NCBI GenBank assembly: GCA_950295325.1
Contig: OX485805.1
Coordinates: forward strand, 9,116,501-9,180,500
Length of the DNA stretch: 64,000 nt
From: Polytrichum commune
Taxonomy: Eukaryota > Streptophyta > Polytrichopsida > Polytrichales > Polytrichaceae
Reading direction: 5' to 3'
The first letter of the stretch is position 1. Each line of letters opens with the position of its first letter. The notes beneath the pieces were generated by a model. That model saw only the letters and a list, made by a program, of their open reading frames with translations, was not told where the DNA came from and made no database searches. Shown here piece after piece: positions 1 through 64,000 of the stretch. The translations under genes and the position numbers were made by a program.

Positions 1-196
1 TAGATTCTGTCCTTTTTAACGCCCAAACTACCGTATATATTCATATGACTGATGTCCGAAGCGACTCGTCGGTAATGACTAGACCCAGTCACCGCGCGTG
101 TCATCCTCCTCCGGTGCCTTGTCAGTCATATTTTGGGATTTTATGACTTAAAGCAGTCATAAATTGCAATCATAAAATGTGCGTTTTGTTCTAGTG
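1..196. mobile_element. CACTA (En/Spm) transposon terminus, cut by window edge
   Basis: Read on the minus strand, the segment begins at position 196 with CACTAGAACAAAA, the type of terminus that defines CACTA elements. Behind it are subterminal repeats in both orientations around the core TATGACT/AGTCATA (near 43, 127, 145 and 155), the usual arrangement of transposase-binding repeats in this superfamily. The body of the element lies outside the window, so neither a transposase nor the second terminus can be seen. The segment abuts a decayed Harbinger-type MITE whose first part is missing. Confidence 0.5.
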
Positions 197-600
197 AGTT
201 CACTTTGTACTAGACCTCAAAGGCCCAATGGACCAAAGAAATTAAGATGGATGAAGAATCTACATGGCGTCCTACATGGCAACAAGTGGATAATGTCTCA
301 TGGTCTTTGGACATTGGGTTAGGTTTATCAAAAAGAGGTGGACCTAAATGCAAAACTACGGGTTGTGGCAACAATATTAATCATATTGCAATTGACTTTC
401 AAAAATATTATATTGTATTAGTGAGAGCGTGAACCGATTATATGTTGCAATCTTTGAACATGATCCACTTTCACTTTACACAAGGCTTGAGGACCTGTCA
501 ATTATCAAAATGAATTTCTATTTCCCTTGATACGGCCTTCAAGTGATTTTTCAAGGGCCCTTACTATTTCATGGTCACGGCTCTTGGTTGGTGTAAAGCA
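197..600 (+). mobile_element. decayed, 5'-truncated Harbinger-type MITE
   Basis: This stretch aligns with the interior and right end of the MITE at 5622-6212. Shared landmarks are GATGAA..TCTACATGG near 250, a 'TCATGGTC' block near 297, and CATGGTCACGGCTCTTGG followed by GTGTAAAG at the right end. Its left part is replaced by the CACTA terminus ending at 196. It has no coding capacity of its own; the 61-codon open frame inside is chance. Confidence 0.45.
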
Positions 601-941
601 AACTCTTACTCTAGATCCCCTTGCCCACATAATTGGAACACATGTAGATGTAGCTTAAGGGACTAGAATTACACCAATGTTGCATATTGTGCACCTTCAT
701 GTTAGGTTCAATGTCACCCAAGTTAGACTTGGGTCACTTTCAACTGAAATGAAGGTTACTCAAACTTGGATGTGAGCATTACGTGTTAGTAAACGTATTC
801 TATGTGCATTACATTGGAATAAAAAGAGGGGGGTAGTGGTGAAGACCACTATTTAAAGAATTAGCACGGTGTCACCACTTGTCTCAGGAAGATGGGTAGG
901 GGCCGGTTGGTTGGTACAATTTTCCTGCCTATGATAAATTC

Positions 942-1028
942 ATATATCACGAGATATATATATATTTTCTCATGATATATATGATCAATAGATTCCATCG
1001 ATTATCGTTCAAGAATCTCGTGATATAT
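942..1028. repeat. short inverted repeat with AT-rich core
   Basis: A 14-bp perfect inverted repeat (ATATATCACGAGAT at 942-955 and its complement at 1015-1028) encloses an AT-rich core that also contains the smaller palindrome TCATGATATATATGA. No target duplication is evident. It could be a tiny MITE remnant. Confidence 0.4.
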
Positions 1029-1199
1029 ATCTTCACCTTCCTAGAGAGAATCACTCGTTATACCACTCATAACTCGAGCCTACAATTCATTGAATGTGCA
1101 TTCTACCAAGATTGCGACCCCCCTATTGCAACCCAAAGAGACATGGGCACTCTTGAATACGCTGGCTAGTATGTCACATTCACAATCCTCATATGAGGC

Positions 1200-1345
1200 A
1201 TTAGAGTAGGTACCCACACAAGCATTATTACCAACCTATTCAAACAATGCTACATCCGTTGCATGCCCATCCATGTATGCAACAAATCCACCTCATAGCC
1301 ATTAAATACCTCACCTTGCTCACCAAATGAAAATAAGAGAACCAC
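1200..1345 (+). pseudogene. 3'-terminal relic of RNase H-type LINE ORF2
   Basis: A plus-strand translation reads roughly RVGTHTSIITNLFKQ, then an ALKYLTLL-type segment, then NENKRTTN. This matches, weakly, the C-terminal tail of the LINE relics at 1621-3285 (minus), 40791-41060 (minus) and 61785-62048 (plus), where a basic RVRGATH-like motif is followed by a helix ending in NKRKLDNKQ-like residues. It carries stops and frameshifts. Confidence 0.35.
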
Positions 1346-1606
1346 CAACAATCAATAACCCCCATGTAAGAAACCACCAAAACCCCCAATGAACATCAAA
1401 GGCTCCATAATGAATCCTACAACATGATGCATAAGTAATTAGCTCAAATAAAGGGATAATACAATCCCCCAAGGTCAACCCCGGGAATCATACCTAATAC
1501 ATGTTTCAACAAGTACAAACTCCTTGCCCTCATAACACCCACCTTTTAAACACACATATTGATGCACACAAATTGATATACCAATAAATATCCCTACAAA
1601 CGGTGT

Positions 1607-1620
1607 CCCCCCCCCCCCCC
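1607..1620. repeat. C14 homopolymer run
   Basis: Fourteen C residues lie beside the 3' side of the minus-strand LINE relic, so the element's sense strand ends near a G run. Similar runs occur at 18790-18799 (C10) and 40781-40790 (G10); the latter also abuts the 3' end of a relic of the same LINE family, but with the opposite base on the sense strand. Confidence 0.8.
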
Positions 1621-3285
1621 TTTCTCGTGTTGGTTACTCATGATGACGAAAGAGAAGAAACGTTGACCCTACGACCAGCGTGATTGGAATGCCCGTTCGA
1701 CCCACCCTTGGTTTTATGCCCTCAGGACATAATACTAGTGTTGTAGCACTACTAACCCCTCTCGGGGTGGGCACTATAGTAACCGGACTAGCTAGGTGCC
1801 TATGGGCACTTATCAGTTGGGTATACTTCCTTAGCTTTCGTTGGCATTTATTTTTGTATTTTTTTTCATCCTACTTATTAGTTCGCTAGTTGGTGTATAT
1901 GGAAATCTAATAGTGGTTATGCGTATGTTGGTAGTGGTTCGTTGTTTTTCTATTCTTCTTTTGTGTAGGATTATGGACATAGCATATTGTATGGCAATAA
2001 CGTTAATTTCCTCAAATGTGTGTTTGATATTTACCTTAGGGATTTTAAATATTCCTTCAATATTCTTCATAGAGGGGATGTGTGTGGCTGCCCTAGCACC
2101 AGCCATAATGACTAATAGTGGGTCTATCTTCCAGCCTTTATTGAGTATGTTGTCTATTAATGGTTTATATTTTTTTGTTTTCTTGATTATAGTATCATTT
2201 GGTATTCTATCATTGTAGTATGTGAATTCTATGAATTGTATTGTGAGGTTCTCGTTTGGTTCTGCCGGTGGTGGGGATTGGTATGGCAGTCCTTTCACAC
2301 ATAGGAGATCGGGTTTGAATCTGGCATTGCAATGACATCTTTGTTGGCGGCACATGCAGGGTAGTAGCCACGGGGGGACTGTGTTGTCTGGTGGGTTATT
2401 GTTATATGTGCCTGCATTCATGAGAACAAAACATCTTGATTTTTTTGATGCCACTATTAGTTTTCTTAATTCCCACACTGCCTTATTATGTCTTTTGGTT
2501 CTGAGGGCATGTATGTGGTGTTGTTTACACTTTAGGAATACATGTAGCCATGTGTCTGGGTCTAGGGAGTTACATATGGGGCATGTGATTGATGGGAAGG
2601 CTTCCCTACCGAAGAATAATTGTTTTCTGGCGTTCCCCATGTATTGGCCATGTCTTAGTTTTAGAAGGCATGTTTTTTGAGCATCCGTAATTTTTTGTTT
2701 GTCCAAAATTTATTTGATAATTCATTATCTATTGTTTCATTGGCTATTCATTTATCTATGTTGGGATATAGTGTAGGGATTAATTCTAGGTTTATATTTT
2801 TATCGTATTTTATAAGGTATTTTTCAAGAAATCTGATGGGTCCTTTGTCCGGGGTTGAGTCCATTGATGGCCATTCATCTCTTTGGTAGTAGTATGGGTT
2901 GAGTGGGCAAATTCATGTGGTTGGGAGGCGTTGAGGTGTTCCATAGTTGTTCCTTCTTTGGCGAGTGCGTCGGCTTCTTCGTTTCCCTTAATGTTTGCAT
3001 GTGCTCTGACTTTATATAGTGTTGTGGGTTGCGTTATGTGGACAAGGAACTTAACAATTTCTTCTAAGATGGTTTTATCCAAGTGGTTGTTATGTAGTGT
3101 GGGGTGTTTTATTTGGTTTTTTTATCACATATAGGCCATTGAGACAATATGTGAAGATATGGGCGGGTTCATTTGAGAAGTCATTGTTTATTATTGTAAG
3201 GGCGTGTTGTATGGCCATTAATTCCGCTCTAAAAATATTTTGTAGGTCTAGTAGCCTCATGATGACCACCTTAGACATGAGACAA
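1621..3285 (-). pseudogene. 5'-truncated, frameshifted LINE ORF2 with RNase H and Cys/His tail
   Basis: Reading leftward on the minus strand, three open pieces follow one another. 3278-3090 gives FRAELMAIQHALTII, the start of an RNase H fold. 3082-2810 gives YKVRAHANIKGNEEADALAK, a typical RNase H C-terminal motif of LINE polymerases. 2706-1831 (291 aa) carries a Cys/His cluster CPICNSLDPDTWLHVFLKC and a long basic tail with RAATHIPSM. Frame changes between the pieces show it is dead. Endonuclease and reverse transcriptase parts are absent (5' truncation). The RNase H type resembles I/Jockey-clade LINEs rather than the L1-type element at 41729-49101, so two LINE lineages coexist here. The 291-codon piece alone could be mistaken for a host gene, but its order after RNase H and related tails elsewhere in the window argue against that. 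Confidence 0.7.
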
Positions 3286-3373
3286 TTGCACTTGTCTCAT
3301 AACCTTGCTCACTAAACATGTCTCGGGTTCACATATGAGTTTGTGGTTATGATAAAGGTAAGCCGTCTCTCTT

Positions 3374-3965
3374 CACACAATCAAGCTCTACAAATTTGTT
3401 CATAGCACATTTTATCTTAAAACCTCCTACTCCTTCTGGGAAAAACTTGCTAAAATTTGATCATATCTTTTGCATGTAAACTTCATATCACAAAATATAG
3501 TCGGAGGCGGTATTATGTGTGACTGTGCAAATTCTCCTAGTTGAATACAACTCCATGACGAATGTTGTTCTTTGTACAATCAAGCTCTACAAATTTGTTC
3601 ATAGCACATTTCATCTTAAAACATCCTACACCTCTTGGAAAAGCTTTGTTGTAATTTGATTGTATTTTTTTCATGATAACTTCAAATCAAAAAGATTATT
3701 GTCGGAGGTGGTTCTATGTGTAATTGTGCAAAATTTCTCAGTTGAATACAACTCTAGAACAAATGTTATCCTTTGCACAACTGAGCTACAAAAAAATCTA
3801 TCCAAGATACATTTTCTCTTGAAACCTCATCAATCCTTAAACATGCTTGTTGAAGTTTGTGAATATCTTTCGCACAATATTTGCAAATTAGAAAAATCTT
3901 GCTAGAGGTGGTATCTTGTTTGATTTACCAACTTTTCTAAGTTGGAAATAACTCCAAACAAGTGC
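3374..3965 (+). repeat. three tandem copies of a ~200-bp repeat
   Basis: Units start near 3375, 3575 and 3774, each opening with CAATCAAGCTCTAC or a decayed form of it. Each then runs through 'ATAGCACATTT..TCTTAAAAC', a 'TCGGAGGTGGT' block and 'GTTGAATACAACTC'. Units 1 and 2 are closer to each other than to unit 3. They look like remnants of a satellite or of tandem repeats inside a larger element. No coding sense. Confidence 0.75.
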
Positions 3966-5164
3966 ATCATGACTTATACGTGACTACGGAGCCTTTTGCA
4001 AAGTCGCAAAGAAGTCTATGAGACATACGTAGGGGCTCCCTATTTCCATCTTTACATGTGTTGGAATGTCGTCTCCACGTGGGATACAAGTGGGTCGTGG
4101 CCAATGTGAGCATGACACATGATACATTTAGAGGATAAATTACTATTTTGTGTCAAAATAGGAAGCCCACTACAATATTGTCATGTACATTGTTTGCAAA
4201 GGGGTACATTAAATGATCTGCAACCCTAGAATTGTCATGTCCACTAATTATGAACATGGTATTATCACATGTATTTGTTTATTTACTAATAATTATCTTA
4301 CGTTTTGACATACATACTCTATGGAGTGTAAAACAAGGAGTGAAGTAAGGAGTGAGATGACAAATTAACGTTGGTCTACCACATGTAAGAAACCTATTTT
4401 AAGTTAATTTGATTTTTGGTTGTGATACATCTTGATTGAGAACATCTTGAATGCATCTTGACAAACTTATAAACATTCATAAGGTCTAGTATAGACTAAA
4501 TGAAGCAATTGGGTTGGTGACACTAAATAGCATAAACAATGCATCCCAATCACAATGATCTTGTCAATGGTGTTATAAGACTACATTTGTTACCAAATAA
4601 TTATGATTTAGACCTAAATAGCTATGAAATCAAAAAGCATGGGAGCCAAAATTCTAGAAGACACTCATTGTTGCAATTATATTTGTTAACAAAGTAGTTG
4701 GATAATGATCACGACCACGAATTGTTCCCAATTGCCTACAACAACGTGTAATATTGCTGTATTGGCTATATATATATAAAAAAAACCTCCAAAAAGAAAA
4801 GATTAGTGAATGCACTTTGTAAATACCGATGTTACACTAGGACATAGGTGGATGCATGGTATCAAATCCCAACATCAATAATGATATCAAAGAACTTTCT
4901 CATGGGTGTCAAAATTGTAATATAAGTAAAACATTGATATTTCAAGGTGAGAGAATTTGCGTAAATCATGGTCTATCATTTGGGTTGATACCATTCTACA
5001 CCAGATTGACACTAGGACAATTTTGAGAAGGTTCTTGTATGGTATATAGACCTAAGTGATATAAAAAAACAACTATACCATCAAATACTCATTTCCTATT
5101 GACACCAAAACTTGTGACATCTTCATTATAGGTATCACATGGTATCAAAAGCATACAACACCGG
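3966..5164. other. AT-rich non-coding stretch, nothing recognised
   Basis: No open frame of interest, no terminal repeats and no tandem structure were found. A short TATATATATAAAAAAAA tract lies near 4767-4783. Confidence 0.5.
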
Positions 5165-5252
5165 ACCAACAATGGTAAATACTAGTGTCCGGGGATATTT
5201 TTGGACATGATGGGTCAAATCCTAGTGTTTCCAAGTCCAACTAGTTGTATGG

Positions 5253-6222
5253 CCCCACGCTAAATCACATATGTGTTTGGTTGGGCCCCGCCCCTCCCAC
5301 GCCTCCTTCATTGTCCGGTCTTCTTGCCCGCACCTACATGGGAAGTTTTCCCCATTGCGAACTAATGTGACAATACCTGGTCACTTAAGCCATTAAGTGC
5401 CCAAACACTCAAGCCATTAAGCTCCTTTGACATGTGAAAAACTTTATTAGTTAACTTGAGAATAATGAAAGTGATGTTAACTTGAATATTTGTAATTCTG
5501 ACCGGGTATTATCACATTAATTCCCAATGAGGAAGAGTTCCCACGCAGGTGTGGGCAAGAATACCGGACAATAAAGGAGGCATGGGAGGGGCAAGGCTTA
5601 GCCAAATAAAGACGTGATTTAGGGCCGCTTCACACACAAGACTAAAGGCCCGTGACCATTGCAATCTAAGAGCTCTCATTGATCGAAAGGGTGGAGATCG
5701 TCCAAGTTCACTTCACACACGAAGGTGAAGGCCTAAAGACCCAAAGAAGACTTCATGGATGAAAAGTCTACATGGAGTCCTACATGGCGGAATATGGATA
5801 AGGTTTCATGGTCTCCTAGAATTTTCGTCAAGCCCACCTCTTGGAGGTGGGCTTCATGCAAATTCCGGGAGACCATGATTTTTTAAATAATTTTTCAAGC
5901 AAGACAAATCCAGGACAGATTGCATAGCATATTCCAGGACATATTCCATGACAAACAAACACCACCAAGTAATTCTCTCGAATTGATAGAGTTTGAGACA
6001 TATCATATTGAACCGAATCCTCCCCTCTTTTTCCCTGCCAACAAAATATGCAATGGTCCCACAACATGGTCCATTCTCACTTCACACTATGCTTGAGGGC
6101 CCGTGACTACATAAAACGGCTTTCCCAACACCCATGATACAACCTTTGGATGAGAGTCAAGGGTCCTCGCCATTACAAGGTCACGGCTCTTGGCTCATGT
6201 GTGAAGTGGCCGTTAGCCCGGG
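5253..6222. mobile_element. foldback element with ~130-bp inverted arms, split by a MITE
   Basis: The left arm (about 5253-5383) is the reverse complement of the segment beginning at about 5500. Shared blocks include TAAATCAC/GTGATTTA, CCCCTCCCA.GCCTCCTT, TTGTCCGGT.TTCTTGCCC and TAATGTGA.AATACC.GGTCA. The right arm is interrupted after GTGATTTA at 5621 by the MITE at 5622-6212. After that insert the arm resumes with GCCCGGGG (6216-6223), which pairs with CCCC.CGC at the start of the left arm. Without the insert the element is about 380 bp. It has no coding capacity. No clear target duplication was found, so the superfamily is unresolved. Confidence 0.7.
5622..6212. mobile_element. Harbinger/Tourist-type MITE, TSD TTA
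   Basis: The termini are GGGCCGCTTCACACACAAG on the left and, complemented, CGGCCACTTCACACATGAG on the right. TTA lies on both sides (5619-5621 and 6213-6215). A 3-bp TTA/TAA duplication with GGGCC-type ends is characteristic of PIF/Harbinger-derived Tourist MITEs. The interior has the family landmarks 'TCTACATGG..TCCTACATGG' and 'CACCTCTTGGAGGTGGGC'. It is longer than the ~500-bp copies elsewhere in the window. It lies inside the right arm of the foldback element. Confidence 0.75.
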
Positions 6223-6705
6223 GTGGTTGTATGTTGTGATTGTTGGTTTTGTTCTTTACTATTTTGAAGCATTTCCCACACATTCCTCTCAAATTGTCGG
6301 TAAATTTCCGGAAGTTTGTGAACACCAACTGGTTATTGTGCAAACTCAAGCGGTTCATATGCAACTAGCAGTTGGTTCTTCCCGTTTTGTTGGTAAATAC
6401 CTAGCAGTATGTAGTACCACTTGGACGTGCTTTTTAATAGCCACGATTCCACCAGGTACTACAATACATTTAAAGCACTTATTATCTGTCTGCATATCGG
6501 TACACTTGTATTAAGTTATGTACATTTTGTACGAGAAGCCCATACAAACTCCCTTGCTTATGTGGGAACTTCATCCCCGCTGGCGTTTATTATACATGTA
6601 ATAAACTGAAGAAGAAAATTTCAAACACGTCATTGAGTCCCAAATTAGTGTGTGTTACATTTGTAAAGTATGTGATACCCAAACATGAGATTCCATGTGA
6701 GTCAA
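6216..6705. other. non-coding spacer
   Basis: Short open frames overlap the end of the MITE but show no codon bias or similarity to known domains. Nothing else was recognised. Confidence 0.4.
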
Positions 6706-7091
6706 CACTGCACTAAACACGATGTTTAGTGTCATATGGTATTTGATGTCACTTATGGTAGCTTTTTGGATGACACTTCTTATGAATAATTGGAGAAATA
6801 CTGTCATGGATGATGGATGAGTTCATCTGTTGGTCAAAACCCTACCTTCTCTTGTCAGCAACTTGTGATGAAGTATTATCATGGATGATTGAAATTTGGA
6901 TGAATGGTCACTTGGTAAGTGAGAGTCATTGCGACACTGTAAATCTATAATCCCCTCCCCAAAAGATTACAAGGAATGACAAATCACGTTGGGTCGACAT
7001 TTAGTGTTGGTGACACTATAGCACGGTTTAGAATTAGTATTGAGCAAGACAATTAGAATTAGCGACACTGAATATCATATTTAGTGTAGTG
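6706..7091. mobile_element. CACTA-like MITE
   Basis: The left end reads CACTGCACTAAACACG and the right end, complemented, reads CACTACACTAAATATG. Behind each end lies an AGTGTC block. The same termini bound the MITE at 41543-49145, and one such end is seen at 27155-27194. The CACTA-type ends suggest mobilisation by an En/Spm-like transposase, but a 3-bp target duplication could not be shown (CAA versus TAA). Non-coding. Confidence 0.55.
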
Positions 7092-8200
7092 TAAATCTTG
7101 TAAATGGGCCTCAACTATTGAGTCCTATCTCGGAATTTGAGCTCAGTTCCCTCACTATGTCGCGATTTTAGAATTATGCTAGGTCATGGAGTCAATTTTT
7201 GATAAAAATAGATTTATCTGTAAGGTCTAAGGATTAAACTCCGGGTGAGTTGGCTACAAGGCCAATATGATAGTGCATCCATAAAAACCATTAGAGTTTA
7301 TTGAAGGCGTAAACTAATGCCCTTGATGAGTGGTGTTGGGCTATTTAAACCGGTTTGTCTATCTTTTCATATTAAGATGGGTGGGTCAAGCTAGCCTTGG
7401 ATAGGGTTGATTTGGTATTCAAGGTAATGGGTCCCATTCAGATACCATGCTTTACATCTTCAAATTTTCTCACATATTTTAGGATCATTGCAAGAGGAGG
7501 GAGAGAGAGAGAGAGAGAGTTGGTGCATTTAAAAAAACTATGTGCGGCATAATATAGGGAGGATCAAATTCATTTGAAATAAAAATTATAAAGGATTTTC
7601 AAATAATTAAGGGTCACTAAAAGTAGACAATCTCATTACAAGTAAAGTATATACCTATAAAATGTGGGTCATTCTCTTTTTAGTATAATTAATATCAGGG
7701 TTGAATTTTAGGATCCTAGCATAACTTATTCAGCCAGAGGATTGCATTCCATTCTAATAATAAATGAGGAGGAGATATAAAAACCGCAAGGGGAATCAAG
7801 GAGGAGGATAATTAAAGTTTGGTATGTCCTATGTCCTATGCCATGTTCCTCTTTTACACAAGAATAATACAATCATGAAAGAGAAGGAAACACCAATATT
7901 GAGGACTTTCAAAGCATTGTACATACAAAAGCTTTGCAACTTAAACACAATATTGTGATTGCTATGAGCTTGAACCACCCAACCATCAAAGAAACACAAG
8001 ATTATCTTCTCTTCTCCCTTGAGATCTTTCTTATATCCCAAAGGCACATCTAGTCTTGTCCATCTTTATCCATAGTATCTAGAGATACTTTTAGAAATCT
8101 CAAATGTTGCTAAATGTAGACTGAAGCCTTCTTATCTATATACATAGATCATTCCGCCACATGATATTTTTTTAATCTTATGGCTCAATCACAATCCTTT
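7092..8200. other. non-coding AT-rich stretch with a GA microsatellite
   Basis: A (GA)n tract occupies about 7501-7519. No gene or terminal repeat was recognised in the rest. Confidence 0.5.
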
Positions 8201-8204
8201 AATT

Positions 8205-8578
8205 GGAACTATTTAGTTCCAACTTGATGCTTTCATCCAATCTTCTTGTTGGAACTATCTAATTCCAACTAGATTCATTCATTCATTCATTCATTCTTCT
8301 AGCTGGAATTGTCTAATTCCAACCATATTTATTCATTGAGAGTTGTCTAGCTCCAATGAAGAACATCCATCCTTTGGGAGTTGTCTAACTCCAACACAAA
8401 TATTTCCTAGAAGGAGGTGTCTTACTCCCAGTTGGAGTTGTCTAATTCCAACACAAAGATCTTTGATCAAAAGTTTTCTAACTCATGTGCACAATTCCTT
8501 CATGGGTTTTCTAGCCTTTGTGCATCATTTTTGGGGGGGTTGTTTATCCCAATTATTTCTTTGGAGTTGATTGACTCT
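8205..8578. repeat. array of short covarying palindromes
   Basis: At least seven and perhaps nine copies of a 16-bp palindrome with consensus GGARTTGTCTAAYTCC recur at irregular spacing. They start near 8205, 8251, 8305, 8338, 8377, 8413 and 8434, with weaker ones near 8534 and 8563. The two stem halves change together: GGAACT pairs with AGTTCC, GGAATT with AATTCC, and GGAGTT with AACTCC. Several copies extend to TTGG..CCAA. An (ATTC)n run lies at about 8275-8297. Function unknown; it could be a degenerate tandem repeat of a hairpin-rich element. Confidence 0.6.
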
Positions 8579-8584
8579 AATCTG

Positions 8585-11460
8585 CGTATGCTCACATGCT
8601 AAGTATCGCAAAATATGATTAGTCTTTCTTTCTTGCATAATCCAACATTACATCCTTTAATCCGGGATATCACACCCTTGTGTATGATAATATTTTAGGA
8701 TTCTCCATAATACTCTATCGTTCTAATGTGTATTTTCATTGTTGATAGTTGAGTCGGTGCACATGTTCAAGAGATAGACCTAACAATGAACGATGTTACA
8801 GAAAATTGAAACCGCACAAAGACACAAAGACAATGATGCAACAAATAACATGGGTGCTTCACCTATGCTTTGTGGTTGAGTGATAGGCCAAAAACATGGA
8901 ATCGAATGACACCACCAATCGATGGAGAGTAAACTTGACAATCAGTTGGCTTATAACTAGATGTTGGGTGTCCCATTTAGTGCATTAATCTTGAAGTTTC
9001 TATAATGGTGGCACATTAGCATGACACCACAAGCATGTTCATGGTGACTAGCCTCACAATGTAAGTAGTGAGATGCATTGATTAGAGGGTAGTTGTAACA
9101 AAAGTGAGCATTTAATGTATTCTTCCCACAAAATGAGAACCATAGAGAATAAACCATAACCACAAACCATAATCATGACCACATGGCACAAGTAAGGTCT
9201 CTCCCCCACCGGTTACTAACTAAGAGCGATGTTATTAAATAAAAGGCCTAAACTACTTGCCGAGGTGTCCTTTCATACAACAACAATAAAACAAGGAGGT
9301 TTGGTTATATTTTGGGGGTGGACTTTAAGTTAAGTTCACACTTTATTGTGGTTTTAACTAATAATAAGACACCTACCACCGAAGTTCATGTAAGAACTGC
9401 ATGTCCTCACATTGTAGTTTTAGCTAGTACAACTAACCGTTTACAAGATTGCCTCCTTTGAAACCCACATTCTTGGTTGGAGTCATGATGCTATCGGCGC
9501 ATTTCAAAGTCTTTGAATTTTGGAGCCGATGAGTCTTTTTGCAACGTTGTTTAGTAGAGCAAATCCGTGAACTTCAAACTTGGTATCTTGTAAGCTACCT
9601 CCGACTTTGCACTTACCTTCATATCCATAGCACTCACACTTTGTTGCTTTTCATTTACACTCCATCCAAGGGTTGCTAGTCGTTTGATTTAAAGTAACTC
9701 AAGAACATCATCAAGCTTCACTAGGCTACTACCACATCACCAAAATTCAATTGACATAGGGTCACTTGGCACCTTATGTGCATGGTCGTGGCAAGGGCTT
9801 CTACCTAGCCCAACTTATGTATGTATGCACCATTTTTGACCTAGCATACAAAGAGGCGTTTGAAGGTATTATGAAATAATGAGGTTGCATTTGCAGTAAA
9901 GGTGTTAATTGAAAATAATGAAGTACGATTGAAAACATATCATGTGGAATGGCGAAGTTGCATGCAAGTGGAGGAGCGCCACTAAAGTTTCAACCTGCAT
10001 CTAGAGTAGCCATAGCGACGAGGAGTTGCAATTGTAGTCAACTTGAGATCCTCAAAAAATTTCGCGTAATGAGTATCACTCAGGTAGGTTGTTGGAGAAG
10101 TTTGCATGATGGATGGAAGCATATTAGTTGCCACCTATGGTTTCGAAACTCTTGGGGTTGCATGAAAAACTTTAGGAAAACATGTTGTTAGCTAACCACA
10201 TATAACCAACGACATTAGTAAACAATGGGATGATAATGCCATGGGCCAATAGGATCTCACCCCATTGCAGAGACACATGAGCATGGTTTAGTCAAGATGA
10301 TCACAGGAAGACAGAAGAGCAACATGAAGTCATCACCGAAAGAGTAGCAACGAGTTCGGAGAGAAGAGGAGCCGCGGGACCGGGATGGACAACTGACTAC
10401 CACGTGGCAAACCTCGAGAAACCATGGGAATGCCAAGAACGAATCGGGAACAACAAGAGGGCCACGGAAACGTACTTGGACACCCCCGACTTAAGAACAT
10501 ACGAAGACCCTGGATCTTGAGAGCACACATAAACCCCAGGTTTTAAGAGCACACGAAGAACCTGGCCTTGGAATTAACAAAGACCTCAGTCTTGGAAATC
10601 AATCAAGACCCCTATACTTAAAGAAGTAGACACTAAAAATAGTTTTGAATAACTACATTCACCGTTATATGTTTGTGGAAAATGGATACTAGGAAGGTGT
10701 TAAAGCTTGATCTTTAAAATGATATATCACATTTACTAAATTTAGAATATTTGTCATTGAGTGCTATGATTATATTATTTATATAAAGAGATTATATAAA
10801 GAGAGCAACTAGGGGACCTTATTGCACTCTCAAGCATACTCGACCACTAGAAAAGAGAGGGTATTATGAAACATTAAATTATAAGAATGAAGGGAGATTG
10901 TATCAAGCTGCCAAGTAGGCCAAAATTCTCACACTCAAAGATAGATTGGAAATTCACATCAAATGAACACATTGTATCAACAAAGAAGACATAGATTTGA
11001 TGTTCCAAGGATGTGCAAAAATCTTTATTGTATTAAAGACACTTAACCTTGACATTAAAGTCTTAAGGGAACAAAATCTTGAAATACTTCAACACCTAAT
11101 CCATGTGAATTTCAAGAAAATAAAAAAGACTTCCTTAATCATAAATTCAATATAGGATCTTGGAAGTAAAATGTATAGTGTTTGCATAGAAATATAGTTT
11201 AGATTATGGAATTCAAATGACACTCTTGGTCATATTAGAATACGAAGATCTCATAAAATGATAAATGAAATAGCACTTGGAGATTGATGAGGGTTCAAAA
11301 CCATCAAGCTTTCAAGGAATTGATCTAATCCCCTAAGTCATAAGATTTGTGTAAATTGGTCAGCAGCGGGTTACACCGTGTAAGGCCGAGGAAACCTACC
11401 AACCAAAAGGTGACCTCAACAACCAGTGCAATATAAGAGCTCTCATTGGTTGAGCTCTCA
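8585..11460. other. long non-coding stretch, no gene recognised
   Basis: Only short random open frames are present. Around 10490-10620 there are degenerate ~40-bp echoes around 'AAGACC.. GAGAGCACAC', possibly an old tandem repeat. The base composition is less AT-rich near 10330-10500, without a recognisable product. Confidence 0.45.
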
Positions 11461-11957
11461 TCCCACTTCACACATGAGATTGAGAGCCTGCGACCATTAC
11501 ACTTCAACCACTCTCATTGGCGGAATAGGCGGAGCCGGTCCAAGTTTGCTTCACACTACGCTTGAGGGATCAACAAAGTATGTGAATGCAAAATGGATGT
11601 AATATCTACATGGATTCCTAGAAGACATTGAATGGGTCATGTTACATGGTCACTTGGACTATTTTCAAAAATCACCTCTTGGAGGTAGGCCTAACACAAA
11701 ATCAGAAGACCATGGCACTTTGAATGCTCACAACCGTTGATTTATGTTGTTTTATCATGTGTGAGGACCCGCATGAATAGAAATCCACTGAAATAGCATT
11801 TGATTGAGGGCCCAATCACATATGGCTTCACACTACACTTAGGATCCCTGACCACACTACATGATTTTGGAGGTGTCTTGGGGCGGCCTTTGGACACTTT
11901 CTTTTGGGCTCTCACAATTTCATAGTCACGGCTCTTGGCTCGTGTGTGAAGTGGCCC
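11461..11957. mobile_element. Harbinger/Tourist-type MITE (~500 bp)
   Basis: The right terminus, complemented, is GGGCCACTTCACACACGAG and is followed by TAA. The left terminus is damaged and begins CCCACTTCACACATGAG. The interior is collinear with the copies at 49720-50218 and 56497-56993, including 'TCTACATGGATTCCTA', 'CACCTCTTGGAGGTAGGCC' and 'GTGTGAGGACCCGCATG'. The left target duplication was not recovered. Confidence 0.7.
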
Positions 11958-12080
11958 TAAGTCTACGTAAACGCCGCCATTATCTTAAGTATGCATGTCA
12001 GATTTGGGATTACTGGGATATTGTCCCAGTTTTGAGCTGTGCCAACACAGCACCAATACAGTGCCGAGGTTACAACCTCT

Positions 12081-12218
12081 GTTAATTAATAATGTTTTGA
12101 GTAGATAAAACCCGCCTTATAAATGTCAGGTGGGTATTGGGCTCTAGTTAACTAATGTTGTTTTTATGTGACAAAACCCTGTTCATAGTGTCAGGTCGGT
12201 AAGAGGGCGCTAGTTATG
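12081..12218 (+). repeat. two degenerate tandem copies, ~66 bp
   Basis: Two copies starting near 12081 and 12147 share GTTAA.TAATGTT, ACAAAACCC or ATAAAACCC, and ATGTCAGGT or GTGTCAGGT followed by a G-rich end and CTAGTTA. No coding sense. Confidence 0.5.
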
Positions 12219-12228
12219 TAAAGTTTAA

Positions 12229-12971
12229 GGGGCACTTCACACTGTGGCCGAAGGTCGAGAGGCTGTCGATTTCCACCAATCATATTGCAAGAAACCAAGA
12301 GTTCGGTCTCTCGACCCTTCACACTAAGGCCAAAGTTCAAAGGCTGTCGCAATTTAAAATGATTGCTTTTTGAAGAAGGCGACGGACTCTCGAAGGAAGT
12401 TTGGGTCGGACGGGAATGGAAACCCAAACTCTGGTTGAGAGGCCGTCGGTTTTCTTTCATTAAAAATCAATCATTGACAAAATATTGGCCGTTAGATTGG
12501 AGGGGTTGTTTTGAGCAAGGAATAAAGTGGGGTGCTCCTTTGGGTTTGGACTTTGGGCTTGGCCTTTGGAGGCTTCACACTATGGCCGTCCAAGTTGAGA
12601 GGCCGTGGGAATTCATGGCCAAAGGTTTGGACTTTGGGCTTGGCCTTTGGTGGCTTCACACTATGCCCGACTTAAGGCTCAAATTCCATATTTTATTGGC
12701 TATTTTCAACCCATTTATTTGAACTCTTAACAAAGTTTGGCCACTCATAGAGCTGCCACACCGGGGGGTCCAACCAAGGCCCAACCAACCTGGTTGGTGT
12801 GGCCCCCCCTAGATAATGAACCGGCCATTTAGGCTGCAACCCAAGGCACTACGGACAATGTCCCAAAGGACCCATGATGGCTGGATGCAGGGCTCGGCTG
12901 GACCCTCGGTGTGCTTGGTCTATCAATCCCACGGCCTCTCGACTTTGACGGCCGTAGTGTGAAGTGGCCCC
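12229..12971. mobile_element. Harbinger/Tourist-type MITE, subfamily B, TSD TAA
   Basis: Termini are GGGGCACTTCACACTGTGG and, complemented, GGGGCCACTTCACACTACGG, with TAA on both sides (12226-12228 and 12972-12974). The first ~14 bp match the ~500-bp subfamily, but behind them lie GGCCG.A..TCGAGAGGC and an unrelated interior with repeated internal terminus-like blocks (GGCTTCACACTATGGCC near 12570). The copy at 39708-40273 is the same subfamily in the other orientation. The 119-codon open frame inside is not a recognisable protein. Confidence 0.75.
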
Positions 12972-13191
12972 TAAATGACTCTTGGGCTTTGAGTTCATTC
13001 CAAAGGCAATTAGGTACCTACTTCTTCAGCCATCTAGGAAACAGCTTCTTCACAAGACGAGTCCAGAAAGCACGACAAAGGTTGAGAATTATGATGACTT
13101 CCTGGGCCCCAAAAGGGGTCATTATATCCATTTATCCAGAAACCCCACAGCGGCCGCTTTTCCCCTGAGCCCGTTGATGACCCCACCGCCG

Positions 13192-13540
13192 CCGTCCGAT
13201 CGCCGATCCAACGGCCCGCACTTCGTCTCCTTCCTGACTGCCTGTAAAGATTGTCTACACGTCAAACCTGGTGAGCCTGAGCCGTCCGACTAAAGATCGA
13301 ACGGTTCACACTTCGTCTCCTCCACCTGGGGGCCTCTGGAGGCCTCCAACACGACAAATCCAGTCAACCTGGGCCCGTCCGATCGGAGATTCAACGACCC
13401 ACATTTCGTCTACTCGTCTAGCTGCCTCTTGTAGGTCTCCAAATACGACAGATCCAGTTGACCTAAACCGTCCGATCTCATATCGAACGGGCCAGATGCC
13501 GTCTCCTGCATCTCGCAGGTGCCCGACACGACAGGCAGCT
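13192..13540 (+). repeat. GC-rich tandem array, four units of ~90-93 bp
   Basis: Units begin with CCGTCCGAT or CCGTCCGAC at 13192, 13282, 13375 and 13468. Each has CCGTCCGAT..GATCGAACGG as an imperfect palindrome, then CACTTCGTCTCC, a variable GC-rich part and 'AACACGACAAATCCAGT'. The array ends about 1.1 kb upstream of the WD40 start codon and lies in the local GC-rich island, so it may belong to the promoter or far 5' region of that gene. No coding sense is assigned to the short frames across it. Confidence 0.7.
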
Positions 13541-14607
13541 ATGGCAGCGTGAGTTATGGCGATGGTGCGACTGCTGCCTGCCGCCCTGGACACAGTCGAC
13601 AGTGCGACTGTGTGAGGGAAGCGCAAGCAATAAGAGCGTGGCGGGGTTTCATCGGATTGGTTTGTCACCGAATTCTTGTCCGAGGGGCGGGGGCAACGGA
13701 AAGGCTCGGTTCTCGAGGAAGGCCGTTAACTGTGTGGACGTGGTATCGATCAGATCGGTCTCCCTCGTGGATACTTATATACTTCTTACGAAGCTCATTT
13801 GCAAGAAGACTCTGCTGATTTCATGCTTTCATCCCGAGCTTCAATTACAGAGACTTCAGGTGGCTCTATTGTGGCTATTACAGTTTGTAGGTGAAGTTTT
13901 CAGAGACATGGTGGTGGTTGAGTGTTGCAGAAGGCCATGTGGACATCTGAGTGAGACTGTGTATTGGTGATTTATTGTTTAAGCTTCGGCGGTGGCAGTG
14001 TGCGAAGAAAGTGTGAAAGAAAGTGGAAGTGAAGGGTGAGTGGTTAGTGTTGGAGAAGCTCAAAGGTGGAGTTCCGCAGGTTGTCGAAAGGTTGAAGTGG
14101 CGGCGTCCATTACAGGTGTCCATGTTTGGGGAGGACTTAGACAGTGAGGGCTCCAGTTTTGTTGTTGCAATCGGGGCAGAGATCATTGGTAGTAGAACGG
14201 AGGGCGTCGTGACTATGAAAGCCTTTTGCAATCGACCTGAGAAGCTTTTTATTCGCCTCCCGCCTCTTGCACGTAATGTTGTACCTTCTCGGTTGAAGAT
14301 ATTATGAGTGCCTAACATCTGAAAATCCTGCAATGGAGAGCTTAGGTCTCGTGGACCTTGAAGTGAGATCTCTAGTCCCAGTTGTCAAACTCTTTGCTGG
14401 CCTCCCGGTTGCAGGCTGAAAAATTTGAAAGATTCCGTTTGTCGTTCCTGAAGTTGTGAAGGGAACGAATTATTCAGATCTCGAGTTTTGTAGCAAAGCT
14501 CCGATTGATCCTGAGCTCTAGAAAGTTGGCATGGTTCGGTTACCGACACATAATCGCATCCTCGGTAACTACTTCCATCGTGAGCTTATTGTAGCAAATC
14601 TTATACG

Positions 14608-16110
14608 ATGAGTTTTACGCTGCTGGAAGGTCAAGATAGCTTGGGCTCTCAGGCAAGCGTTCCGGACTCGATTGCAAGTAGCCAAAGCTCCTTCGGATCC
14701 ATCGCAAGCACCGCGTCCTGCCGCGGTCCTCACAAATGTCTAGCCATTTTACACGGCAACAAGGGCCATGTCATCTCGCTTGCCATGGCCGGAGACGTGC
14801 TGTACGCGGGCTCCGACTGCGGTGACATTAAGGCTTGGGAGCATCCGGATATGAAAGAGGCGGTTAAGTTCGGCTGCGCTGCGGGCTCAGTGAAATCTCT
14901 CGTTGTGGTTGGGAACAAATTGGTGAGTGCGCACCAGGACCACAAGATCAGAGTGTGGAGGAGGTCCAAGAGCCAGCCGCAAGTGCATAAGCTGCATGCA
15001 ACTTTGCCTTCGGTCAAAGACTACATCTCAAACTTTCTGCCTCCTAAAAACTATGTGCAGGTGAGCTAATTCTCCACCATCCTTCTTTCTTGACACTTCA
15101 AAATTTCGGGATCACAAATGCCATCGGCTGCGGAGATCTCTATGTTTTGATGCCTTCGACTGGAGAACTCTAGCTTCTCTCTGCCTCTTTTCTTGAAACG
15201 TTCATGTTTGTAATCACTGCAGAGAGCTCTATGTTCTCGGACCTTCTATTGAAGAACTCTAGCTCCGACATTACAAGGATGTCTGGAATTATTGAAACTA
15301 AAACACTGAAGTTGTTATGATGTTTGGTGGCAGATTCGGAGGCATCACAAGTCGTTGTGGATTGACCACAACGACAGCATCTCAGTGCTGGCAGTGGGGA
15401 AGGACGTCCTATACTCGGGCTCCTGGGACAAGTCCATCAAGGTATGGCGTCTTTCAGATTTCAAGTGTCTGGAAGCCATCAACGTACACATCGACGCAGT
15501 GAACGCACTTGCCGTAGACACTGTGAACCACTACCTCTACAGCGGCTCCGCAGACACGACAATCAAAGTTTTCTTGAAACACAAGGCGAGCAACAAACAT
15601 GCCTTAATCGCATGTCTGGAAGGCCCAAAGTCACCTGTAAATGCACTGGCCCTCAGTCCAGATGGCTCATACCTCTACTCCGGACACTCAGACAATACCA
15701 TTGTCGTGTGGAAGAGGCAAGATGACGAACACCTCCACGACCTGAAGCACATGTGTCCTGTGGGCCTGTTGCGAGGCCATCGCCAGGCGGTTCTCTGCCT
15801 CGCCACAATCTTTAACCTCGTCGTTGGCGGCTCGGCGGACAAGACCGTGAGGGTGTGGAAGCAGAACCGGAACGGGCTTCACACTTCTTTGTCTGTGATG
15901 GTTGGCCACACAGGGCCCGTTAAGTCGCTCTGCATTTCCACAGACATGGCGATGGGAGTGCTGGTGTACAGCGGAAGCATGGATCGTGATGTGCGTGTCT
16001 GGTGGATTCCAGAGGATGAGAAAGATTACATCTCCTCCGACGAGAGCTCGCCGGATAGTCCTGTGCTTGTCAAGTGGAGATTCTCAAACATAAGCCTCCC
16101 TTCTCTGTAG
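14608..16110 (+). CDS. JINGUBANG-like WD40-repeat protein, two exons
   Basis: Exon 1 is 14608-15060 and exon 2 is 15334-16110, with a 273-bp GT-AG intron (donor CAG|GTGAGC, acceptor GGTGGCAG|ATT) in phase 0. The product is 409 aa. Seven WD40 repeats are readable: two in exon 1 (KGHVISLAMAGDVLYAGS and KSLVVVGNKLVSAHQD regions) and five in exon 2, each ending in a WD-type dipeptide such as IKVW, IVVW, VRVW. The sequence NYVQ|IRRHHKSLWIDHND across the splice is typical of the plant JINGUBANG group. Those proteins are WD40 beta-propellers; the Arabidopsis founder restrains pollen germination by binding a TCP factor. Function here is inferred by family only. ATG 14608 is chosen because it opens the frame and precedes an S/T-rich N-terminus usual in the family. 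GC content is higher than the surroundings. No disruption is seen. Confidence 0.9.
15061..15333 (+). other. intron of the WD40 gene
   Basis: GTGAGC at the donor, a T-rich tract and GGCAG at the acceptor. Splicing joins the codons for NYVQ and IRRHH in frame and removes several stops in the reading frame. Without it the first frame ends at the TAA just after the donor. Confidence 0.85.
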
Positions 16111-16404
16111 TAGAAGCCAGAATCATTACATTTCACGCATTTTGAACGATCTCGAACACCGTCTCAGATGAGGTTTCCGAAGTGTCCACAGGGTTTCACA
16201 ATTTTGGATAGGTATACAATGTTTACACGAGTAGGTTCATGAATTTTTGATGGCTTCTGGACGAAGCGGCCGATCAACTGCACAAAATCATGGCCATGGT
16301 CAAATTGCTTCTTCAGACCTCAGTATCTTGACCAGCAGAAGACCGAGGGGATGAAGGAAACCGATCTACTTCGAGCGGCTAATTTATCATATGCATCGCT
16401 CCCT

Positions 16405-17045
16405 AGTTACGAAGTGAAAAAAACCATTCCTGCCGTGATGGATGCAGTACCACTTCAGCCGATTAGAGGAGTTTTTTTCCAGTTGCATAAACTTCAGATT
16501 TTTGCAGTAATTTGATGTTATCAGAGGACATATGTGCAGACCCGTTGAATACTTTGTCAGGTTGAGTAGACAGAAGCCTTGCATATGTGAGGCCATGTCC
16601 GTAGGTGCTACAGTAGGTAGTATGTATAGTCTCTGCTTGAGATCTGAAGAAATCCCCGTGACCCACTTTACATCAATCGAAAGGAGCTTGCAAGCTGGAT
16701 AAGTATATCACAATGTCCAATACACTTCTGGACAAGGCTGCTGCAGGTGCAAGACTGCTTTGCATCGAGAGTGCAAGGTAAGAGAATCATGTTGCCCTGC
16801 ATTTGGCACCACTTCAACGGGCATTTCTTGAGTTCCATAAACATCAACATTTTTAGTATTTGATGTGACGAGAGGACAAGTGTACAGAGCCATGGAATTA
16901 TAAGTTATCTTGAAAGGTTGAATGGGCACAATTTATGGACATGGCATTAGGTAGGTTAGGTCTGTAGGTACTACAATAGGTTTTATGTATCATCTCTGCT
17001 TGAGATCTGACAAACTCCATCAGACCCGCTTTTCAATCAGACCCA
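16405..17045 (+). repeat. direct duplication (~350-bp period) in the WD40 3' flank
   Basis: Segments around 16445-16690 and 16795-17045 share TTGCATAAAC or TTCCATAAAC, GATGT..(A/C)GAGAGGACA, GTAGGT.CTACA.TAGGT, and TCTCTGCTTGAGATCTGA followed by CAGACCC-like ends. They are well diverged, so the duplication is old. No coding sense. Confidence 0.55.
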
Positions 17046-20000
17046 CTCTAACCTAACAATGCAACGTGAAGCATTGCTACTTGGAAGTATATTAACTTAC
17101 GTTGTATAATATGATATTGCACTTTTGGATTGTTTTCTTTTTCCTACCTATCTGAGGAAACCAATAGATTTAAAAAAAAAAAAATTGGTACTTACTTCTC
17201 GACTTTGACCGCTGACTAGGAAGTCAATAAGCTTGCATATCATGTAACTGACTGCTCAATTTATACCCTCATGTGCTTTGCAGACTTTTCCTTGCATTCA
17301 CTCCATTTATCATTCTCCTGCCACTCCTGTACCTGTTGCAGTGATGTTTGAACTGTGTACATACTACGATAGATTAATTTACTTTACCTGACATCCAATT
17401 TTATTATCAAGAAAAGTGACTCTTCTTTGTTAATGAGAGCAATTCCTGAATCTCCCATGAACTATTCATCAGCAATTACGGAACAGTTCAGAATGTAAGG
17501 ATCATTTAAGAAGTCTGACTTATAGATGCACAACCTATTACTATTCATGAGGTATGTGATAAGTAATATTCTAATGTCATGACTGTCTCAGTTGGCCATA
17601 TTAATCCAATTCTGGTTTTCGAAGTGCTCTACTGTACCTGCCACTTCAGGAAATTAGTCCTCAGACTTTGTGACAGCTTACTACAACGGTTACCCCAATT
17701 ACACCCTGAACTCTGTAATATCAAACTCCTTAATGCCACTCCTTCTCTAACATCTTGAAACGCTATGGAATGGATGTTCTCAGTTTAAATCTCACTCCTC
17801 ATTGTCACATTCCCCTTGCTTTGTATCACAGGTTTTGACATTAATGCAAACCACAAAAGAAGACAAACCACACTCTCACATTATGTCATGTTGTCATTAT
17901 TGGAACCCCTCAAATTTACCAGAATGGAGGATCCTCCAGAACCACCACCATATCTACTACCACCAAAGATTTGAGAAGCCTTCCTCCTCTGCTTATGCAA
18001 ATTTTCTCTCTCGCAAAGAAGATGCCAACGCTTGGAGACCCATTGCCCGAAATGCTTCCAACCTTCATTTCCAAAGTGCACAATCCACCACCATGTACTT
18101 CATTGAGGTGTGGAATGGTTTCTCCTTTTCAAGAAATGCAAGAAACAACGTGATGCTCAACAAAGCCACCAAAGTGTTGGGATAGCGTGTGCTTTTCTTG
18201 GGGGTTTTTGAGGAATTTCAAGAGGGTTAAAAAGGGCAATTGTGCATGTAGTGCTAGGAGTAGATGAAGCGAGGGGTTGGATTAGGTTTGTCAATGTTGG
18301 GAAATTATGCATTGGATGTATGCTAGTTTGAGTAATGTAGATGGGGTTAATTCGGTTAGCTTCCTTAGTCAAACACCTATTTCTGGCTCTTAATCAACGG
18401 TACAGTGGCTTTAATTCAGTGGGTGAATAATACATGGTGCTCTAGCCACCACACTGATGATATTTGGGTTAGTCACCTTTGCAAAAGTCAAAGGACACCC
18501 ATCATCCTCCAATGAGGAGTGCTATCCACCGAGCTAAGACATGCTTAATTTATGTGTCCAAGATGGGCAAATTAGGAGGTGGCATGTGGTTGTGAGGTGC
18601 CGACCAACCTATATTATGGGTATTCTATAATGAACAAACAAGTCGACAACAATTTATCTTACACGTTACCACTTTAGAGACATGACACAATCAATATGGG
18701 CATTCAACCTGGTTTTCATTGGCAAATGACCCCTGTAGAATCTACTAAGGATGTTGTCTACCTACACAACATTGAACGATAAAAGAGTTCCCCCCCCCCT
18801 ATAACACCACATTGAAAAGTAGAGAATCTTAGATTCCAAAACCTAGATCAACACCTTCCTCAACTCCGATTTCAACGATTTCAAATTCATTGGTCTTGGT
18901 CTGCAATTGCTAACACGCTCAAGCGTCTAACGCTCAAGTCCATCGGCTAGATGATTCCACAAAGTTGGACGTGTCCACCTTAGCCCCATCTACCTTCGTT
19001 GAGATTTGGGGAGTTGGGTGATGGGATTGATTTGCTTTTCTTGAGATTGAGTTTTTGAGGAATTCAAGATGGAGTGTTTGAGACGACTTGTGTTGTGGGT
19101 GGGGTTTTGGGTTTAGACTGCAACATCAAGTGATGGGTTAGAATAGGTTGATCAATCCTGTGATGAATGTGTGGATTGGCTGTTTGCTAGTCTGAATGGT
19201 TGAGATTTGGGGAGTTTGGGTGGATGGGATATTGGAATGGCTTTTTCCTGGGGTTGGGTTTTTGAGGAATTCAAGTTGGGGTATAGTGGATGATTTAAGA
19301 TGTAGTGGATGTGTGATTTACCTTAACAAAACTTTGGGTGGAGGGCATATTCACTTCCTAATAGAAATTACAAAATACTCGACTTTGTTGTGGCAAGTGC
19401 TGAATTTTTAGTAGCATTTGCGCACACACAAGTGCAGTTGAAGAGTGCCTCCTCAAGTGGTATAGGAAAAACCTTTATGAGGACGAAGATTAGGGTTGAG
19501 AGTTGTATGACTACAAGGAGAGTGTGAACTTGAGTTTTCCTGAAAAGGAGTAAATTTTTCATTAGGTAGTTTGGTAGCAATAATCATACCCTAAGCCGAT
19601 TGCAATCGCTAGCATTAAACACAATCTAAAAGAACAAAGTTGATGTAGATAGTTGATTGAATTAGGAGGAAAGTGGCTACGGCCTCAATCTACATTTGCT
19701 AATCAATTCATACTATATGTGTGTTGCATATCGTAGGAGAAGTACATAGAAGAACATAAAAGAATCTAAGTGATTTCGGAAAGAATTAGTGCAATTTAGA
19801 AATCACATTTTTTTTGCAATATAGATGAATTTCATAGTGAATTGATCATCAATGAAAAATTGGAAACTTATCCAGTCATAGTGATATTTCGTAGTATCAT
19901 CATTTAAAAAAACCTCGTGATACAAATGTAAGTGAGTCATTTCAAGCAAAGGTCATATGGGAAATCCCATTGTGAGTGTCTTTACTGAGGTCACCATGGA

Positions 20001-20755
20001 AGTCTTTTTGGGCCAACTTGGGAAAAGGACAATTCAAATGAGAATATCCACATTAAGTACACCTGTCCTATTGTTTATAGTACTTCCAAAATATGGAAGA
20101 GATATATGCAGGGAATCTCCTATGTATTTTGTAACTTTCCGCATTTGAAATTATTAGATGTAGGAATAACTGGGGCACTCTCCTGCTATTGCATTTGCAT
20201 TGCAGATGTAAAAGTGCATATGCATATGCATGATGAGTGGGGTTGACCTAAGTTGAACCCCAACTGGCATTTGCTACACCAATGTGCCAGTATCCTTCAC
20301 TAAAGTTAATGATGTTCTTTCCTTTTGTTTCATCTGTTGGAGGTCTCAGTTTGGTACTGTACTTTTTGTACAAGCCTTGAGGCTATTGTGGGCCCTCGTC
20401 CTATTTTACATGTGTCATGGAACCATGGTTCAAATTGTATGTATTAAAAAAGAGGTGGCCTTGTGTGAGCTAGAATACTTTGAAGCATGTTTCACATTCT
20501 TTGATGAAGTTGCACCCTATTACTATATGTGAACTTAAATTAGGGTTATGTTGAGCCTATGTAGGAACATATGTTCAATGATTTTGTGAAACAATAATAG
20601 GGTGTATCTTGCATATGAACACGTTAACCCTAATTTGTCCACCCTATTTCTATTGTATATATATGTGAGGCATATGTCTTATTGAAGAAATTGGACATAT
20701 ATACATACCTGGGGTTGTTTGTAATAAAGAGTGCATCCCCTGAGCTTGGGAATGA
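17046..20755. other. non-coding stretch, no gene recognised
   Basis: Related 'TTTTTGAGGAATTCAAG' blocks near 18205, 19050 and 19260 suggest an old internal duplication. Position 18790-18799 is a C10 run, and GGGGTTGACC..GGTT.AACCCC-like symmetry lies near 20239. The open frames at 17802-18185 and 20284-20532 show no family signature. Confidence 0.45.
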
Positions 20756-21079
20756 AATCCAAAGAGTTTATCTCACTTCCTAACTCCAAGATTTGAAAGA
20801 GGAAACATCAAAAATATGATATGAAGAGGAGTTACGCTTGAATGGTCATTGTGGTCATGGTTAGTAGGCAAGCTTGGTGTGAAGATGGCAAATTCAAAGA
20901 GCCTACGCTCATGTCTTAAGTCCAAGATGTGAGGGAGTAAACATCCAAATTGACATGGAGAAGAGTTGGAGTTTTGAATGGTCACTGTGCCCAAATGGCT
21001 AGGCCATCTTGACATTTCAAGGAACTCCCATGAGAAGCTCGCAAGATCCAAGAGGTTTGTTTGTTTGTTTGTTTGTTTT
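20756..21079. repeat. two ~135-bp tandem copies and a (TTTG)n tract
   Basis: Copies starting near 20756 and 20891 share 'CAAAGAG', 'AGTCCAAGAT.TGA', 'GGAAACATC' or 'GTAAACATC', 'GAATGGTCA.TGTG' and a final GCCATCTTG or GGCAAGCTTG block. A TTTG microsatellite follows at 21055-21079. Confidence 0.55.
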
Positions 21080-23100
21080 ATGTGGAAGATGAGAATTTTT
21101 TGAACTAGGAGATATCATTGCTTGACGTGGTTGGAGATGTTCCTTGAAGGTAGGTTTTGGTGGTGAGCATTTGAGCACCTCTTTTATTAGGCATGTGCTT
21201 ACTTCAAAGTGAAAGTACTATTTGTCAAAAACTTTAAAGAAAATGTGTTTTCTTGTGTTAGATGACAATTTGAGCAATAGTTAGTGAAAACATATGAAAA
21301 TTTCTCATTCTCTCTTTGGAGGTAGTTCATGTGCCACTTCAAAATATTTTATCAATGTCAATGAACCATTCCTTATTGGGCAAGACCATTTAGTTGTGGG
21401 AATGTGCCTTATAATGGCTTAAGTGGGGCATTGCCTAGTGGCATGACCATACCATTTCCATAGGCACTCTATCAAACCATGAAATAATACACCTAGAGCA
21501 GAGTCTATTCATTGTGAATGTACCATGAAAATGTTGATCTTCTTCTGCATGCTATCCCCAACCAACATCCTTAATTTATTTTTGTTAACCTTACACATAT
21601 TGTAGGTGACAAGCATGTCCGGCACCAAAGTGCTAGAATGCTAAGTGTTTTGGGACACACATATACTTTAGTTATACATTTGGACCAGTAGAATAATGGC
21701 ACATGCCATTTTGCTCAAAATTTGAATTATTTTGAATAAGATATCCTTATCACTTATGTGTAAGCACCTTATCATCTATCACATAGATAATGATTTGTTA
21801 CGACATGCATTGATGACCAAATGATGGGAGGCAAATGCAGATTGAGAATACACATCATTCATACAACTCAAGAATACCTTTGACAACCTAAAAGAAGAAC
21901 AAATGAAGATATTCATCCCTACTCAACTCTTCAAAAGGATGAGGTTTGTGCTCTTAGCAGCCAAAAGAACGATTTGAATTATTTTGAAAAGGAAATGCTT
22001 GAAAGAAAGAAAAAATGCTAAATGAGTGCAAGCATGGTAGTGGACCAAAAAAAATGCTCCGGTATCCTAAAACCATAGTAATTCTAGTCAAATGCCAAAA
22101 ATAATACAAACATTTTGTTTGTTCATTGGAATATTTCATGGTGCCCTCTATTATTATGTTAAGTGTTCAAATGTAGAATGTCAAGATGAGGTCTTCAAAA
22201 CTTATTGATAAAGTTAGTGATCAAAAGAGAATGGCTAAATCTGAACCTGGACACAAATTTCATGATCTTGAATGTTTTGAACTTGGATTTTTTCCCATAT
22301 TCCTTGAATTCATCGTAAACTTGAGGTCATCATCATTTTGGATAGAAAATCACCAATTTAATGTAATCATTTAAGAAAAAAAAAGAGATAATTACTTGTT
22401 CAATGTCACGTACTTGCACACCACTTGCACCATCTTCTAAAATACGTAGATTTTGTTTTTTTAAAATGTCAACAAATAACAACTTGGAATTGACATTTAA
22501 GTATATTGGGAAAAACCACTTGTCCAAAAATAAAAGGGAATGTGCACAAAAGCAACATAAACAACAACACAACAACCACGACTTCAAATGCTTGTATTCC
22601 ATGTTTGCCAACCACCATATTTGTGTAGTTTTGCGATCTAGCGTATATCAAAATTGACAGTTGAAACTATCCAAAATTCAGGCATAAATCCAAATACACT
22701 TAAATCCTAAATTTGGCTATGTAAACTAGTTTATTTTGAAAACTTTTATGCTTTTCTTTCACAAAATTCAAAGGTAGTATATAGTTTCGAATCACTTTAT
22801 GGTGCTTGCACCCAAATAGTATATGCGCCCAAACTAAATGCTCCACATCTAGATACCATGCCGTCCCTAAATGGTGGTGTAGCTTAAACATGCGATAGCA
22901 GCTCCTGGGGTCACTCTAAAGTGATTTTCTTTAAGCTTTCAAAGTTTGATCTGCCAATGCCACATGCTAATCTCACACATAAAGTCCATATAGATATCAC
23001 ACACCTCCATTGCCCACTGATTATTGAGAGAGACACGACTCCCTAATATCCTTGGGAAGGGGTTAAGGATGTGTCCTCTCTCTCTCAATTATCAATGCAC
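21080..23100. other. AT-rich non-coding stretch
   Basis: No gene, terminal repeat or tandem structure was recognised. Open frames are short and AT-driven. Confidence 0.45.
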
Positions 23101-23104
23101 AATA

Positions 23105-23440
23105 GAGTTATCCTTTAACTCAACCGGAGTTTTAGTAGGGAGTTGGTTGTTTCGCATGCATAACTTTCCATGTTCGGTAAGTTGTGGGTGCATGCTTGGA
23201 GTCAATGTGGAGGTTTGAACGAAGGACATTCCATATTAGTTCATTGGGTATCAAACTCATTTTGGCGTCTCTTGGCATGCCAAAATGAGTTTGATACCCA
23301 ATGAACTAATATGGAAGGTTCTTTGTTTAAACCTCCACATTGACTCTAAGCATGCACCCACAACTTACCGAACATGGAAAGTTATGCATGTGAAACAACC
23401 AACTCCCTACTAAAACTCCAGTTGAGTTAAAGGATAACTC
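23105..23440. mobile_element. near-perfect hairpin: 162-bp arms, 12-nt loop, TA on both sides
   Basis: The left arm is 23105-23266, the loop 23267-23278 and the right arm 23279-23440. The arms have equal length with no indel and seven mismatches by eye (about 96% identity). The ends are GAGTTATCC and GGATAACTC, each flanked by TA (23103-23104 and 23441-23442), which fits a Tc1/mariner (Stowaway-like) MITE reduced to its arms. The sequence would fold into a very long RNA hairpin if transcribed and could feed small-RNA production. The two short open frames on the arms encode the same peptide on opposite strands, simply because the arms are complementary. Confidence 0.8.
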
Positions 23441-23442
23441 TA

Positions 23443-24430
23443 ATAAGGATGTCAAAAAACATAAAGGATTTTGCGGTCTAACCCTAAACATGAAAGAGGA
23501 TGAGCATGCGGTCCTGCCCAAAAAAAGCCTAGAAATTGAATACTGAGAGATCATTCATTCCCCAGTGACCATGAGAGTTGCTCTGAGATAAATTGGAGTT
23601 TCCCAAAGAAGCTAGCAAACAGGGAGTCACGTTTGTGGCCCAAGAAATTGCTACAAAAAAAGTGGTGCCGTTTATGAAGCCAATGTATTCGTCTTTTGAT
23701 TGACTGATGGTGTATGTGAATGGTCTGCAAATCTATGTTAGAGGATATTGCAAGGACAGTTGTGATTAGGGAATCCAGTTTATTTTTCACTTGTGCTTGG
23801 TGCAAATGGCTATAATGATGATTCATGGAGGACAAGCTCATTATGAGCACTCGGTTTGTGATATCACTCTTATTGCCAATTTCAAGTGGTGAGCTTGGAT
23901 GGTAAATTTCATTTGGGTAGTAGAGTTTGTAGCTGGAGAAGCATGTTTCGGGCTCCCCAAAGTCCGGTTTCTCTCATGAGTGGAGGTTAGAAAGGTTGAA
24001 ATCAACACAAACAGACCCAGTGGAATCGGTCAGAAGCCAATTGCAAATTGTGTTGAGGTCTCTGACCAAGTAGAGGTCTTTGATCAGGTGGGTTTCATCA
24101 ATTTGCAAAATAATGCTGTATTCATGAGCAGACTACAAACCAGGTGGCCACACAGCCGTCGGCCATAACATTTGATCTTTGGAATATCAAGGAGACTAGG
24201 ATCATAAAGAAGAAACACTATCAATAAACAAATTCACAAATGTATCCACGAACACTATTGCAACACGCATTTACAACTCATGGTTGTAGTGATGCCAAGG
24301 TTAACGGAGGAACTACAATCTTCAATCATGATGAGAGACAACGTGAGTTATTTATAATTGATGTTGCTTCTTTTTTTCAACATATGGATCTCTAAGCCAC
24401 ATGAACACTGGAGAACTAATATATGTGCAA
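23443..24430. other. non-coding spacer left of the FLA cluster
   Basis: No gene or repeat was recognised. The last ~100 bp (from about 24340) begin to align with the 3' flanks of the second and third FLA units. Confidence 0.4.
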
Positions 24431-24451
24431 CCTACTATATAACATCTCTCA

Positions 24452-25520
24452 TCAGCAACCCTGTTGAGGTCGCGGGTTTGCCAGCACAACCCGGTGTTTA
24501 TTCCTACCACTAATTCAAACCATCCACCACTGCTGCTAACCCATGATCCGCTTCTGCTGACACTTCTCGCCAGCGGAATCTACGACATCCCATTAAATGA
24601 TCGAATGATCGCATCTTGCTAGATAATCTACAAAAGGGTTGCCACAGCAAGCAAAGCTACCATCAACAAAACTCCGCTGCTCTGCACAATTGAAGCTCCG
24701 CTCATGGCTTCAGAAGGCCCGGGGGACATGCTTCCTGGGGCCATGCTTGCGGGGGACACGGCGGGGGCCTTCACAGGGCTCTTCGCCGGGCCCCTCATGG
24801 GTGCCATCACTGGTGCCTTCACCGGAGCCTTCATGGGGGCCCCGCTGGGTGTGGTCGTAGCAGGGGCCATGGAAGGTCCCGTTGAAGGGCCCATCATGGG
24901 GGCGCCCACGGGAGCTACGCTGGGAGCAGGGGTGGGTGCCGTGGGCTTCAGGTTCAAAGGCACCAGCACATTGTCGATCTGGAAGAAGCTGTAGTTGTAT
25001 GGGGCGGCGGTCACATTGGTGATGATCACTGCCTGAGAAGGAGATCCCGGGGCAGCGGCGCTCACTGAGATCACATTGTTGGCCATGCCGGTAATGTTCA
25101 CGAATCCGTCTTGTCCGTTGGCGCGTCCGGTGGTCTGATAAAGAGTCGTCACCTGGGATCCGGGAGTGTAAGCCAAAGTCTGGAGGTTGCCCACATCCAG
25201 GTACTGCAACAGGACGTGGTAACTCAAAGCGTCGGCAACCTCCTGTGCGGTCAGGGTTTGGTGGGAAGCCACGAAGTTGTTCAGCACGGTGTTGTCGGGC
25301 ATGAGGAAGGTCAGAGAGCTCCTCATGTCCACTTCATTGATGATTCCTGTGGAAATCAGTAGTTGCCTGAAGGTGGAGTAATTGGGAAATGGTGCCAACA
25401 GATCCTCAACATTCTGTGCACTCGCTGCGACGCTGCACAGGAGAAGTGCAGCCACGAAAAGCTGCGCGGTAGAAGACTTCATGGTGGCCGATATATCTAC
25501 AACCTCGTGAATCTGTGATA
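24452..25520. repeat. FLA1 copy of an identical 1,069-bp tract
   Basis: By eye this segment is identical to 32101-33169 (constant offset 7,649). It covers 176 bp of 3' flank, the whole coding sequence and 38 bp upstream of the ATG. Identity stops sharply on both sides: A versus G at 24451/32100 and A versus T at 25521/33170. Outside it the two units are related but clearly diverged. Confidence 0.85.
24628..25482 (-). CDS. fasciclin-like arabinogalactan protein, copy 1
   Basis: 284 aa. Residues 1-22 form a signal peptide (MKSSTAQLFVAALLLCSVAA). One fasciclin domain follows, with H1-like SSLTFLMPDN and the conserved YH in LSYHVLLQYLD; several NxT/S glycosylation sites (NYS, NIT, NVT) lie in or near it. 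About residues 190-260 are an Ala-Pro/Met-Pro-rich arabinogalactan region with many AP, SP and TP dipeptides, the substrate of prolyl hydroxylation and O-glycosylation. The C-terminus (EAMSGASIVQ plus a hydrophobic tail) fits a GPI-anchor signal. Family members act at the plasma membrane-wall interface in adhesion and wall assembly. The start at 25482 has context GCCACCATGA; an in-frame ATG 17 codons upstream is rejected because it would precede the signal peptide and lie in the probable 5'-UTR intron. Single coding exon. First of three tandem paralogues. Confidence 0.93.
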   Translation of the reverse strand: MKSSTAQLFVAALLLCSVAASAQNVEDLLAPFPNYSTFRQLLISTGIINEVDMRSSLTFLMPDNTVLNNFVASHQTLTAQEVADALSYHVLLQYLDVGNLQTLAYTPGSQVTTLYQTTGRANGQDGFVNITGMANNVISVSAAAPGSPSQAVIITNVTAAPYNYSFFQIDNVLVPLNLKPTAPTPAPSVAPVGAPMMGPSTGPSMAPATTTPSGAPMKAPVKAPVMAPMRGPAKSPVKAPAVSPASMAPGSMSPGPSEAMSGASIVQSSGVLLMVALLAVATLL

Positions 25521-26165
25521 ACCACCAATGCAAACCCTAAACTTCAGTCACATTCTTCATCTACTACATCCCAAATGTAAACCTCTAGTCCCAAACAGTT
25601 AAATTCAGGAATGAAGAAACCTACAAGAATGGTCCCGTGTCCAGATTGCTCTCCCACAATCCGTAACCTAGTGAACCATTCGCCAGCATCTACAACTAGG
25701 AAGATCACCCTGAGCAATGCCTAGACAAAGGAATCGTGTCTCAAAGTGAACTTTTGAGACATCCTATTGAAGACCTTTATAAGACAAAAGAGCTGCAAAT
25801 TGAGATGATTATTCTGACATACTGAAGCTAAGACGATCTTTAAACGAAGGCATCCGAACATGTACTAAATCGCAGGAAAAGATTTAACTTTTTTAGCTAA
25901 TAGAACGCAGATATAGCATAAATCTCTCAATTACAATTGTAGGCAATACCAATCTAGGCAATGAACTACTGAATTACACTATACCACTAAAGAATTCAGG
26001 TGCCAATGAAAGACGACTTGTTGAAGGCAGTGATCGAAACCTACACTATGTGCACCGTATGCGAATCTAAAGGCAATCTATAACTCGGAGCACGAGATTT
26101 CCTGCACTGAATGCTTCTGAATACGTAACAACAGATGCTACCAAAGATGAGTATGTAGAACAAAC
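25513..26165 (-). other. probable 5'-UTR intron of FLA copy 1
   Basis: On the minus strand a donor AG|GTTTGT at 26165 and an acceptor TATCACAG at 25513 bound a 653-bp stretch without coding sense. The donor and its surroundings are conserved at the same place in copies 2 and 3. The tract shared exactly with copy 2 ends only about 8 bp inside this intron. Inferred from sequence only; no transcript evidence. Confidence 0.45.
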
Positions 26166-26305
26166 CTCTGAACTGTAAAGAACACCAAAGAGTAATTGGC
26201 TAGAAAGAGCAGGGGAGCCAGGATCCTCTGCTGCTCCTATTCCTCGTGTGAAGTCTCGGAGAAATGAAGCAGTGAGGATGTGAGGAACTAAGGAGTTTTC
26301 TGCGA

Positions 26306-26313
26306 CATATATG
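26306..26313 (-). promoter_or_regulatory. TATA box of FLA copy 1
   Basis: CATATATG on the minus strand, preceded by TGTGTG and followed by TCGCAGA. The same block stands at 33948 and 37664 in the paralogues, about 130-140 bp before the putative intron donor. Conservation in otherwise diverging DNA supports a core promoter. Confidence 0.6.
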
Positions 26314-26399
26314 CACACAATAGATGGCTGAGTCACGTAGATCCTGCCAGCGTCTGAAGCGTAAGTTAGATTTAGATATATATTAATTTACCACTCGGA

Positions 26400-26560
26400 T
26401 AAGAGACAAATCCTCGATCGGTAATTCAGTAATTCTTTGAATATTTGTCGAACTCGTTGAATGTGACTAAACCCTTAACGGCCACTTAACGGCCCAGTGA
26501 GAGGTGGAGCTCAAGGGCTCGTCACAAAAGAGCAGTTGGGAGGCCCCGTCCACGGATCAC
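26400..26560 (-). promoter_or_regulatory. conserved upstream block of FLA copy 1
   Basis: Strings shared with copy 2 are TTGTCGAACTCGTTGAATG, the direct repeat TTAACGGCC.CTTAACGGCC (26475-26494) and AAAGAGCAGTTG (26527-26538). The last is also kept in copy 3. The spacing to the TATA box is similar in copies 1 and 2. Candidate transcription-factor sites; AACGGCC and CAGTTG contain MYB-like cores (AACGG, CNGTTR). Confidence 0.5.
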
Positions 26561-26749
26561 ATCCATATGCTAAAAAAACAGAAAACATTTATAATTTATG
26601 GTCCTCTCACAGTAATGTACATATGTATGCAAATTGATCTGAAGTCAGAATCCAGAAGTACTGATTTGAATTTTCATCATAATCACAAATTTCATATTTG
26701 TGATGAGAAAAGTTGACATGATTGGTAAGAGTTACAAATTTTGGTAGAC

Positions 26750-29600
26750 TGGTAGAAATCTGCAAGCAGAACAAAGTCAACTGTAAATACTGCACCAGTA
26801 GTATTTTAGTTAGTGTCATCCATTCTATTCTGTCTTGCTCAATACTAATTGTAATCTGTCCATGTGGTGTCCCCAAAACTAAATGCAATGTAACATTATT
26901 TGTCATCCCTTGTTGAAAAAAATTGGGCATTATAGATATACAATGTTTTAAGTATTGTCACTTACTAAGTGATTTTTCGACCAAACTTCAATCATCCAAA
27001 AAATATTTTATTACAAAATTGTTAGGTTGCAGAATATATCAAATTGTGTTAATAGTTGGCATAGATTTCAATTTTTTTTTAAATTTTTTAAATTTTAAAT
27101 TTTTTATCATCCATGATAGTTATTGTAAACTTATTCATATGTTTTCACAGTGACCTAAAACACCATATGACACTAAATACAATATTTAGTGTAGTAAGGA
27201 CCCCGGTTAATCTCTAGATCTTTTCCTAGGCTTTGCACAATTTGTATTCTTGATCATAATGACGCTCTTGGGTCGAATAGGAGGAATAGAAGTCGTGATG
27301 AAAGCTTGTGGATGTCTATTACCAGATTATTGAAAGTTTGACCATCACTCAACAGTTTGGCACTAGGACCCAATACCCATGTTGCCTCAAGGGAACTTAA
27401 CAACAATTTGGGGATCGGTTTGGACCATCATGACCAACCTTTTCTTTTTGGAATGTTTTGAATATTGAATGGTTGGCTTTAGGAAATTGTGGAATTGTTG
27501 CATATGTGGTTATTAAAAACATGTTTATTTAGGATATCTTGCCACAAATAACTTAACATTTTTGACACACTAGCTATACACAGTGAAAGCAAGATTGAAA
27601 TATATGGCAATATTTATAGTAAGAAAGTAATAGCCAAAGGCGATAGATAAATTGCTTGAATCTAGAAATGGTCATGAGGGTCTAAAGCCAAACCTCAAAT
27701 TAGCTAAAACGTGGATTTTTTCTAAGAGTTGGCTCAGGTGTGAGGGGTAGACCTCTTGGACATATCAACTTACAATAATATTTGCTTAGGATGGATGGGC
27801 ACTCAAGGTCATAAATCTTGCTTCTAGAGAAGGACGCCTCTGATTCATGAGCAAACCAAGCATGCTTGCGAGCAGAGGGCACATCCAAAGGCATTGGACC
27901 ACACACATTCCTCAAGCTTACGAAGTATACTTTGAGGGTAGTGTTGGGCTTCAACTTACCCCCCTTTGACATGATTGTGATTGACATGGATTCAAGATTC
28001 ACAGTCAAGGTTGATCGCAGAGGGAGGGTTGGCCACATAATTACAAAGAGGACCAAATCACCAAGTGACCAGATCACCAAGTAGATCAAATTACCAAGAA
28101 AACGAGATTCATTTGTGTTGTGCTCGTACCAAAAAATGAGATTCACCTCATATTCAACCACATCCCACGCTATACCAATAACATTCATAAAAACAACCAC
28201 AAATCATAACAAAACAAACACGTAATAAAAATATGAAGGAAGGAAGCTTTGAGCTTCCTTGTTTGGCTGAGGCAATAGAGCACAATCAAGGAATTGGCCC
28301 TTGAATCCATCCCCCACAATCACACAAGTTCCAACAATTTCAACCATGATTGCTACATGACAATTGCTCACCACTCCCCCAAGAAGAAGAAGAACTTTGG
28401 CCCACATGACCAGCGTGAATGAACAGTCTATTGGGGGGAGTGCTATCATCGTGGTCTCCATGACCAAGATGACGGATGCTACCCTTGATGCACTCTTTCA
28501 AGGGTAGACTCTATAGCTACAAAGTAATAAGTACAAATGACAAGAAATAAGTAGGATTGATATTTTGTTTAGTTTTTATGGTTGTGTGTTGGATGGCCAC
28601 TCCTTTAAGTTGGAGTATAGCCCCCCCAACCCCATTGTAGTTGGAAGTGCACATGTATAAACTCCCCATCAAGGAACAAAAACTTGGCAAGTTGGAATTG
28701 CAGAGTGAGCAACAAAGAGATTGGTCACTAGTCATTGCAATTACCAACATTACGCATTAGCAACCAATGTACATTCATCCTAGGTGATGAAACCAAAGGC
28801 GATGGCGAATTGGCAGTTTGTGACTACTATGGCAATGAAGAGCTCATAGGCGATGAACAAAGTGACAATGAAAAGCTAAGGGAGGGGGAAAATGGGCACA
28901 TGAGATCTCACATGTGACAATGAGACTCAAATCTGTTGGCAAGGATGTCGCATCGCTGGCTAAATGTAGAGGAGGATGGCAACTAAGAGAAAATGAGTAG
29001 GGCTTCCAGGTTAGTGGAGGGGCCACTCTAGACAAGTGGCAACCAAAGTAATGATGGTCCTTGCCACTCTGTGAACCTGGAAATTTTAACACATGTTTCT
29101 TGTGGTTCCCAAATTTGTTTTGATATTTGGCCCCTTTTAGCCCTCAAGAAAAGGTTTATCAAGACTAATCGGTGACATGGGAGTAACCTGGCAAGGCCTT
29201 CAAGACTAGTGGTTGCTTTGGTTGTTCACGTGGGGCACGGGTGTAACTAGTATATAGACAATTATGGACAATTCTGAACTAAAATAACACTGGATGTCTG
29301 CTTCAATATCTCCACTATGATGCCAAATACATGTGCACATCATGTCTACGGTCTTTTGATATATAGTCACCTACATAACACTACATGTTGAGTACAAATA
29401 ACAACACTTGAAACACAAATGTTCACATTTCTCAAAATTGCTTGCTTAATTCCAAACTCGTCAAAAATTTGGAAATGCCTAAATGTCAGTGGTGTCAAAC
29501 TTCCAACTGCAAATCTTAAATTGGTATCAGTTCAACCACTTTGGGAAATTATGTCTCTTTCCCTCAACTATCGACTCAAGGTGAAGAGAGGTTCCTTCTC
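26750..29600. other. extra ~2.8-kb segment present only in FLA unit 1
   Basis: Sequence matching FLA unit 2 stops near 26750 and resumes near 29650 (compare 34430 onward), so this stretch looks inserted or lost elsewhere. It contains a CACTA-like MITE end at about 27155-27194. A 166-codon minus frame (27700-28200) matches no family I recognise. No second terminus or target duplication was found. Confidence 0.4.
27155..27194. mobile_element. single CACTA-like MITE end
   Basis: Read on the minus strand from 27194: TACTACACTAAATATTG, then ATTTAGTGTCATATGGT. This is nearly the same as the left end of the MITE at 6706. No partner end was found, so it is a fragment. Confidence 0.45.
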
Positions 29601-29649
29601 CCCTTGAATTTATAGAGAGAAACAAAAGAAAGAAAAGCTCAAAGAATTT

Positions 29650-31120
29650 AAGGGTAACTTTACTAACCTTGAAGACTTGATCATGATCTACTAGTCAAGG
29701 TGTACCTTGAGATGTGAAATACTTCAAGAGGTATAGAAGATAACCACTCATAAAACTTAAAGATCAAGCTTCTAGAGGTGATAGATGATTCCAATAACTT
29801 ATTCTAGGATAAACAAGTGATAAGAAATGATATATGTTAGCAAGATCTAATCATTAGAAATTGAGAGTCTCAGGGATATGAAGATCTGAGCTTTCAAAAT
29901 GACATTTCTGGGTCGTTCACACTTCTTGCTTGATAGCTCTTACTCGAATGAATTAATTGAAGAGTCTGTGTTAACTCTCTCCTCAAGACCTTTCCAACTT
30001 CCTCAACCTATGGACCACATAACCAGGCGAGTGGAGAGTGACTGCCACAATTGTATTCTCTTCAAAGGCAATTGTCCTCCAAATTTGTGCACACAAACCT
30101 CTTAAACCCAGGCACTCATCTCATGATCAACAGAGAAAATGTCAGCTCTCTTCAAGGAAATTCTTAGTCAGAAGTGAGACATTAACATGGCCATCCATCC
30201 GATCAGGAATAAGTTACATGGAACAAGGCCAAAGACTGTAAGATTACCTTGCTGAAGGTGGGCTACCTAATTACTCGTGGATGCTTCAACTTCAGGGTAG
30301 AGTAGCAAAATGAATGAAGACACTAAAATTTCAAAAAGCAAAAGATTCAAAATAGCCATGCAGAATTCATGGAAAACGAGACCCAGGAAAGAAGAACAAA
30401 TTTCATGAGCTCGAACTACATGATGTTCACACAGCTTCTTCAAATCATCTTCATCCTTTTCTCAACCGATATTCTCAATTCATTTATGTTCGCCCTACAG
30501 ATAAGGTCCTTCTCAGCTTCCACATAGATTACCATCTGTCACAGTGTGCATTGATGAGGAACAGGAGGAAGGTTCAGCTTGAGAAAACGCGTGTGATTCA
30601 TTCAACTCAGTAATGCCACTGACAACCTATTAAAGCTGAGCGTTTTAGAGGAAACTCTTGATAGAAACAAACTGCTCAATGCTAAATATTCCAGTTAACT
30701 AGTGCCAGGTTCCCCCACATAGGGTATGAGCGTAAGCATTCTAGGAAATATGGAGTGTACGAAGATGCTAGGATATAGGGAGGCAGATTAAGCGCAGATC
30801 AAGCATAAGGAATTGTGGAAAGTCCAAAACGCCATTGTACACAGGTCTTCACCTCCGCTTGATTAACCTGCAAGCCAATGTTCATATAAGGTTTGTGGAT
30901 CTTGTGTGGTCAATCTACTTAACTGGACATCTATTTTGATTGGTATGTGGCAAAGCTTGTAGTTAAATTATGACACTGAAGAAACACATATTGCGATAGA
31001 ATTAAATTAGGGTTCAGAATGTAGACATCATTCTCCTATACAAAACTGGGGAAGGTCTATGTGATCGTTTGAACCAGTTGTGAGCAGAAGAAAAGGGAGA
31101 TAAGTTTGGATAAGTAACAA
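29650..31120. other. distal upstream part of FLA unit 1
   Basis: This stretch aligns, with much divergence, to 34430-35690 in unit 2, and its first part to 38280-38520 in unit 3. Examples are 'CATAAAACTT..GA.CAAGCT.CTAGAGG.GATA' and 'CACATAAC.AG.CGAGTG'. Non-coding; it defines the extent of the tandem duplication. Confidence 0.5.
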
Positions 31121-31180
31121 AATCACGCATGACATTTCAAATTTCTGTGCAATACTAAGCAAACTTGCCTTTCATGAAGA

Positions 31181-31936
31181 AAGGATACTATCAATTCAAA
31201 ACATATTAAGGATACTATCAATTCAAAACATATTAAGGATACTATCAATTCAAAACATATTAAGGATACTATCAATTCAAAACATATTAAGGATACTATC
31301 AATTCAAAACATATTAAGGATACTATCAATTCAAAACATATTAAGGATACTATCAATTCAAAACATATTAAGGATACTATCAATTCAAAACATATTAAGG
31401 ATACTATCAATTCAAAACATATTAAGGATACTATCAATTCAAAACATATTGAGGATACTATCAATTCAAAACATATTAAGGATACTATCAATTCAAAACA
31501 TATTAAGGATACTATCAATTCAAAACATATTGAGGATACTATCAATTCAAAACATATTAAGGATACTATCAATTCAAAACATATTGAGGATACTATCAAT
31601 TCAAAACATATTGAGGATACTATCAATTCAAAACATATTAAGGATACTATCAATTCAAAACATATTGAGGATACTATCAATTCAAAACATATTGAGGATA
31701 CTATAAATTCAAAACATATTAAGGATACTATCAATTCAAAACATATTGAGGATACTATCAATTCAAAACATATTGAGGATACTATCAATTCAAAACATAT
31801 TGAGGATACTATCAATTCAAAACATATTGAGGATACTATCAATTCAAAACATATTAAGGATACTATCAATTCAAAACATATTGAGGATACTATCAATTCA
31901 AAACATATTGAGGATACTATCAATTCAAAACATATT
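31181..31936. repeat. minisatellite, 28 copies of 27 bp
   Basis: Exactly 28 head-to-tail units of 27 bp, each opening with AAGGATACTATCAATTC or the same with GAGG. The first ten units are all the A type. The remaining eighteen are mixed (five A, thirteen G). One unit near 31703 has a C-to-A change. Because 27 is a multiple of three, long open frames run through it on both strands (266 codons on minus), encoding nine-residue repeats. Those frames are a consequence of the period, not evidence for a protein. The array lies about 340 bp beyond the FLA copy 2 stop codon and has no equivalent at the unit 2/unit 3 boundary. Confidence 0.95.
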
Positions 31937-32004
31937 GTAACTCATCACAAAGTACAGAGAGAGTAACACGAGAGAGGGTGAGCGAATGGTCATCAATGTT
32001 GCTA

Positions 32005-32010
32005 TTTATT
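32005..32010 (-). terminator. polyadenylation signal of FLA copy 2
   Basis: AATAAA on the minus strand in the context CTGAATAAATAGCAAC, about 270 nt after the stop codon. The same hexamer in the same context lies at 35785-35790 behind copy 3. Confidence 0.55.
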
Positions 32011-32100
32011 CAGGAATGATGAGGCTCCCATGTAGTTAGATCTGTTAGCCACATAAAGAATCAATAACTAATATACACAACTACTATGTAACATCTCTCG

Positions 32101-33169
32101 TCAGCAACCCTGTTGAGGTCGCGGGTTTGCCAGCACAACCCGGTGTTTATTCCTACCACTAATTCAAACCATCCACCACTGCTGCTAACCCATGATCCGC
32201 TTCTGCTGACACTTCTCGCCAGCGGAATCTACGACATCCCATTAAATGATCGAATGATCGCATCTTGCTAGATAATCTACAAAAGGGTTGCCACAGCAAG
32301 CAAAGCTACCATCAACAAAACTCCGCTGCTCTGCACAATTGAAGCTCCGCTCATGGCTTCAGAAGGCCCGGGGGACATGCTTCCTGGGGCCATGCTTGCG
32401 GGGGACACGGCGGGGGCCTTCACAGGGCTCTTCGCCGGGCCCCTCATGGGTGCCATCACTGGTGCCTTCACCGGAGCCTTCATGGGGGCCCCGCTGGGTG
32501 TGGTCGTAGCAGGGGCCATGGAAGGTCCCGTTGAAGGGCCCATCATGGGGGCGCCCACGGGAGCTACGCTGGGAGCAGGGGTGGGTGCCGTGGGCTTCAG
32601 GTTCAAAGGCACCAGCACATTGTCGATCTGGAAGAAGCTGTAGTTGTATGGGGCGGCGGTCACATTGGTGATGATCACTGCCTGAGAAGGAGATCCCGGG
32701 GCAGCGGCGCTCACTGAGATCACATTGTTGGCCATGCCGGTAATGTTCACGAATCCGTCTTGTCCGTTGGCGCGTCCGGTGGTCTGATAAAGAGTCGTCA
32801 CCTGGGATCCGGGAGTGTAAGCCAAAGTCTGGAGGTTGCCCACATCCAGGTACTGCAACAGGACGTGGTAACTCAAAGCGTCGGCAACCTCCTGTGCGGT
32901 CAGGGTTTGGTGGGAAGCCACGAAGTTGTTCAGCACGGTGTTGTCGGGCATGAGGAAGGTCAGAGAGCTCCTCATGTCCACTTCATTGATGATTCCTGTG
33001 GAAATCAGTAGTTGCCTGAAGGTGGAGTAATTGGGAAATGGTGCCAACAGATCCTCAACATTCTGTGCACTCGCTGCGACGCTGCACAGGAGAAGTGCAG
33101 CCACGAAAAGCTGCGCGGTAGAAGACTTCATGGTGGCCGATATATCTACAACCTCGTGAATCTGTGATA
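32101..33169. repeat. FLA2 copy of the identical 1,069-bp tract
   Basis: Partner of 24452-25520; no difference was found by eye. The tract boundaries fall 37 bp 5' of the ATG and 176 bp 3' of the stop. Confidence 0.85.
32277..33131 (-). CDS. fasciclin-like arabinogalactan protein, copy 2
   Basis: 284 aa, identical in sequence to copy 1 including synonymous positions: signal peptide, one fasciclin domain (SSLTFLMPDN, YHVLLQYLD), Pro/Ala/Met-rich arabinogalactan stretch, hydrophobic C-terminus for a GPI anchor. The start at 33131 has the same GCCACCATGA context; the in-frame ATG 17 codons upstream is again excluded. Flanks differ from copy 1 at roughly one base in four or five, so the identity is not explained by a recent whole-unit duplication alone. 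A minisatellite lies between this gene and unit 1. Expected location: outer face of the plasma membrane. Because the product equals copy 1, any divergence of function must come from the promoters. Confidence 0.93.
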   Translation of the reverse strand: MKSSTAQLFVAALLLCSVAASAQNVEDLLAPFPNYSTFRQLLISTGIINEVDMRSSLTFLMPDNTVLNNFVASHQTLTAQEVADALSYHVLLQYLDVGNLQTLAYTPGSQVTTLYQTTGRANGQDGFVNITGMANNVISVSAAAPGSPSQAVIITNVTAAPYNYSFFQIDNVLVPLNLKPTAPTPAPSVAPVGAPMMGPSTGPSMAPATTTPSGAPMKAPVKAPVMAPMRGPAKSPVKAPAVSPASMAPGSMSPGPSEAMSGASIVQSSGVLLMVALLAVATLL

Positions 33170-33818
33170 TCCACCAATTCAAACCCTAAACTTTAGTCAC
33201 ACATTCGTCATCTACTGCACTCCAGGAATCCCAAAATCCAAAATGCAAACTGCTAGTCTCACATAATTACATCCACGAACAAAGAAACCTACAAAACGAG
33301 ACCGTGTCCACATGCTCTCCCACAATTCGTAACCTTGACAGCGTGAAGGATGCCATAGCGTCTAAACTAAAGGAAGGTCATCCTAGGCAACGCCTACACA
33401 AAGGGACAGAGGAAGGGGCATTAATTTTTAAGATTAGAAGAGAAATCAAACGGACATTTAAATGATGGGAAGTCATGCTGAAATAGAGATGATACTTAAA
33501 CACAGGCATCCAAACCCCAAAGTTTGCAGGAAAATATTCAAATCTGCAGCTAATAACGCCGAAATCTCACAATTACAAAACCCCTGCAAAGTTTCAAGAG
33601 CATAACAATCTAATTACTGGTCTAATCGACTATACAAAGGAACTCAAGAATTCAAGTGCCAATCATAGATTAGTTGTTGAAGGCAGTGATCGAATCCTAC
33701 ATTGCTGCCCACCGCATACAAACCTAAAGCCTGTCTGTAACTCGGACCGAGAGATATCCTGCATTGAATGGTTCTGAATAGTTAACAAAAAGATGCAACC
33801 AAAGATGATAGAACAAAC
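33162..33818 (-). other. probable 5'-UTR intron of FLA copy 2
   Basis: Donor AG|GTTTGT at 33818 and acceptor TATCACAG at 33162 on the minus strand, 657 bp. The position is equivalent to that in copies 1 and 3. Inferred from conservation only. Confidence 0.45.
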
Positions 33819-33947
33819 CTCTGAAATACAAGGTACACCAAAGAGTTGACCAGAAAGAGCAGGGGGGCCCAAATCCTCTGCTGCTCTTACACCTCGTATG
33901 ATGCTACGGAGAAATGAAGAAGTGAGGAAGTGAGGAATTCTCTGCGA

Positions 33948-33955
33948 CATATATG
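33948..33955 (-). promoter_or_regulatory. TATA box of FLA copy 2
   Basis: CATATATG in the context GGTGTGCATATATGTCGCAG, conserved in copies 1 and 3. The upstream TTAACGGCC direct repeat (34125-34144) and AAAGAGCAGTTG (34177-34188) are kept at comparable distances. Confidence 0.6.
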
Positions 33956-34109
33956 CACACCGTAGGTGGCTGACTCATGTAGCTTCTGCTATCTACTGTA
34001 GTGTAATTTAAGTAGGTTTAGATTTAAATTAATTTATTACTCGGATCTGAGAAATAATCCTCGATCTGTAATTCAGTATTACTTAGAATACGATTTGTCG
34101 AACTCGTTG

Positions 34110-34200
34110 AATGTGACTAAATCCTTAACGGCCCCTTAACGGCCCAGTGAGGGGTAAAGCACAAGGGTTAATCACGAAAGAGCAGTTGTGAGGCCCCATC
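34110..34200 (-). promoter_or_regulatory. conserved upstream block of FLA copy 2
   Basis: TTAACGGCCCCTTAACGGCC at 34125-34144, GTGACTAAATCC beside it, and AAAGAGCAGTTG at 34177-34188. These match the block at 26400-26560. The AAAGAGCAGTTG.GAGGC string is the only long one also found above copy 3 (37911-37928). Confidence 0.5.
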
Positions 34201-35784
34201 AACGGATCACATCCATACAGTGAAAAATACAGAAAATACTTTTGGTCGTTCTATAGTGACGCATATGTTCAACAGATTTAATTAAATCCTTAATTTAAAG
34301 CTGAATTTATGAAATTATATCATAACCACAAGTCTCAGTATCGTGATGATAAACTTGATAGGATGGTTAGAATCTCAATTAATGGTAGATTGTTACTAGA
34401 AAGGTGCAACCATAATACGACTTTGAAGACTTCGTCACATTGTCTAAGGTGTTTCTTCATTTGGTATAGAGGATGACCATTCATAAAACTTCATGACGAA
34501 GCTCCTAGAGGCGATATACAGTTTCCATAGCTACATGTGGAGAAGAAATTGCTAAGAAATGCCTATCATGTGATTTTGAGTATCTAATTTTCATGTTTAA
34601 GTCACTTAGGATCCAAGATTTCAAATTGACATTCTTGTTTTAAGTTGGTACCATTTTGCTGGATAGCTTACTTGTATGAGATAAATACGAAGAGTCTGTT
34701 GGAGCTCTCCTGAAGGCTTTGGCAACGTGCTAAAGCCTACGGAACTACATAACTAGTCGAGTGCGAAGTGAATGGAAAATTGGGCTCATAATTCAAAGTA
34801 GAGACTTCTGCATATAAACCTCTCAAAAACTCAACCAAGGCACAAATCTCAACAGATAACAGGTAGTCAGGTCTCGTCGAGGAATTCTCAGTCACCTGAA
34901 GTGGGACATGACCATGCCACCTATCCGATCAGGAATACATGCAACTAAGCCACAGTCCCTAAGGTGTCCTTGTTTAAGGTAAATTGGGGAAATATGTTGC
35001 GATTGCCCCACTTCCTAGACTCGTGGCTTCTTAAACTTCAGCGCAGAGTTGACGAATGAAAAAAGATGCAACAATTTCCAAAAGCACAATTTTCAAATTA
35101 GCAATGGAAAATGTATGGAAGACTAGGAAACAAGAAGACCTCATGAGCTCAAACTAACCGAGCATCTGCATACAATTCCCGACCAACATCCTCATTTCCG
35201 CTCCTTTTATTTTTCACATGGATACTTATCTGTCGCACTGTGCATTTGTGAAGAGGAGGAATTGCATTGGGAAGGTACGCATATCATCTTACCAATTCCA
35301 TTGCTATTCTATTGAAGTTAAATTGGGAGAAAAAGGCTTGAAAGCAACAAACTCCTGAGTACATGCTCCATGATTATGACATATTTTGAAGCGTATGTTT
35401 GTGTAGTGAAATTCAGCTTGCAGAGTATCGTGGGTTTAGCTACCAGCCATTTTGTTGCTCGACCCTGTTATAGGATGTTTCGGGCACCGCAATTTCCTGC
35501 AGACTGCAGGTTTTTACTATCCAGCATGCCTTTGTTTTGAGAATTTCAATTGCAAATTGGTTCGTGGGCAGAAGAGGATACACACAAACGCATAACTGAT
35601 TTCATTCCGCATGACATTCCATATACAGTAGAATACTAAGCGATATGTATTTCATGTGGATCAAGCACTACGACTTTTTCCACAATAATGGGCTAGTAAC
35701 GGACTAGGAGCACAGCTGCGGGAGCAACTCCAATTTAGAAACATGTAGCGAGGGAACGAGAACACAGTATTCTCAATGTTGCTA

Positions 35785-35790
35785 TTTATT
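35785..35790 (-). terminator. polyadenylation signal of FLA copy 3
   Basis: AATAAA on the minus strand, about 195 nt after the stop codon, in the same context as behind copy 2 (ATGAATAAATAGCAAC). Confidence 0.55.
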
Positions 35791-35981
35791 CATGAATGAT
35801 GAGGCTTCAAATCAACTGGATGTGTAAGCCACATAAAGAATCAGTAACTAATATTTACTCAACCTACTAGGTAACGTAGGTCGTTAGCAACGCAGTTAAT
35901 ATCTAGTGTTTATTTCTTCCACTAATCGAAACCAGACTCAGCGCAATATAGGAAATCCCTTAGTATGAAATAATCGCTAAT

Positions 35982-36800
35982 TTACAAAAATGCAACGGCG
36001 GCGATGACGGCTCCGACCAACAAAGCCCCACTGCTCTGCACCATGGAAGCTCCACTCATGGCTTCAGAAGGGCCTGGGGCCATACTTCCAGGTCCCATGC
36101 TTGCCGGGGACATAGCAGGGGCTTTCATGGGGCTCTTTGACGGGCCACCCATGGGTGCCATCTTGGGGGCCATGCTAGGTGGGGTCATAGTAGGGGCCAT
36201 TGAAGGACCCATCATGGGGGCGCCCATGGGAGCTCCGGTAGGGGCAGGGGTGGGTGCCATGGGCTTCAAGTTGTTGGGCACGAGCACATTGTCGATCTGG
36301 AAGAAGCTGTAGTTGTATGGGGCGGCGGTCACATTGGTGATGATGGCAGCCTGAGGAGGAGATCCGGGGGCAGCTGCGCTCACTTCGATGACGTTGTTGG
36401 CCATGCCGGTGATGTTCACGAATCCGTCTTGTCCGTTGGCACGTCCAGTGGTCTGATAAAGAGTCGTCACCTGAGATCCGGGAGTGTAAGCCAAAGTCTG
36501 GAGAGTGGGCACATCCAGGTACTGCAACAGGACGTGGTATCTCAAGGCATCGGCAACCTCCTGTGCGGTCAGGGTTGGGTGGGAAGCCACGAAGCTGTTC
36601 AGCACGGCGTTGTCGGGCATGAGGAATGTCAATGAACTTCTCATGTCCACATCATTGATAATTCCTGTGGAGATCAATAGTTGCCTGAAGGTGGAGTAAT
36701 TGGGGAATGGTGCCAAAAGATCCTCAACCTTCTGGGCGTTCGCTGCAACACTGCACAGGAGCAGTGCGGCCACGAAAAGCTGCGCGGAAGAAGTCTTCAT
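35982..36800 (-). CDS. fasciclin-like arabinogalactan protein, copy 3
   Basis: 272 aa, closely similar to copies 1 and 2 but clearly diverged, with a shorter arabinogalactan region. The architecture is the same: signal peptide MKTSSAQLFVAALLLCSVAA, fasciclin domain with SSLTFLMPDN and YHVLLQYLD, N-glycosylation sites, Pro/Met/Ala-rich stretch (about residues 180-245), and a GPI-type tail ending in a hydrophobic AAVAFL. The ATG lies directly at the signal peptide; the upstream context (GGCAAATATGA) is unlike the GCCACC of its sisters. This copy has escaped the homogenisation seen between copies 1 and 2. Expected role: cell-surface adhesion or wall organisation, by family. Confidence 0.92.
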   Translation of the reverse strand: MKTSSAQLFVAALLLCSVAANAQKVEDLLAPFPNYSTFRQLLISTGIINDVDMRSSLTFLMPDNAVLNSFVASHPTLTAQEVADALRYHVLLQYLDVPTLQTLAYTPGSQVTTLYQTTGRANGQDGFVNITGMANNVIEVSAAAPGSPPQAAIITNVTAAPYNYSFFQIDNVLVPNNLKPMAPTPAPTGAPMGAPMMGPSMAPTMTPPSMAPKMAPMGGPSKSPMKAPAMSPASMGPGSMAPGPSEAMSGASMVQSSGALLVGAVIAAVAFL

Positions 36801-36833
36801 ATTTGCCGAGATATCGGCTCCAAATGTGCGACT

Positions 36834-37527
36834 CTGCTATCCAAGCCAGATACCACTCGTTACCACACTCCAGAGATCCTTAAGTACCAATGGTGTGAAG
36901 TAAATGGTGACACCACCATACAAAATCCCGCATGCTAACTTGGAATGCCTAGACAAGCAGATGTCCCTCGACTACACAGTAAATTCGATTCAAGTTAACC
37001 CCTTATCTACTGATAAACCTCCCTCTATTCGCCATACAAACCAATTGTAAGATGCGATTAATAAAAGAAACCACCTCTACAACCACAGAATCCACATGCC
37101 AAGCATCCCTAGGTGAGTGGATGATACAAAAATACAGCAAACGATGGGACATCCTATCAAAGATGTGTTGCAGGCTGTAAAAGAGAAGACTGTACGAGAA
37201 TCAGATTCTTCATACTCCGTCAACAACGGTGCCTAAGCTGAGGCAACCAAACATACGTGCTCAACCCCAATCCCAAAACCGCAGAAATCATTCAAGTTTG
37301 CTTTTCGAACGAAAATCTCTCACCTACAAAACCCCTGGAACGTATCAAGTCCATCACAACTCTTGGCTGTTCGAATACTTCATACCCTGAAGGATTAAAG
37401 TACCGACGACAGATGATTTCCTAAACTGCTTCCGACCTTGTAAACATACTAAGCCAGAGAGAGAAATTTATTTGACTTAAGCTGATGAGAAGATAAGACG
37501 ATGCAACCAAAGATGGATGATACAAAC
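36834..37527 (-). other. probable 5'-UTR intron of FLA copy 3
   Basis: Donor CAG|GTTTGT at 37527 and acceptor GATAGCAG at 36834 on the minus strand, 694 bp. Equivalent to the introns proposed for copies 1 and 2. Confidence 0.4.
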
Positions 37528-37663
37528 CTGTGCAATGCAAGGTACACCAGAGAGTTGGCTAGAACGAGCGGGGAAGTCCGAATCCACTGCTGCTGCTGCC
37601 GATATTCGTCGACAGATGCTTCGGAGGTACGAAGCAATGAGGAAGCGAGGAATCCTCTGCGAA

Positions 37664-37672
37664 ATATATATG
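37664..37672 (-). promoter_or_regulatory. TATA box of FLA copy 3
   Basis: CATATATAT on the minus strand in GGTGTGCATATATATTTCGC. The string AAAGAGCAGTTGCGAGGC at 37911-37928, some 240 bp further upstream, is shared with the other two promoters. Confidence 0.6.
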
Positions 37673-38529
37673 CACACCAGGAAAACACTACAGTGGATGT
37701 TTCGTAGCTCCTGCCATTTACTCAAGTGTACGCGGAATTTCTATATCTACTTACTATTTCTGACGCGATAAAGGCAATCGATCGTTACGTCGCTCCCAGT
37801 AATTCTTAGAATCACGAGCACTTGGAATGTAACTTACAGTAGTAACCAGTGAAGGGTAAAGCCATTCCTAATCTATTTATAGAATGTCGTTTCGAAGGGT
37901 TAACCACGAGAAAGAGCAGTTGCGAGGCACCTTCAACAGAATCACGTCTATCTACTTGAAATGCAAAATACAAGTCTGGTCCTCAATCTAGAAAGAAGAA
38001 ATTTATAAATTTCATCATAACTATAGAAATCAGTGTTGTGTTGAAAATTTTGATATGATTGTACTACAAGCATATGAGTCCTAGGCAATTGACCTAAGTC
38101 ACTAGAAACTTGTCTTATGTCACTGGAACATTTGCAAATCTCGCGTGATGGTAGATTTGCATTGTTCAATCATTGATGTGGGAGAATTGTGTAGGACTCG
38201 TATGCTAGTGGTGTTGGTTAAAAGTATAGATCATTAAAATTACAAGATGGATTTCTTGAAGGAGATCAAATTGTCTAACGTCTCTCAAGATGACAATCTT
38301 GATGAGGTATGCAAGATGAAAATCACTCGTAAATGTTTGTTTTCAAGCTCCTAGTGGTGGTATTAGATGATTTCAATGTCTACATTAGAAAACAATAATT
38401 GATAAGAAAAGCTTAATTTCTAGCAAGCTAATCATACAAAATTCATAGTCTCGATTTGGCATGTTCGGACCATTAAGGGTTGTTGATATGCAAGCCTTCA
38501 AAATCACATTCCAGTAGCCAAATGTACTA

Positions 38530-39707
38530 CTTCTCCAAAATAATAATAATAATAATAATAATAAATCAACAGGCCGAGGGATTCATCATGAATTTCCAAT
38601 GGATGGTGTATACAAAATAATTAAGATGTGAAGATTATACCTAGCAGTATATAATGTAGTATTTGATATCAAATAAAGTGTTGATCTTATGTAACAATTA
38701 TTTGTAGTAGAAGAGAACATGAATGTAATGCAATAATTGTCACATATTCATTGAAATCTATAGTGTTATTTTAAAGTTTTTACATGATAATCTTGCCTCC
38801 ATAAGTGATATCTTGCCTCTTTGTGGTCGATGGTTTTGTGTACATGATGGTACTGATAATTGGAGGTTTTTGAAAAGTAGTACGTTTGGCTACACGAAAA
38901 GGGAATGAGTAGCACAATTGTTTATATTTAAAAATACCTTCCATTTTCTAGATCTGAAATGTACATCGAGGCTGATCATCCAACTCTCAAATACATATGA
39001 TGTCATCCATGCCATTTGGTTTGCAAACCACCACACATAATTTATTGGAAACCACCTTCCGAAGCATCTTGGGTGTAGACATTTGCAAATAATCATAGGT
39101 TTCAACCTGTCAATGCATGTGGTGCTTATAGCAAGAGCAAGAGTGAGAACGTGCCTTTTGAATTTATTGCCCACGAACTTTGGCTTGCATTACGTCTTGT
39201 TTGGTTGGGCACGATAAATAAACTAGTCTCATTCATATTATATACATGAGTTTACTCAAGTTAACCCATTGATGAATTCATCATGGACTCCTTGATCCCA
39301 AGGCAAATCATAGCATGGGTCTCACCACTACACGCATTTATTGTCTCTACTATGTGACAAATTGGGCCTAAGAATTGTCGTATTACAAACATCATAGTCG
39401 TAATATTGGGGTAAATTAACACTCAAAGTTTGGTCAATGGTGAATGCATCGTATAATCAAGGTGTCATATTACCAGGGTTAGAATGTATAATCTAGAATC
39501 AAGTAGGTCAATGATGGACATGGAAATCCACACTTAACAATCTCATGCCACGATTTCAAGGTGTAGTATTGATCATATCTAAACTACGCAAAGTTAAAAC
39601 ATCATGTCCTAGGTTTATAAGAACATGCTTATGGGCTTGTTAATTATTTGAAACATGTGCAATTTTTTTTTCAATCATATAAATTATTTCAAACGCTGAA
39701 AGTGTTA
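38530..39707. other. non-coding spacer right of the FLA cluster
   Basis: Similarity to the other FLA units ends near 38530. An (AAT)n tract follows at about 38540-38563. Nothing else was recognised. Confidence 0.45.
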
Positions 39708-40273
39708 GGGCGGCTTCACACTATGGCCATCGAAGTCGAGAGGCCGTGGGATTGAGTGGCCAAACTTTGTTGAGAGTCCAAAGAAATGGACTGAAAATAA
39801 CCAATAAAATATTTTAATTGGAGCCTTTGGCTGGACATAGTGTGAAGCTTCCAAAGGCCAAGCCCAAAGTCCAAACTTTTGGCCATGAACTCCCACATCC
39901 TCTCAACTTGGATGGCCATAGTGTGAAGCCTCCAAAGGCCAAGTCCAAAGTCCAAATCCAAAGGAGCATCCCACTTTATTCCTCGCCCAAAACAACCCCT
40001 CCTAATCTAACGCCCAAGATATTGTCAATGTTTAATTTTTTTATGAAAAAAATCGATAGCCTCTCGACCATAGTTTGGGTTTCCATTCCCGTCTGACCCA
40101 AACTTCCTTCGAGAGTCCATCACCTTCTTCAAAAAATAATCATTTTAAATTGCGATAGCTTTTGGACTTTGGCTTTAGTGTGAAGGGTCGAGAGGCCGAA
40201 CTCTTGGTTTCTTGCAATATGATTGGTGGAAATCAACAACCTCTCAACCTTCGGCCATAGTGTGAAGTGCCCC
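39708..40273. mobile_element. Harbinger/Tourist-type MITE, subfamily B, TSD TTA
   Basis: Termini are GGGCGGCTTCACACTATGG and, complemented, GGGGCACTTCACACTATGG, with TTA on both sides (39705-39707 and 40274-40276). The interior matches 12229-12971 in reverse orientation (CTTTGGCTT, TCGAGAGGC, 'AACTCTTGGTTTCTTGCAA'). Shorter than that copy by about 175 bp. Confidence 0.75.
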
Positions 40274-40790
40274 TTAGTTATGGGCGATTCTACCGGTTAC
40301 CCTACACCACTTTCTATTATAATAATGTCGGTGCATTCTCTCCAACTACTTATAAAGTGGCCCAAAACAATGTGCACTAGGGTTTATGCATCGCACAAGA
40401 AACACATGAAACCCAGCCCCACCGCATGGCCTGGTCTCAGCAAAAAGGCAAAGAATCATGGATTCCATGGGCAGGCAATATGTGAATAGCCCCTTAATAT
40501 AGACAAGGAAGCAAACAGATTGAATTATTGAAGTGGGCCAAACCAACAGGGTTGGCAGGCTACAGAAGCCCAATTTTGGAGTTCCAAACACCTGGCCTCC
40601 CTGCCTCACCACCTGAGCCAAGCCTTAATCCTTTAATGCATGACCCTATTTCCATATCCATAATAAGTGAAATAAAATAAACATCGGTGCTTTATATTTG
40701 CATTGACGTGAATGAAAGCCCGTTCTTCTTTACCTTATTCCGTTTTACCAGGTGACATGGTAGGCATATTTCCTGTAAGAGGGGGGGGGG

Positions 40791-41060
40791 TGTTGTTTAT
40801 GAGTTTTTGGTGAATTAGGTGCATGTGGGTGTTTGGGTTCATGGGGGCAGTTCGATTGAGGCTTGGTTCTTGTCAAGCTTTCTTTTATTTGAGACAAGGT
40901 ATAGGAGGTATTCCATGGTTATTTGATGTACGTGTTTCATGAGTTTTTCTACTTCTGGAGGGGGTATTTTGAGTTTTTCATGGGCCTCAAGTGATTGTAT
41001 GTGGCTCCTCGTACTCTTGTTGTGACAGTAAGAAGGGGGTTAACATTCCATCCCGCAATT
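40791..41060 (-). pseudogene. 3'-terminal relic of RNase H-type LINE ORF2
   Basis: The minus strand translates, with frame changes, to NPLLTVTTRVRGATYNH.RPMK followed by HQITMEYLLYLVSNKRKLDK and a stop. This matches the C-terminal tail of the relic at 1621-3285 (DPLLVIMAGARAATHIPSMK and the helix ending HKRRIEKQ). The left boundary is a G10 run at 40781-40790. Confidence 0.55.
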
Positions 41061-41309
41061 TTCGTTATTTGAATGAGAGGGTCACATTTGTTTGTTTTTC
41101 TCTTATGACAGTACATACTTGGGAATTGCAGATGAACCGGTCGGAGTTCGAGAGTTCAGAAAAATCACCGATCATTTTAGAGGAATATACATAGAATATA
41201 CCTCTATTTAACGAAGAGAAACCGGTTGAACACAGTGGAAAACACTAGGATTTGACCGTGCATGCCCAAAAATCTCCCTGGGCACTCCACCTACCATCTA
41301 AGTTAGCAT

Positions 41310-41542
41310 GCACTGGCAGCCAGCACTGTGTATATTCTAGTCTCGTCCTCCTGATTCCAAGCCTGCCCATCAATATATAAATAGTGGCCTCACCTGAACC
41401 TCCTGGATATTTGCGGCGACTCGGTGATGTTGGCACCTTTACACCCCAGAAATCCCTGGTAGGTATGTCCTTCCCCGCACATCCCTTTGTTGACTCGCTG
41501 TTCACATAATTTCACAAAACGTGGTACTCTGCAACATAGACA
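41310..41542 (+). repeat. dispersed promoter-like repeat, copy A left part
   Basis: About 93% identical by eye to 56250-56496 over its first 150 bp. It starts at GCACTGGCAGCCAGCACTG and contains TATATAAATA at 41374-41383, followed by CCTCACCTGAACCTCCTGG and, 80 bp on, a donor-like CCTGGTAGGT. It could be a long-terminal-repeat fragment or a duplicated gene 5' end. The copy continues after the inserts at 49146. Confidence 0.65.
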
Positions 41543-41713
41543 CTACACTAAACACGATATTTAGTGTCGCTTACTGTTTGGATTTACACAGTGTTATATC
41601 CTTCCACTATTGAAGTGTTTTTTTTATCAAATAAATTTTTTAGTGTTTTAAACTGTCCAAATTACGAATTTTACCTTTATTGACATATACAGTTGATAGA
41701 TATAGCATTGTGT

Positions 41714-41728
41714 AAATCCAAATAGTAA
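41714..41728 (+). repeat. left target-site duplication of the LINE
   Basis: AAATCCAAATAGTAA, repeated as AATCCAAATAGTAA directly after the poly(A) tail at 49103-49116. The first A cannot be separated from the tail, so the duplication is 14-15 bp. Confidence 0.85.
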
Positions 41729-42072
41729 AGAGCAGGGCAACGAACGAAGAGGGATGGCTCGCTCCAGGAAACGCAGGCGAAGCCCTGCCGGTTTGAGGAG
41801 CACATCGAGATCTGTGCCTTGAAGCATGGCGAAGAACATTTGGGATAACGGAGAATGTAGGCGAGCATAGTGATTGCGTAACACAAGAGAGCTCAATGAT
41901 ACCAGAAAACAAAAGATGGTGATTAGATCTGTAGAAACTTAAGTTTAGATCTGTTTCAGGAGTTAAGCGGCGAAGATTAAGAAAAGACAAGACAGTTGCT
42001 CCCAGGGGTTTGCGAAAGTAACGTTGGACAACAGTACGTTGCGTGATCCAGATCTACAGTGTTGTGGGGAAA

Positions 42073-44604
42073 ATGAGCGAAACGCACGGGGGGGAGAGGA
42101 ATGCAATGCAGGCAACCAACACTGGGGGCATGGAATCCTTTGCGTCCAAAGTAAGGTTTGGAAATGCAACACGCTTTGATCCGATGATGGAGGAGAAAGG
42201 AGGATGGATCGCCGGAGAGGCACCACGCCAAGACATCGATATGGAAGAAGCGGTGATTGAAGGGCTAGCGGAGGCGAGTCAACAGATCTTGGGGGGAGAG
42301 CTTAATCCCTTCAAAGGACATAGTGGTGAGATCCTTCCATCAAACTTGGAAAGAAGTTTTAGTGGTTTCTTAGTGAAAAAAGAAGCCATTCAATTCAAGG
42401 TCAATACTGAAAAGTTGCTTGCGAGGATTGAAGTGTTGAAGGATCAACTCTTGATTGGGAAATTTGTGGGCCCCAAACCGCCACCCCAAGCAATGAGACT
42501 CTGGATTCAAACCCTAAATCTTGAGTTAGGGGAAAATGCATTATCGTTGTGTAGAAATATTGGGAAAGGGTTCTTTCTCCTTAAAGGTGAAGATCGAGAT
42601 GCATTAAATGTTGCATTGATGATGTCGCCATTTAGATCCAAGTGGGGCACGTGTATGATGCAAAGCTGGGTTCCAGGGTTTAACCCCGATAACCCTAGCA
42701 ATCTAGCATTCCCAACGTGGGTTAGTCTAAGGAATTTGCCTCATGAACATCAAGATCAAGCTATTAGTATAGCAGGAACCCTAGGGGAAGTTATTGGTAT
42801 GGAAACGGCCAATGACACCGCAAAAGATCCAAGGTTCTGTGTGAATCTAGAAATTAGCAAAGGGTGGGCAACAAGCATAGAACTGGTGACAGAGGGAGGA
42901 ATCTTGCCACCCCAAACAGTAATGATCGACTATGACAAACTGCCTATTAGATGTAGGGTGTGTCTAAGTTGGAGGCACAAAGCTAGTGACTGCAAGGAAG
43001 TGCAAAAAAGACCGCTGAAAGGTAGAGAACAGCCAGCATACAATCATACAACACATCAACAAGAGAAAGGCAAGAACATTGCAGTAGATCAAGATGGCTT
43101 TCAGCAGGTTAGGAACAAGAAAAATATACGAAGAAACATTTTTGAGAGTGATCGAGAAAGGGGTCAGAATAGTAAGTGGAGAGGAAATGGTGGCAATCAA
43201 GTACAATCTTTCGGAGCTGCGGCTCCCGCCGCAGCACAAAAGAATATGGAAAAAGAGTGGGGATGCGAAAACAGATCGATTGGAGAGAAACAAAAATCTC
43301 CAGGCCGCACAATCCAGGGGCAGGGAGTGGGAGAAGACGCTAACGAGCCAATAGTGAATATCGAAAGCATCTCACCGAGAGCGCAAGAAACAGGAGAGAA
43401 GGGAGGTGTAGGAAGGGGGGAGAAGGGCTCCTGCAGCGCCGAAGAAGTTGCCAAAGTACCACGAGATGAGGACAGAGCGCCTAGCAATGGGAGAACGGAG
43501 CAGAGACAAGGGCCGACAGATGGGCTTGAGAGAGAAAAGGGAAGTATGGAGACTGTAGCCGTTGAAGGCAGGAAGGAGACCCTCGAAGATGGAGAGATCG
43601 CCGAAGCTAGGACACAAAACAAGCTCCCGCTTTCAGGTTGCCAGACGCCAGGTACTAGTGGCGCAGGTGGAGATGATGAAGAGCAGCCAGAACTAGAAAC
43701 GACAATGAATTGGTCCCCTACCAAAAAAGCAGGGCAGAAGAGAAGCCTGGAAGCGATTGAAACTGATGAAGAGAGTGTAGCAAACACAAGTGAAGGTGAG
43801 GAAGAAGAGGAGGAGCCGGAAGCTAACGGTAGGCGAGAGGCAGGAGAGAAAGGGGATGGTCTCGACCGGGACAGAACTGGCGCAGAGGCCTGGAGCCGGG
43901 GAGCCGGGAATGAAGGGCAGCATCCCCAGGCCATGGCTCTGTTGGGTGCCGAAGGGGCGCACTGGAACTCTGGGCCCATGGAGCACAACCACCCAATCAG
44001 AGAGGAGGCTACCACACCAACGAGGAAGGTGGGAGCGGATGACACCAGAAGTCCGAGCCCAGCAAGGGGGCTCAACAATTTTTCCGAAAAAAGAAGAAAC
44101 AAACATACAGTAAGTGCTCCAACACAGAGTGAAGCAAGCCCAGCAGGAAAGCATAACAGAGCTGGGAAAATTCAGAGAGTACTAGAAAAGGATACGTCAC
44201 AATCAGATTTGGTAAGGGATACTGAAGGAAGAATGGTCCCAAATACAGAATTCCCTGTGGCAAGCAGGCAAACACAAGTAGAGGTAATCCCAGAAACCCA
44301 AATTCTACCACTACAAAGCAATAGCAAGGTATACAAGGATATACTAGCTAGCATAGGGTTGGATAGCCCGACCTCATCACATGATACAAGAGGCAACCTA
44401 CTAGGGGAGGAGCTAAGACGGCCACATGATAACACTCCAATACGGACTAGTGCAGCTAGTCTCATAGCCTTAGGCAAGCATATTTTTACCCCTAGGCAAG
44501 GTAGAAGTTGGGAAAGCATAAATAAATCACCGCTAGGAGTTAACCAAGGCATAAATCCCCATGTGGGAAGCAATGTGGAATGGGAGACAATGAAAGACAT
44601 ATAG
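42073..44604 (+). CDS. LINE ORF1 protein (DUF4283-like, zinc knuckle)
   Basis: 843 aa from ATG 42073; an open stretch reaches 30 bp further upstream without an ATG. The N-terminal third resembles the DUF4283-type domain of plant L1 ORF1 (FLVKKEAIQFKV, GKGFFLLKGEDRDAL, LAFPTWVSLRNLP). One CCHC zinc knuckle follows at about residue 294 (CRVCLSWRHKASDC, spacing C-x2-C-x4-H-x4-C). The rest is a long, charged, low-complexity region rich in E, G, R and K, then a conserved tail (SASLIALGKHIFTPRQG in the near relative form) that is recognisable in the relic at 54660-54945. ORF1 proteins bind element RNA and form the ribonucleoprotein. The stop TAG (44602-44604) touches the ORF2 ATG, and both ORFs are in the same frame. 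Long antisense frames here come from composition. Confidence 0.88.
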   Translation: MSETHGGERNAMQATNTGGMESFASKVRFGNATRFDPMMEEKGGWIAGEAPRQDIDMEEAVIEGLAEASQQILGGELNPFKGHSGEILPSNLERSFSGFLVKKEAIQFKVNTEKLLARIEVLKDQLLIGKFVGPKPPPQAMRLWIQTLNLELGENALSLCRNIGKGFFLLKGEDRDALNVALMMSPFRSKWGTCMMQSWVPGFNPDNPSNLAFPTWVSLRNLPHEHQDQAISIAGTLGEVIGMETANDTAKDPRFCVNLEISKGWATSIELVTEGGILPPQTVMIDYDKLPIRCRVCLSWRHKASDCKEVQKRPLKGREQPAYNHTTHQQEKGKNIAVDQDGFQQVRNKKNIRRNIFESDRERGQNSKWRGNGGNQVQSFGAAAPAAAQKNMEKEWGCENRSIGEKQKSPGRTIQGQGVGEDANEPIVNIESISPRAQETGEKGGVGRGEKGSCSAEEVAKVPRDEDRAPSNGRTEQRQGPTDGLEREKGSMETVAVEGRKETLEDGEIAEARTQNKLPLSGCQTPGTSGAGGDDEEQPELETTMNWSPTKKAGQKRSLEAIETDEESVANTSEGEEEEEEPEANGRREAGEKGDGLDRDRTGAEAWSRGAGNEGQHPQAMALLGAEGAHWNSGPMEHNHPIREEATTPTRKVGADDTRSPSPARGLNNFSEKRRNKHTVSAPTQSEASPAGKHNRAGKIQRVLEKDTSQSDLVRDTEGRMVPNTEFPVASRQTQVEVIPETQILPLQSNSKVYKDILASIGLDSPTSSHDTRGNLLGEELRRPHDNTPIRTSAASLIALGKHIFTPRQGRSWESINKSPLGVNQGINPHVGSNVEWETMKDI

Positions 44605-47600
44605 ATGAAATGGAACATTATCACACACAACATCCGAGGTCTTAATGACCCGGATAGTATAACTAGGGAGAGACATTACATAAGCTCATTGAATCCAAGG
44701 ATAGATATGATGTTGATACAAGAGCATAAACTTAGAGGTAGGGCACTAGAAAACCTAGGGAGCCGGCTAATGCCAGGTTGCGCAAGCTGGATATTGGAAG
44801 CGGCACCCGGGGAACGAAGCTGGCTCAATCCAAATGCAGCTGGGAAAGGAGGAGTCGGAATTTTAATCGCGCATAAGTTTGCTAAGCTAGTTACGGAACA
44901 TGGAGCATTGTACGACAATAGGGTAGTATGGGTTAAAATGGAAGGGGTAGAAGGGGGAAACATTGGCCTAGCATGTGTTTATGCTCCAAATATTCCTACG
45001 GAAAGACGGCACTTGTGGCATATAATGGTAGATTCTCTTCCAAAAGACTGTGAATGGATAATTGGCGGAGACTTTAACATGACTGAGAGACCACAAGACA
45101 AATCAAATGATTGTGGGAGGGCCATAAGCGATTTAGAGAGATTCACGTGGAATGAATTACTTAATGTTTTCCAAATCCAAGACACTTACCTTCACCAAGG
45201 AGGCCCAAGGTTTTCATGGAACAATGGGCAAAAGGGACGTGCACATAGACTAGCTAGACTAGACAGGTTTTACACGTCTACACATAGCCAACTCAACATC
45301 ACACAAAAAGCATACTTTATTCATGGATATCCAGTGGGGTCAGACCACTCACCGGTGCAAATAGAGATAGGTATTGGAAGTGGTGAAATACGGCAAACAT
45401 CTTTCAAATGGAATGTGGCATATTTAAAGGGTGAGTTCGCCGGACAATTAAGAGAGAAATGGGGGAGTTTACCCACGGATGCCACCTTTTTCCAAAAACT
45501 CAGGCACATAACTAGACTCTATAGACAATTTAGCAAGTGGAAAGCAAAGGAGCATAAGCGAGAGGAACTCAATGCGAGGGCCAACTTGGAGGTAGCCACC
45601 GCCCAACTACATGACGACATATACAATGAGGAATTGCAAGGGAAAGTCAACAAAATTAAAAACTCATTAGAGGAGATAGAGGCTCGGAAAGCAAGGGGAG
45701 CAACCATAAGAGCTAGGGTTAAATGGCAGAAAGTAGGTGACAAATGTTCGGCGGAATTCTTCCAATCAGTGAGGCAAAAGAATGTTCAAACAGTTATATC
45801 GGAATTAAGAGACAACCAAGGAAGGTGCTTCAATAAGAAAGAGGATTTACAGGAAATATGCCTAGATTTTTATCAAAATCTATATAGGTATAAGGAAAAT
45901 TCCAGGGAAGCAATGAGAGAAATACTAGAAGGGCTCCCAGCTACTTTCTCATATGACATGAATGCACAATTATCAAGGCCCATTACAGACAAGGAGCTTT
46001 CAAGGGCAATTATGTCTATGGCAAAAGGCAAGGCCCCAGGCCACGATGGTATGCCCATTGAGTTCTTCCAATGCTTTTGGAACACGATAGGAGGTGACTA
46101 TCTCAAAATGATTCAAAAGGGCATGGAAGAGGGGGCATTTCAAGAGGGGGTAACTAAGGGGTTAATTAGTTTAATCCCTAAGGAAGGTGACTCAAGAAAC
46201 TTGAATTACTGGAGACCTATTACGTTACTTACAGCTAGCTATAAAGTCTTCGCCAAAACTTTACAGCTTAGGTTGCAACCCATGCTCAGAGACGTCATAA
46301 GCCCTGAACAAACGGCATTCCTACCGCTTAGGTTCATTTTGGATAATATAGTGTTGACGCAGGAGACCTTACATTGGGCGAAGACATCTAGGCAACCAAC
46401 TGTATTCTTGAAGTTGGACTTTTCAAAAGCATACGACAAAGTCTCTTGGACTTTTCTCTTTAGTACTATGAGGCAATTAAATATTAGCGCTACATTTATC
46501 AAGTGGGTTAAACTTCTGTTTGTCAATGCCTCGGCCGCGGTGAATCTCAATGGGAATCCAGGGGCCAATTTTAAGATAGAACGAGGGGTTAGACAAGGTT
46601 GCCCGCTAGCTCCTTATCTCTTCCTAATTGTTGGTGAAGCACTCACACACACCATAAAGAAAGCAGTAGAGGAAGGTCGTCTTAGGGGGATAACCTTACC
46701 GGGAGGTAAGAAACAGCAAAGCATATCACAATATGGTGACGACTCTTCATTCATGGTAAAAGGAGAAAAGAAGTACGTAGACGAGCTAGTGCGAATCTTG
46801 AAGGTGTTCAGTGCGGCCTCGGGAATGGAAATCAACTGGGAGAAATCCTGCGCATACTGGTTCGACAAGTACACTCATAAACCGGAATGGTTAAATGAGT
46901 ACAACTGGCAATGGGCGGAGGAGGGGGATTTGTCCAAACTCTTAGGTACCCCATTTGGACTAAACCTCAACATAAAGGATGTGGATAATTTTCTCTATCG
47001 GAAAATTGCTAAGAAGTTAGACTACTGGAGCACAGTAAAACTTTCACTAGCAGGAAGAGCAGTCATATGTAACCAAGTACTACTCTCTACCCTATGGTTC
47101 TTCATCACTGTATGGGGAGGGTCCAACAAGATTCTAAGGAAAATACGAGGCGCAATCCGTAACTACCTATGGTCCGGGAAAGAGCAGCTTACACGTACCA
47201 GGGTGAGTTGGAGGGAGTGCTGCTTGAAAGAGAAAAAAGGAGGACTAGGACTTGTGGACCCGGAAGTTGCTAAGACTAGCCTCCTATGCAAATGGATCAT
47301 TAGAGCAATGGAACCTGGAGAATCCAATCTCCAACTCATGTTAAGGTATAGGCTTGCAAGGTTTAAACCCCAAAGGGGAAATAGTTGGGGGGTTAGCCTA
47401 GACTGGTTCACGAATAAAAAACACCAAAGCTATCCGGGGTCCAACATTTGGGGACACATTAGTAAGGCGTGGAAAGTAATGGTCAAAAGCCTGTACCAAA
47501 TTCCGCCACGCACGAGAATGGAAGTCCTTAATTCAAATATATGGTGGACGGAGGGAGTAGAACTATTGAATAAAGGCTTTGACTACCACAAAGGTCTCAA

Positions 47601-48861
47601 TTTTTACCGCAAGGGGATTAGAAATGTGGATGATATCTGGGATAGTAATCAACAAAACTTTCTCACATGGGAACGTGCACAAGAGGTTTTTCGACTTCAG
47701 AATGCGGAAAAGGACGATTGGATTGCAATGACAGAACGGATCTCCGAACAATGGCGAACCCGACTTGAGGATGATGAGGAGGATGCTTACCCCGGTCAAT
47801 GGTTGGGCTTTTACACTCAACAAGAGGAGGACCCGGTATGTGTGTTCCAATGCGTAGAAGGATTCACCCCAGTTTGTCTTCAATGGCATAATGCTACCCT
47901 TCCTTTTCCTATGCAATGTTACACGGTTGGCACCCACTCTAGATGCCTTAGAATATGGGAAAGGCCTCTTGGGGAGATTGAGGGATATTTTCACAAGGTT
48001 AAAATTGTACACACTACTAGGGGCCCAAAGAAAAAGGAGGAGGAAAGAGAGATGATCACATTCTTTTATGGTAAACTTGCCACACTAGGTTGGGATCCGG
48101 ATAGGTGGCGGTGGCTTGAGGGAGGGCATTTCCTCGACTATAACACGAAGGATGGCCGTGATACTATTACTAATAGGGACCCGGGCACTACCCGTGCGGT
48201 AGAGAAATGGCAAGGCTACCTCCCGGGTAACTACCACTTCTATTGGTCGCAAGTTTGGGACCCACACCGGGCCGGGAAAGAGGCGGCATTCATTTGGTCT
48301 ATTTGGCACAAGGCGGTGGCGGTGAATGAGTGGAGGGCCCGCATTGCACCGGTCTCGATATCTAAACAATGTGTTTTTTGCCTTCCGCACACTAGTGAGT
48401 CGGTCAAACACAAATTTTGGGATTGCATCCAAGCAAGAAGGGCATGGAGGTGGGCCACGTTCATTATGCATGAACTTTGTGGAGTGAAATCCGGTAATTA
48501 TGATTGTTTTAACTGGAAACAAGCTTTGTTTGGGGAAAGGATCCCTAAACGCTATGGACAAAAGATTAAAATTTGGCACCTTCTTAGAGGGATCACTCTT
48601 TGGACCATCTGGATTGAACGCAACGATAAAGTGTTTAATCATGAACACTGGCATGAATCTAAGGTTAAACGGCTTGTGTGGGATGGACTTATCATTTATG
48701 CCAAAGCGGCATGGAATAGGGTGCTTGGCATTATCAAAACTAACGACTTTGCGAAGGTTGCTATGCTCCAAGGCTTCGACAAAACATGGGGAGCACGGGA
48801 AGTCTTATGTAGGCGGAGGAATTTACACATTGATTGGAATTGGAAGGGCTATGGTAGGTAG
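44605..48861 (+). CDS. LINE ORF2 polyprotein: endonuclease and reverse transcriptase
   Basis: 1,418 aa. Residues 1-260 form an apurinic-type endonuclease: HNIRGLN, LIQEHKL (E40), CVYAPN, GGDFNMT and GSDHSPVQI. The reverse transcriptase spans about residues 490-760, with LISLIPKEG, YWRPITLL, KLDFSKAYDKVSW, GVRQGCPLAPYLF and the catalytic box YGDD at 710-713, where plant L1 elements usually have FADD or YADD. A C-terminal zf-RVT-type cluster lies at about 1256-1274 (CVFCLPHTSESVKHKFWDC), followed by TIWIERNDKVFNHEHWHESK. No RNase H domain is seen. The ATG immediately follows the ORF1 stop, so expression may use re-initiation or readthrough. Target-primed reverse transcription is the expected reaction. 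Confidence 0.92.
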   Translation: MKWNIITHNIRGLNDPDSITRERHYISSLNPRIDMMLIQEHKLRGRALENLGSRLMPGCASWILEAAPGERSWLNPNAAGKGGVGILIAHKFAKLVTEHGALYDNRVVWVKMEGVEGGNIGLACVYAPNIPTERRHLWHIMVDSLPKDCEWIIGGDFNMTERPQDKSNDCGRAISDLERFTWNELLNVFQIQDTYLHQGGPRFSWNNGQKGRAHRLARLDRFYTSTHSQLNITQKAYFIHGYPVGSDHSPVQIEIGIGSGEIRQTSFKWNVAYLKGEFAGQLREKWGSLPTDATFFQKLRHITRLYRQFSKWKAKEHKREELNARANLEVATAQLHDDIYNEELQGKVNKIKNSLEEIEARKARGATIRARVKWQKVGDKCSAEFFQSVRQKNVQTVISELRDNQGRCFNKKEDLQEICLDFYQNLYRYKENSREAMREILEGLPATFSYDMNAQLSRPITDKELSRAIMSMAKGKAPGHDGMPIEFFQCFWNTIGGDYLKMIQKGMEEGAFQEGVTKGLISLIPKEGDSRNLNYWRPITLLTASYKVFAKTLQLRLQPMLRDVISPEQTAFLPLRFILDNIVLTQETLHWAKTSRQPTVFLKLDFSKAYDKVSWTFLFSTMRQLNISATFIKWVKLLFVNASAAVNLNGNPGANFKIERGVRQGCPLAPYLFLIVGEALTHTIKKAVEEGRLRGITLPGGKKQQSISQYGDDSSFMVKGEKKYVDELVRILKVFSAASGMEINWEKSCAYWFDKYTHKPEWLNEYNWQWAEEGDLSKLLGTPFGLNLNIKDVDNFLYRKIAKKLDYWSTVKLSLAGRAVICNQVLLSTLWFFITVWGGSNKILRKIRGAIRNYLWSGKEQLTRTRVSWRECCLKEKKGGLGLVDPEVAKTSLLCKWIIRAMEPGESNLQLMLRYRLARFKPQRGNSWGVSLDWFTNKKHQSYPGSNIWGHISKAWKVMVKSLYQIPPRTRMEVLNSNIWWTEGVELLNKGFDYHKGLNFYRKGIRNVDDIWDSNQQNFLTWERAQEVFRLQNAEKDDWIAMTERISEQWRTRLEDDEEDAYPGQWLGFYTQQEEDPVCVFQCVEGFTPVCLQWHNATLPFPMQCYTVGTHSRCLRIWERPLGEIEGYFHKVKIVHTTRGPKKKEEEREMITFFYGKLATLGWDPDRWRWLEGGHFLDYNTKDGRDTITNRDPGTTRAVEKWQGYLPGNYHFYWSQVWDPHRAGKEAAFIWSIWHKAVAVNEWRARIAPVSISKQCVFCLPHTSESVKHKFWDCIQARRAWRWATFIMHELCGVKSGNYDCFNWKQALFGERIPKRYGQKIKIWHLLRGITLWTIWIERNDKVFNHEHWHESKVKRLVWDGLIIYAKAAWNRVLGIIKTNDFAKVAMLQGFDKTWGAREVLCRRRNLHIDWNWKGYGR

Positions 48862-49092
48862 TGGTTTTCCTCGCTTTGTATGGGGTTGGTGGTTTGGGGG
48901 TTGTCCTTGGCAGGTGGGGTGGGGGTGGCGCCTTGGTAGGGTGGGGTAGGGGGGTTGTCCGCGGTGGGGTCGGTTTCTTGGTGCGTTTACGTGGCGGTGT
49001 CCCGCACCCGAGGGGTCCCGCCTCCCCTCGGTGATGGGTGCGGTTTGCTTTTGTTTTCAATTCTTTGGCGTTGGCTGGTTGCCTTCTGTCTC

Positions 49093-49102
49093 AAAAAAAA
49101 AA
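49093..49102 (+). other. poly(A) tail of the LINE
   Basis: A run of A residues after CTTCTGTCTC, merging with the right target duplication AATCCAAATAGTAA at 49103-49116. The uninterrupted short tail agrees with a young insertion. Confidence 0.8.
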
Positions 49103-49145
49103 AATCCAAATAGTAAGTGATATTAAATGTCATATTTAGTGTACT

Positions 49146-49262
49146 TACACTTGGCCCACCAACGGGTGTTGGAATGCATTCATGACGTGGTCACTATTCC
49201 TAATTGGATGCTTGGAATTGAGGGGTAGTATATGACCTTGTAGTTAACAATTAACACCAAGT
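49146..49262 (+). repeat. dispersed repeat, copy A right part
   Basis: Matches 57455-57575: CTTACACTTGGCC or CTTACAACTGGCC, GGAATGCATTCATGACGTGG or GTAATGC.., TGGAATTGAGGGGT and CTTGTAGTTAA. It continues the copy interrupted at 41542 and is itself ended by the LINE relic beginning at 49263. Confidence 0.6.
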
Positions 49263-50955
49263 ATTATTTTTTTATTTCTTTGGAGATAGAAGGCCAATGC
49301 CAAATGCATTAAGAACCAAAGGAAGATGTAGCCAATTTAAAGAGAGGTGGAGCCCCTCAAACACGCTACACTGCCACATAAAGAGTAACAATTGAACCAA
49401 GTAACATGGACCCCACCAAGGACAACCCACCAAGCCACCAAACCAATGGCCACTCCCACCCCACCGGCCAAGGACAACCCCCAAGCCATCAAGTAACTAG
49501 TCAAAGTGCCAAACTACCTACATACGTTGACATTTTTAATTCCAAGTGATTGTCAAAGTGTCACGTCTACAAAGGACATTCCTAGCACCCCAAGTTTCGT
49601 TGAAGCCTTTCAAGAAGGCTCCGGCAAAGTAGGCACGCATCTTAACAAACGTGACCACTCTCTCCCAAGCTAACCTGACATATAAAAGGAGGACATTCCA
49701 AACGAGGTGTTTGACCTTAGGGCCACTTCACACACAAGACCAAGAGCCCTTTACCATAACATTTCAAGCACTCTCATTGGTGGAAAAGGCATAGCCAGTC
49801 CAAGTTCGCTTCACACTATGCATGAGGGACCAATTGAGTAGGTGAATGCAAGATGGATGTGAAGTCTACATGGATTCCTACATGGCATTGAATGGAACAT
49901 GTTTCATGGTCACTTGGACTATTTTCAAAAACCACCTCTTGGAGGTAGGCCTAACACAAACCCGGGAGACCATGGCACTCCGAATGCTCACAACCGTCGA
50001 TTTATTCTATTCTTTCATGTGTGAGGACCCGCATGAATAGAAATTCATTAGAATAGCATTTGGTTGAAGGCCTGGTCACATATGACTTCACACAACACTT
50101 GAGGATCCGTGACCATACTACATGATTTTGGAGGTGTCTTGGGATGGCCTTTGGACACTTTGTTTTGGGCTCCCACAATTTCATGGTCACGGCTCTTGGC
50201 TCATGTGTAAAGTGGCCCTTAGATTCATGCCATTGTTCTTGGTTGAACACCTGATCATTTTGCTCAATCCAAATCATCCAAAGAGTGCCCTAGAGAAGGT
50301 GCAAAATCATTAGTTTTTGGGCAAACTTCTTAAGAATCCTCTCCCCAAAGAGGGTTTGTTTCCAATGAAAGCTATCTTAATTGCCAGTGCAAACCCCACA
50401 AAGTTCATGCATGATGAAAGTGGCCCATTGCCAAGCTCTATCATGGGTTTGACAATCCCAAACTTATGTTCAACCGATTCGTTTGTGTTGGGGAGGCAAA
50501 ACACACATTACTTAGAAATGGATGCCGATGTGATACGTGCCCTTCATTCATTGACTGCAACCGTCTTGTGCCAAATTGACCACATAAATGTGGCTTATTT
50601 GCTAGAGCATGCCAGATCCCACACTTGGGATTAGTAAAACTTGTAGTTTCTTGGGAGGTCACTTGCCATTTGTGCGCTACCCTAGTCATGTCCATGATCA
50701 TGTTGATAACCAAAATTCTACTAAATTGTGTGGTATAGTTAAGGAAGTGGTAAGCTTTGACCCACCTCCACCGGTCCGGGTCCCATCCAAATCTGGCCTC
50801 TTTGCCATAGAAGAAAGCAATTTCCTCTTTCTTTTCAACCTTCCTAGGCCCTTAGCGGCGTAAAAGATTTCAAATGGTGAAGAAAAACTTGTGAAATCCC
50901 ACGTGGGGTGGCACCACTCACCAATGCATCTCAAGTGGGTATTATAAGCCATTTT
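49263..50955 (-). pseudogene. 5'-truncated L1-type LINE relic, split by a MITE
   Basis: The minus strand corresponds to the last ~1.2 kb of the intact LINE. WDPDRWRW lies near 50770; FCLPNTNESVEHKF (zf-RVT) near 50460-50500; MIWIEQNDQVFNQEQWHESK near 50218-50277. After the MITE, an equivalent of the final ORF2 codons and the G-rich 3' UTR runs down to a short T-rich end at 49263-49275. It has frameshifts and stops. The MITE at 49720-50218 sits exactly after the HESK codons. Insertion was into copy A of the dispersed repeat. Confidence 0.8.
49720..50218. mobile_element. Harbinger/Tourist-type MITE, TSD TTA
   Basis: 499 bp with termini GGGCCACTTCACACACAAG and, complemented, GGGCCACTTTACACATGAG, and TTA at 49717-49719 and 50219-50221. 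Inserted in the LINE relic; joining the flanks restores the alignment to the intact LINE ORF2. The best-defined copy of the ~500-bp subfamily here. Confidence 0.85.
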
Positions 50956-50959
50956 TTTT

Positions 50960-52285
50960 GGCCAAAGCCCGGCCTAAGCGGGCAATTCTCAAATTTTGGT
51001 GGCTTTCGTCCGGTATTCAATACTTATAATCTCATTCATAGTAGGATTAGAAGACCATTGATGTGATAAGTTGGTTACTGTTTGTAACCACCTTCTCCTT
51101 TCTCTCAACAATAAGGAGAAGGTTGGCCAAGGTAGAATGAGGTTGTTTTGAGGTTATTTTCAATCAAGCTTAGTCTTAATTTAACAAACAATAGGCCTTG
51201 GAACCCCGAATCTTAGTAACCAAGGTCGGTGACATAGTTGATAGGATTGATCCCAAGTACGTCTTGAGGATAGATGTAGGTTGATTGAGCCGATTCGGAC
51301 TCCTCAATTTTCTTATTAAATTCTAACATGTAAGGAATGGATACGTATTTTCTGCAATTATTTGTGTGGATAGAATGTTGATTATTGAACTATGTGATTC
51401 GAAGTAAGTAAAGTTGTAAGATGTATGGAAGATGAGGCTATGAGCATTAGGTCATGCAAGTGGCATGTTAAGTGAAGTGATTAAGAGGTTGTATGAGCCG
51501 AGAGAGAGAGAGAGAGAGACTATGAGAATTATGGTTGGAAGGATGCACCCATGTAGGAGATGACGTGAGAGTTGAAGGCTAGGAGAGCCGATGTGGAAGT
51601 GGATTAGGGAAATTTTGGCGATAGGATGAGAGTCAAAGCTAAGGAAAGGAAGAACGACGAAGCTCTAGGCAATAGCCATGTATGATTGTTCACTTAGCCT
51701 ACGAGAAGGAATGGAGATTAATCGCCAAGTGAAAGGTGATAACCTATGAATTATGAAAGAGAAGGTCAATCATATGAAGATGAAAAGTCACAACATTTTA
51801 AGGGAAATGTTGACCTTATGACAGTTGAGGAATGGCCAAACCAAAAAAAAAGGGAGATACCCATGTGAAAAGAGAAAGCAAATAAACTAAGTGGAAGAAG
51901 AAGGTTGAGAGGGCATGAGATGTGCATAGTTGATATCAATGAGGGTAGTATCCCTTGGTAGAAAGAAAATTTTACCTCACTGGAGCAAGTTTGTATTCAA
52001 CAAAGACTAGTTGAGCACAGAAAGACAACCTAAATCATATAATAAAAAGACATAATCTATCTTGTTGATGCATTGTTATGGTACTAACATCTGTGGGTGA
52101 TTCTCGAGACAATTGCCATGTCCACCGAAAATGAAGGTGGTGATTACAATTGTGGGAATTTGCATGATGGTTGTAAGTTGATTAAGTGAACATAACTATG
52201 AGATTTATTTAAGCATATTTTTGATGGCAATGAAAGACTATACAATTATCCCAAAAATTTACCCCGGACTTTTTCTTGATTATGA
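50960..52285. other. non-coding stretch with a GA microsatellite
   Basis: A (GA)n tract occupies 51500-51519. No gene or terminal repeat was recognised; the sequence is purine-rich on the plus strand from 51480 to 51920. Confidence 0.45.
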
Positions 52286-52289
52286 GCCA

Positions 52290-53700
52290 TTGACTACTTG
52301 TCAAGCTCTTGAGCTTCATGATTGACATAATAAATGGAATTAGAGTGACAGGAGTTCACACATACATGACAAAACCATGGCCTCGTAGTTTTCCAATTTT
52401 TTTTATCCACCAACTGTAGATCGGGTCTCTTCATCAAACACAATAGTCTAAACACTTGGTTAGGTCTAGGTGAAAAGAAATGACTATGAGCCACTAGGTT
52501 AAGAGGTGGTTGAAGTTGTGTCTTGATCATACCTCCTTAATCTATCCATATTTTGCTCATACTTAAACAAGTATCAACTAGGTTCCAAATCTCTTGCCTT
52601 AGTCAAAACTTATCTCTTTAGTTTGACATCAAATATTGTCTTCACACACTCATATGCCCCCATGTTTCCTAACCTCTGCTCCAAATTTACTTTCCACAAC
52701 TTCAACACAAACTTTAGAACAATGGGCAATGCAATAGCAATAGCTTGGTTGAACTCCTCCATCTTTGGTACTCTAGGAACTAGTTGAATTGTTTGCTTGA
52801 CAATAGTGTTCCTCCTCCTTTGTAGTTGGATTTCTAGGTTACCATAGTACAAAAATACCATGGCTCGAATATCTCCCATATTTCAAGGGGGTCAATTACT
52901 ACTAGCTCTCCCATGACTATAATTTCCACCAACAAGTTCTCATATCCCTCTTTTGACACTTCATCCCATAAACTCTGAAAAAGTTTTGGACCTAACATTT
53001 GACCTATGTGAAGGTTATGGGCTATGAGCAAAACATCTCTTTGATGCTCATAGTTGTAGTGAAGATGTGAAGAAGGTGGTGAAAAACTCTTCAGAGATCA
53101 TAAACCATTTTTTGGTCTTTCTAACTTGCCCCACAAAGTGCTAATAGTTTGCATATGTTGTTTTCTTAAAGCTATCAAGTTGTCTCTTTGCTTTGTTATA
53201 CTCATGATAGTTCCATTCTCCCTCTTTAAGGTAGATAATTGACTTGTAAAGATTGTAGTTCTTGTGACTTCTGAACTACGGCCTTCTCTTTCCTTTCATC
53301 TATTTCCTTTGGATTTTTTTTTCCAAGTTGTTTCCTTACTAGCATATTGTGCAACTTGGTTAGACAAATTTTTGGGAATACTCTCAATCTTTTGTCTCAA
53401 TTTTTCTTGGAGTTGGTTCTCAAAAAAAATTTGATCTAACCTTAGCTCATTCAATTCTTCTTGTTTTGATCTTGTTTTCCCTAAGTTCTCTTAGTTGTTG
53501 GACCTTTCTTTTCAATGTAACAATTCCTCGTTGACAATCAACAATGAGGCTAGACTTTTCAACCATTATAGTATTCTACCTCTTGAGCTCTTAGACTACT
53601 AACAACTCGTTATGTGAGGAAAATGATGGTTTTTCTTTAGGTAATTCTTCTATTGGAATCGTTATGTTACTTGATTCAGCTTCTACATGCTTAACATGAC
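52290..53700 (-). pseudogene. decayed protein-coding sequence of unknown identity
   Basis: Read leftward on the minus strand, three consecutive open pieces appear in changing frames: about 53560-53230 (K/E/Q-rich, coiled-coil-like, with KRKVQQLRELRENK), 53031-52834 (LLIAHNLHIGQMLGPKLFQSLWDEVSK) and 52879-52610 (EFNQAIAIALPIVLKFVLKLWK). A composition of alternating charged heptads and then a globular-looking part suggests a real former protein. I do not recognise a family. It may be a transposon-borne gene or a host pseudogene. Evidence is the amino-acid character only. Confidence 0.3.
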
Positions 53701-54054
53701 TTTGACAATAGTTGGAGGTCTAGGACTACTAGGGATAGACATCAATCTCAAAGGTGGTTTCAACAATCACTCTCTAGGGTTTCCTGCTAGCATCTCTACC
53801 TCGGACAATATTATAGTCAATGCACACACCATACCCAAGCATCCAATAGATTACAATGAAAGAGGGTATGAGGTTTTCTTGCGATAAACCTCATCCTTGA
53901 TTCAAAGTTGCAACTCCTATGCCTAGTTGTGTGGTTCTCCCTACATCCATGCCAACAACGTAGCACAAGCCACACAATGCTCTCCATAAACCCCCCATCA
54001 ACCAACTCAATCCTCTCTTGCATTAACAACCACTCTTTCTAGGGTTCCTTGAGA

Positions 54055-54640
54055 TTTCAAAACCCAACCATGTTTGACAATATCAATTTGATAGTCCACA
54101 TCGGGGGTATTAAGGTTAAGTCCGAAGGGGGTGCCCAAGAGTTTGGACAAGTCCCCTTCCCCTGCCTACCTCCAACCGTAGCTTGCCAACCATTCGGGTT
54201 TGTGAGTATACTTATCAAACCAATAAACACAATATTTATCCTATTTGATTTCCATCCTGGGGGCTTTACTAAAACAAATTAAAAGCCTAACCAATTCGTC
54301 CATGTCGCGTTTGTCCCCTCATACCATGAAAGAATAATTATTGGCATATTGTGAAATACTTTGTTATTTTGTCCTACTCATAAGAGTGATCCCCCTAAAT
54401 CTACATGCGTTAATTGTTTTCTTAATAACATCATGAGGGAGAGCCTTCTTGACAATTAAGAAGAGGTAGGAGACGAGGGGGCAACCTTGTCATACCTTTC
54501 TCTCAATATCACATTACACTTCTTGCTACATGACAAAGTAGCAAAGACCACTCTAGATAACATGCCACAATAAATCAAACAAATTATATGTTTAGCGTTT
54601 TGAACAATTCCCAAGTGGTCAACCTTCCACCCCTTTAACT
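54055..54640 (-). pseudogene. L1-type LINE reverse-transcriptase relic
   Basis: The minus strand translates, with stops, to IERKV.QGCPL, KKTINACRFRGITL, QSISQYANNYSFMV, then YWFDKYTHKPEWLASYGW and GEGDLSKLLGTPFGLNLN. These align in order with residues about 665-800 of the intact LINE ORF2; the catalytic YGDD has become YANN. The left end is abrupt at 54055. The next segment to the right belongs to ORF1 in the opposite orientation. Confidence 0.75.
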
Positions 54641-54659
54641 AGGACCCACAAAGACAATA

Positions 54660-54945
54660 TCTTGGGGACACAATTAAACATTAATCAAAACAACCCATAC
54701 AATTACATGTTGGTTAGCATTGGATCAAATAGTCCTAACTCGTCCCAAGTGGGAAGGAGGAGCCATGGGCATAACTTTCCTATAGTGAACCCATTATCCC
54801 ATACGTCAAATGCCCCCATGCAGAATAGTGCAACTAGTCTAATAGGCTTGGGTCAACAAGTTTTAACCCCAATGCAAGGCAAATCTCCCTTGGGAGGGAT
54901 CGATGGTGGTCATGCCACTAGTCAAATGACAAGAAATTAGAACTT
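54660..54945 (+). pseudogene. L1-type LINE ORF1 C-terminal relic
   Basis: The plus strand encodes YMLVSIGSNSPNSSQ, NAPMQNSATSLIGLGQQVL and TPMQGKSPLGG. This aligns with the last ~90 residues of the intact ORF1 (DILASIGLDSPTSS, TSAASLIALGKHIF, TPRQG, KSPLGV). It lies head-to-head against the RT relic at 54055-54640. Confidence 0.65.
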
Positions 54946-55025
54946 CATGAGTTTTATAATCATTTTGATTAGTAAGCATAGTTTTTAAAAATTAATTAGG
55001 CTTAATTAGGTTCAATTAGTTTGAT

Positions 55026-55435
55026 TGGGGTGAGTTTCCATGTAGGTTGCTCGCCCACGAGATTGTAGATAATAATGGGTTGGAGGTGTTCGCATGTACT
55101 TAAGCACAAGTAACATTCTAGTGGTCTACTAGAATGTGGAGGGCCATGGACACATGGCAATAGTCTTCTATGTGCCCACTAAGATTCTTTAACCTACAAG
55201 TATCGGTCACCCAAGTATTGTGACCCGTTGAAGACTCAAGAGAATCAATGTTGGTATAATACTTCATGCTTGGTAACTGAGAGGAGATTAGTAGGTAAGC
55301 CCATAAATCAGAAGATGGGAGTAGCTAGTTGGCACATACAAACCCTATCCCACCATATTCTCCCTACATTTGAACAGGTTTGTCCTTGTTTGCACTAAAA
55401 TCCGGTGGGCGAGTTGCCTACATGGAAACTCACCC
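55026..55435. mobile_element. MITE with 10-bp target duplication (Mutator-like)
   Basis: Termini GGGTGAGTTTCCATGTAGG and its complement CCTACATGGAAACTCACCC form a ~31-bp inverted repeat that continues to GCTCGCCCAC. Direct copies of TTAGTTTGAT stand at 55016-55025 and 55436-55445. A 9-10-bp duplication is typical of Mutator-like elements. 410 bp, non-coding. Confidence 0.8.
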
Positions 55436-55713
55436 TTAGTTTGATATAATTCTCAGTCTTGCCACATTTATCTAGATGCCATAGTAGGCACTAAATTAGG
55501 CTTAGGTCTTGCACTTAATTACACTCAATTACGCTTGATTGCGCTCAATTACAATCAATTGTGCTCGATTATTTTCAACTAGGTTTGATTAGTTTGAATG
55601 TGTATGAATACTTGTGAAAGGAGAAGACAACGATTAAATTTATTTTGAAATGAATTATCTAAAATCAAAATATTATTTTAAGTTCAACATGACAATGACA
55701 ATAGGCACAATTA

Positions 55714-56022
55714 TAAAAATACAACCCCAATGCTAACGACAAAATTTTAATTTTCGTAACTTCCAAGTTAATTACATGTCTTGTTGACAATTTCCTTTTC
55801 CAAACGAATCCTAATAAATTTTTTAACTTACCAAATAAAAGTGAGCATATATATTGAGCTTTGTGAATAAAAATACAACCCCAATGCTAACGAAATTTTT
55901 TTAATTTTCGTAACTTCCAAGTTAATTACATGTCTTGTTGACAGTTTCCTTTTCCAAACGAATCCTAATAAATTTTTTAACTTACAAAATAAAAGTGAGC
56001 ATATATATTGAGCTTTGTGAAC
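55714..56022 (+). repeat. tandem duplication, 154-bp period, two copies
   Basis: ACAACCCCAATGCTAACGA begins at 55721 and again at 55875. The copies run to GAGCATATATATTGAGCTTT and differ at only a handful of positions, so the duplication is recent. Confidence 0.9.
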
Positions 56023-56249
56023 AAGCGACCTTTCAAAATGCGAAAGGCAAGTTTTTTTCAAAAGTGAGGCGGGGCGGGCAGCTTTTTTCGGTCCGGTTCC
56101 AAACAAATCAAGTCTTTTTTTGACGAGGCTGCCCGACGGGTCGCGGTCGCGGGGCCCGGCCTGAATCCCAGCCTAGACCCCTTCCCCTAAAAGATCGTTC
56201 GCAGGGGAGGTTTCACGGCCGTCTCCACCCACCAACTACCACCTAAAAC

Positions 56250-56496
56250 GCACTGGCAGCCAGCACTGTGTATATTATAGTCTCGTCCTCCTGATTCCCA
56301 GCCTGCCCATCAATATATAAATAGTGGCCTCACCTGAACCTCCTGGATATTTGCGGCGAGTCGTTTATGTTGGCACCTTTACACCCCAGAAATCCCTGGT
56401 AGGTGCGTCCTTCCTCCCCCAAAATCTCATTGTTGACTTGCTGTTCACACAATTCCACAAAACGTTGGTAATGTGCAACATAGATACTACTACCCA
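56250..56496 (+). repeat. dispersed promoter-like repeat, copy B left part
   Basis: Second copy of 41310-41542 with TATATAAATA at 56314-56323 and the same CCTGGTAGGT donor-like site near 56396. It is interrupted at 56496, within a few bases of where copy A is interrupted, but by a different element. Confidence 0.65.
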
Positions 56497-57454
56497 GGGC
56501 CACTTCACACACGAGCCAAGAGCCGTGACCATGAAATTGTGAGAGCCCAAAAGAAAGTGTCCCAAGGCCGTCCCAACGCACGTCCAAACTCATGTATTGT
56601 GGTCACGGATCCTCAAGTGTTGTGTGAAGTCATATGTGACCGGGCCCTCAACCAAGTGCTATTTCAATGGATTTCTATTCGTGTGGGTCCTCACGCATGA
56701 TAAAATAGAATAAATGAACGGTTGTGAGCGTTTGGAGTGCCATGGTCTCCCGATTTTGTGCTGGACTTACATCCAAGAGGTGGTTTTTGAAAATAGTCCA
56801 AGTGACCATGAAACATGGTCCATTCGATACCATGTAGGAACCCATGTAGACTTCATATCCATCTTGGATTCACACACTCCGTTGGTCCCTCAAGCGTAGT
56901 GTGAAGCAAACTTGGACCAACTCCGACTTTTCCACCTATGAGAGTGCTTGAAGTGTAATGGTCACAACTCTTGGCTCATGTGTGAAGTGGCCCTTAAATT
57001 GTGAGAGCCCAAAAGAAAGTGTCCCAAGGCCGTCCCAATGCACCTCCAAAATCATGTAGTGTGGTCACGGATCCTCAAGTGTAGTGTGAAGTCAAATGTG
57101 ACCGCGCCCTCAACCAAGTGCTATTTCAATGGGTTTCTATTCATGCGGGTCCTCATGCATGATAAAATAGAATAAATCAACTGTTGTGAACATTCGGAGT
57201 GCCATCGTCTCCCGGTTTTGTGTTAGACCTACCTCCAAGAGGTGGTTTTTGAAAATTGTCCAAGTGACCATGACACATGATCCATTCAATGCCATGTAAT
57301 CCATGTAGGCTTTACATCTGTCTTGCATTCACATACTCCGTTGGTCCCTCGAGCGTAGTGTGAAGCGAACTTGGACCGGCTCCACCTTTTCCACCATTGA
57401 GAGTGCTTGAAGTGTACTGGTCACGGGCTCTCAGTCTCGTGTGTGAAGTGGCCC
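56497..57454. mobile_element. head-to-tail double Harbinger/Tourist-type MITE
   Basis: Copy 1 is 56497-56993, from GGGCCACTTCACACACGAG to the complementary end GTGTGAAGTGGCCC. Directly after the TTA at 56994-56996 a second copy starts at about 56997 with AAATTGTGAGAGCCC, so it lacks the first ~37 bp including the terminal repeat. It ends at 57454 with GTGTGAAGTGGCCC, followed by TTA. The two copies share 'AAAAGAAAGTGTCCCAAGG', 'CACGGATCCTCAAGTGT' and 'TTCAATGG.TTTCTATTC'. Confidence 0.8.
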
Positions 57455-57600
57455 TTACAACTGGCCTGACGATGGGTGTTGTAATGCATTCATGACGTGG
57501 TCACGATTCTTAACTGGATGCCTGGAATTGAGGGGTGGCATATGGCAAGGCCTTGTAGTTAATAACTAGCACCAAACAAAAGAATATCTAATTAATATTT
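57455..57600 (+). repeat. dispersed repeat, copy B right part
   Basis: Continues copy B after the double MITE and matches 49146-49262 (GCATTCATGACGTGGTCAC, TGGAATTGAGGGGTGGC). Similarity fades after about 57575. Confidence 0.6.
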
Positions 57601-57629
57601 GCAGTGGTTCATCATACTCGTAAACATTA

Positions 57630-57715
57630 ATTTTTTGATTTATCGTGGCATGTTATATGGAGTGGTCTCTGTTAAGTTAGTTGTCATGTAGCACGAAGTG
57701 TCGTGTGATATACCC
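57630..57715 (+). repeat. fragment shared with the LINE relic at 54055-54640
   Basis: TTTGATTTATCGTGGCATG, GAGTGGTCT and GTCATGTAGCACGAAGTGT match the complement of about 54515-54600. It may be a second small LINE fragment in sense orientation, or a different repeat captured in both places. Confidence 0.4.
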
Positions 57716-57719
57716 AATG

Positions 57720-59330
57720 ACCGCAAAGGCAATTAATGAGGGTCCATCGACCTGAGGAGATGGTGTGGCAGGAGAGAGGCGCAGTGCTTTCATTGTTTAA
57801 AACCTTCCTGATTTTGCTGCCGAATGCATGTGCAAGGACGTCCTCCCGTTTCATACTATTCCTGCCGCTAATGCACCTCGACTCAGGAATTGCCCAGCAA
57901 CTCACTCACCTTCGGCCTTTTTCTTTATCTCTGCTGCGATGCATCTGATTTAGGCTGGCAGGCAGACAAATGCAATCTGAGTGTGCAATCAGAATGTGAA
58001 CATAACTTGGCTAGCGACCGACCAATGTCCGGAGAGATTTTTTGGCATGATCGGATGAGGGGCTGATCATACCGGCCGCTTCCAGCACTATCTCCGGCTG
58101 TAATAGTGTGAAAAGTGGTGGGCCAACATCTATTTCTCAACATAATCCCAGCAATTTCACGGTTAGAACTGGACAGAGAGTTTGGTGTGATCGGAGGGGA
58201 GTTCATAGTGTTTCCAAGTCCAACTGGTTACATCTCGACATCTTTCGGATTTCCTATATTGATTTGAGGTACATTCTCTGAATGCCTCTAAGCAGATCGG
58301 TAGTTCTCCTGAAGTCTTGAACTTTAACCGGTGAATTGCCAAACTCTACCGGTTCATCTGTACCTAGCGGCCGGTTCACTGCAGAGATGAGAGCGCAGGT
58401 GTAGTGTTTTGAGCGAAAAGTGTACACTGCGGGCTTCTCCAATTTCTTCACTAGTTTTAGTCCAACTTTGAATCCACAATCCTGCAAGTTTAGTTGCTGA
58501 TCAAGGTGGTCGTGATCCTTAATTTGTTCAGCAGTTCACATTTCTCCTCCTGGTTCACATTCTATTTGGGTCAACCTGTGTCGGGCCTGTGTCAACATTC
58601 CAAGCGAACAAAAAGATGAGTTGGATGTGAGTTTTGAGCTGTGATTTCCATCAAGGATTGCCAGTTTCTTTAGAACCACTAGTCGGTTTTCCCCGCTCTT
58701 TGTGACCAACCTTCAGACCGAGAATTGGGCTTCTGCCTGCGGGACGCAACAGGTACCACGAATTCAGTTCGCAACCCTCAAAGCTTCATTTCTGTGTTTG
58801 TGGTTCAAGGTGCAAAATTTCCAGTCAGCACAGCAGTTTTTAGCTCAACTGGTGTTAGTAGTTGGTTCGCAAACAACGACCTTAGCAATATCAGGTCCTA
58901 TCTTAGCTCTGGTTATATCAACAGGCTCATCAGCAACGCGATTATTCCAACCCCAACACTCCCAGCCAGTTCAGCTGACACTTGGACTCCGCAGTAAAAC
59001 GGCAGCCAGGTGGGAGGTCACCATTACTAATACCTTATGATCCTCTAAGAACCCTCATCTAAACATCAGGTGGGCAGAGGGCTTTGGTGCAGTGGACACA
59101 CTTGAAATGACCTCCCTGACTTATTATTCTCACCTAACTGTCACTTGTCCCTAATGGTTTGTAACCATTCGATGATTCAAGTTGCAACATGAAAAGTGTG
59201 TGCATAATATTGGTTATGTCAATATTGTTTCCACTCAGAACCAATCTGAAGCTCTAGCTGGTAGGAGGGATAAGCTTGCTGAGCCTTTACGTGTGAGTTC
59301 CGGCAAACACCTGCGATAAGGTTGACTTTG
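57720..59330. other. region of mixed composition, no gene recognised
   Basis: Around 58040-58225 two related blocks (GAGAGATTTTTTGGCATGAT and GAGAGTTTGGTGTGAT) and TTTCCAAGTCCAACT echo 5185-5245, so a decayed element of the same kind is present. Two overlapping plus-strand frames at 58702-59040 (112 and 90 codons) show no recognisable domain. Confidence 0.35.
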
Positions 59331-59334
59331 AATT

Positions 59335-61780
59335 TTTAATTATTTTTTGGCACACATTGAAACATTCAATTGCAATGGAAAAAGAACAACCACCTCCGGG
59401 ATACCCGCAAACCAAAGGGACTCAAGAAATAATGCCCGCATGAGGTCTAGAATGCCAAGTAACCACTAAATTGCTACAAGTAACAATGAGGCATTTGACA
59501 CACCAATCCTTGTCAAATTCACTAGATCATCATTGTAAGCAATGTCCGGAGCTTTTTCCAAGTTTTGAAGGGTACATCGCCACTCAAGTTTGCCATAGTC
59601 AAGCAAAGAGACCCACACAACTTGGTGTTTTTTCTCCACATAACATTGAATAGAATCAAAAACCAAATTATTCTGTTGATGCCATATGATCCACAAAAAA
59701 TCACTCCTCAAGAAAAACCAAATACAATTGAAGGCCTTCAGTGATTTGCTAAGTGGTTAATTAAAAAACATTACAACATCAAAAAAGATTCTTGAGGGCC
59801 AAGTTTACATGTTTTTGGCAAAGGGTTGCCAAATGATGTTAGTTGCATAATGCCACATTTGTTGAGCCAATGGCCGATTGAAAAATCTATGCTCCACCAA
59901 CTTCACAGATTGCAGGCCACAATGAAAGAAACTCTTATCCATCACTGTCGACATCATCTACATCATTTGTTCATTGCCACTGCCGTATGAATAACTGACC
60001 AAAGAAAAATTGCTTCCTTCTACGCTTTGTGCTCATGCCGGATGATGTGCCACCTCAGAGAGGTAGAAAGAGGAATTTCATTCCATCATTTATCGGAAAT
60101 CAATTTCTTAAGGGCCTCATGAGTAGTAATCCACTTCCTACCAAGCTTGGCCAACACTAGGATGGGAGTAGCCTCATGCCACCATCATTGTGCCGGGTCA
60201 AAGAAATGTTGGTCCAATTTACCAAAGAAGATGTTAAATAGAGTTTGAGCACTGCCTTGAGACACCATGTCCACCCTAACTTGTGACATCCAACCCATAA
60301 CAAATAGTAAAAATAGAATCTTAGTGTGATTCCTTAGCCCATTGGATTGACTTGTGCATAAGTAGAATATTGCTTAGAATGAATCTTAGAGGAAGAAAAG
60401 CAATTTGGTCGCTATCAATTACCACCACTAATAAAGGTTGAAGGTGTTGTTGTAGAGCTTTGGCAAAATCTTTGTACGTGGTGTTATGTATAGTGACAAG
60501 TCTCTAATTTGTCAGCTTCGGTCTATCTTTTCGTTGAACAACAATGCAATGTGTCTACATGTAATGCCATTGGGAAACCAACCTCGCCGCAAATATTCCT
60601 TTACCATGGTAGTGAAGTACTATCTCATGAAGCACTAATAAGCCTTAAAGAGACCAACTCTTAGGCCATCCAATCCTAGGTTTTTTCCTTTTGTGAGTGC
60701 CACATTTGCACTAGTGACTTCTTTTTCCGTGCTCAAGGCCTCTAACATTTTCTAGGCTGCACTTGAGAATTTATATGGAACATGACTCAACAATTCCACC
60801 CAACATTCTCATCATTGTCCATCCGGTACTAGCTTTAGTGTACAACTCAGAGTAAAATGCATTACTCGCACTTGAGGAGACAACATTGGTTTCATCATCA
60901 TATAATTTAGTGATGAGGCCTACCGCCGAACACTCCTTGATTGAGGAAAAGAAATACTTATTCATCTTGTCTCCTGACTTCGTCCATTTGGTTCTAGACG
61001 AATCCTACACTCGTTTTTTTTCCTATCTCTAAATATTTGTAAACGAGACCGGTGATCCTCAATAGTTGACTTATTAATTTCATTTTATGGATCGGAGCAT
61101 AGTTGAACTTGCCAGAATCCAAGAGATTTTCTAAGCCTAGTCTCAGTTGCCATAGAAATACAAAAATATTTATAATATTTTACTTCTTTCCTAACTTTAG
61201 TAAAGAAAGGCACCTGGGGAGAATGAGCATCCCATAGGGCCTTAAGGGGATCCTTTGCTTCTTGAAGAAATCTAGCATTAGCCTTTCAAGAAGAAACACA
61301 CAAGGGGCTAGTGCTAAGATCAATGAGGAAAGAAACTAGGTGGTGGTCAAAGAATGACGAATCACCTAGAATCTTATAATGCAAAATATGGGAAGATGGA
61401 TTTTGGACCAAACTTGAGAATGAGTAAAATCTATCCAATCTAGCAAGTACCTGAATGCCCATCATCCCTTAAATTATCCCAAGAAAAGATAAGCCCTCAT
61501 GTCTACTAAAGAAATCTTCAATATTATATATGTTTTTAATATCTCCCCATAAAAATCTTTCCTTTAATCCCATTACATGACTACATGAGAAAAACTTGAG
61601 TTATTCTCCTGGTAATCCTTGGTGGTAAGACCTTGAGGTGGTGGCAACTAATGTACATGTGTTGCTCCTCCTAGCATTCGGCAATTGATGCCTAGTTGGT
61701 TGTTGTCACCACTCCTTACGAAAGCATTGCTAAATCCAAAGACATGTACGGCTAAATCTAATTTGGAGGAGGAAGGTTGG
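59335..61780 (-). pseudogene. long antisense relic of a divergent L1-type LINE
   Basis: Reading leftward: an endonuclease end (LARLDRFYSFSS, DSSFFDHHLVSFLI) near 61430-61340; a linker with KWTKSGDKMNKYFFSSIK near 60960; RT beginnings (LTKGKNLGLDGLRVGLF) near 60690-60650; then FFL..SF.. equivalents of the PLRFILDN box near 60400; a zf-RVT remnant near 60090-59850; and DFLWIIWHQQNNLVFDS near 59700, the counterpart of the intact element's TIWIERNDKVFN. Many stops and frameshifts, and the catalytic RT core is largely lost. Divergence from the element at 41729 is large, so it is a different, older family. The A/T-rich end near 59335 may be the old poly(A). Confidence 0.7.
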
Positions 61781-61784
61781 CACC

Positions 61785-62048
61785 TTGCCTTCGAAGGTCA
61801 GAAAGGCCTTGCACCTTGTTAGCAAAGATGGCAACTCACTGCTTGCTACAGTCGAGAGTGGGGCCAACACTGCCATCTACATGAAAACCATACTTTGGCA
61901 TTCCCGAATCCTTCCCCTACTTAGTTCTGAAACCATCAAGACGCTCATGAAGAACATACACCACAACGCCATCAAATATCTCACATACCTTATCCTCAAC
62001 AAAAGAAAACTAGATAACAAACAAACCCCCGTTCCCATACCCCCATAA
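61785..62048 (+). pseudogene. 3'-terminal relic of RNase H-type LINE ORF2
   Basis: An 87-codon frame ends in KYLTYLILNKRKLDNKQTPV, preceded by VESGANTAIYMK. Both match the tail of the minus-strand relic at 1621-3285 and the one at 40791-41060. The stop at 62046-62048 is followed by a C/G-rich 3' UTR-like stretch (CACCCCCTAACGGGGG near 62090) that has a counterpart at 1750-1775. The frame itself is open but is only the last fragment of the ORF. Confidence 0.55.
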
Positions 62049-62209
62049 CAAAATGCTACCTAAACTCACTTAAAATCATTTAAGAGCCCACCCCCTAACG
62101 GGGGAAGTAATCCTATGCTCCATCAGAGTACCCCTGATTAGCATTTGACCAACGGGCTCAACAAGTCACGCCGGTATTGAATATACGGGCGTATTTTTTT
62201 TTTCTTTTC

Positions 62210-63190
62210 TTTCTTTTCTGAAACCATTATGCCTAAACAAAGGTTGGAAAAATCTCTTGTTGCGTTGTTTTTAGGTAGGCGTTCCTTGCTCACTGCATTG
62301 TTTTGTTTAATCAATGCAAGTTACAGAAGTTCCCAATTACCCACACTGTTTTTTTATTAGAATTTGAAGTAGCCCACTTTAATTTCCATTGTGAAAAGTT
62401 AGTGTGGGTGTTTGCATCTGCATATTTGGATGAATATCCAATGCAAGGCAAGTACTATAAAATTAGTGTGCGCCATACTAAATTCCAACCCACACTAATT
62501 TCCCACCCACACTAATTAGACAAAACAATGTAGTGAGGCCCCAAAAATCTACCTCATATTTGTCTAAAAAGCATTCATAATAATACATGTTCAGTAATAT
62601 TCACCCAAAATATTGTGCTTGCTCCTCTAAGTGTCGTGTGCAAAGCTCTCCTTGTCACACATCGTGAACCCCTCCACGATCTTAAGGTTGAGTTTGAGCA
62701 AATGTAATGTGGACATGCTTAAAGTGAGGTATTGAGGGTGGAATAGACTGAAATGAAGGGTAATTTACGACAAGTCAAATAATGTTTGACACTCTATTTT
62801 ATTGGGGCCCACAAAACAAGAGCTCGACAAACTCTTGACAACCTGTGAAGTTTTATGACTCTTGACATAAGGGACCATGGTGCACAAAAATATTCAAAAA
62901 ATTCTAGAGTCCAAGGATTATTATGTTAAGCCACATTGATCCTTAAATTGGGGTTAGAGACCCCAATGAAGTCCAGTGGGACCTAGCTGGAAGGAAACAA
63001 CAACAAATTTGGGAGGGACGTGGTTTAAACACACCCCCATACGTAGGTGTCATGAACAATAATCCATATGTGATGTCCATGAAATAACTTGGGATTTTGA
63101 CCAAGATCTTGTCGTAATTATTCCACATGAGATCCATTAGGTCATCATGTAATGGATGTGAACCTGATAAGAAGTTCAATATTAAAGTTG
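62210..63190. other. non-coding spacer
   Basis: ACCCACACTAATT-type blocks recur near 62397 (inverted), 62490 and 62508, suggesting a small decayed inverted-repeat element. Nothing else was recognised. Confidence 0.4.
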
Positions 63191-63197
63191 AAAGGTC

Positions 63198-63597
63198 TAC
63201 ACTAAATATACCAATTAATGAGGGTGGGAAATTAGTGAAAGGTGATACTAAATTTCTTAACGCTATGAATTAGTGCCACCAAAGATCTAGGAAGCATTGT
63301 TCATCTCAACACTTGACACTATTCAATTAAAGTACCGGCACTTGACACTAATCACTAAAAGTATTCACACTTGACATTAATCATTAAAAATATTGGCACT
63401 TGACATTATTCACCGATAAGCATGTGGCATGCACTGATTTAAAAAAAAATTGTGATAAATGAACCTAAAATTTACCGTCTTCATGAATATAGTGTCACTG
63501 TGTAGCAACTTTAGCCCTTGGTACCTTTGAAATGTGGCTAAATTGTGTATGTGACTTGAATTAATACCACCCTCACTAATTGATATATTCAGTGTAG
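63198..63597. mobile_element. MITE with TACACTRAATATA termini
   Basis: The left end TACACTAAATATACCAATTA continues to ATGAGGGTGG. Complemented, the right end reads TACACTGAATATATCAATTA and continues to GTGAGGGTGG, so the inverted repeat is about 30 bp. The ACACTAAAT core recalls the CACTA-like MITEs elsewhere in the window, but the subterminal sequence is different. About 400 bp, non-coding, with an internal 29-bp tandem repeat. Confidence 0.65.
63312..63413 (+). repeat. 29-bp tandem repeat, ~3.5 copies, inside the MITE
   Basis: Units start with CTTGACACTA or CTTGACATTA at 63312, 63341, 63370 and 63399 and share 'TTCA' or 'ATCA' followed by AATTAAAGTA-like spacers. Clear period of 29. Confidence 0.75.
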
Positions 63598-64000
63598 TAT
63601 AAAGTGTCCACATGTGTGAAAAGATGCAGGTCAGAGGCTTCCTGCCAATGAAAAGGCTCCCTTCTTCAAACTCCGGACTGTTCTCATGTAAAGGGAGCCT
63701 CGGCCTCCAAAGTTGAGTTTCACGTAGACGAGTCTTGCACTGCATTTCACTTAACAAGTCTCGTAAAGAAAGAATTTGTGGCCTCCATGCAAAAGTTTTG
63801 TTTCATAGAGTTCTTAATGTACACTTTCATGTCACCTATCATGAGGGACTCATGTGTAAACACAAAGAAACATTGTATAATTTGATGGTTTCTATTTACA
63901 TTGACCCTAAATCAAGGTCAAATGCATTATGGAGTCTACTGAAAGTTAGTTGATATTAATCAACAACAAGCTGAGGAAGGGCGTTCTTTTATGCACACCC

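Follow-up and report, generated by a model that had tools for sequence, protein, structure and literature searches.

Results

The best explanation, and a highly probable one, for a long stretch of perfect identity between two neighboring genes of Polytrichum commune is one recent gene conversion, resolved without crossover, between old tandem paralogues. The genes lie in the 64,000-nucleotide stretch of DNA that was analyzed (the window), in which a third copy also is located; a fourth copy was found outside the window.

24628..25482, minus strand: FLA copy 1 CDS, 284 aa, ATG to TAG; Fasciclin PF02469, E 4.8e-09
32277..33131, minus strand: FLA copy 2 CDS, 284 aa; DNA same as copy 1
35982..36800, minus strand: FLA copy 3 CDS, 272 aa; PF02469, E 2.7e-08; dS 0.376 to copies 1 and 2
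C3:9198373-9199212: copy 4, about 49 kb beyond copy 2, outside the window

Proteins of the fasciclin-like arabinogalactan (FLA) class, which are glycoproteins of the plant cell surface and wall, are defined by a Fasciclin domain, an N-terminal signal peptide, a Pro/Ala/Ser/Thr-rich AGP region and a C-terminal GPI signal. The PF02469 domain in the protein of copies 1 and 2 scored 36.9 bits against a cut-off of 22, and the remaining three elements seemed by eye to be present in the translation. Copies 1 and 2 appear to be old tandem paralogues whose encoded protein is predicted to follow the FLA plan. A looser genome-wide PF02469 search gave 11 matches of which none was any of these FLA copies and therefore misses members of the family.

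Identity of copies 1 and 2

Pairwise alignment of the two genes confirmed, as a single exact run with 0 differences, the identity of ~1,069 bp from 176 bp after the stop codon to 38 bp before the ATG that the original prediction had described.

24452..25520, minus strand: putative conversion tract, copy 1; 1,069-bp exact run equal to 32101-33169, next base on each side different
32101..33169, minus strand: putative conversion tract, copy 2; identical to 24452-25520

The tracts are in the same orientation with an offset of 7,649 bp, and the adjoining bases (24451/32100 and 25521/33170) are unequal between the copies. An identity profile of copy 1 against copy 2, as had been proposed, was drawn up in 40-bp blocks: each of the 26 blocks that are wholly within the tract gave 40/40 matches, whereas full blocks outside the tract or across its edges gave 7 to 38 matches per 40 and mostly were gapped. 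When the tract was used as a DNA query against the assembly, 100% identity was seen only at copies 1 and 2 among the matches listed, which numbered at least five.

Both dN and dS between copies 1 and 2 are zero with about 215 synonymous sites, although the flanks predict silent differences numbering about 79 when the promoter K is used and about 141 with the intron K, and the 214 noncoding bp inside the tract also are identical. Identity at silent and noncoding sites is therefore not attributable to protein constraint. The four-copy alignment was subjected to a GENECONV-like permutation, in which agreement between copies 1 and 2 ran for up to 214 polymorphic sites, a length reached by none of 20,000 shuffles; the largest shuffled run was 38 sites, or 49 when the test was restricted to 24380-26480.

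Copies 3 and 4 show dS values of 0.37-0.44 to copies 1 and 2 and between themselves. The claim that copy 3 is not homogenized was upheld by its dS of 0.376 and its 84% identity to copies 1 and 2, and the fourth copy, which had been missed, is likewise unhomogenized. Runs of 10 sites were noted between copies 1 and 4 (25/2,000 shuffles; 47/2,000 when restricted to 24380-26480) and between copies 2 and 3 (13/2,000; 1,356/2,000 when restricted), values that are nominal and uncorrected for six pairs, and no claim of exchange among these other copies is made. GC-biased conversion also was considered and set aside: at CDS sites where copies 3 and 4 agree, copies 1 and 2 differ from them by 18 AT-to-GC and 22 GC-to-AT changes, which represents no bias.

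Divergence of the flanking sequences

The identical tracts are embedded in longer homologous units that were delimited by BLAST self-comparison.

24387..26771: copy 1 unit, homologous to 32039-34415
32039..34415: copy 2 unit, homologous to 24387-26771

The units form one BLAST alignment with 83.8% identity including the tract, and homology picks up again at 29722-30418 versus 34455-35156 with 66% identity. The interval 26771-29722 (about 3 kb) has no counterpart in the copy 2 unit, where the homologous blocks are ~40 bp apart. The K2P distance between copies 1 and 2 is 0 in the tract compared to 0.185-0.348 in the flanks: 0.185 in the promoter (171 bp), 0.193 in 5′-UTR exon 1, 0.328 in the intron, which differs by 26.5%, and 0.348 in the 3′ flank, with the boundary between exon 1 and intron set at 26167/26168 for these compartments. 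Together with gaps in most of the outer blocks, these values substantiate the description of the 3′, intron and promoter flanks as homologous and diverged. In the short 3′ flank (69–72 bp), K2P is 0.278 for copies 2 and 3, but 0.348 both for copies 1 and 2 and for copies 1 and 4; copies 1 and 2 are not mutually closest here and their older history is therefore not simple.

A recent duplication of the whole unit followed by fast divergence of the flanks would account for the identical core, and nothing further was found in its favor. As flanks within the unit differ by 16–28% and carry indels, the tract edges are abrupt, and about 3 kb at 26771-29722 is absent from the copy 2 unit, this scenario has virtually no probability; the divergence of the flanks refutes it, short of a shift in mutation rate at the tract edges. 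More generally, homologous diverged sequence on both sides would not be expected from unit duplication, retrocopy insertion or a single crossover, and a retrocopy or a unit duplication was rejected as the source because diverged homology runs on at either side. The original reading of recent gene conversion thus stands as by far the best one, in view of the identical core, the old homologous flanks on both sides, and the unhomogenized state of copies 3 and 4.

Gene structure and the edges of the tract

The positions of the tract edges were compared with a gene model predicted for copy 1.

25513..26165, minus strand: predicted 5′-UTR intron, copy 1; GT...CAG, by eye
26166..26309 (upper end approximate), minus strand: predicted 5′-UTR exon 1, copy 1; low K2P; TATA-like motif upstream by eye

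The intron donor GTTTGT is aligned by eye across all four copies and the acceptor CAG is at 25513-25515. Among the noncoding compartments, 5′-UTR exon 1 ranks lowest in K2P in five of six copy pairs. The tract extends 8 bp into the 3′ end of the predicted intron, and 18 of the 20 bp next to this 5′ edge match. At the other end, the tract stops while homology continues. In the 176 bp of 3′-UTR in the tract, copies 1 and 2 differ from copy 3 by 24.5% and from copy 4 by 33.5%.

The proximity of the 5′ edge to the splice acceptor recalls a conversion templated by cDNA, in which a reverse-transcribed spliced transcript of one copy would have been the donor. Nevertheless, the intron is retained in both copies, and the 3′ edge is 45 bp past an AATAAA common to all four copies; a second AATAAA, present in copies 2, 3, and 4, is located 91 bp beyond the edge in copy 2. 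The edge therefore is a poor fit to any predicted transcript end. The case against a cDNA template is weakened as the 8 bases shared within the intron may match by chance, the adjoining sequence being fairly conserved, and as poly(A) sites were guessed from motifs. A cDNA template is considered extremely improbable.

Comparison with other gene sets

The Lhcb sample comprised all 14 C5 matches at 177.1 bits and two C7 copies. Exact runs of at least 150 bp were found in 27 of 120 pairs among the 16 copies, the longest being 355 bp; the C7 copies were excluded from later counts. Exon identity among the 14 C5 copies has a median of 97.2% (range 96.0–98.8%, 91 pairs) and dS a median of 0.126 (0.035–0.202). 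The flank medians are 0.395, 0.467, and 0.392, near the level of unrelated DNA after alignment, with exceptions such as L022-L023, which are 99.5% identical in the first 200 bp past the stop codon. The global 5% permutation was passed by 0/91 pairs at all sites and by 1/91 at third positions, and the array therefore does not show conversion as such. As a side observation, the best PDB match of an Lhcb exon was a 620-residue LHCI chain (9vfj), followed by 8htu and 7xqp, which are presumably Physcomitrella complexes. The C1 Fasciclin pair possesses no homogenized tract, with values of about 0.6–0.7 in the domain and about 0.3–0.6 elsewhere. No second event as clear as that in the FLA pair was found in these few other sets.

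Assembly or polishing errors classically arise where paralogues have exons that are alike; in such a case the exons of copies 1 and 2 would truly differ, the consensus of one having been written over the other. The same assembly kept the 14 Lhcb copies separate at 96.0–98.8% exon identity, reads would hardly cross-map in the 3′-UTR if copies 1 and 2 once differed there near the intron level of 26.5%, and the two tract copies are embedded in mutually different flanks on both sides. An artefact is thus very unlikely.

The original prediction also suggested that conversion of the coding exon would preserve the protein and leave the promoters free to diverge, which corresponds to a rival reading of repeated, ongoing homogenization under selection for one protein with two promoters. 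Old flanks around an identical exon are consistent with this idea, as are the coding exons of the Lhcb array (median 97.2%) which are far more alike than their flanks (medians 0.39–0.47). Against it, one event is enough to account for the absence of differences, neither copy 3 nor copy 4 was included, and there is little sign of conversion tracts in the Lhcb array where exon similarity may be plain constraint. Free divergence of the promoters is unsupported because the tract holds 176 bp of 3′-UTR and divergence of the promoter (K2P 0.185) is close to that of exon 1 (0.193) and below that of the intron (0.328) or the 3′ flank (0.348). Overall, ongoing homogenization is judged highly improbable.

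Discussion

If a single gene conversion occurred, a recent double-strand break in or near either FLA copy would have been repaired with the other copy as template, on the sister chromatid, the homologue or the same chromatid. Resolution without crossover would have left the recipient overwritten along roughly the present identical stretch of 1,069 bp. That conversion was limited to the coding exon holds in so far as the tract is centered on it, probably because the old paralogues are still similar enough there for stable pairing, but the inclusion of 176 bp of 3′-UTR and an edge inside continuing homology do not agree with a strict limit. The tract ends where it meets the diverged intron with its many indels and, on the other side, within the 3′ flank, where similarity may have been restrictive; limited sequence similarity suffices to confine it. 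Assignment of donor and recipient was set aside, as any informative difference inside the identical tract would require an outgroup.

A minisatellite is located beside copy 2.

31181..31936: 27-bp minisatellite, 28 copies, 98% matches (TRF)

It is separated from the copy 2 tract by 164 bases, and a search with its pattern at ≤2 mismatches gave 28 matches genome-wide, all at 31181..31936. There is a small chance that the repeat is a break hotspot whose breaks are repaired from copy 1, such that one-way copying keeps the copy 2 exon equal to that of copy 1 with the promoters separate.

Related cases have been described in the literature. In clustered hsp70 genes of Stratiomys, coding sequences of paralogues are homogenized by gene conversion, homogeneity drops with distance from the CDS, the flanks have large indels, and in one case at least 300 bp of 3′-UTR was converted to exact identity; several alleles and repeated events are involved there, whereas the FLA pair represents one genome and one tract (PMC3071340). 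For Physcomitrella, probably a related plant, highly similar tandemly arrayed genes are attributed to gene conversion and concerted evolution is suggested in a statement that cites another paper; in the passages concerned this is a general remark without tract anatomy, in contrast to the mapped FLA tract (PMC3045890). In clustered spider silk genes of Argiope, neighboring paralogues similarly are more alike in the gene than noncoding flanks suggest, which was read as intergenic gene conversion; these are long repetitive spidroins with homogenized introns, whereas the FLA gene is short, has a single coding exon and carries an intron that is diverged (PMC9779670). Exchange between plant paralogues also is described for the Arabidopsis RPP8 family, which was a population study of highly polymorphic disease-resistance genes rather than of one identical pair in one genome (PMC6771003). 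A literature search that joined gene conversion, fasciclin-like arabinogalactan and tandem found no report among the papers covered. The event is of a known kind, gene conversion being a well-known process, in a new gene pair, and the understanding of that process is unchanged by it.

The consequences concern the genes themselves. Gene trees or duplication dates based on the CDS of the FLA pair would be wrong, as the apparent age is near zero and the introns are far older, and reads that are shorter than the tract and fall inside it are unassignable to either gene. The pair is a clean case, within a single genome, of old tandem paralogues with a probable recent conversion.

Identity of two FLA copies

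The window (G000:C3:9116501-9180500) lies on a chromosome-sized plant contig in the Polytrichum commune assembly GCA_950295325.1 (408 Mb, 64 contigs). The paralogues of a putative fasciclin-like arabinogalactan protein (FLA) gene, and the light-harvesting (Lhcb) genes used as a comparison set from the same assembly, are as follows.

FLA copies and Lhcb comparison set
24628-25482, minus strand: FLA copy 1 CDS; fasciclin domain tested on this copy
32277-33131, minus strand: FLA copy 2 CDS; fasciclin-domain gene (domain search run on copies 1 and 3)
35982-36800, minus strand: FLA copy 3 CDS; fasciclin domain tested on this copy
C3:9198373-9199212 (contig coordinates): FLA copy 4, beyond the window
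G000:C5:1751760-1846160 (contig C5), both orientations: Lhcb array of 14 genes; coding exons 96.0-98.8% identical

By eye, the FLA translations contain a signal peptide, fasciclin domain, Pro/Ala-rich region and hydrophobic C-terminus, which together we take to be the plan of a fasciclin-like arabinogalactan protein. A protein search of the assembly yielded seven matches to the FLA protein, the best after the four copies being 46% identical. Scanning the genome with the PF02469 model gave 11 matches, none of them among the four copies, and fasciclin family counts here are therefore incomplete.

The tract of identity between copies 1 and 2 measures exactly 1,069 bp (24452-25520 and 32101-33169), in agreement with the ~1,069 bp originally reported, and the two copies differ at the bases adjoining it on either side. 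Besides 855 bp of CDS and 176 bp of 3′-UTR, the tract takes in the 38 bp that precede the ATG. At sites polymorphic among the four FLA copies, copies 1 and 2 agree at 214 consecutive positions, a run that was reached in none of 20,000 shuffles in a permutation test. Had the tract been diverging for as long as its flanks, its approximately 429 silent sites should show between ~79 (from promoter K) and 141 (from intron K) differences, and a scaled estimate that assumes 0.30 per UTR site predicts 39 synonymous and 53 UTR differences; none was observed. The identity is real in this assembly and chance is ruled out. An assembly artefact is a very improbable source of the identity, as the same assembly keeps the 14 Lhcb copies on C5 distinct at 96.0-98.8% exon identity (91 pairs). 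Moreover, the 3′-UTR of copies 1 and 2 within the tract differs from that of copies 3 and 4 by 24.5% and 33.5%, respectively, which suggests that the 3′-UTRs of copies 1 and 2 would probably have been too unlike each other for reads to be cross-mapped.

Flanks and age of the tract

Outside the tract the units of copies 1 and 2 remain alignable (24387-26771 with 32039-34415), and the divergence noted originally was borne out by K2P values of 0.185-0.348.

Divergence between copies 1 and 2 outside the tract
Promoter, 171 bp: K2P 0.185
5′-UTR exon 1, 131 bp: K2P 0.193
Intron, 608 bp: K2P 0.328
3′ flank, 69 bp: K2P 0.348

Further 3′, at 24200-24379, the copies mismatch at 47% of aligned sites and their homology is doubtful. 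The proposal that promoters had been freed to diverge is unsupported: the promoter is less diverged than the intron and 3′ flank, and approximately equal to 5′-UTR exon 1.

A silent-site rate of 9.4e-9 per year and lineage was calculated by us from the Physcomitrella Ks of 0.85 and 45 My in PMC1952061, a source that itself advises caution. With this Physcomitrella-derived rate, and as orders of magnitude only, the intron divergence corresponds to ~17 My and the absence of differences in the tract to less than ~0.37 My (95% bound). If the rate is instead set at 5e-9 to 1.5e-8, the tract bound becomes, equally roughly, 0.70 to 0.23 My.

Edges of the tract

The donor GTTTGT of a predicted 5′-UTR intron is aligned in all four copies and the predicted acceptor CAG is present in copies 1 and 2 (25513-25515 in copy 1), so the tract extends 8 bp into the predicted intron. 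As 18 of the 20 bp past the 5′ edge are alike, the true 5′ end of the event may lie anywhere near the observed edge. The 3′ end is located 45 bp past an AATAAA common to all copies (copy 1: 24497-24502). A second AATAAA, which copies 2, 3 and 4 possess, follows in copy 2 after a further 91 bp. Beyond the 3′ edge, copies 1 and 2 are alike at 12/20, 14/20 and 14/20 positions in three successive windows before homology fades. With these edges, the tract matches no predicted transcript well, and it is not confined to the coding region. The original wording of conversion limited to the coding exon is inexact at the 3′ end, where 3′-UTR is included.

In the short stretches 24421-24440 and 25701-25720, copy 1 resembles copy 4 (18/20 and 19/20, respectively) more closely than copy 2 (12/20 and 15/20), and a run shared by copies 1 and 4 was nominally long (25 of 2,000 shuffles). 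This closeness reflects either an older exchange or chance.

Origin of the tract

Copy 3 is not homogenized, as first stated, and neither is copy 4; dS is 0.367-0.436 among copies 1/2, 3 and 4. A double exchange is needed to account for an identical core with old homologous sequence on each side, together with copies 3 and 4 that were not converted. Non-crossover break repair between paralogues would give this outcome, and these features uphold the reading of gene conversion. Copy 1 differs from both copy 3 and copy 4 by 13% in the CDS, and by 44% and 33%, respectively, in the intron. Judged from these sequences, old paralogues retain more similarity in the coding exon than in the rest of the unit, so that pairing requirements alone would predict a tract centered on it; selection is not needed to explain the position.

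Neighborhood of the copies

A segment of approximately 3 kb beside copy 1 (26771-29722) has no counterpart in the unit of copy 2. A search with 27100-29650, in which 40 of 585 candidates were scored, gave at least 87 matches, the query among them. These lie in dispersed places at 68-91% identity and span about two thirds of the query; on this basis the segment is probably a transposable element family. A 27-bp minisatellite (31181-31936; 28 units, 98% matches) adjoins copy 2, 164 bases from the tract, and was found nowhere else in the assembly in a pattern search allowing up to two mismatches. Its period, a multiple of three, leaves several reading frames open. That it promotes breaks is speculation. 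Elsewhere in the window, two long adjoining stop-to-stop frames of 860 and 1,418 codons (42022-48861) look by eye like a LINE-type retrotransposon, open frames at 14584-16110 resemble by eye a WD40-repeat protein gene, and a near-perfect inverted repeat occupies 23103-23442 (164-nt arms, 96% complementary, 12 nt between).

Other arrays and known precedents

The Lhcb copies on C5 have a median exon identity of 97.2% and dS of 0.126, with flank medians of 0.395, 0.467 and 0.392 and flanks that are mostly unalignable. Uninterrupted identity over 150 bp or more occurs in 27 of 120 pairs among 16 Lhcb copies, the longest run being 355 bp. Permutation of the 14 C5 copies gave a significant result in 0/91 pairs at all sites and 1/91 at third positions, and conversion is therefore not claimed there. 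No homogenized tract was seen in a fasciclin pair on contig C1. A single clear case says nothing about the genome-wide frequency of such events. Four PF00504 matches at G000:C4:5552659-5568151 form a mirror-image arrangement in which the scores are equal in pairs, which suggests a recent palindromic duplication.

A limited literature search, which carries little weight, found no report of gene conversion in FLA genes. Concerted evolution by gene conversion is suggested for Physcomitrella tandem genes in PMC3045890. In hsp70 clusters of a fly (PMC3071340), mainly the coding sequences are converted amid diverged flanks, as in this FLA pair, and such conversion is documented in another form for spider silk genes (PMC9779670). 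The tract is a further instance of already documented coding-sequence conversion with diverged flanks.
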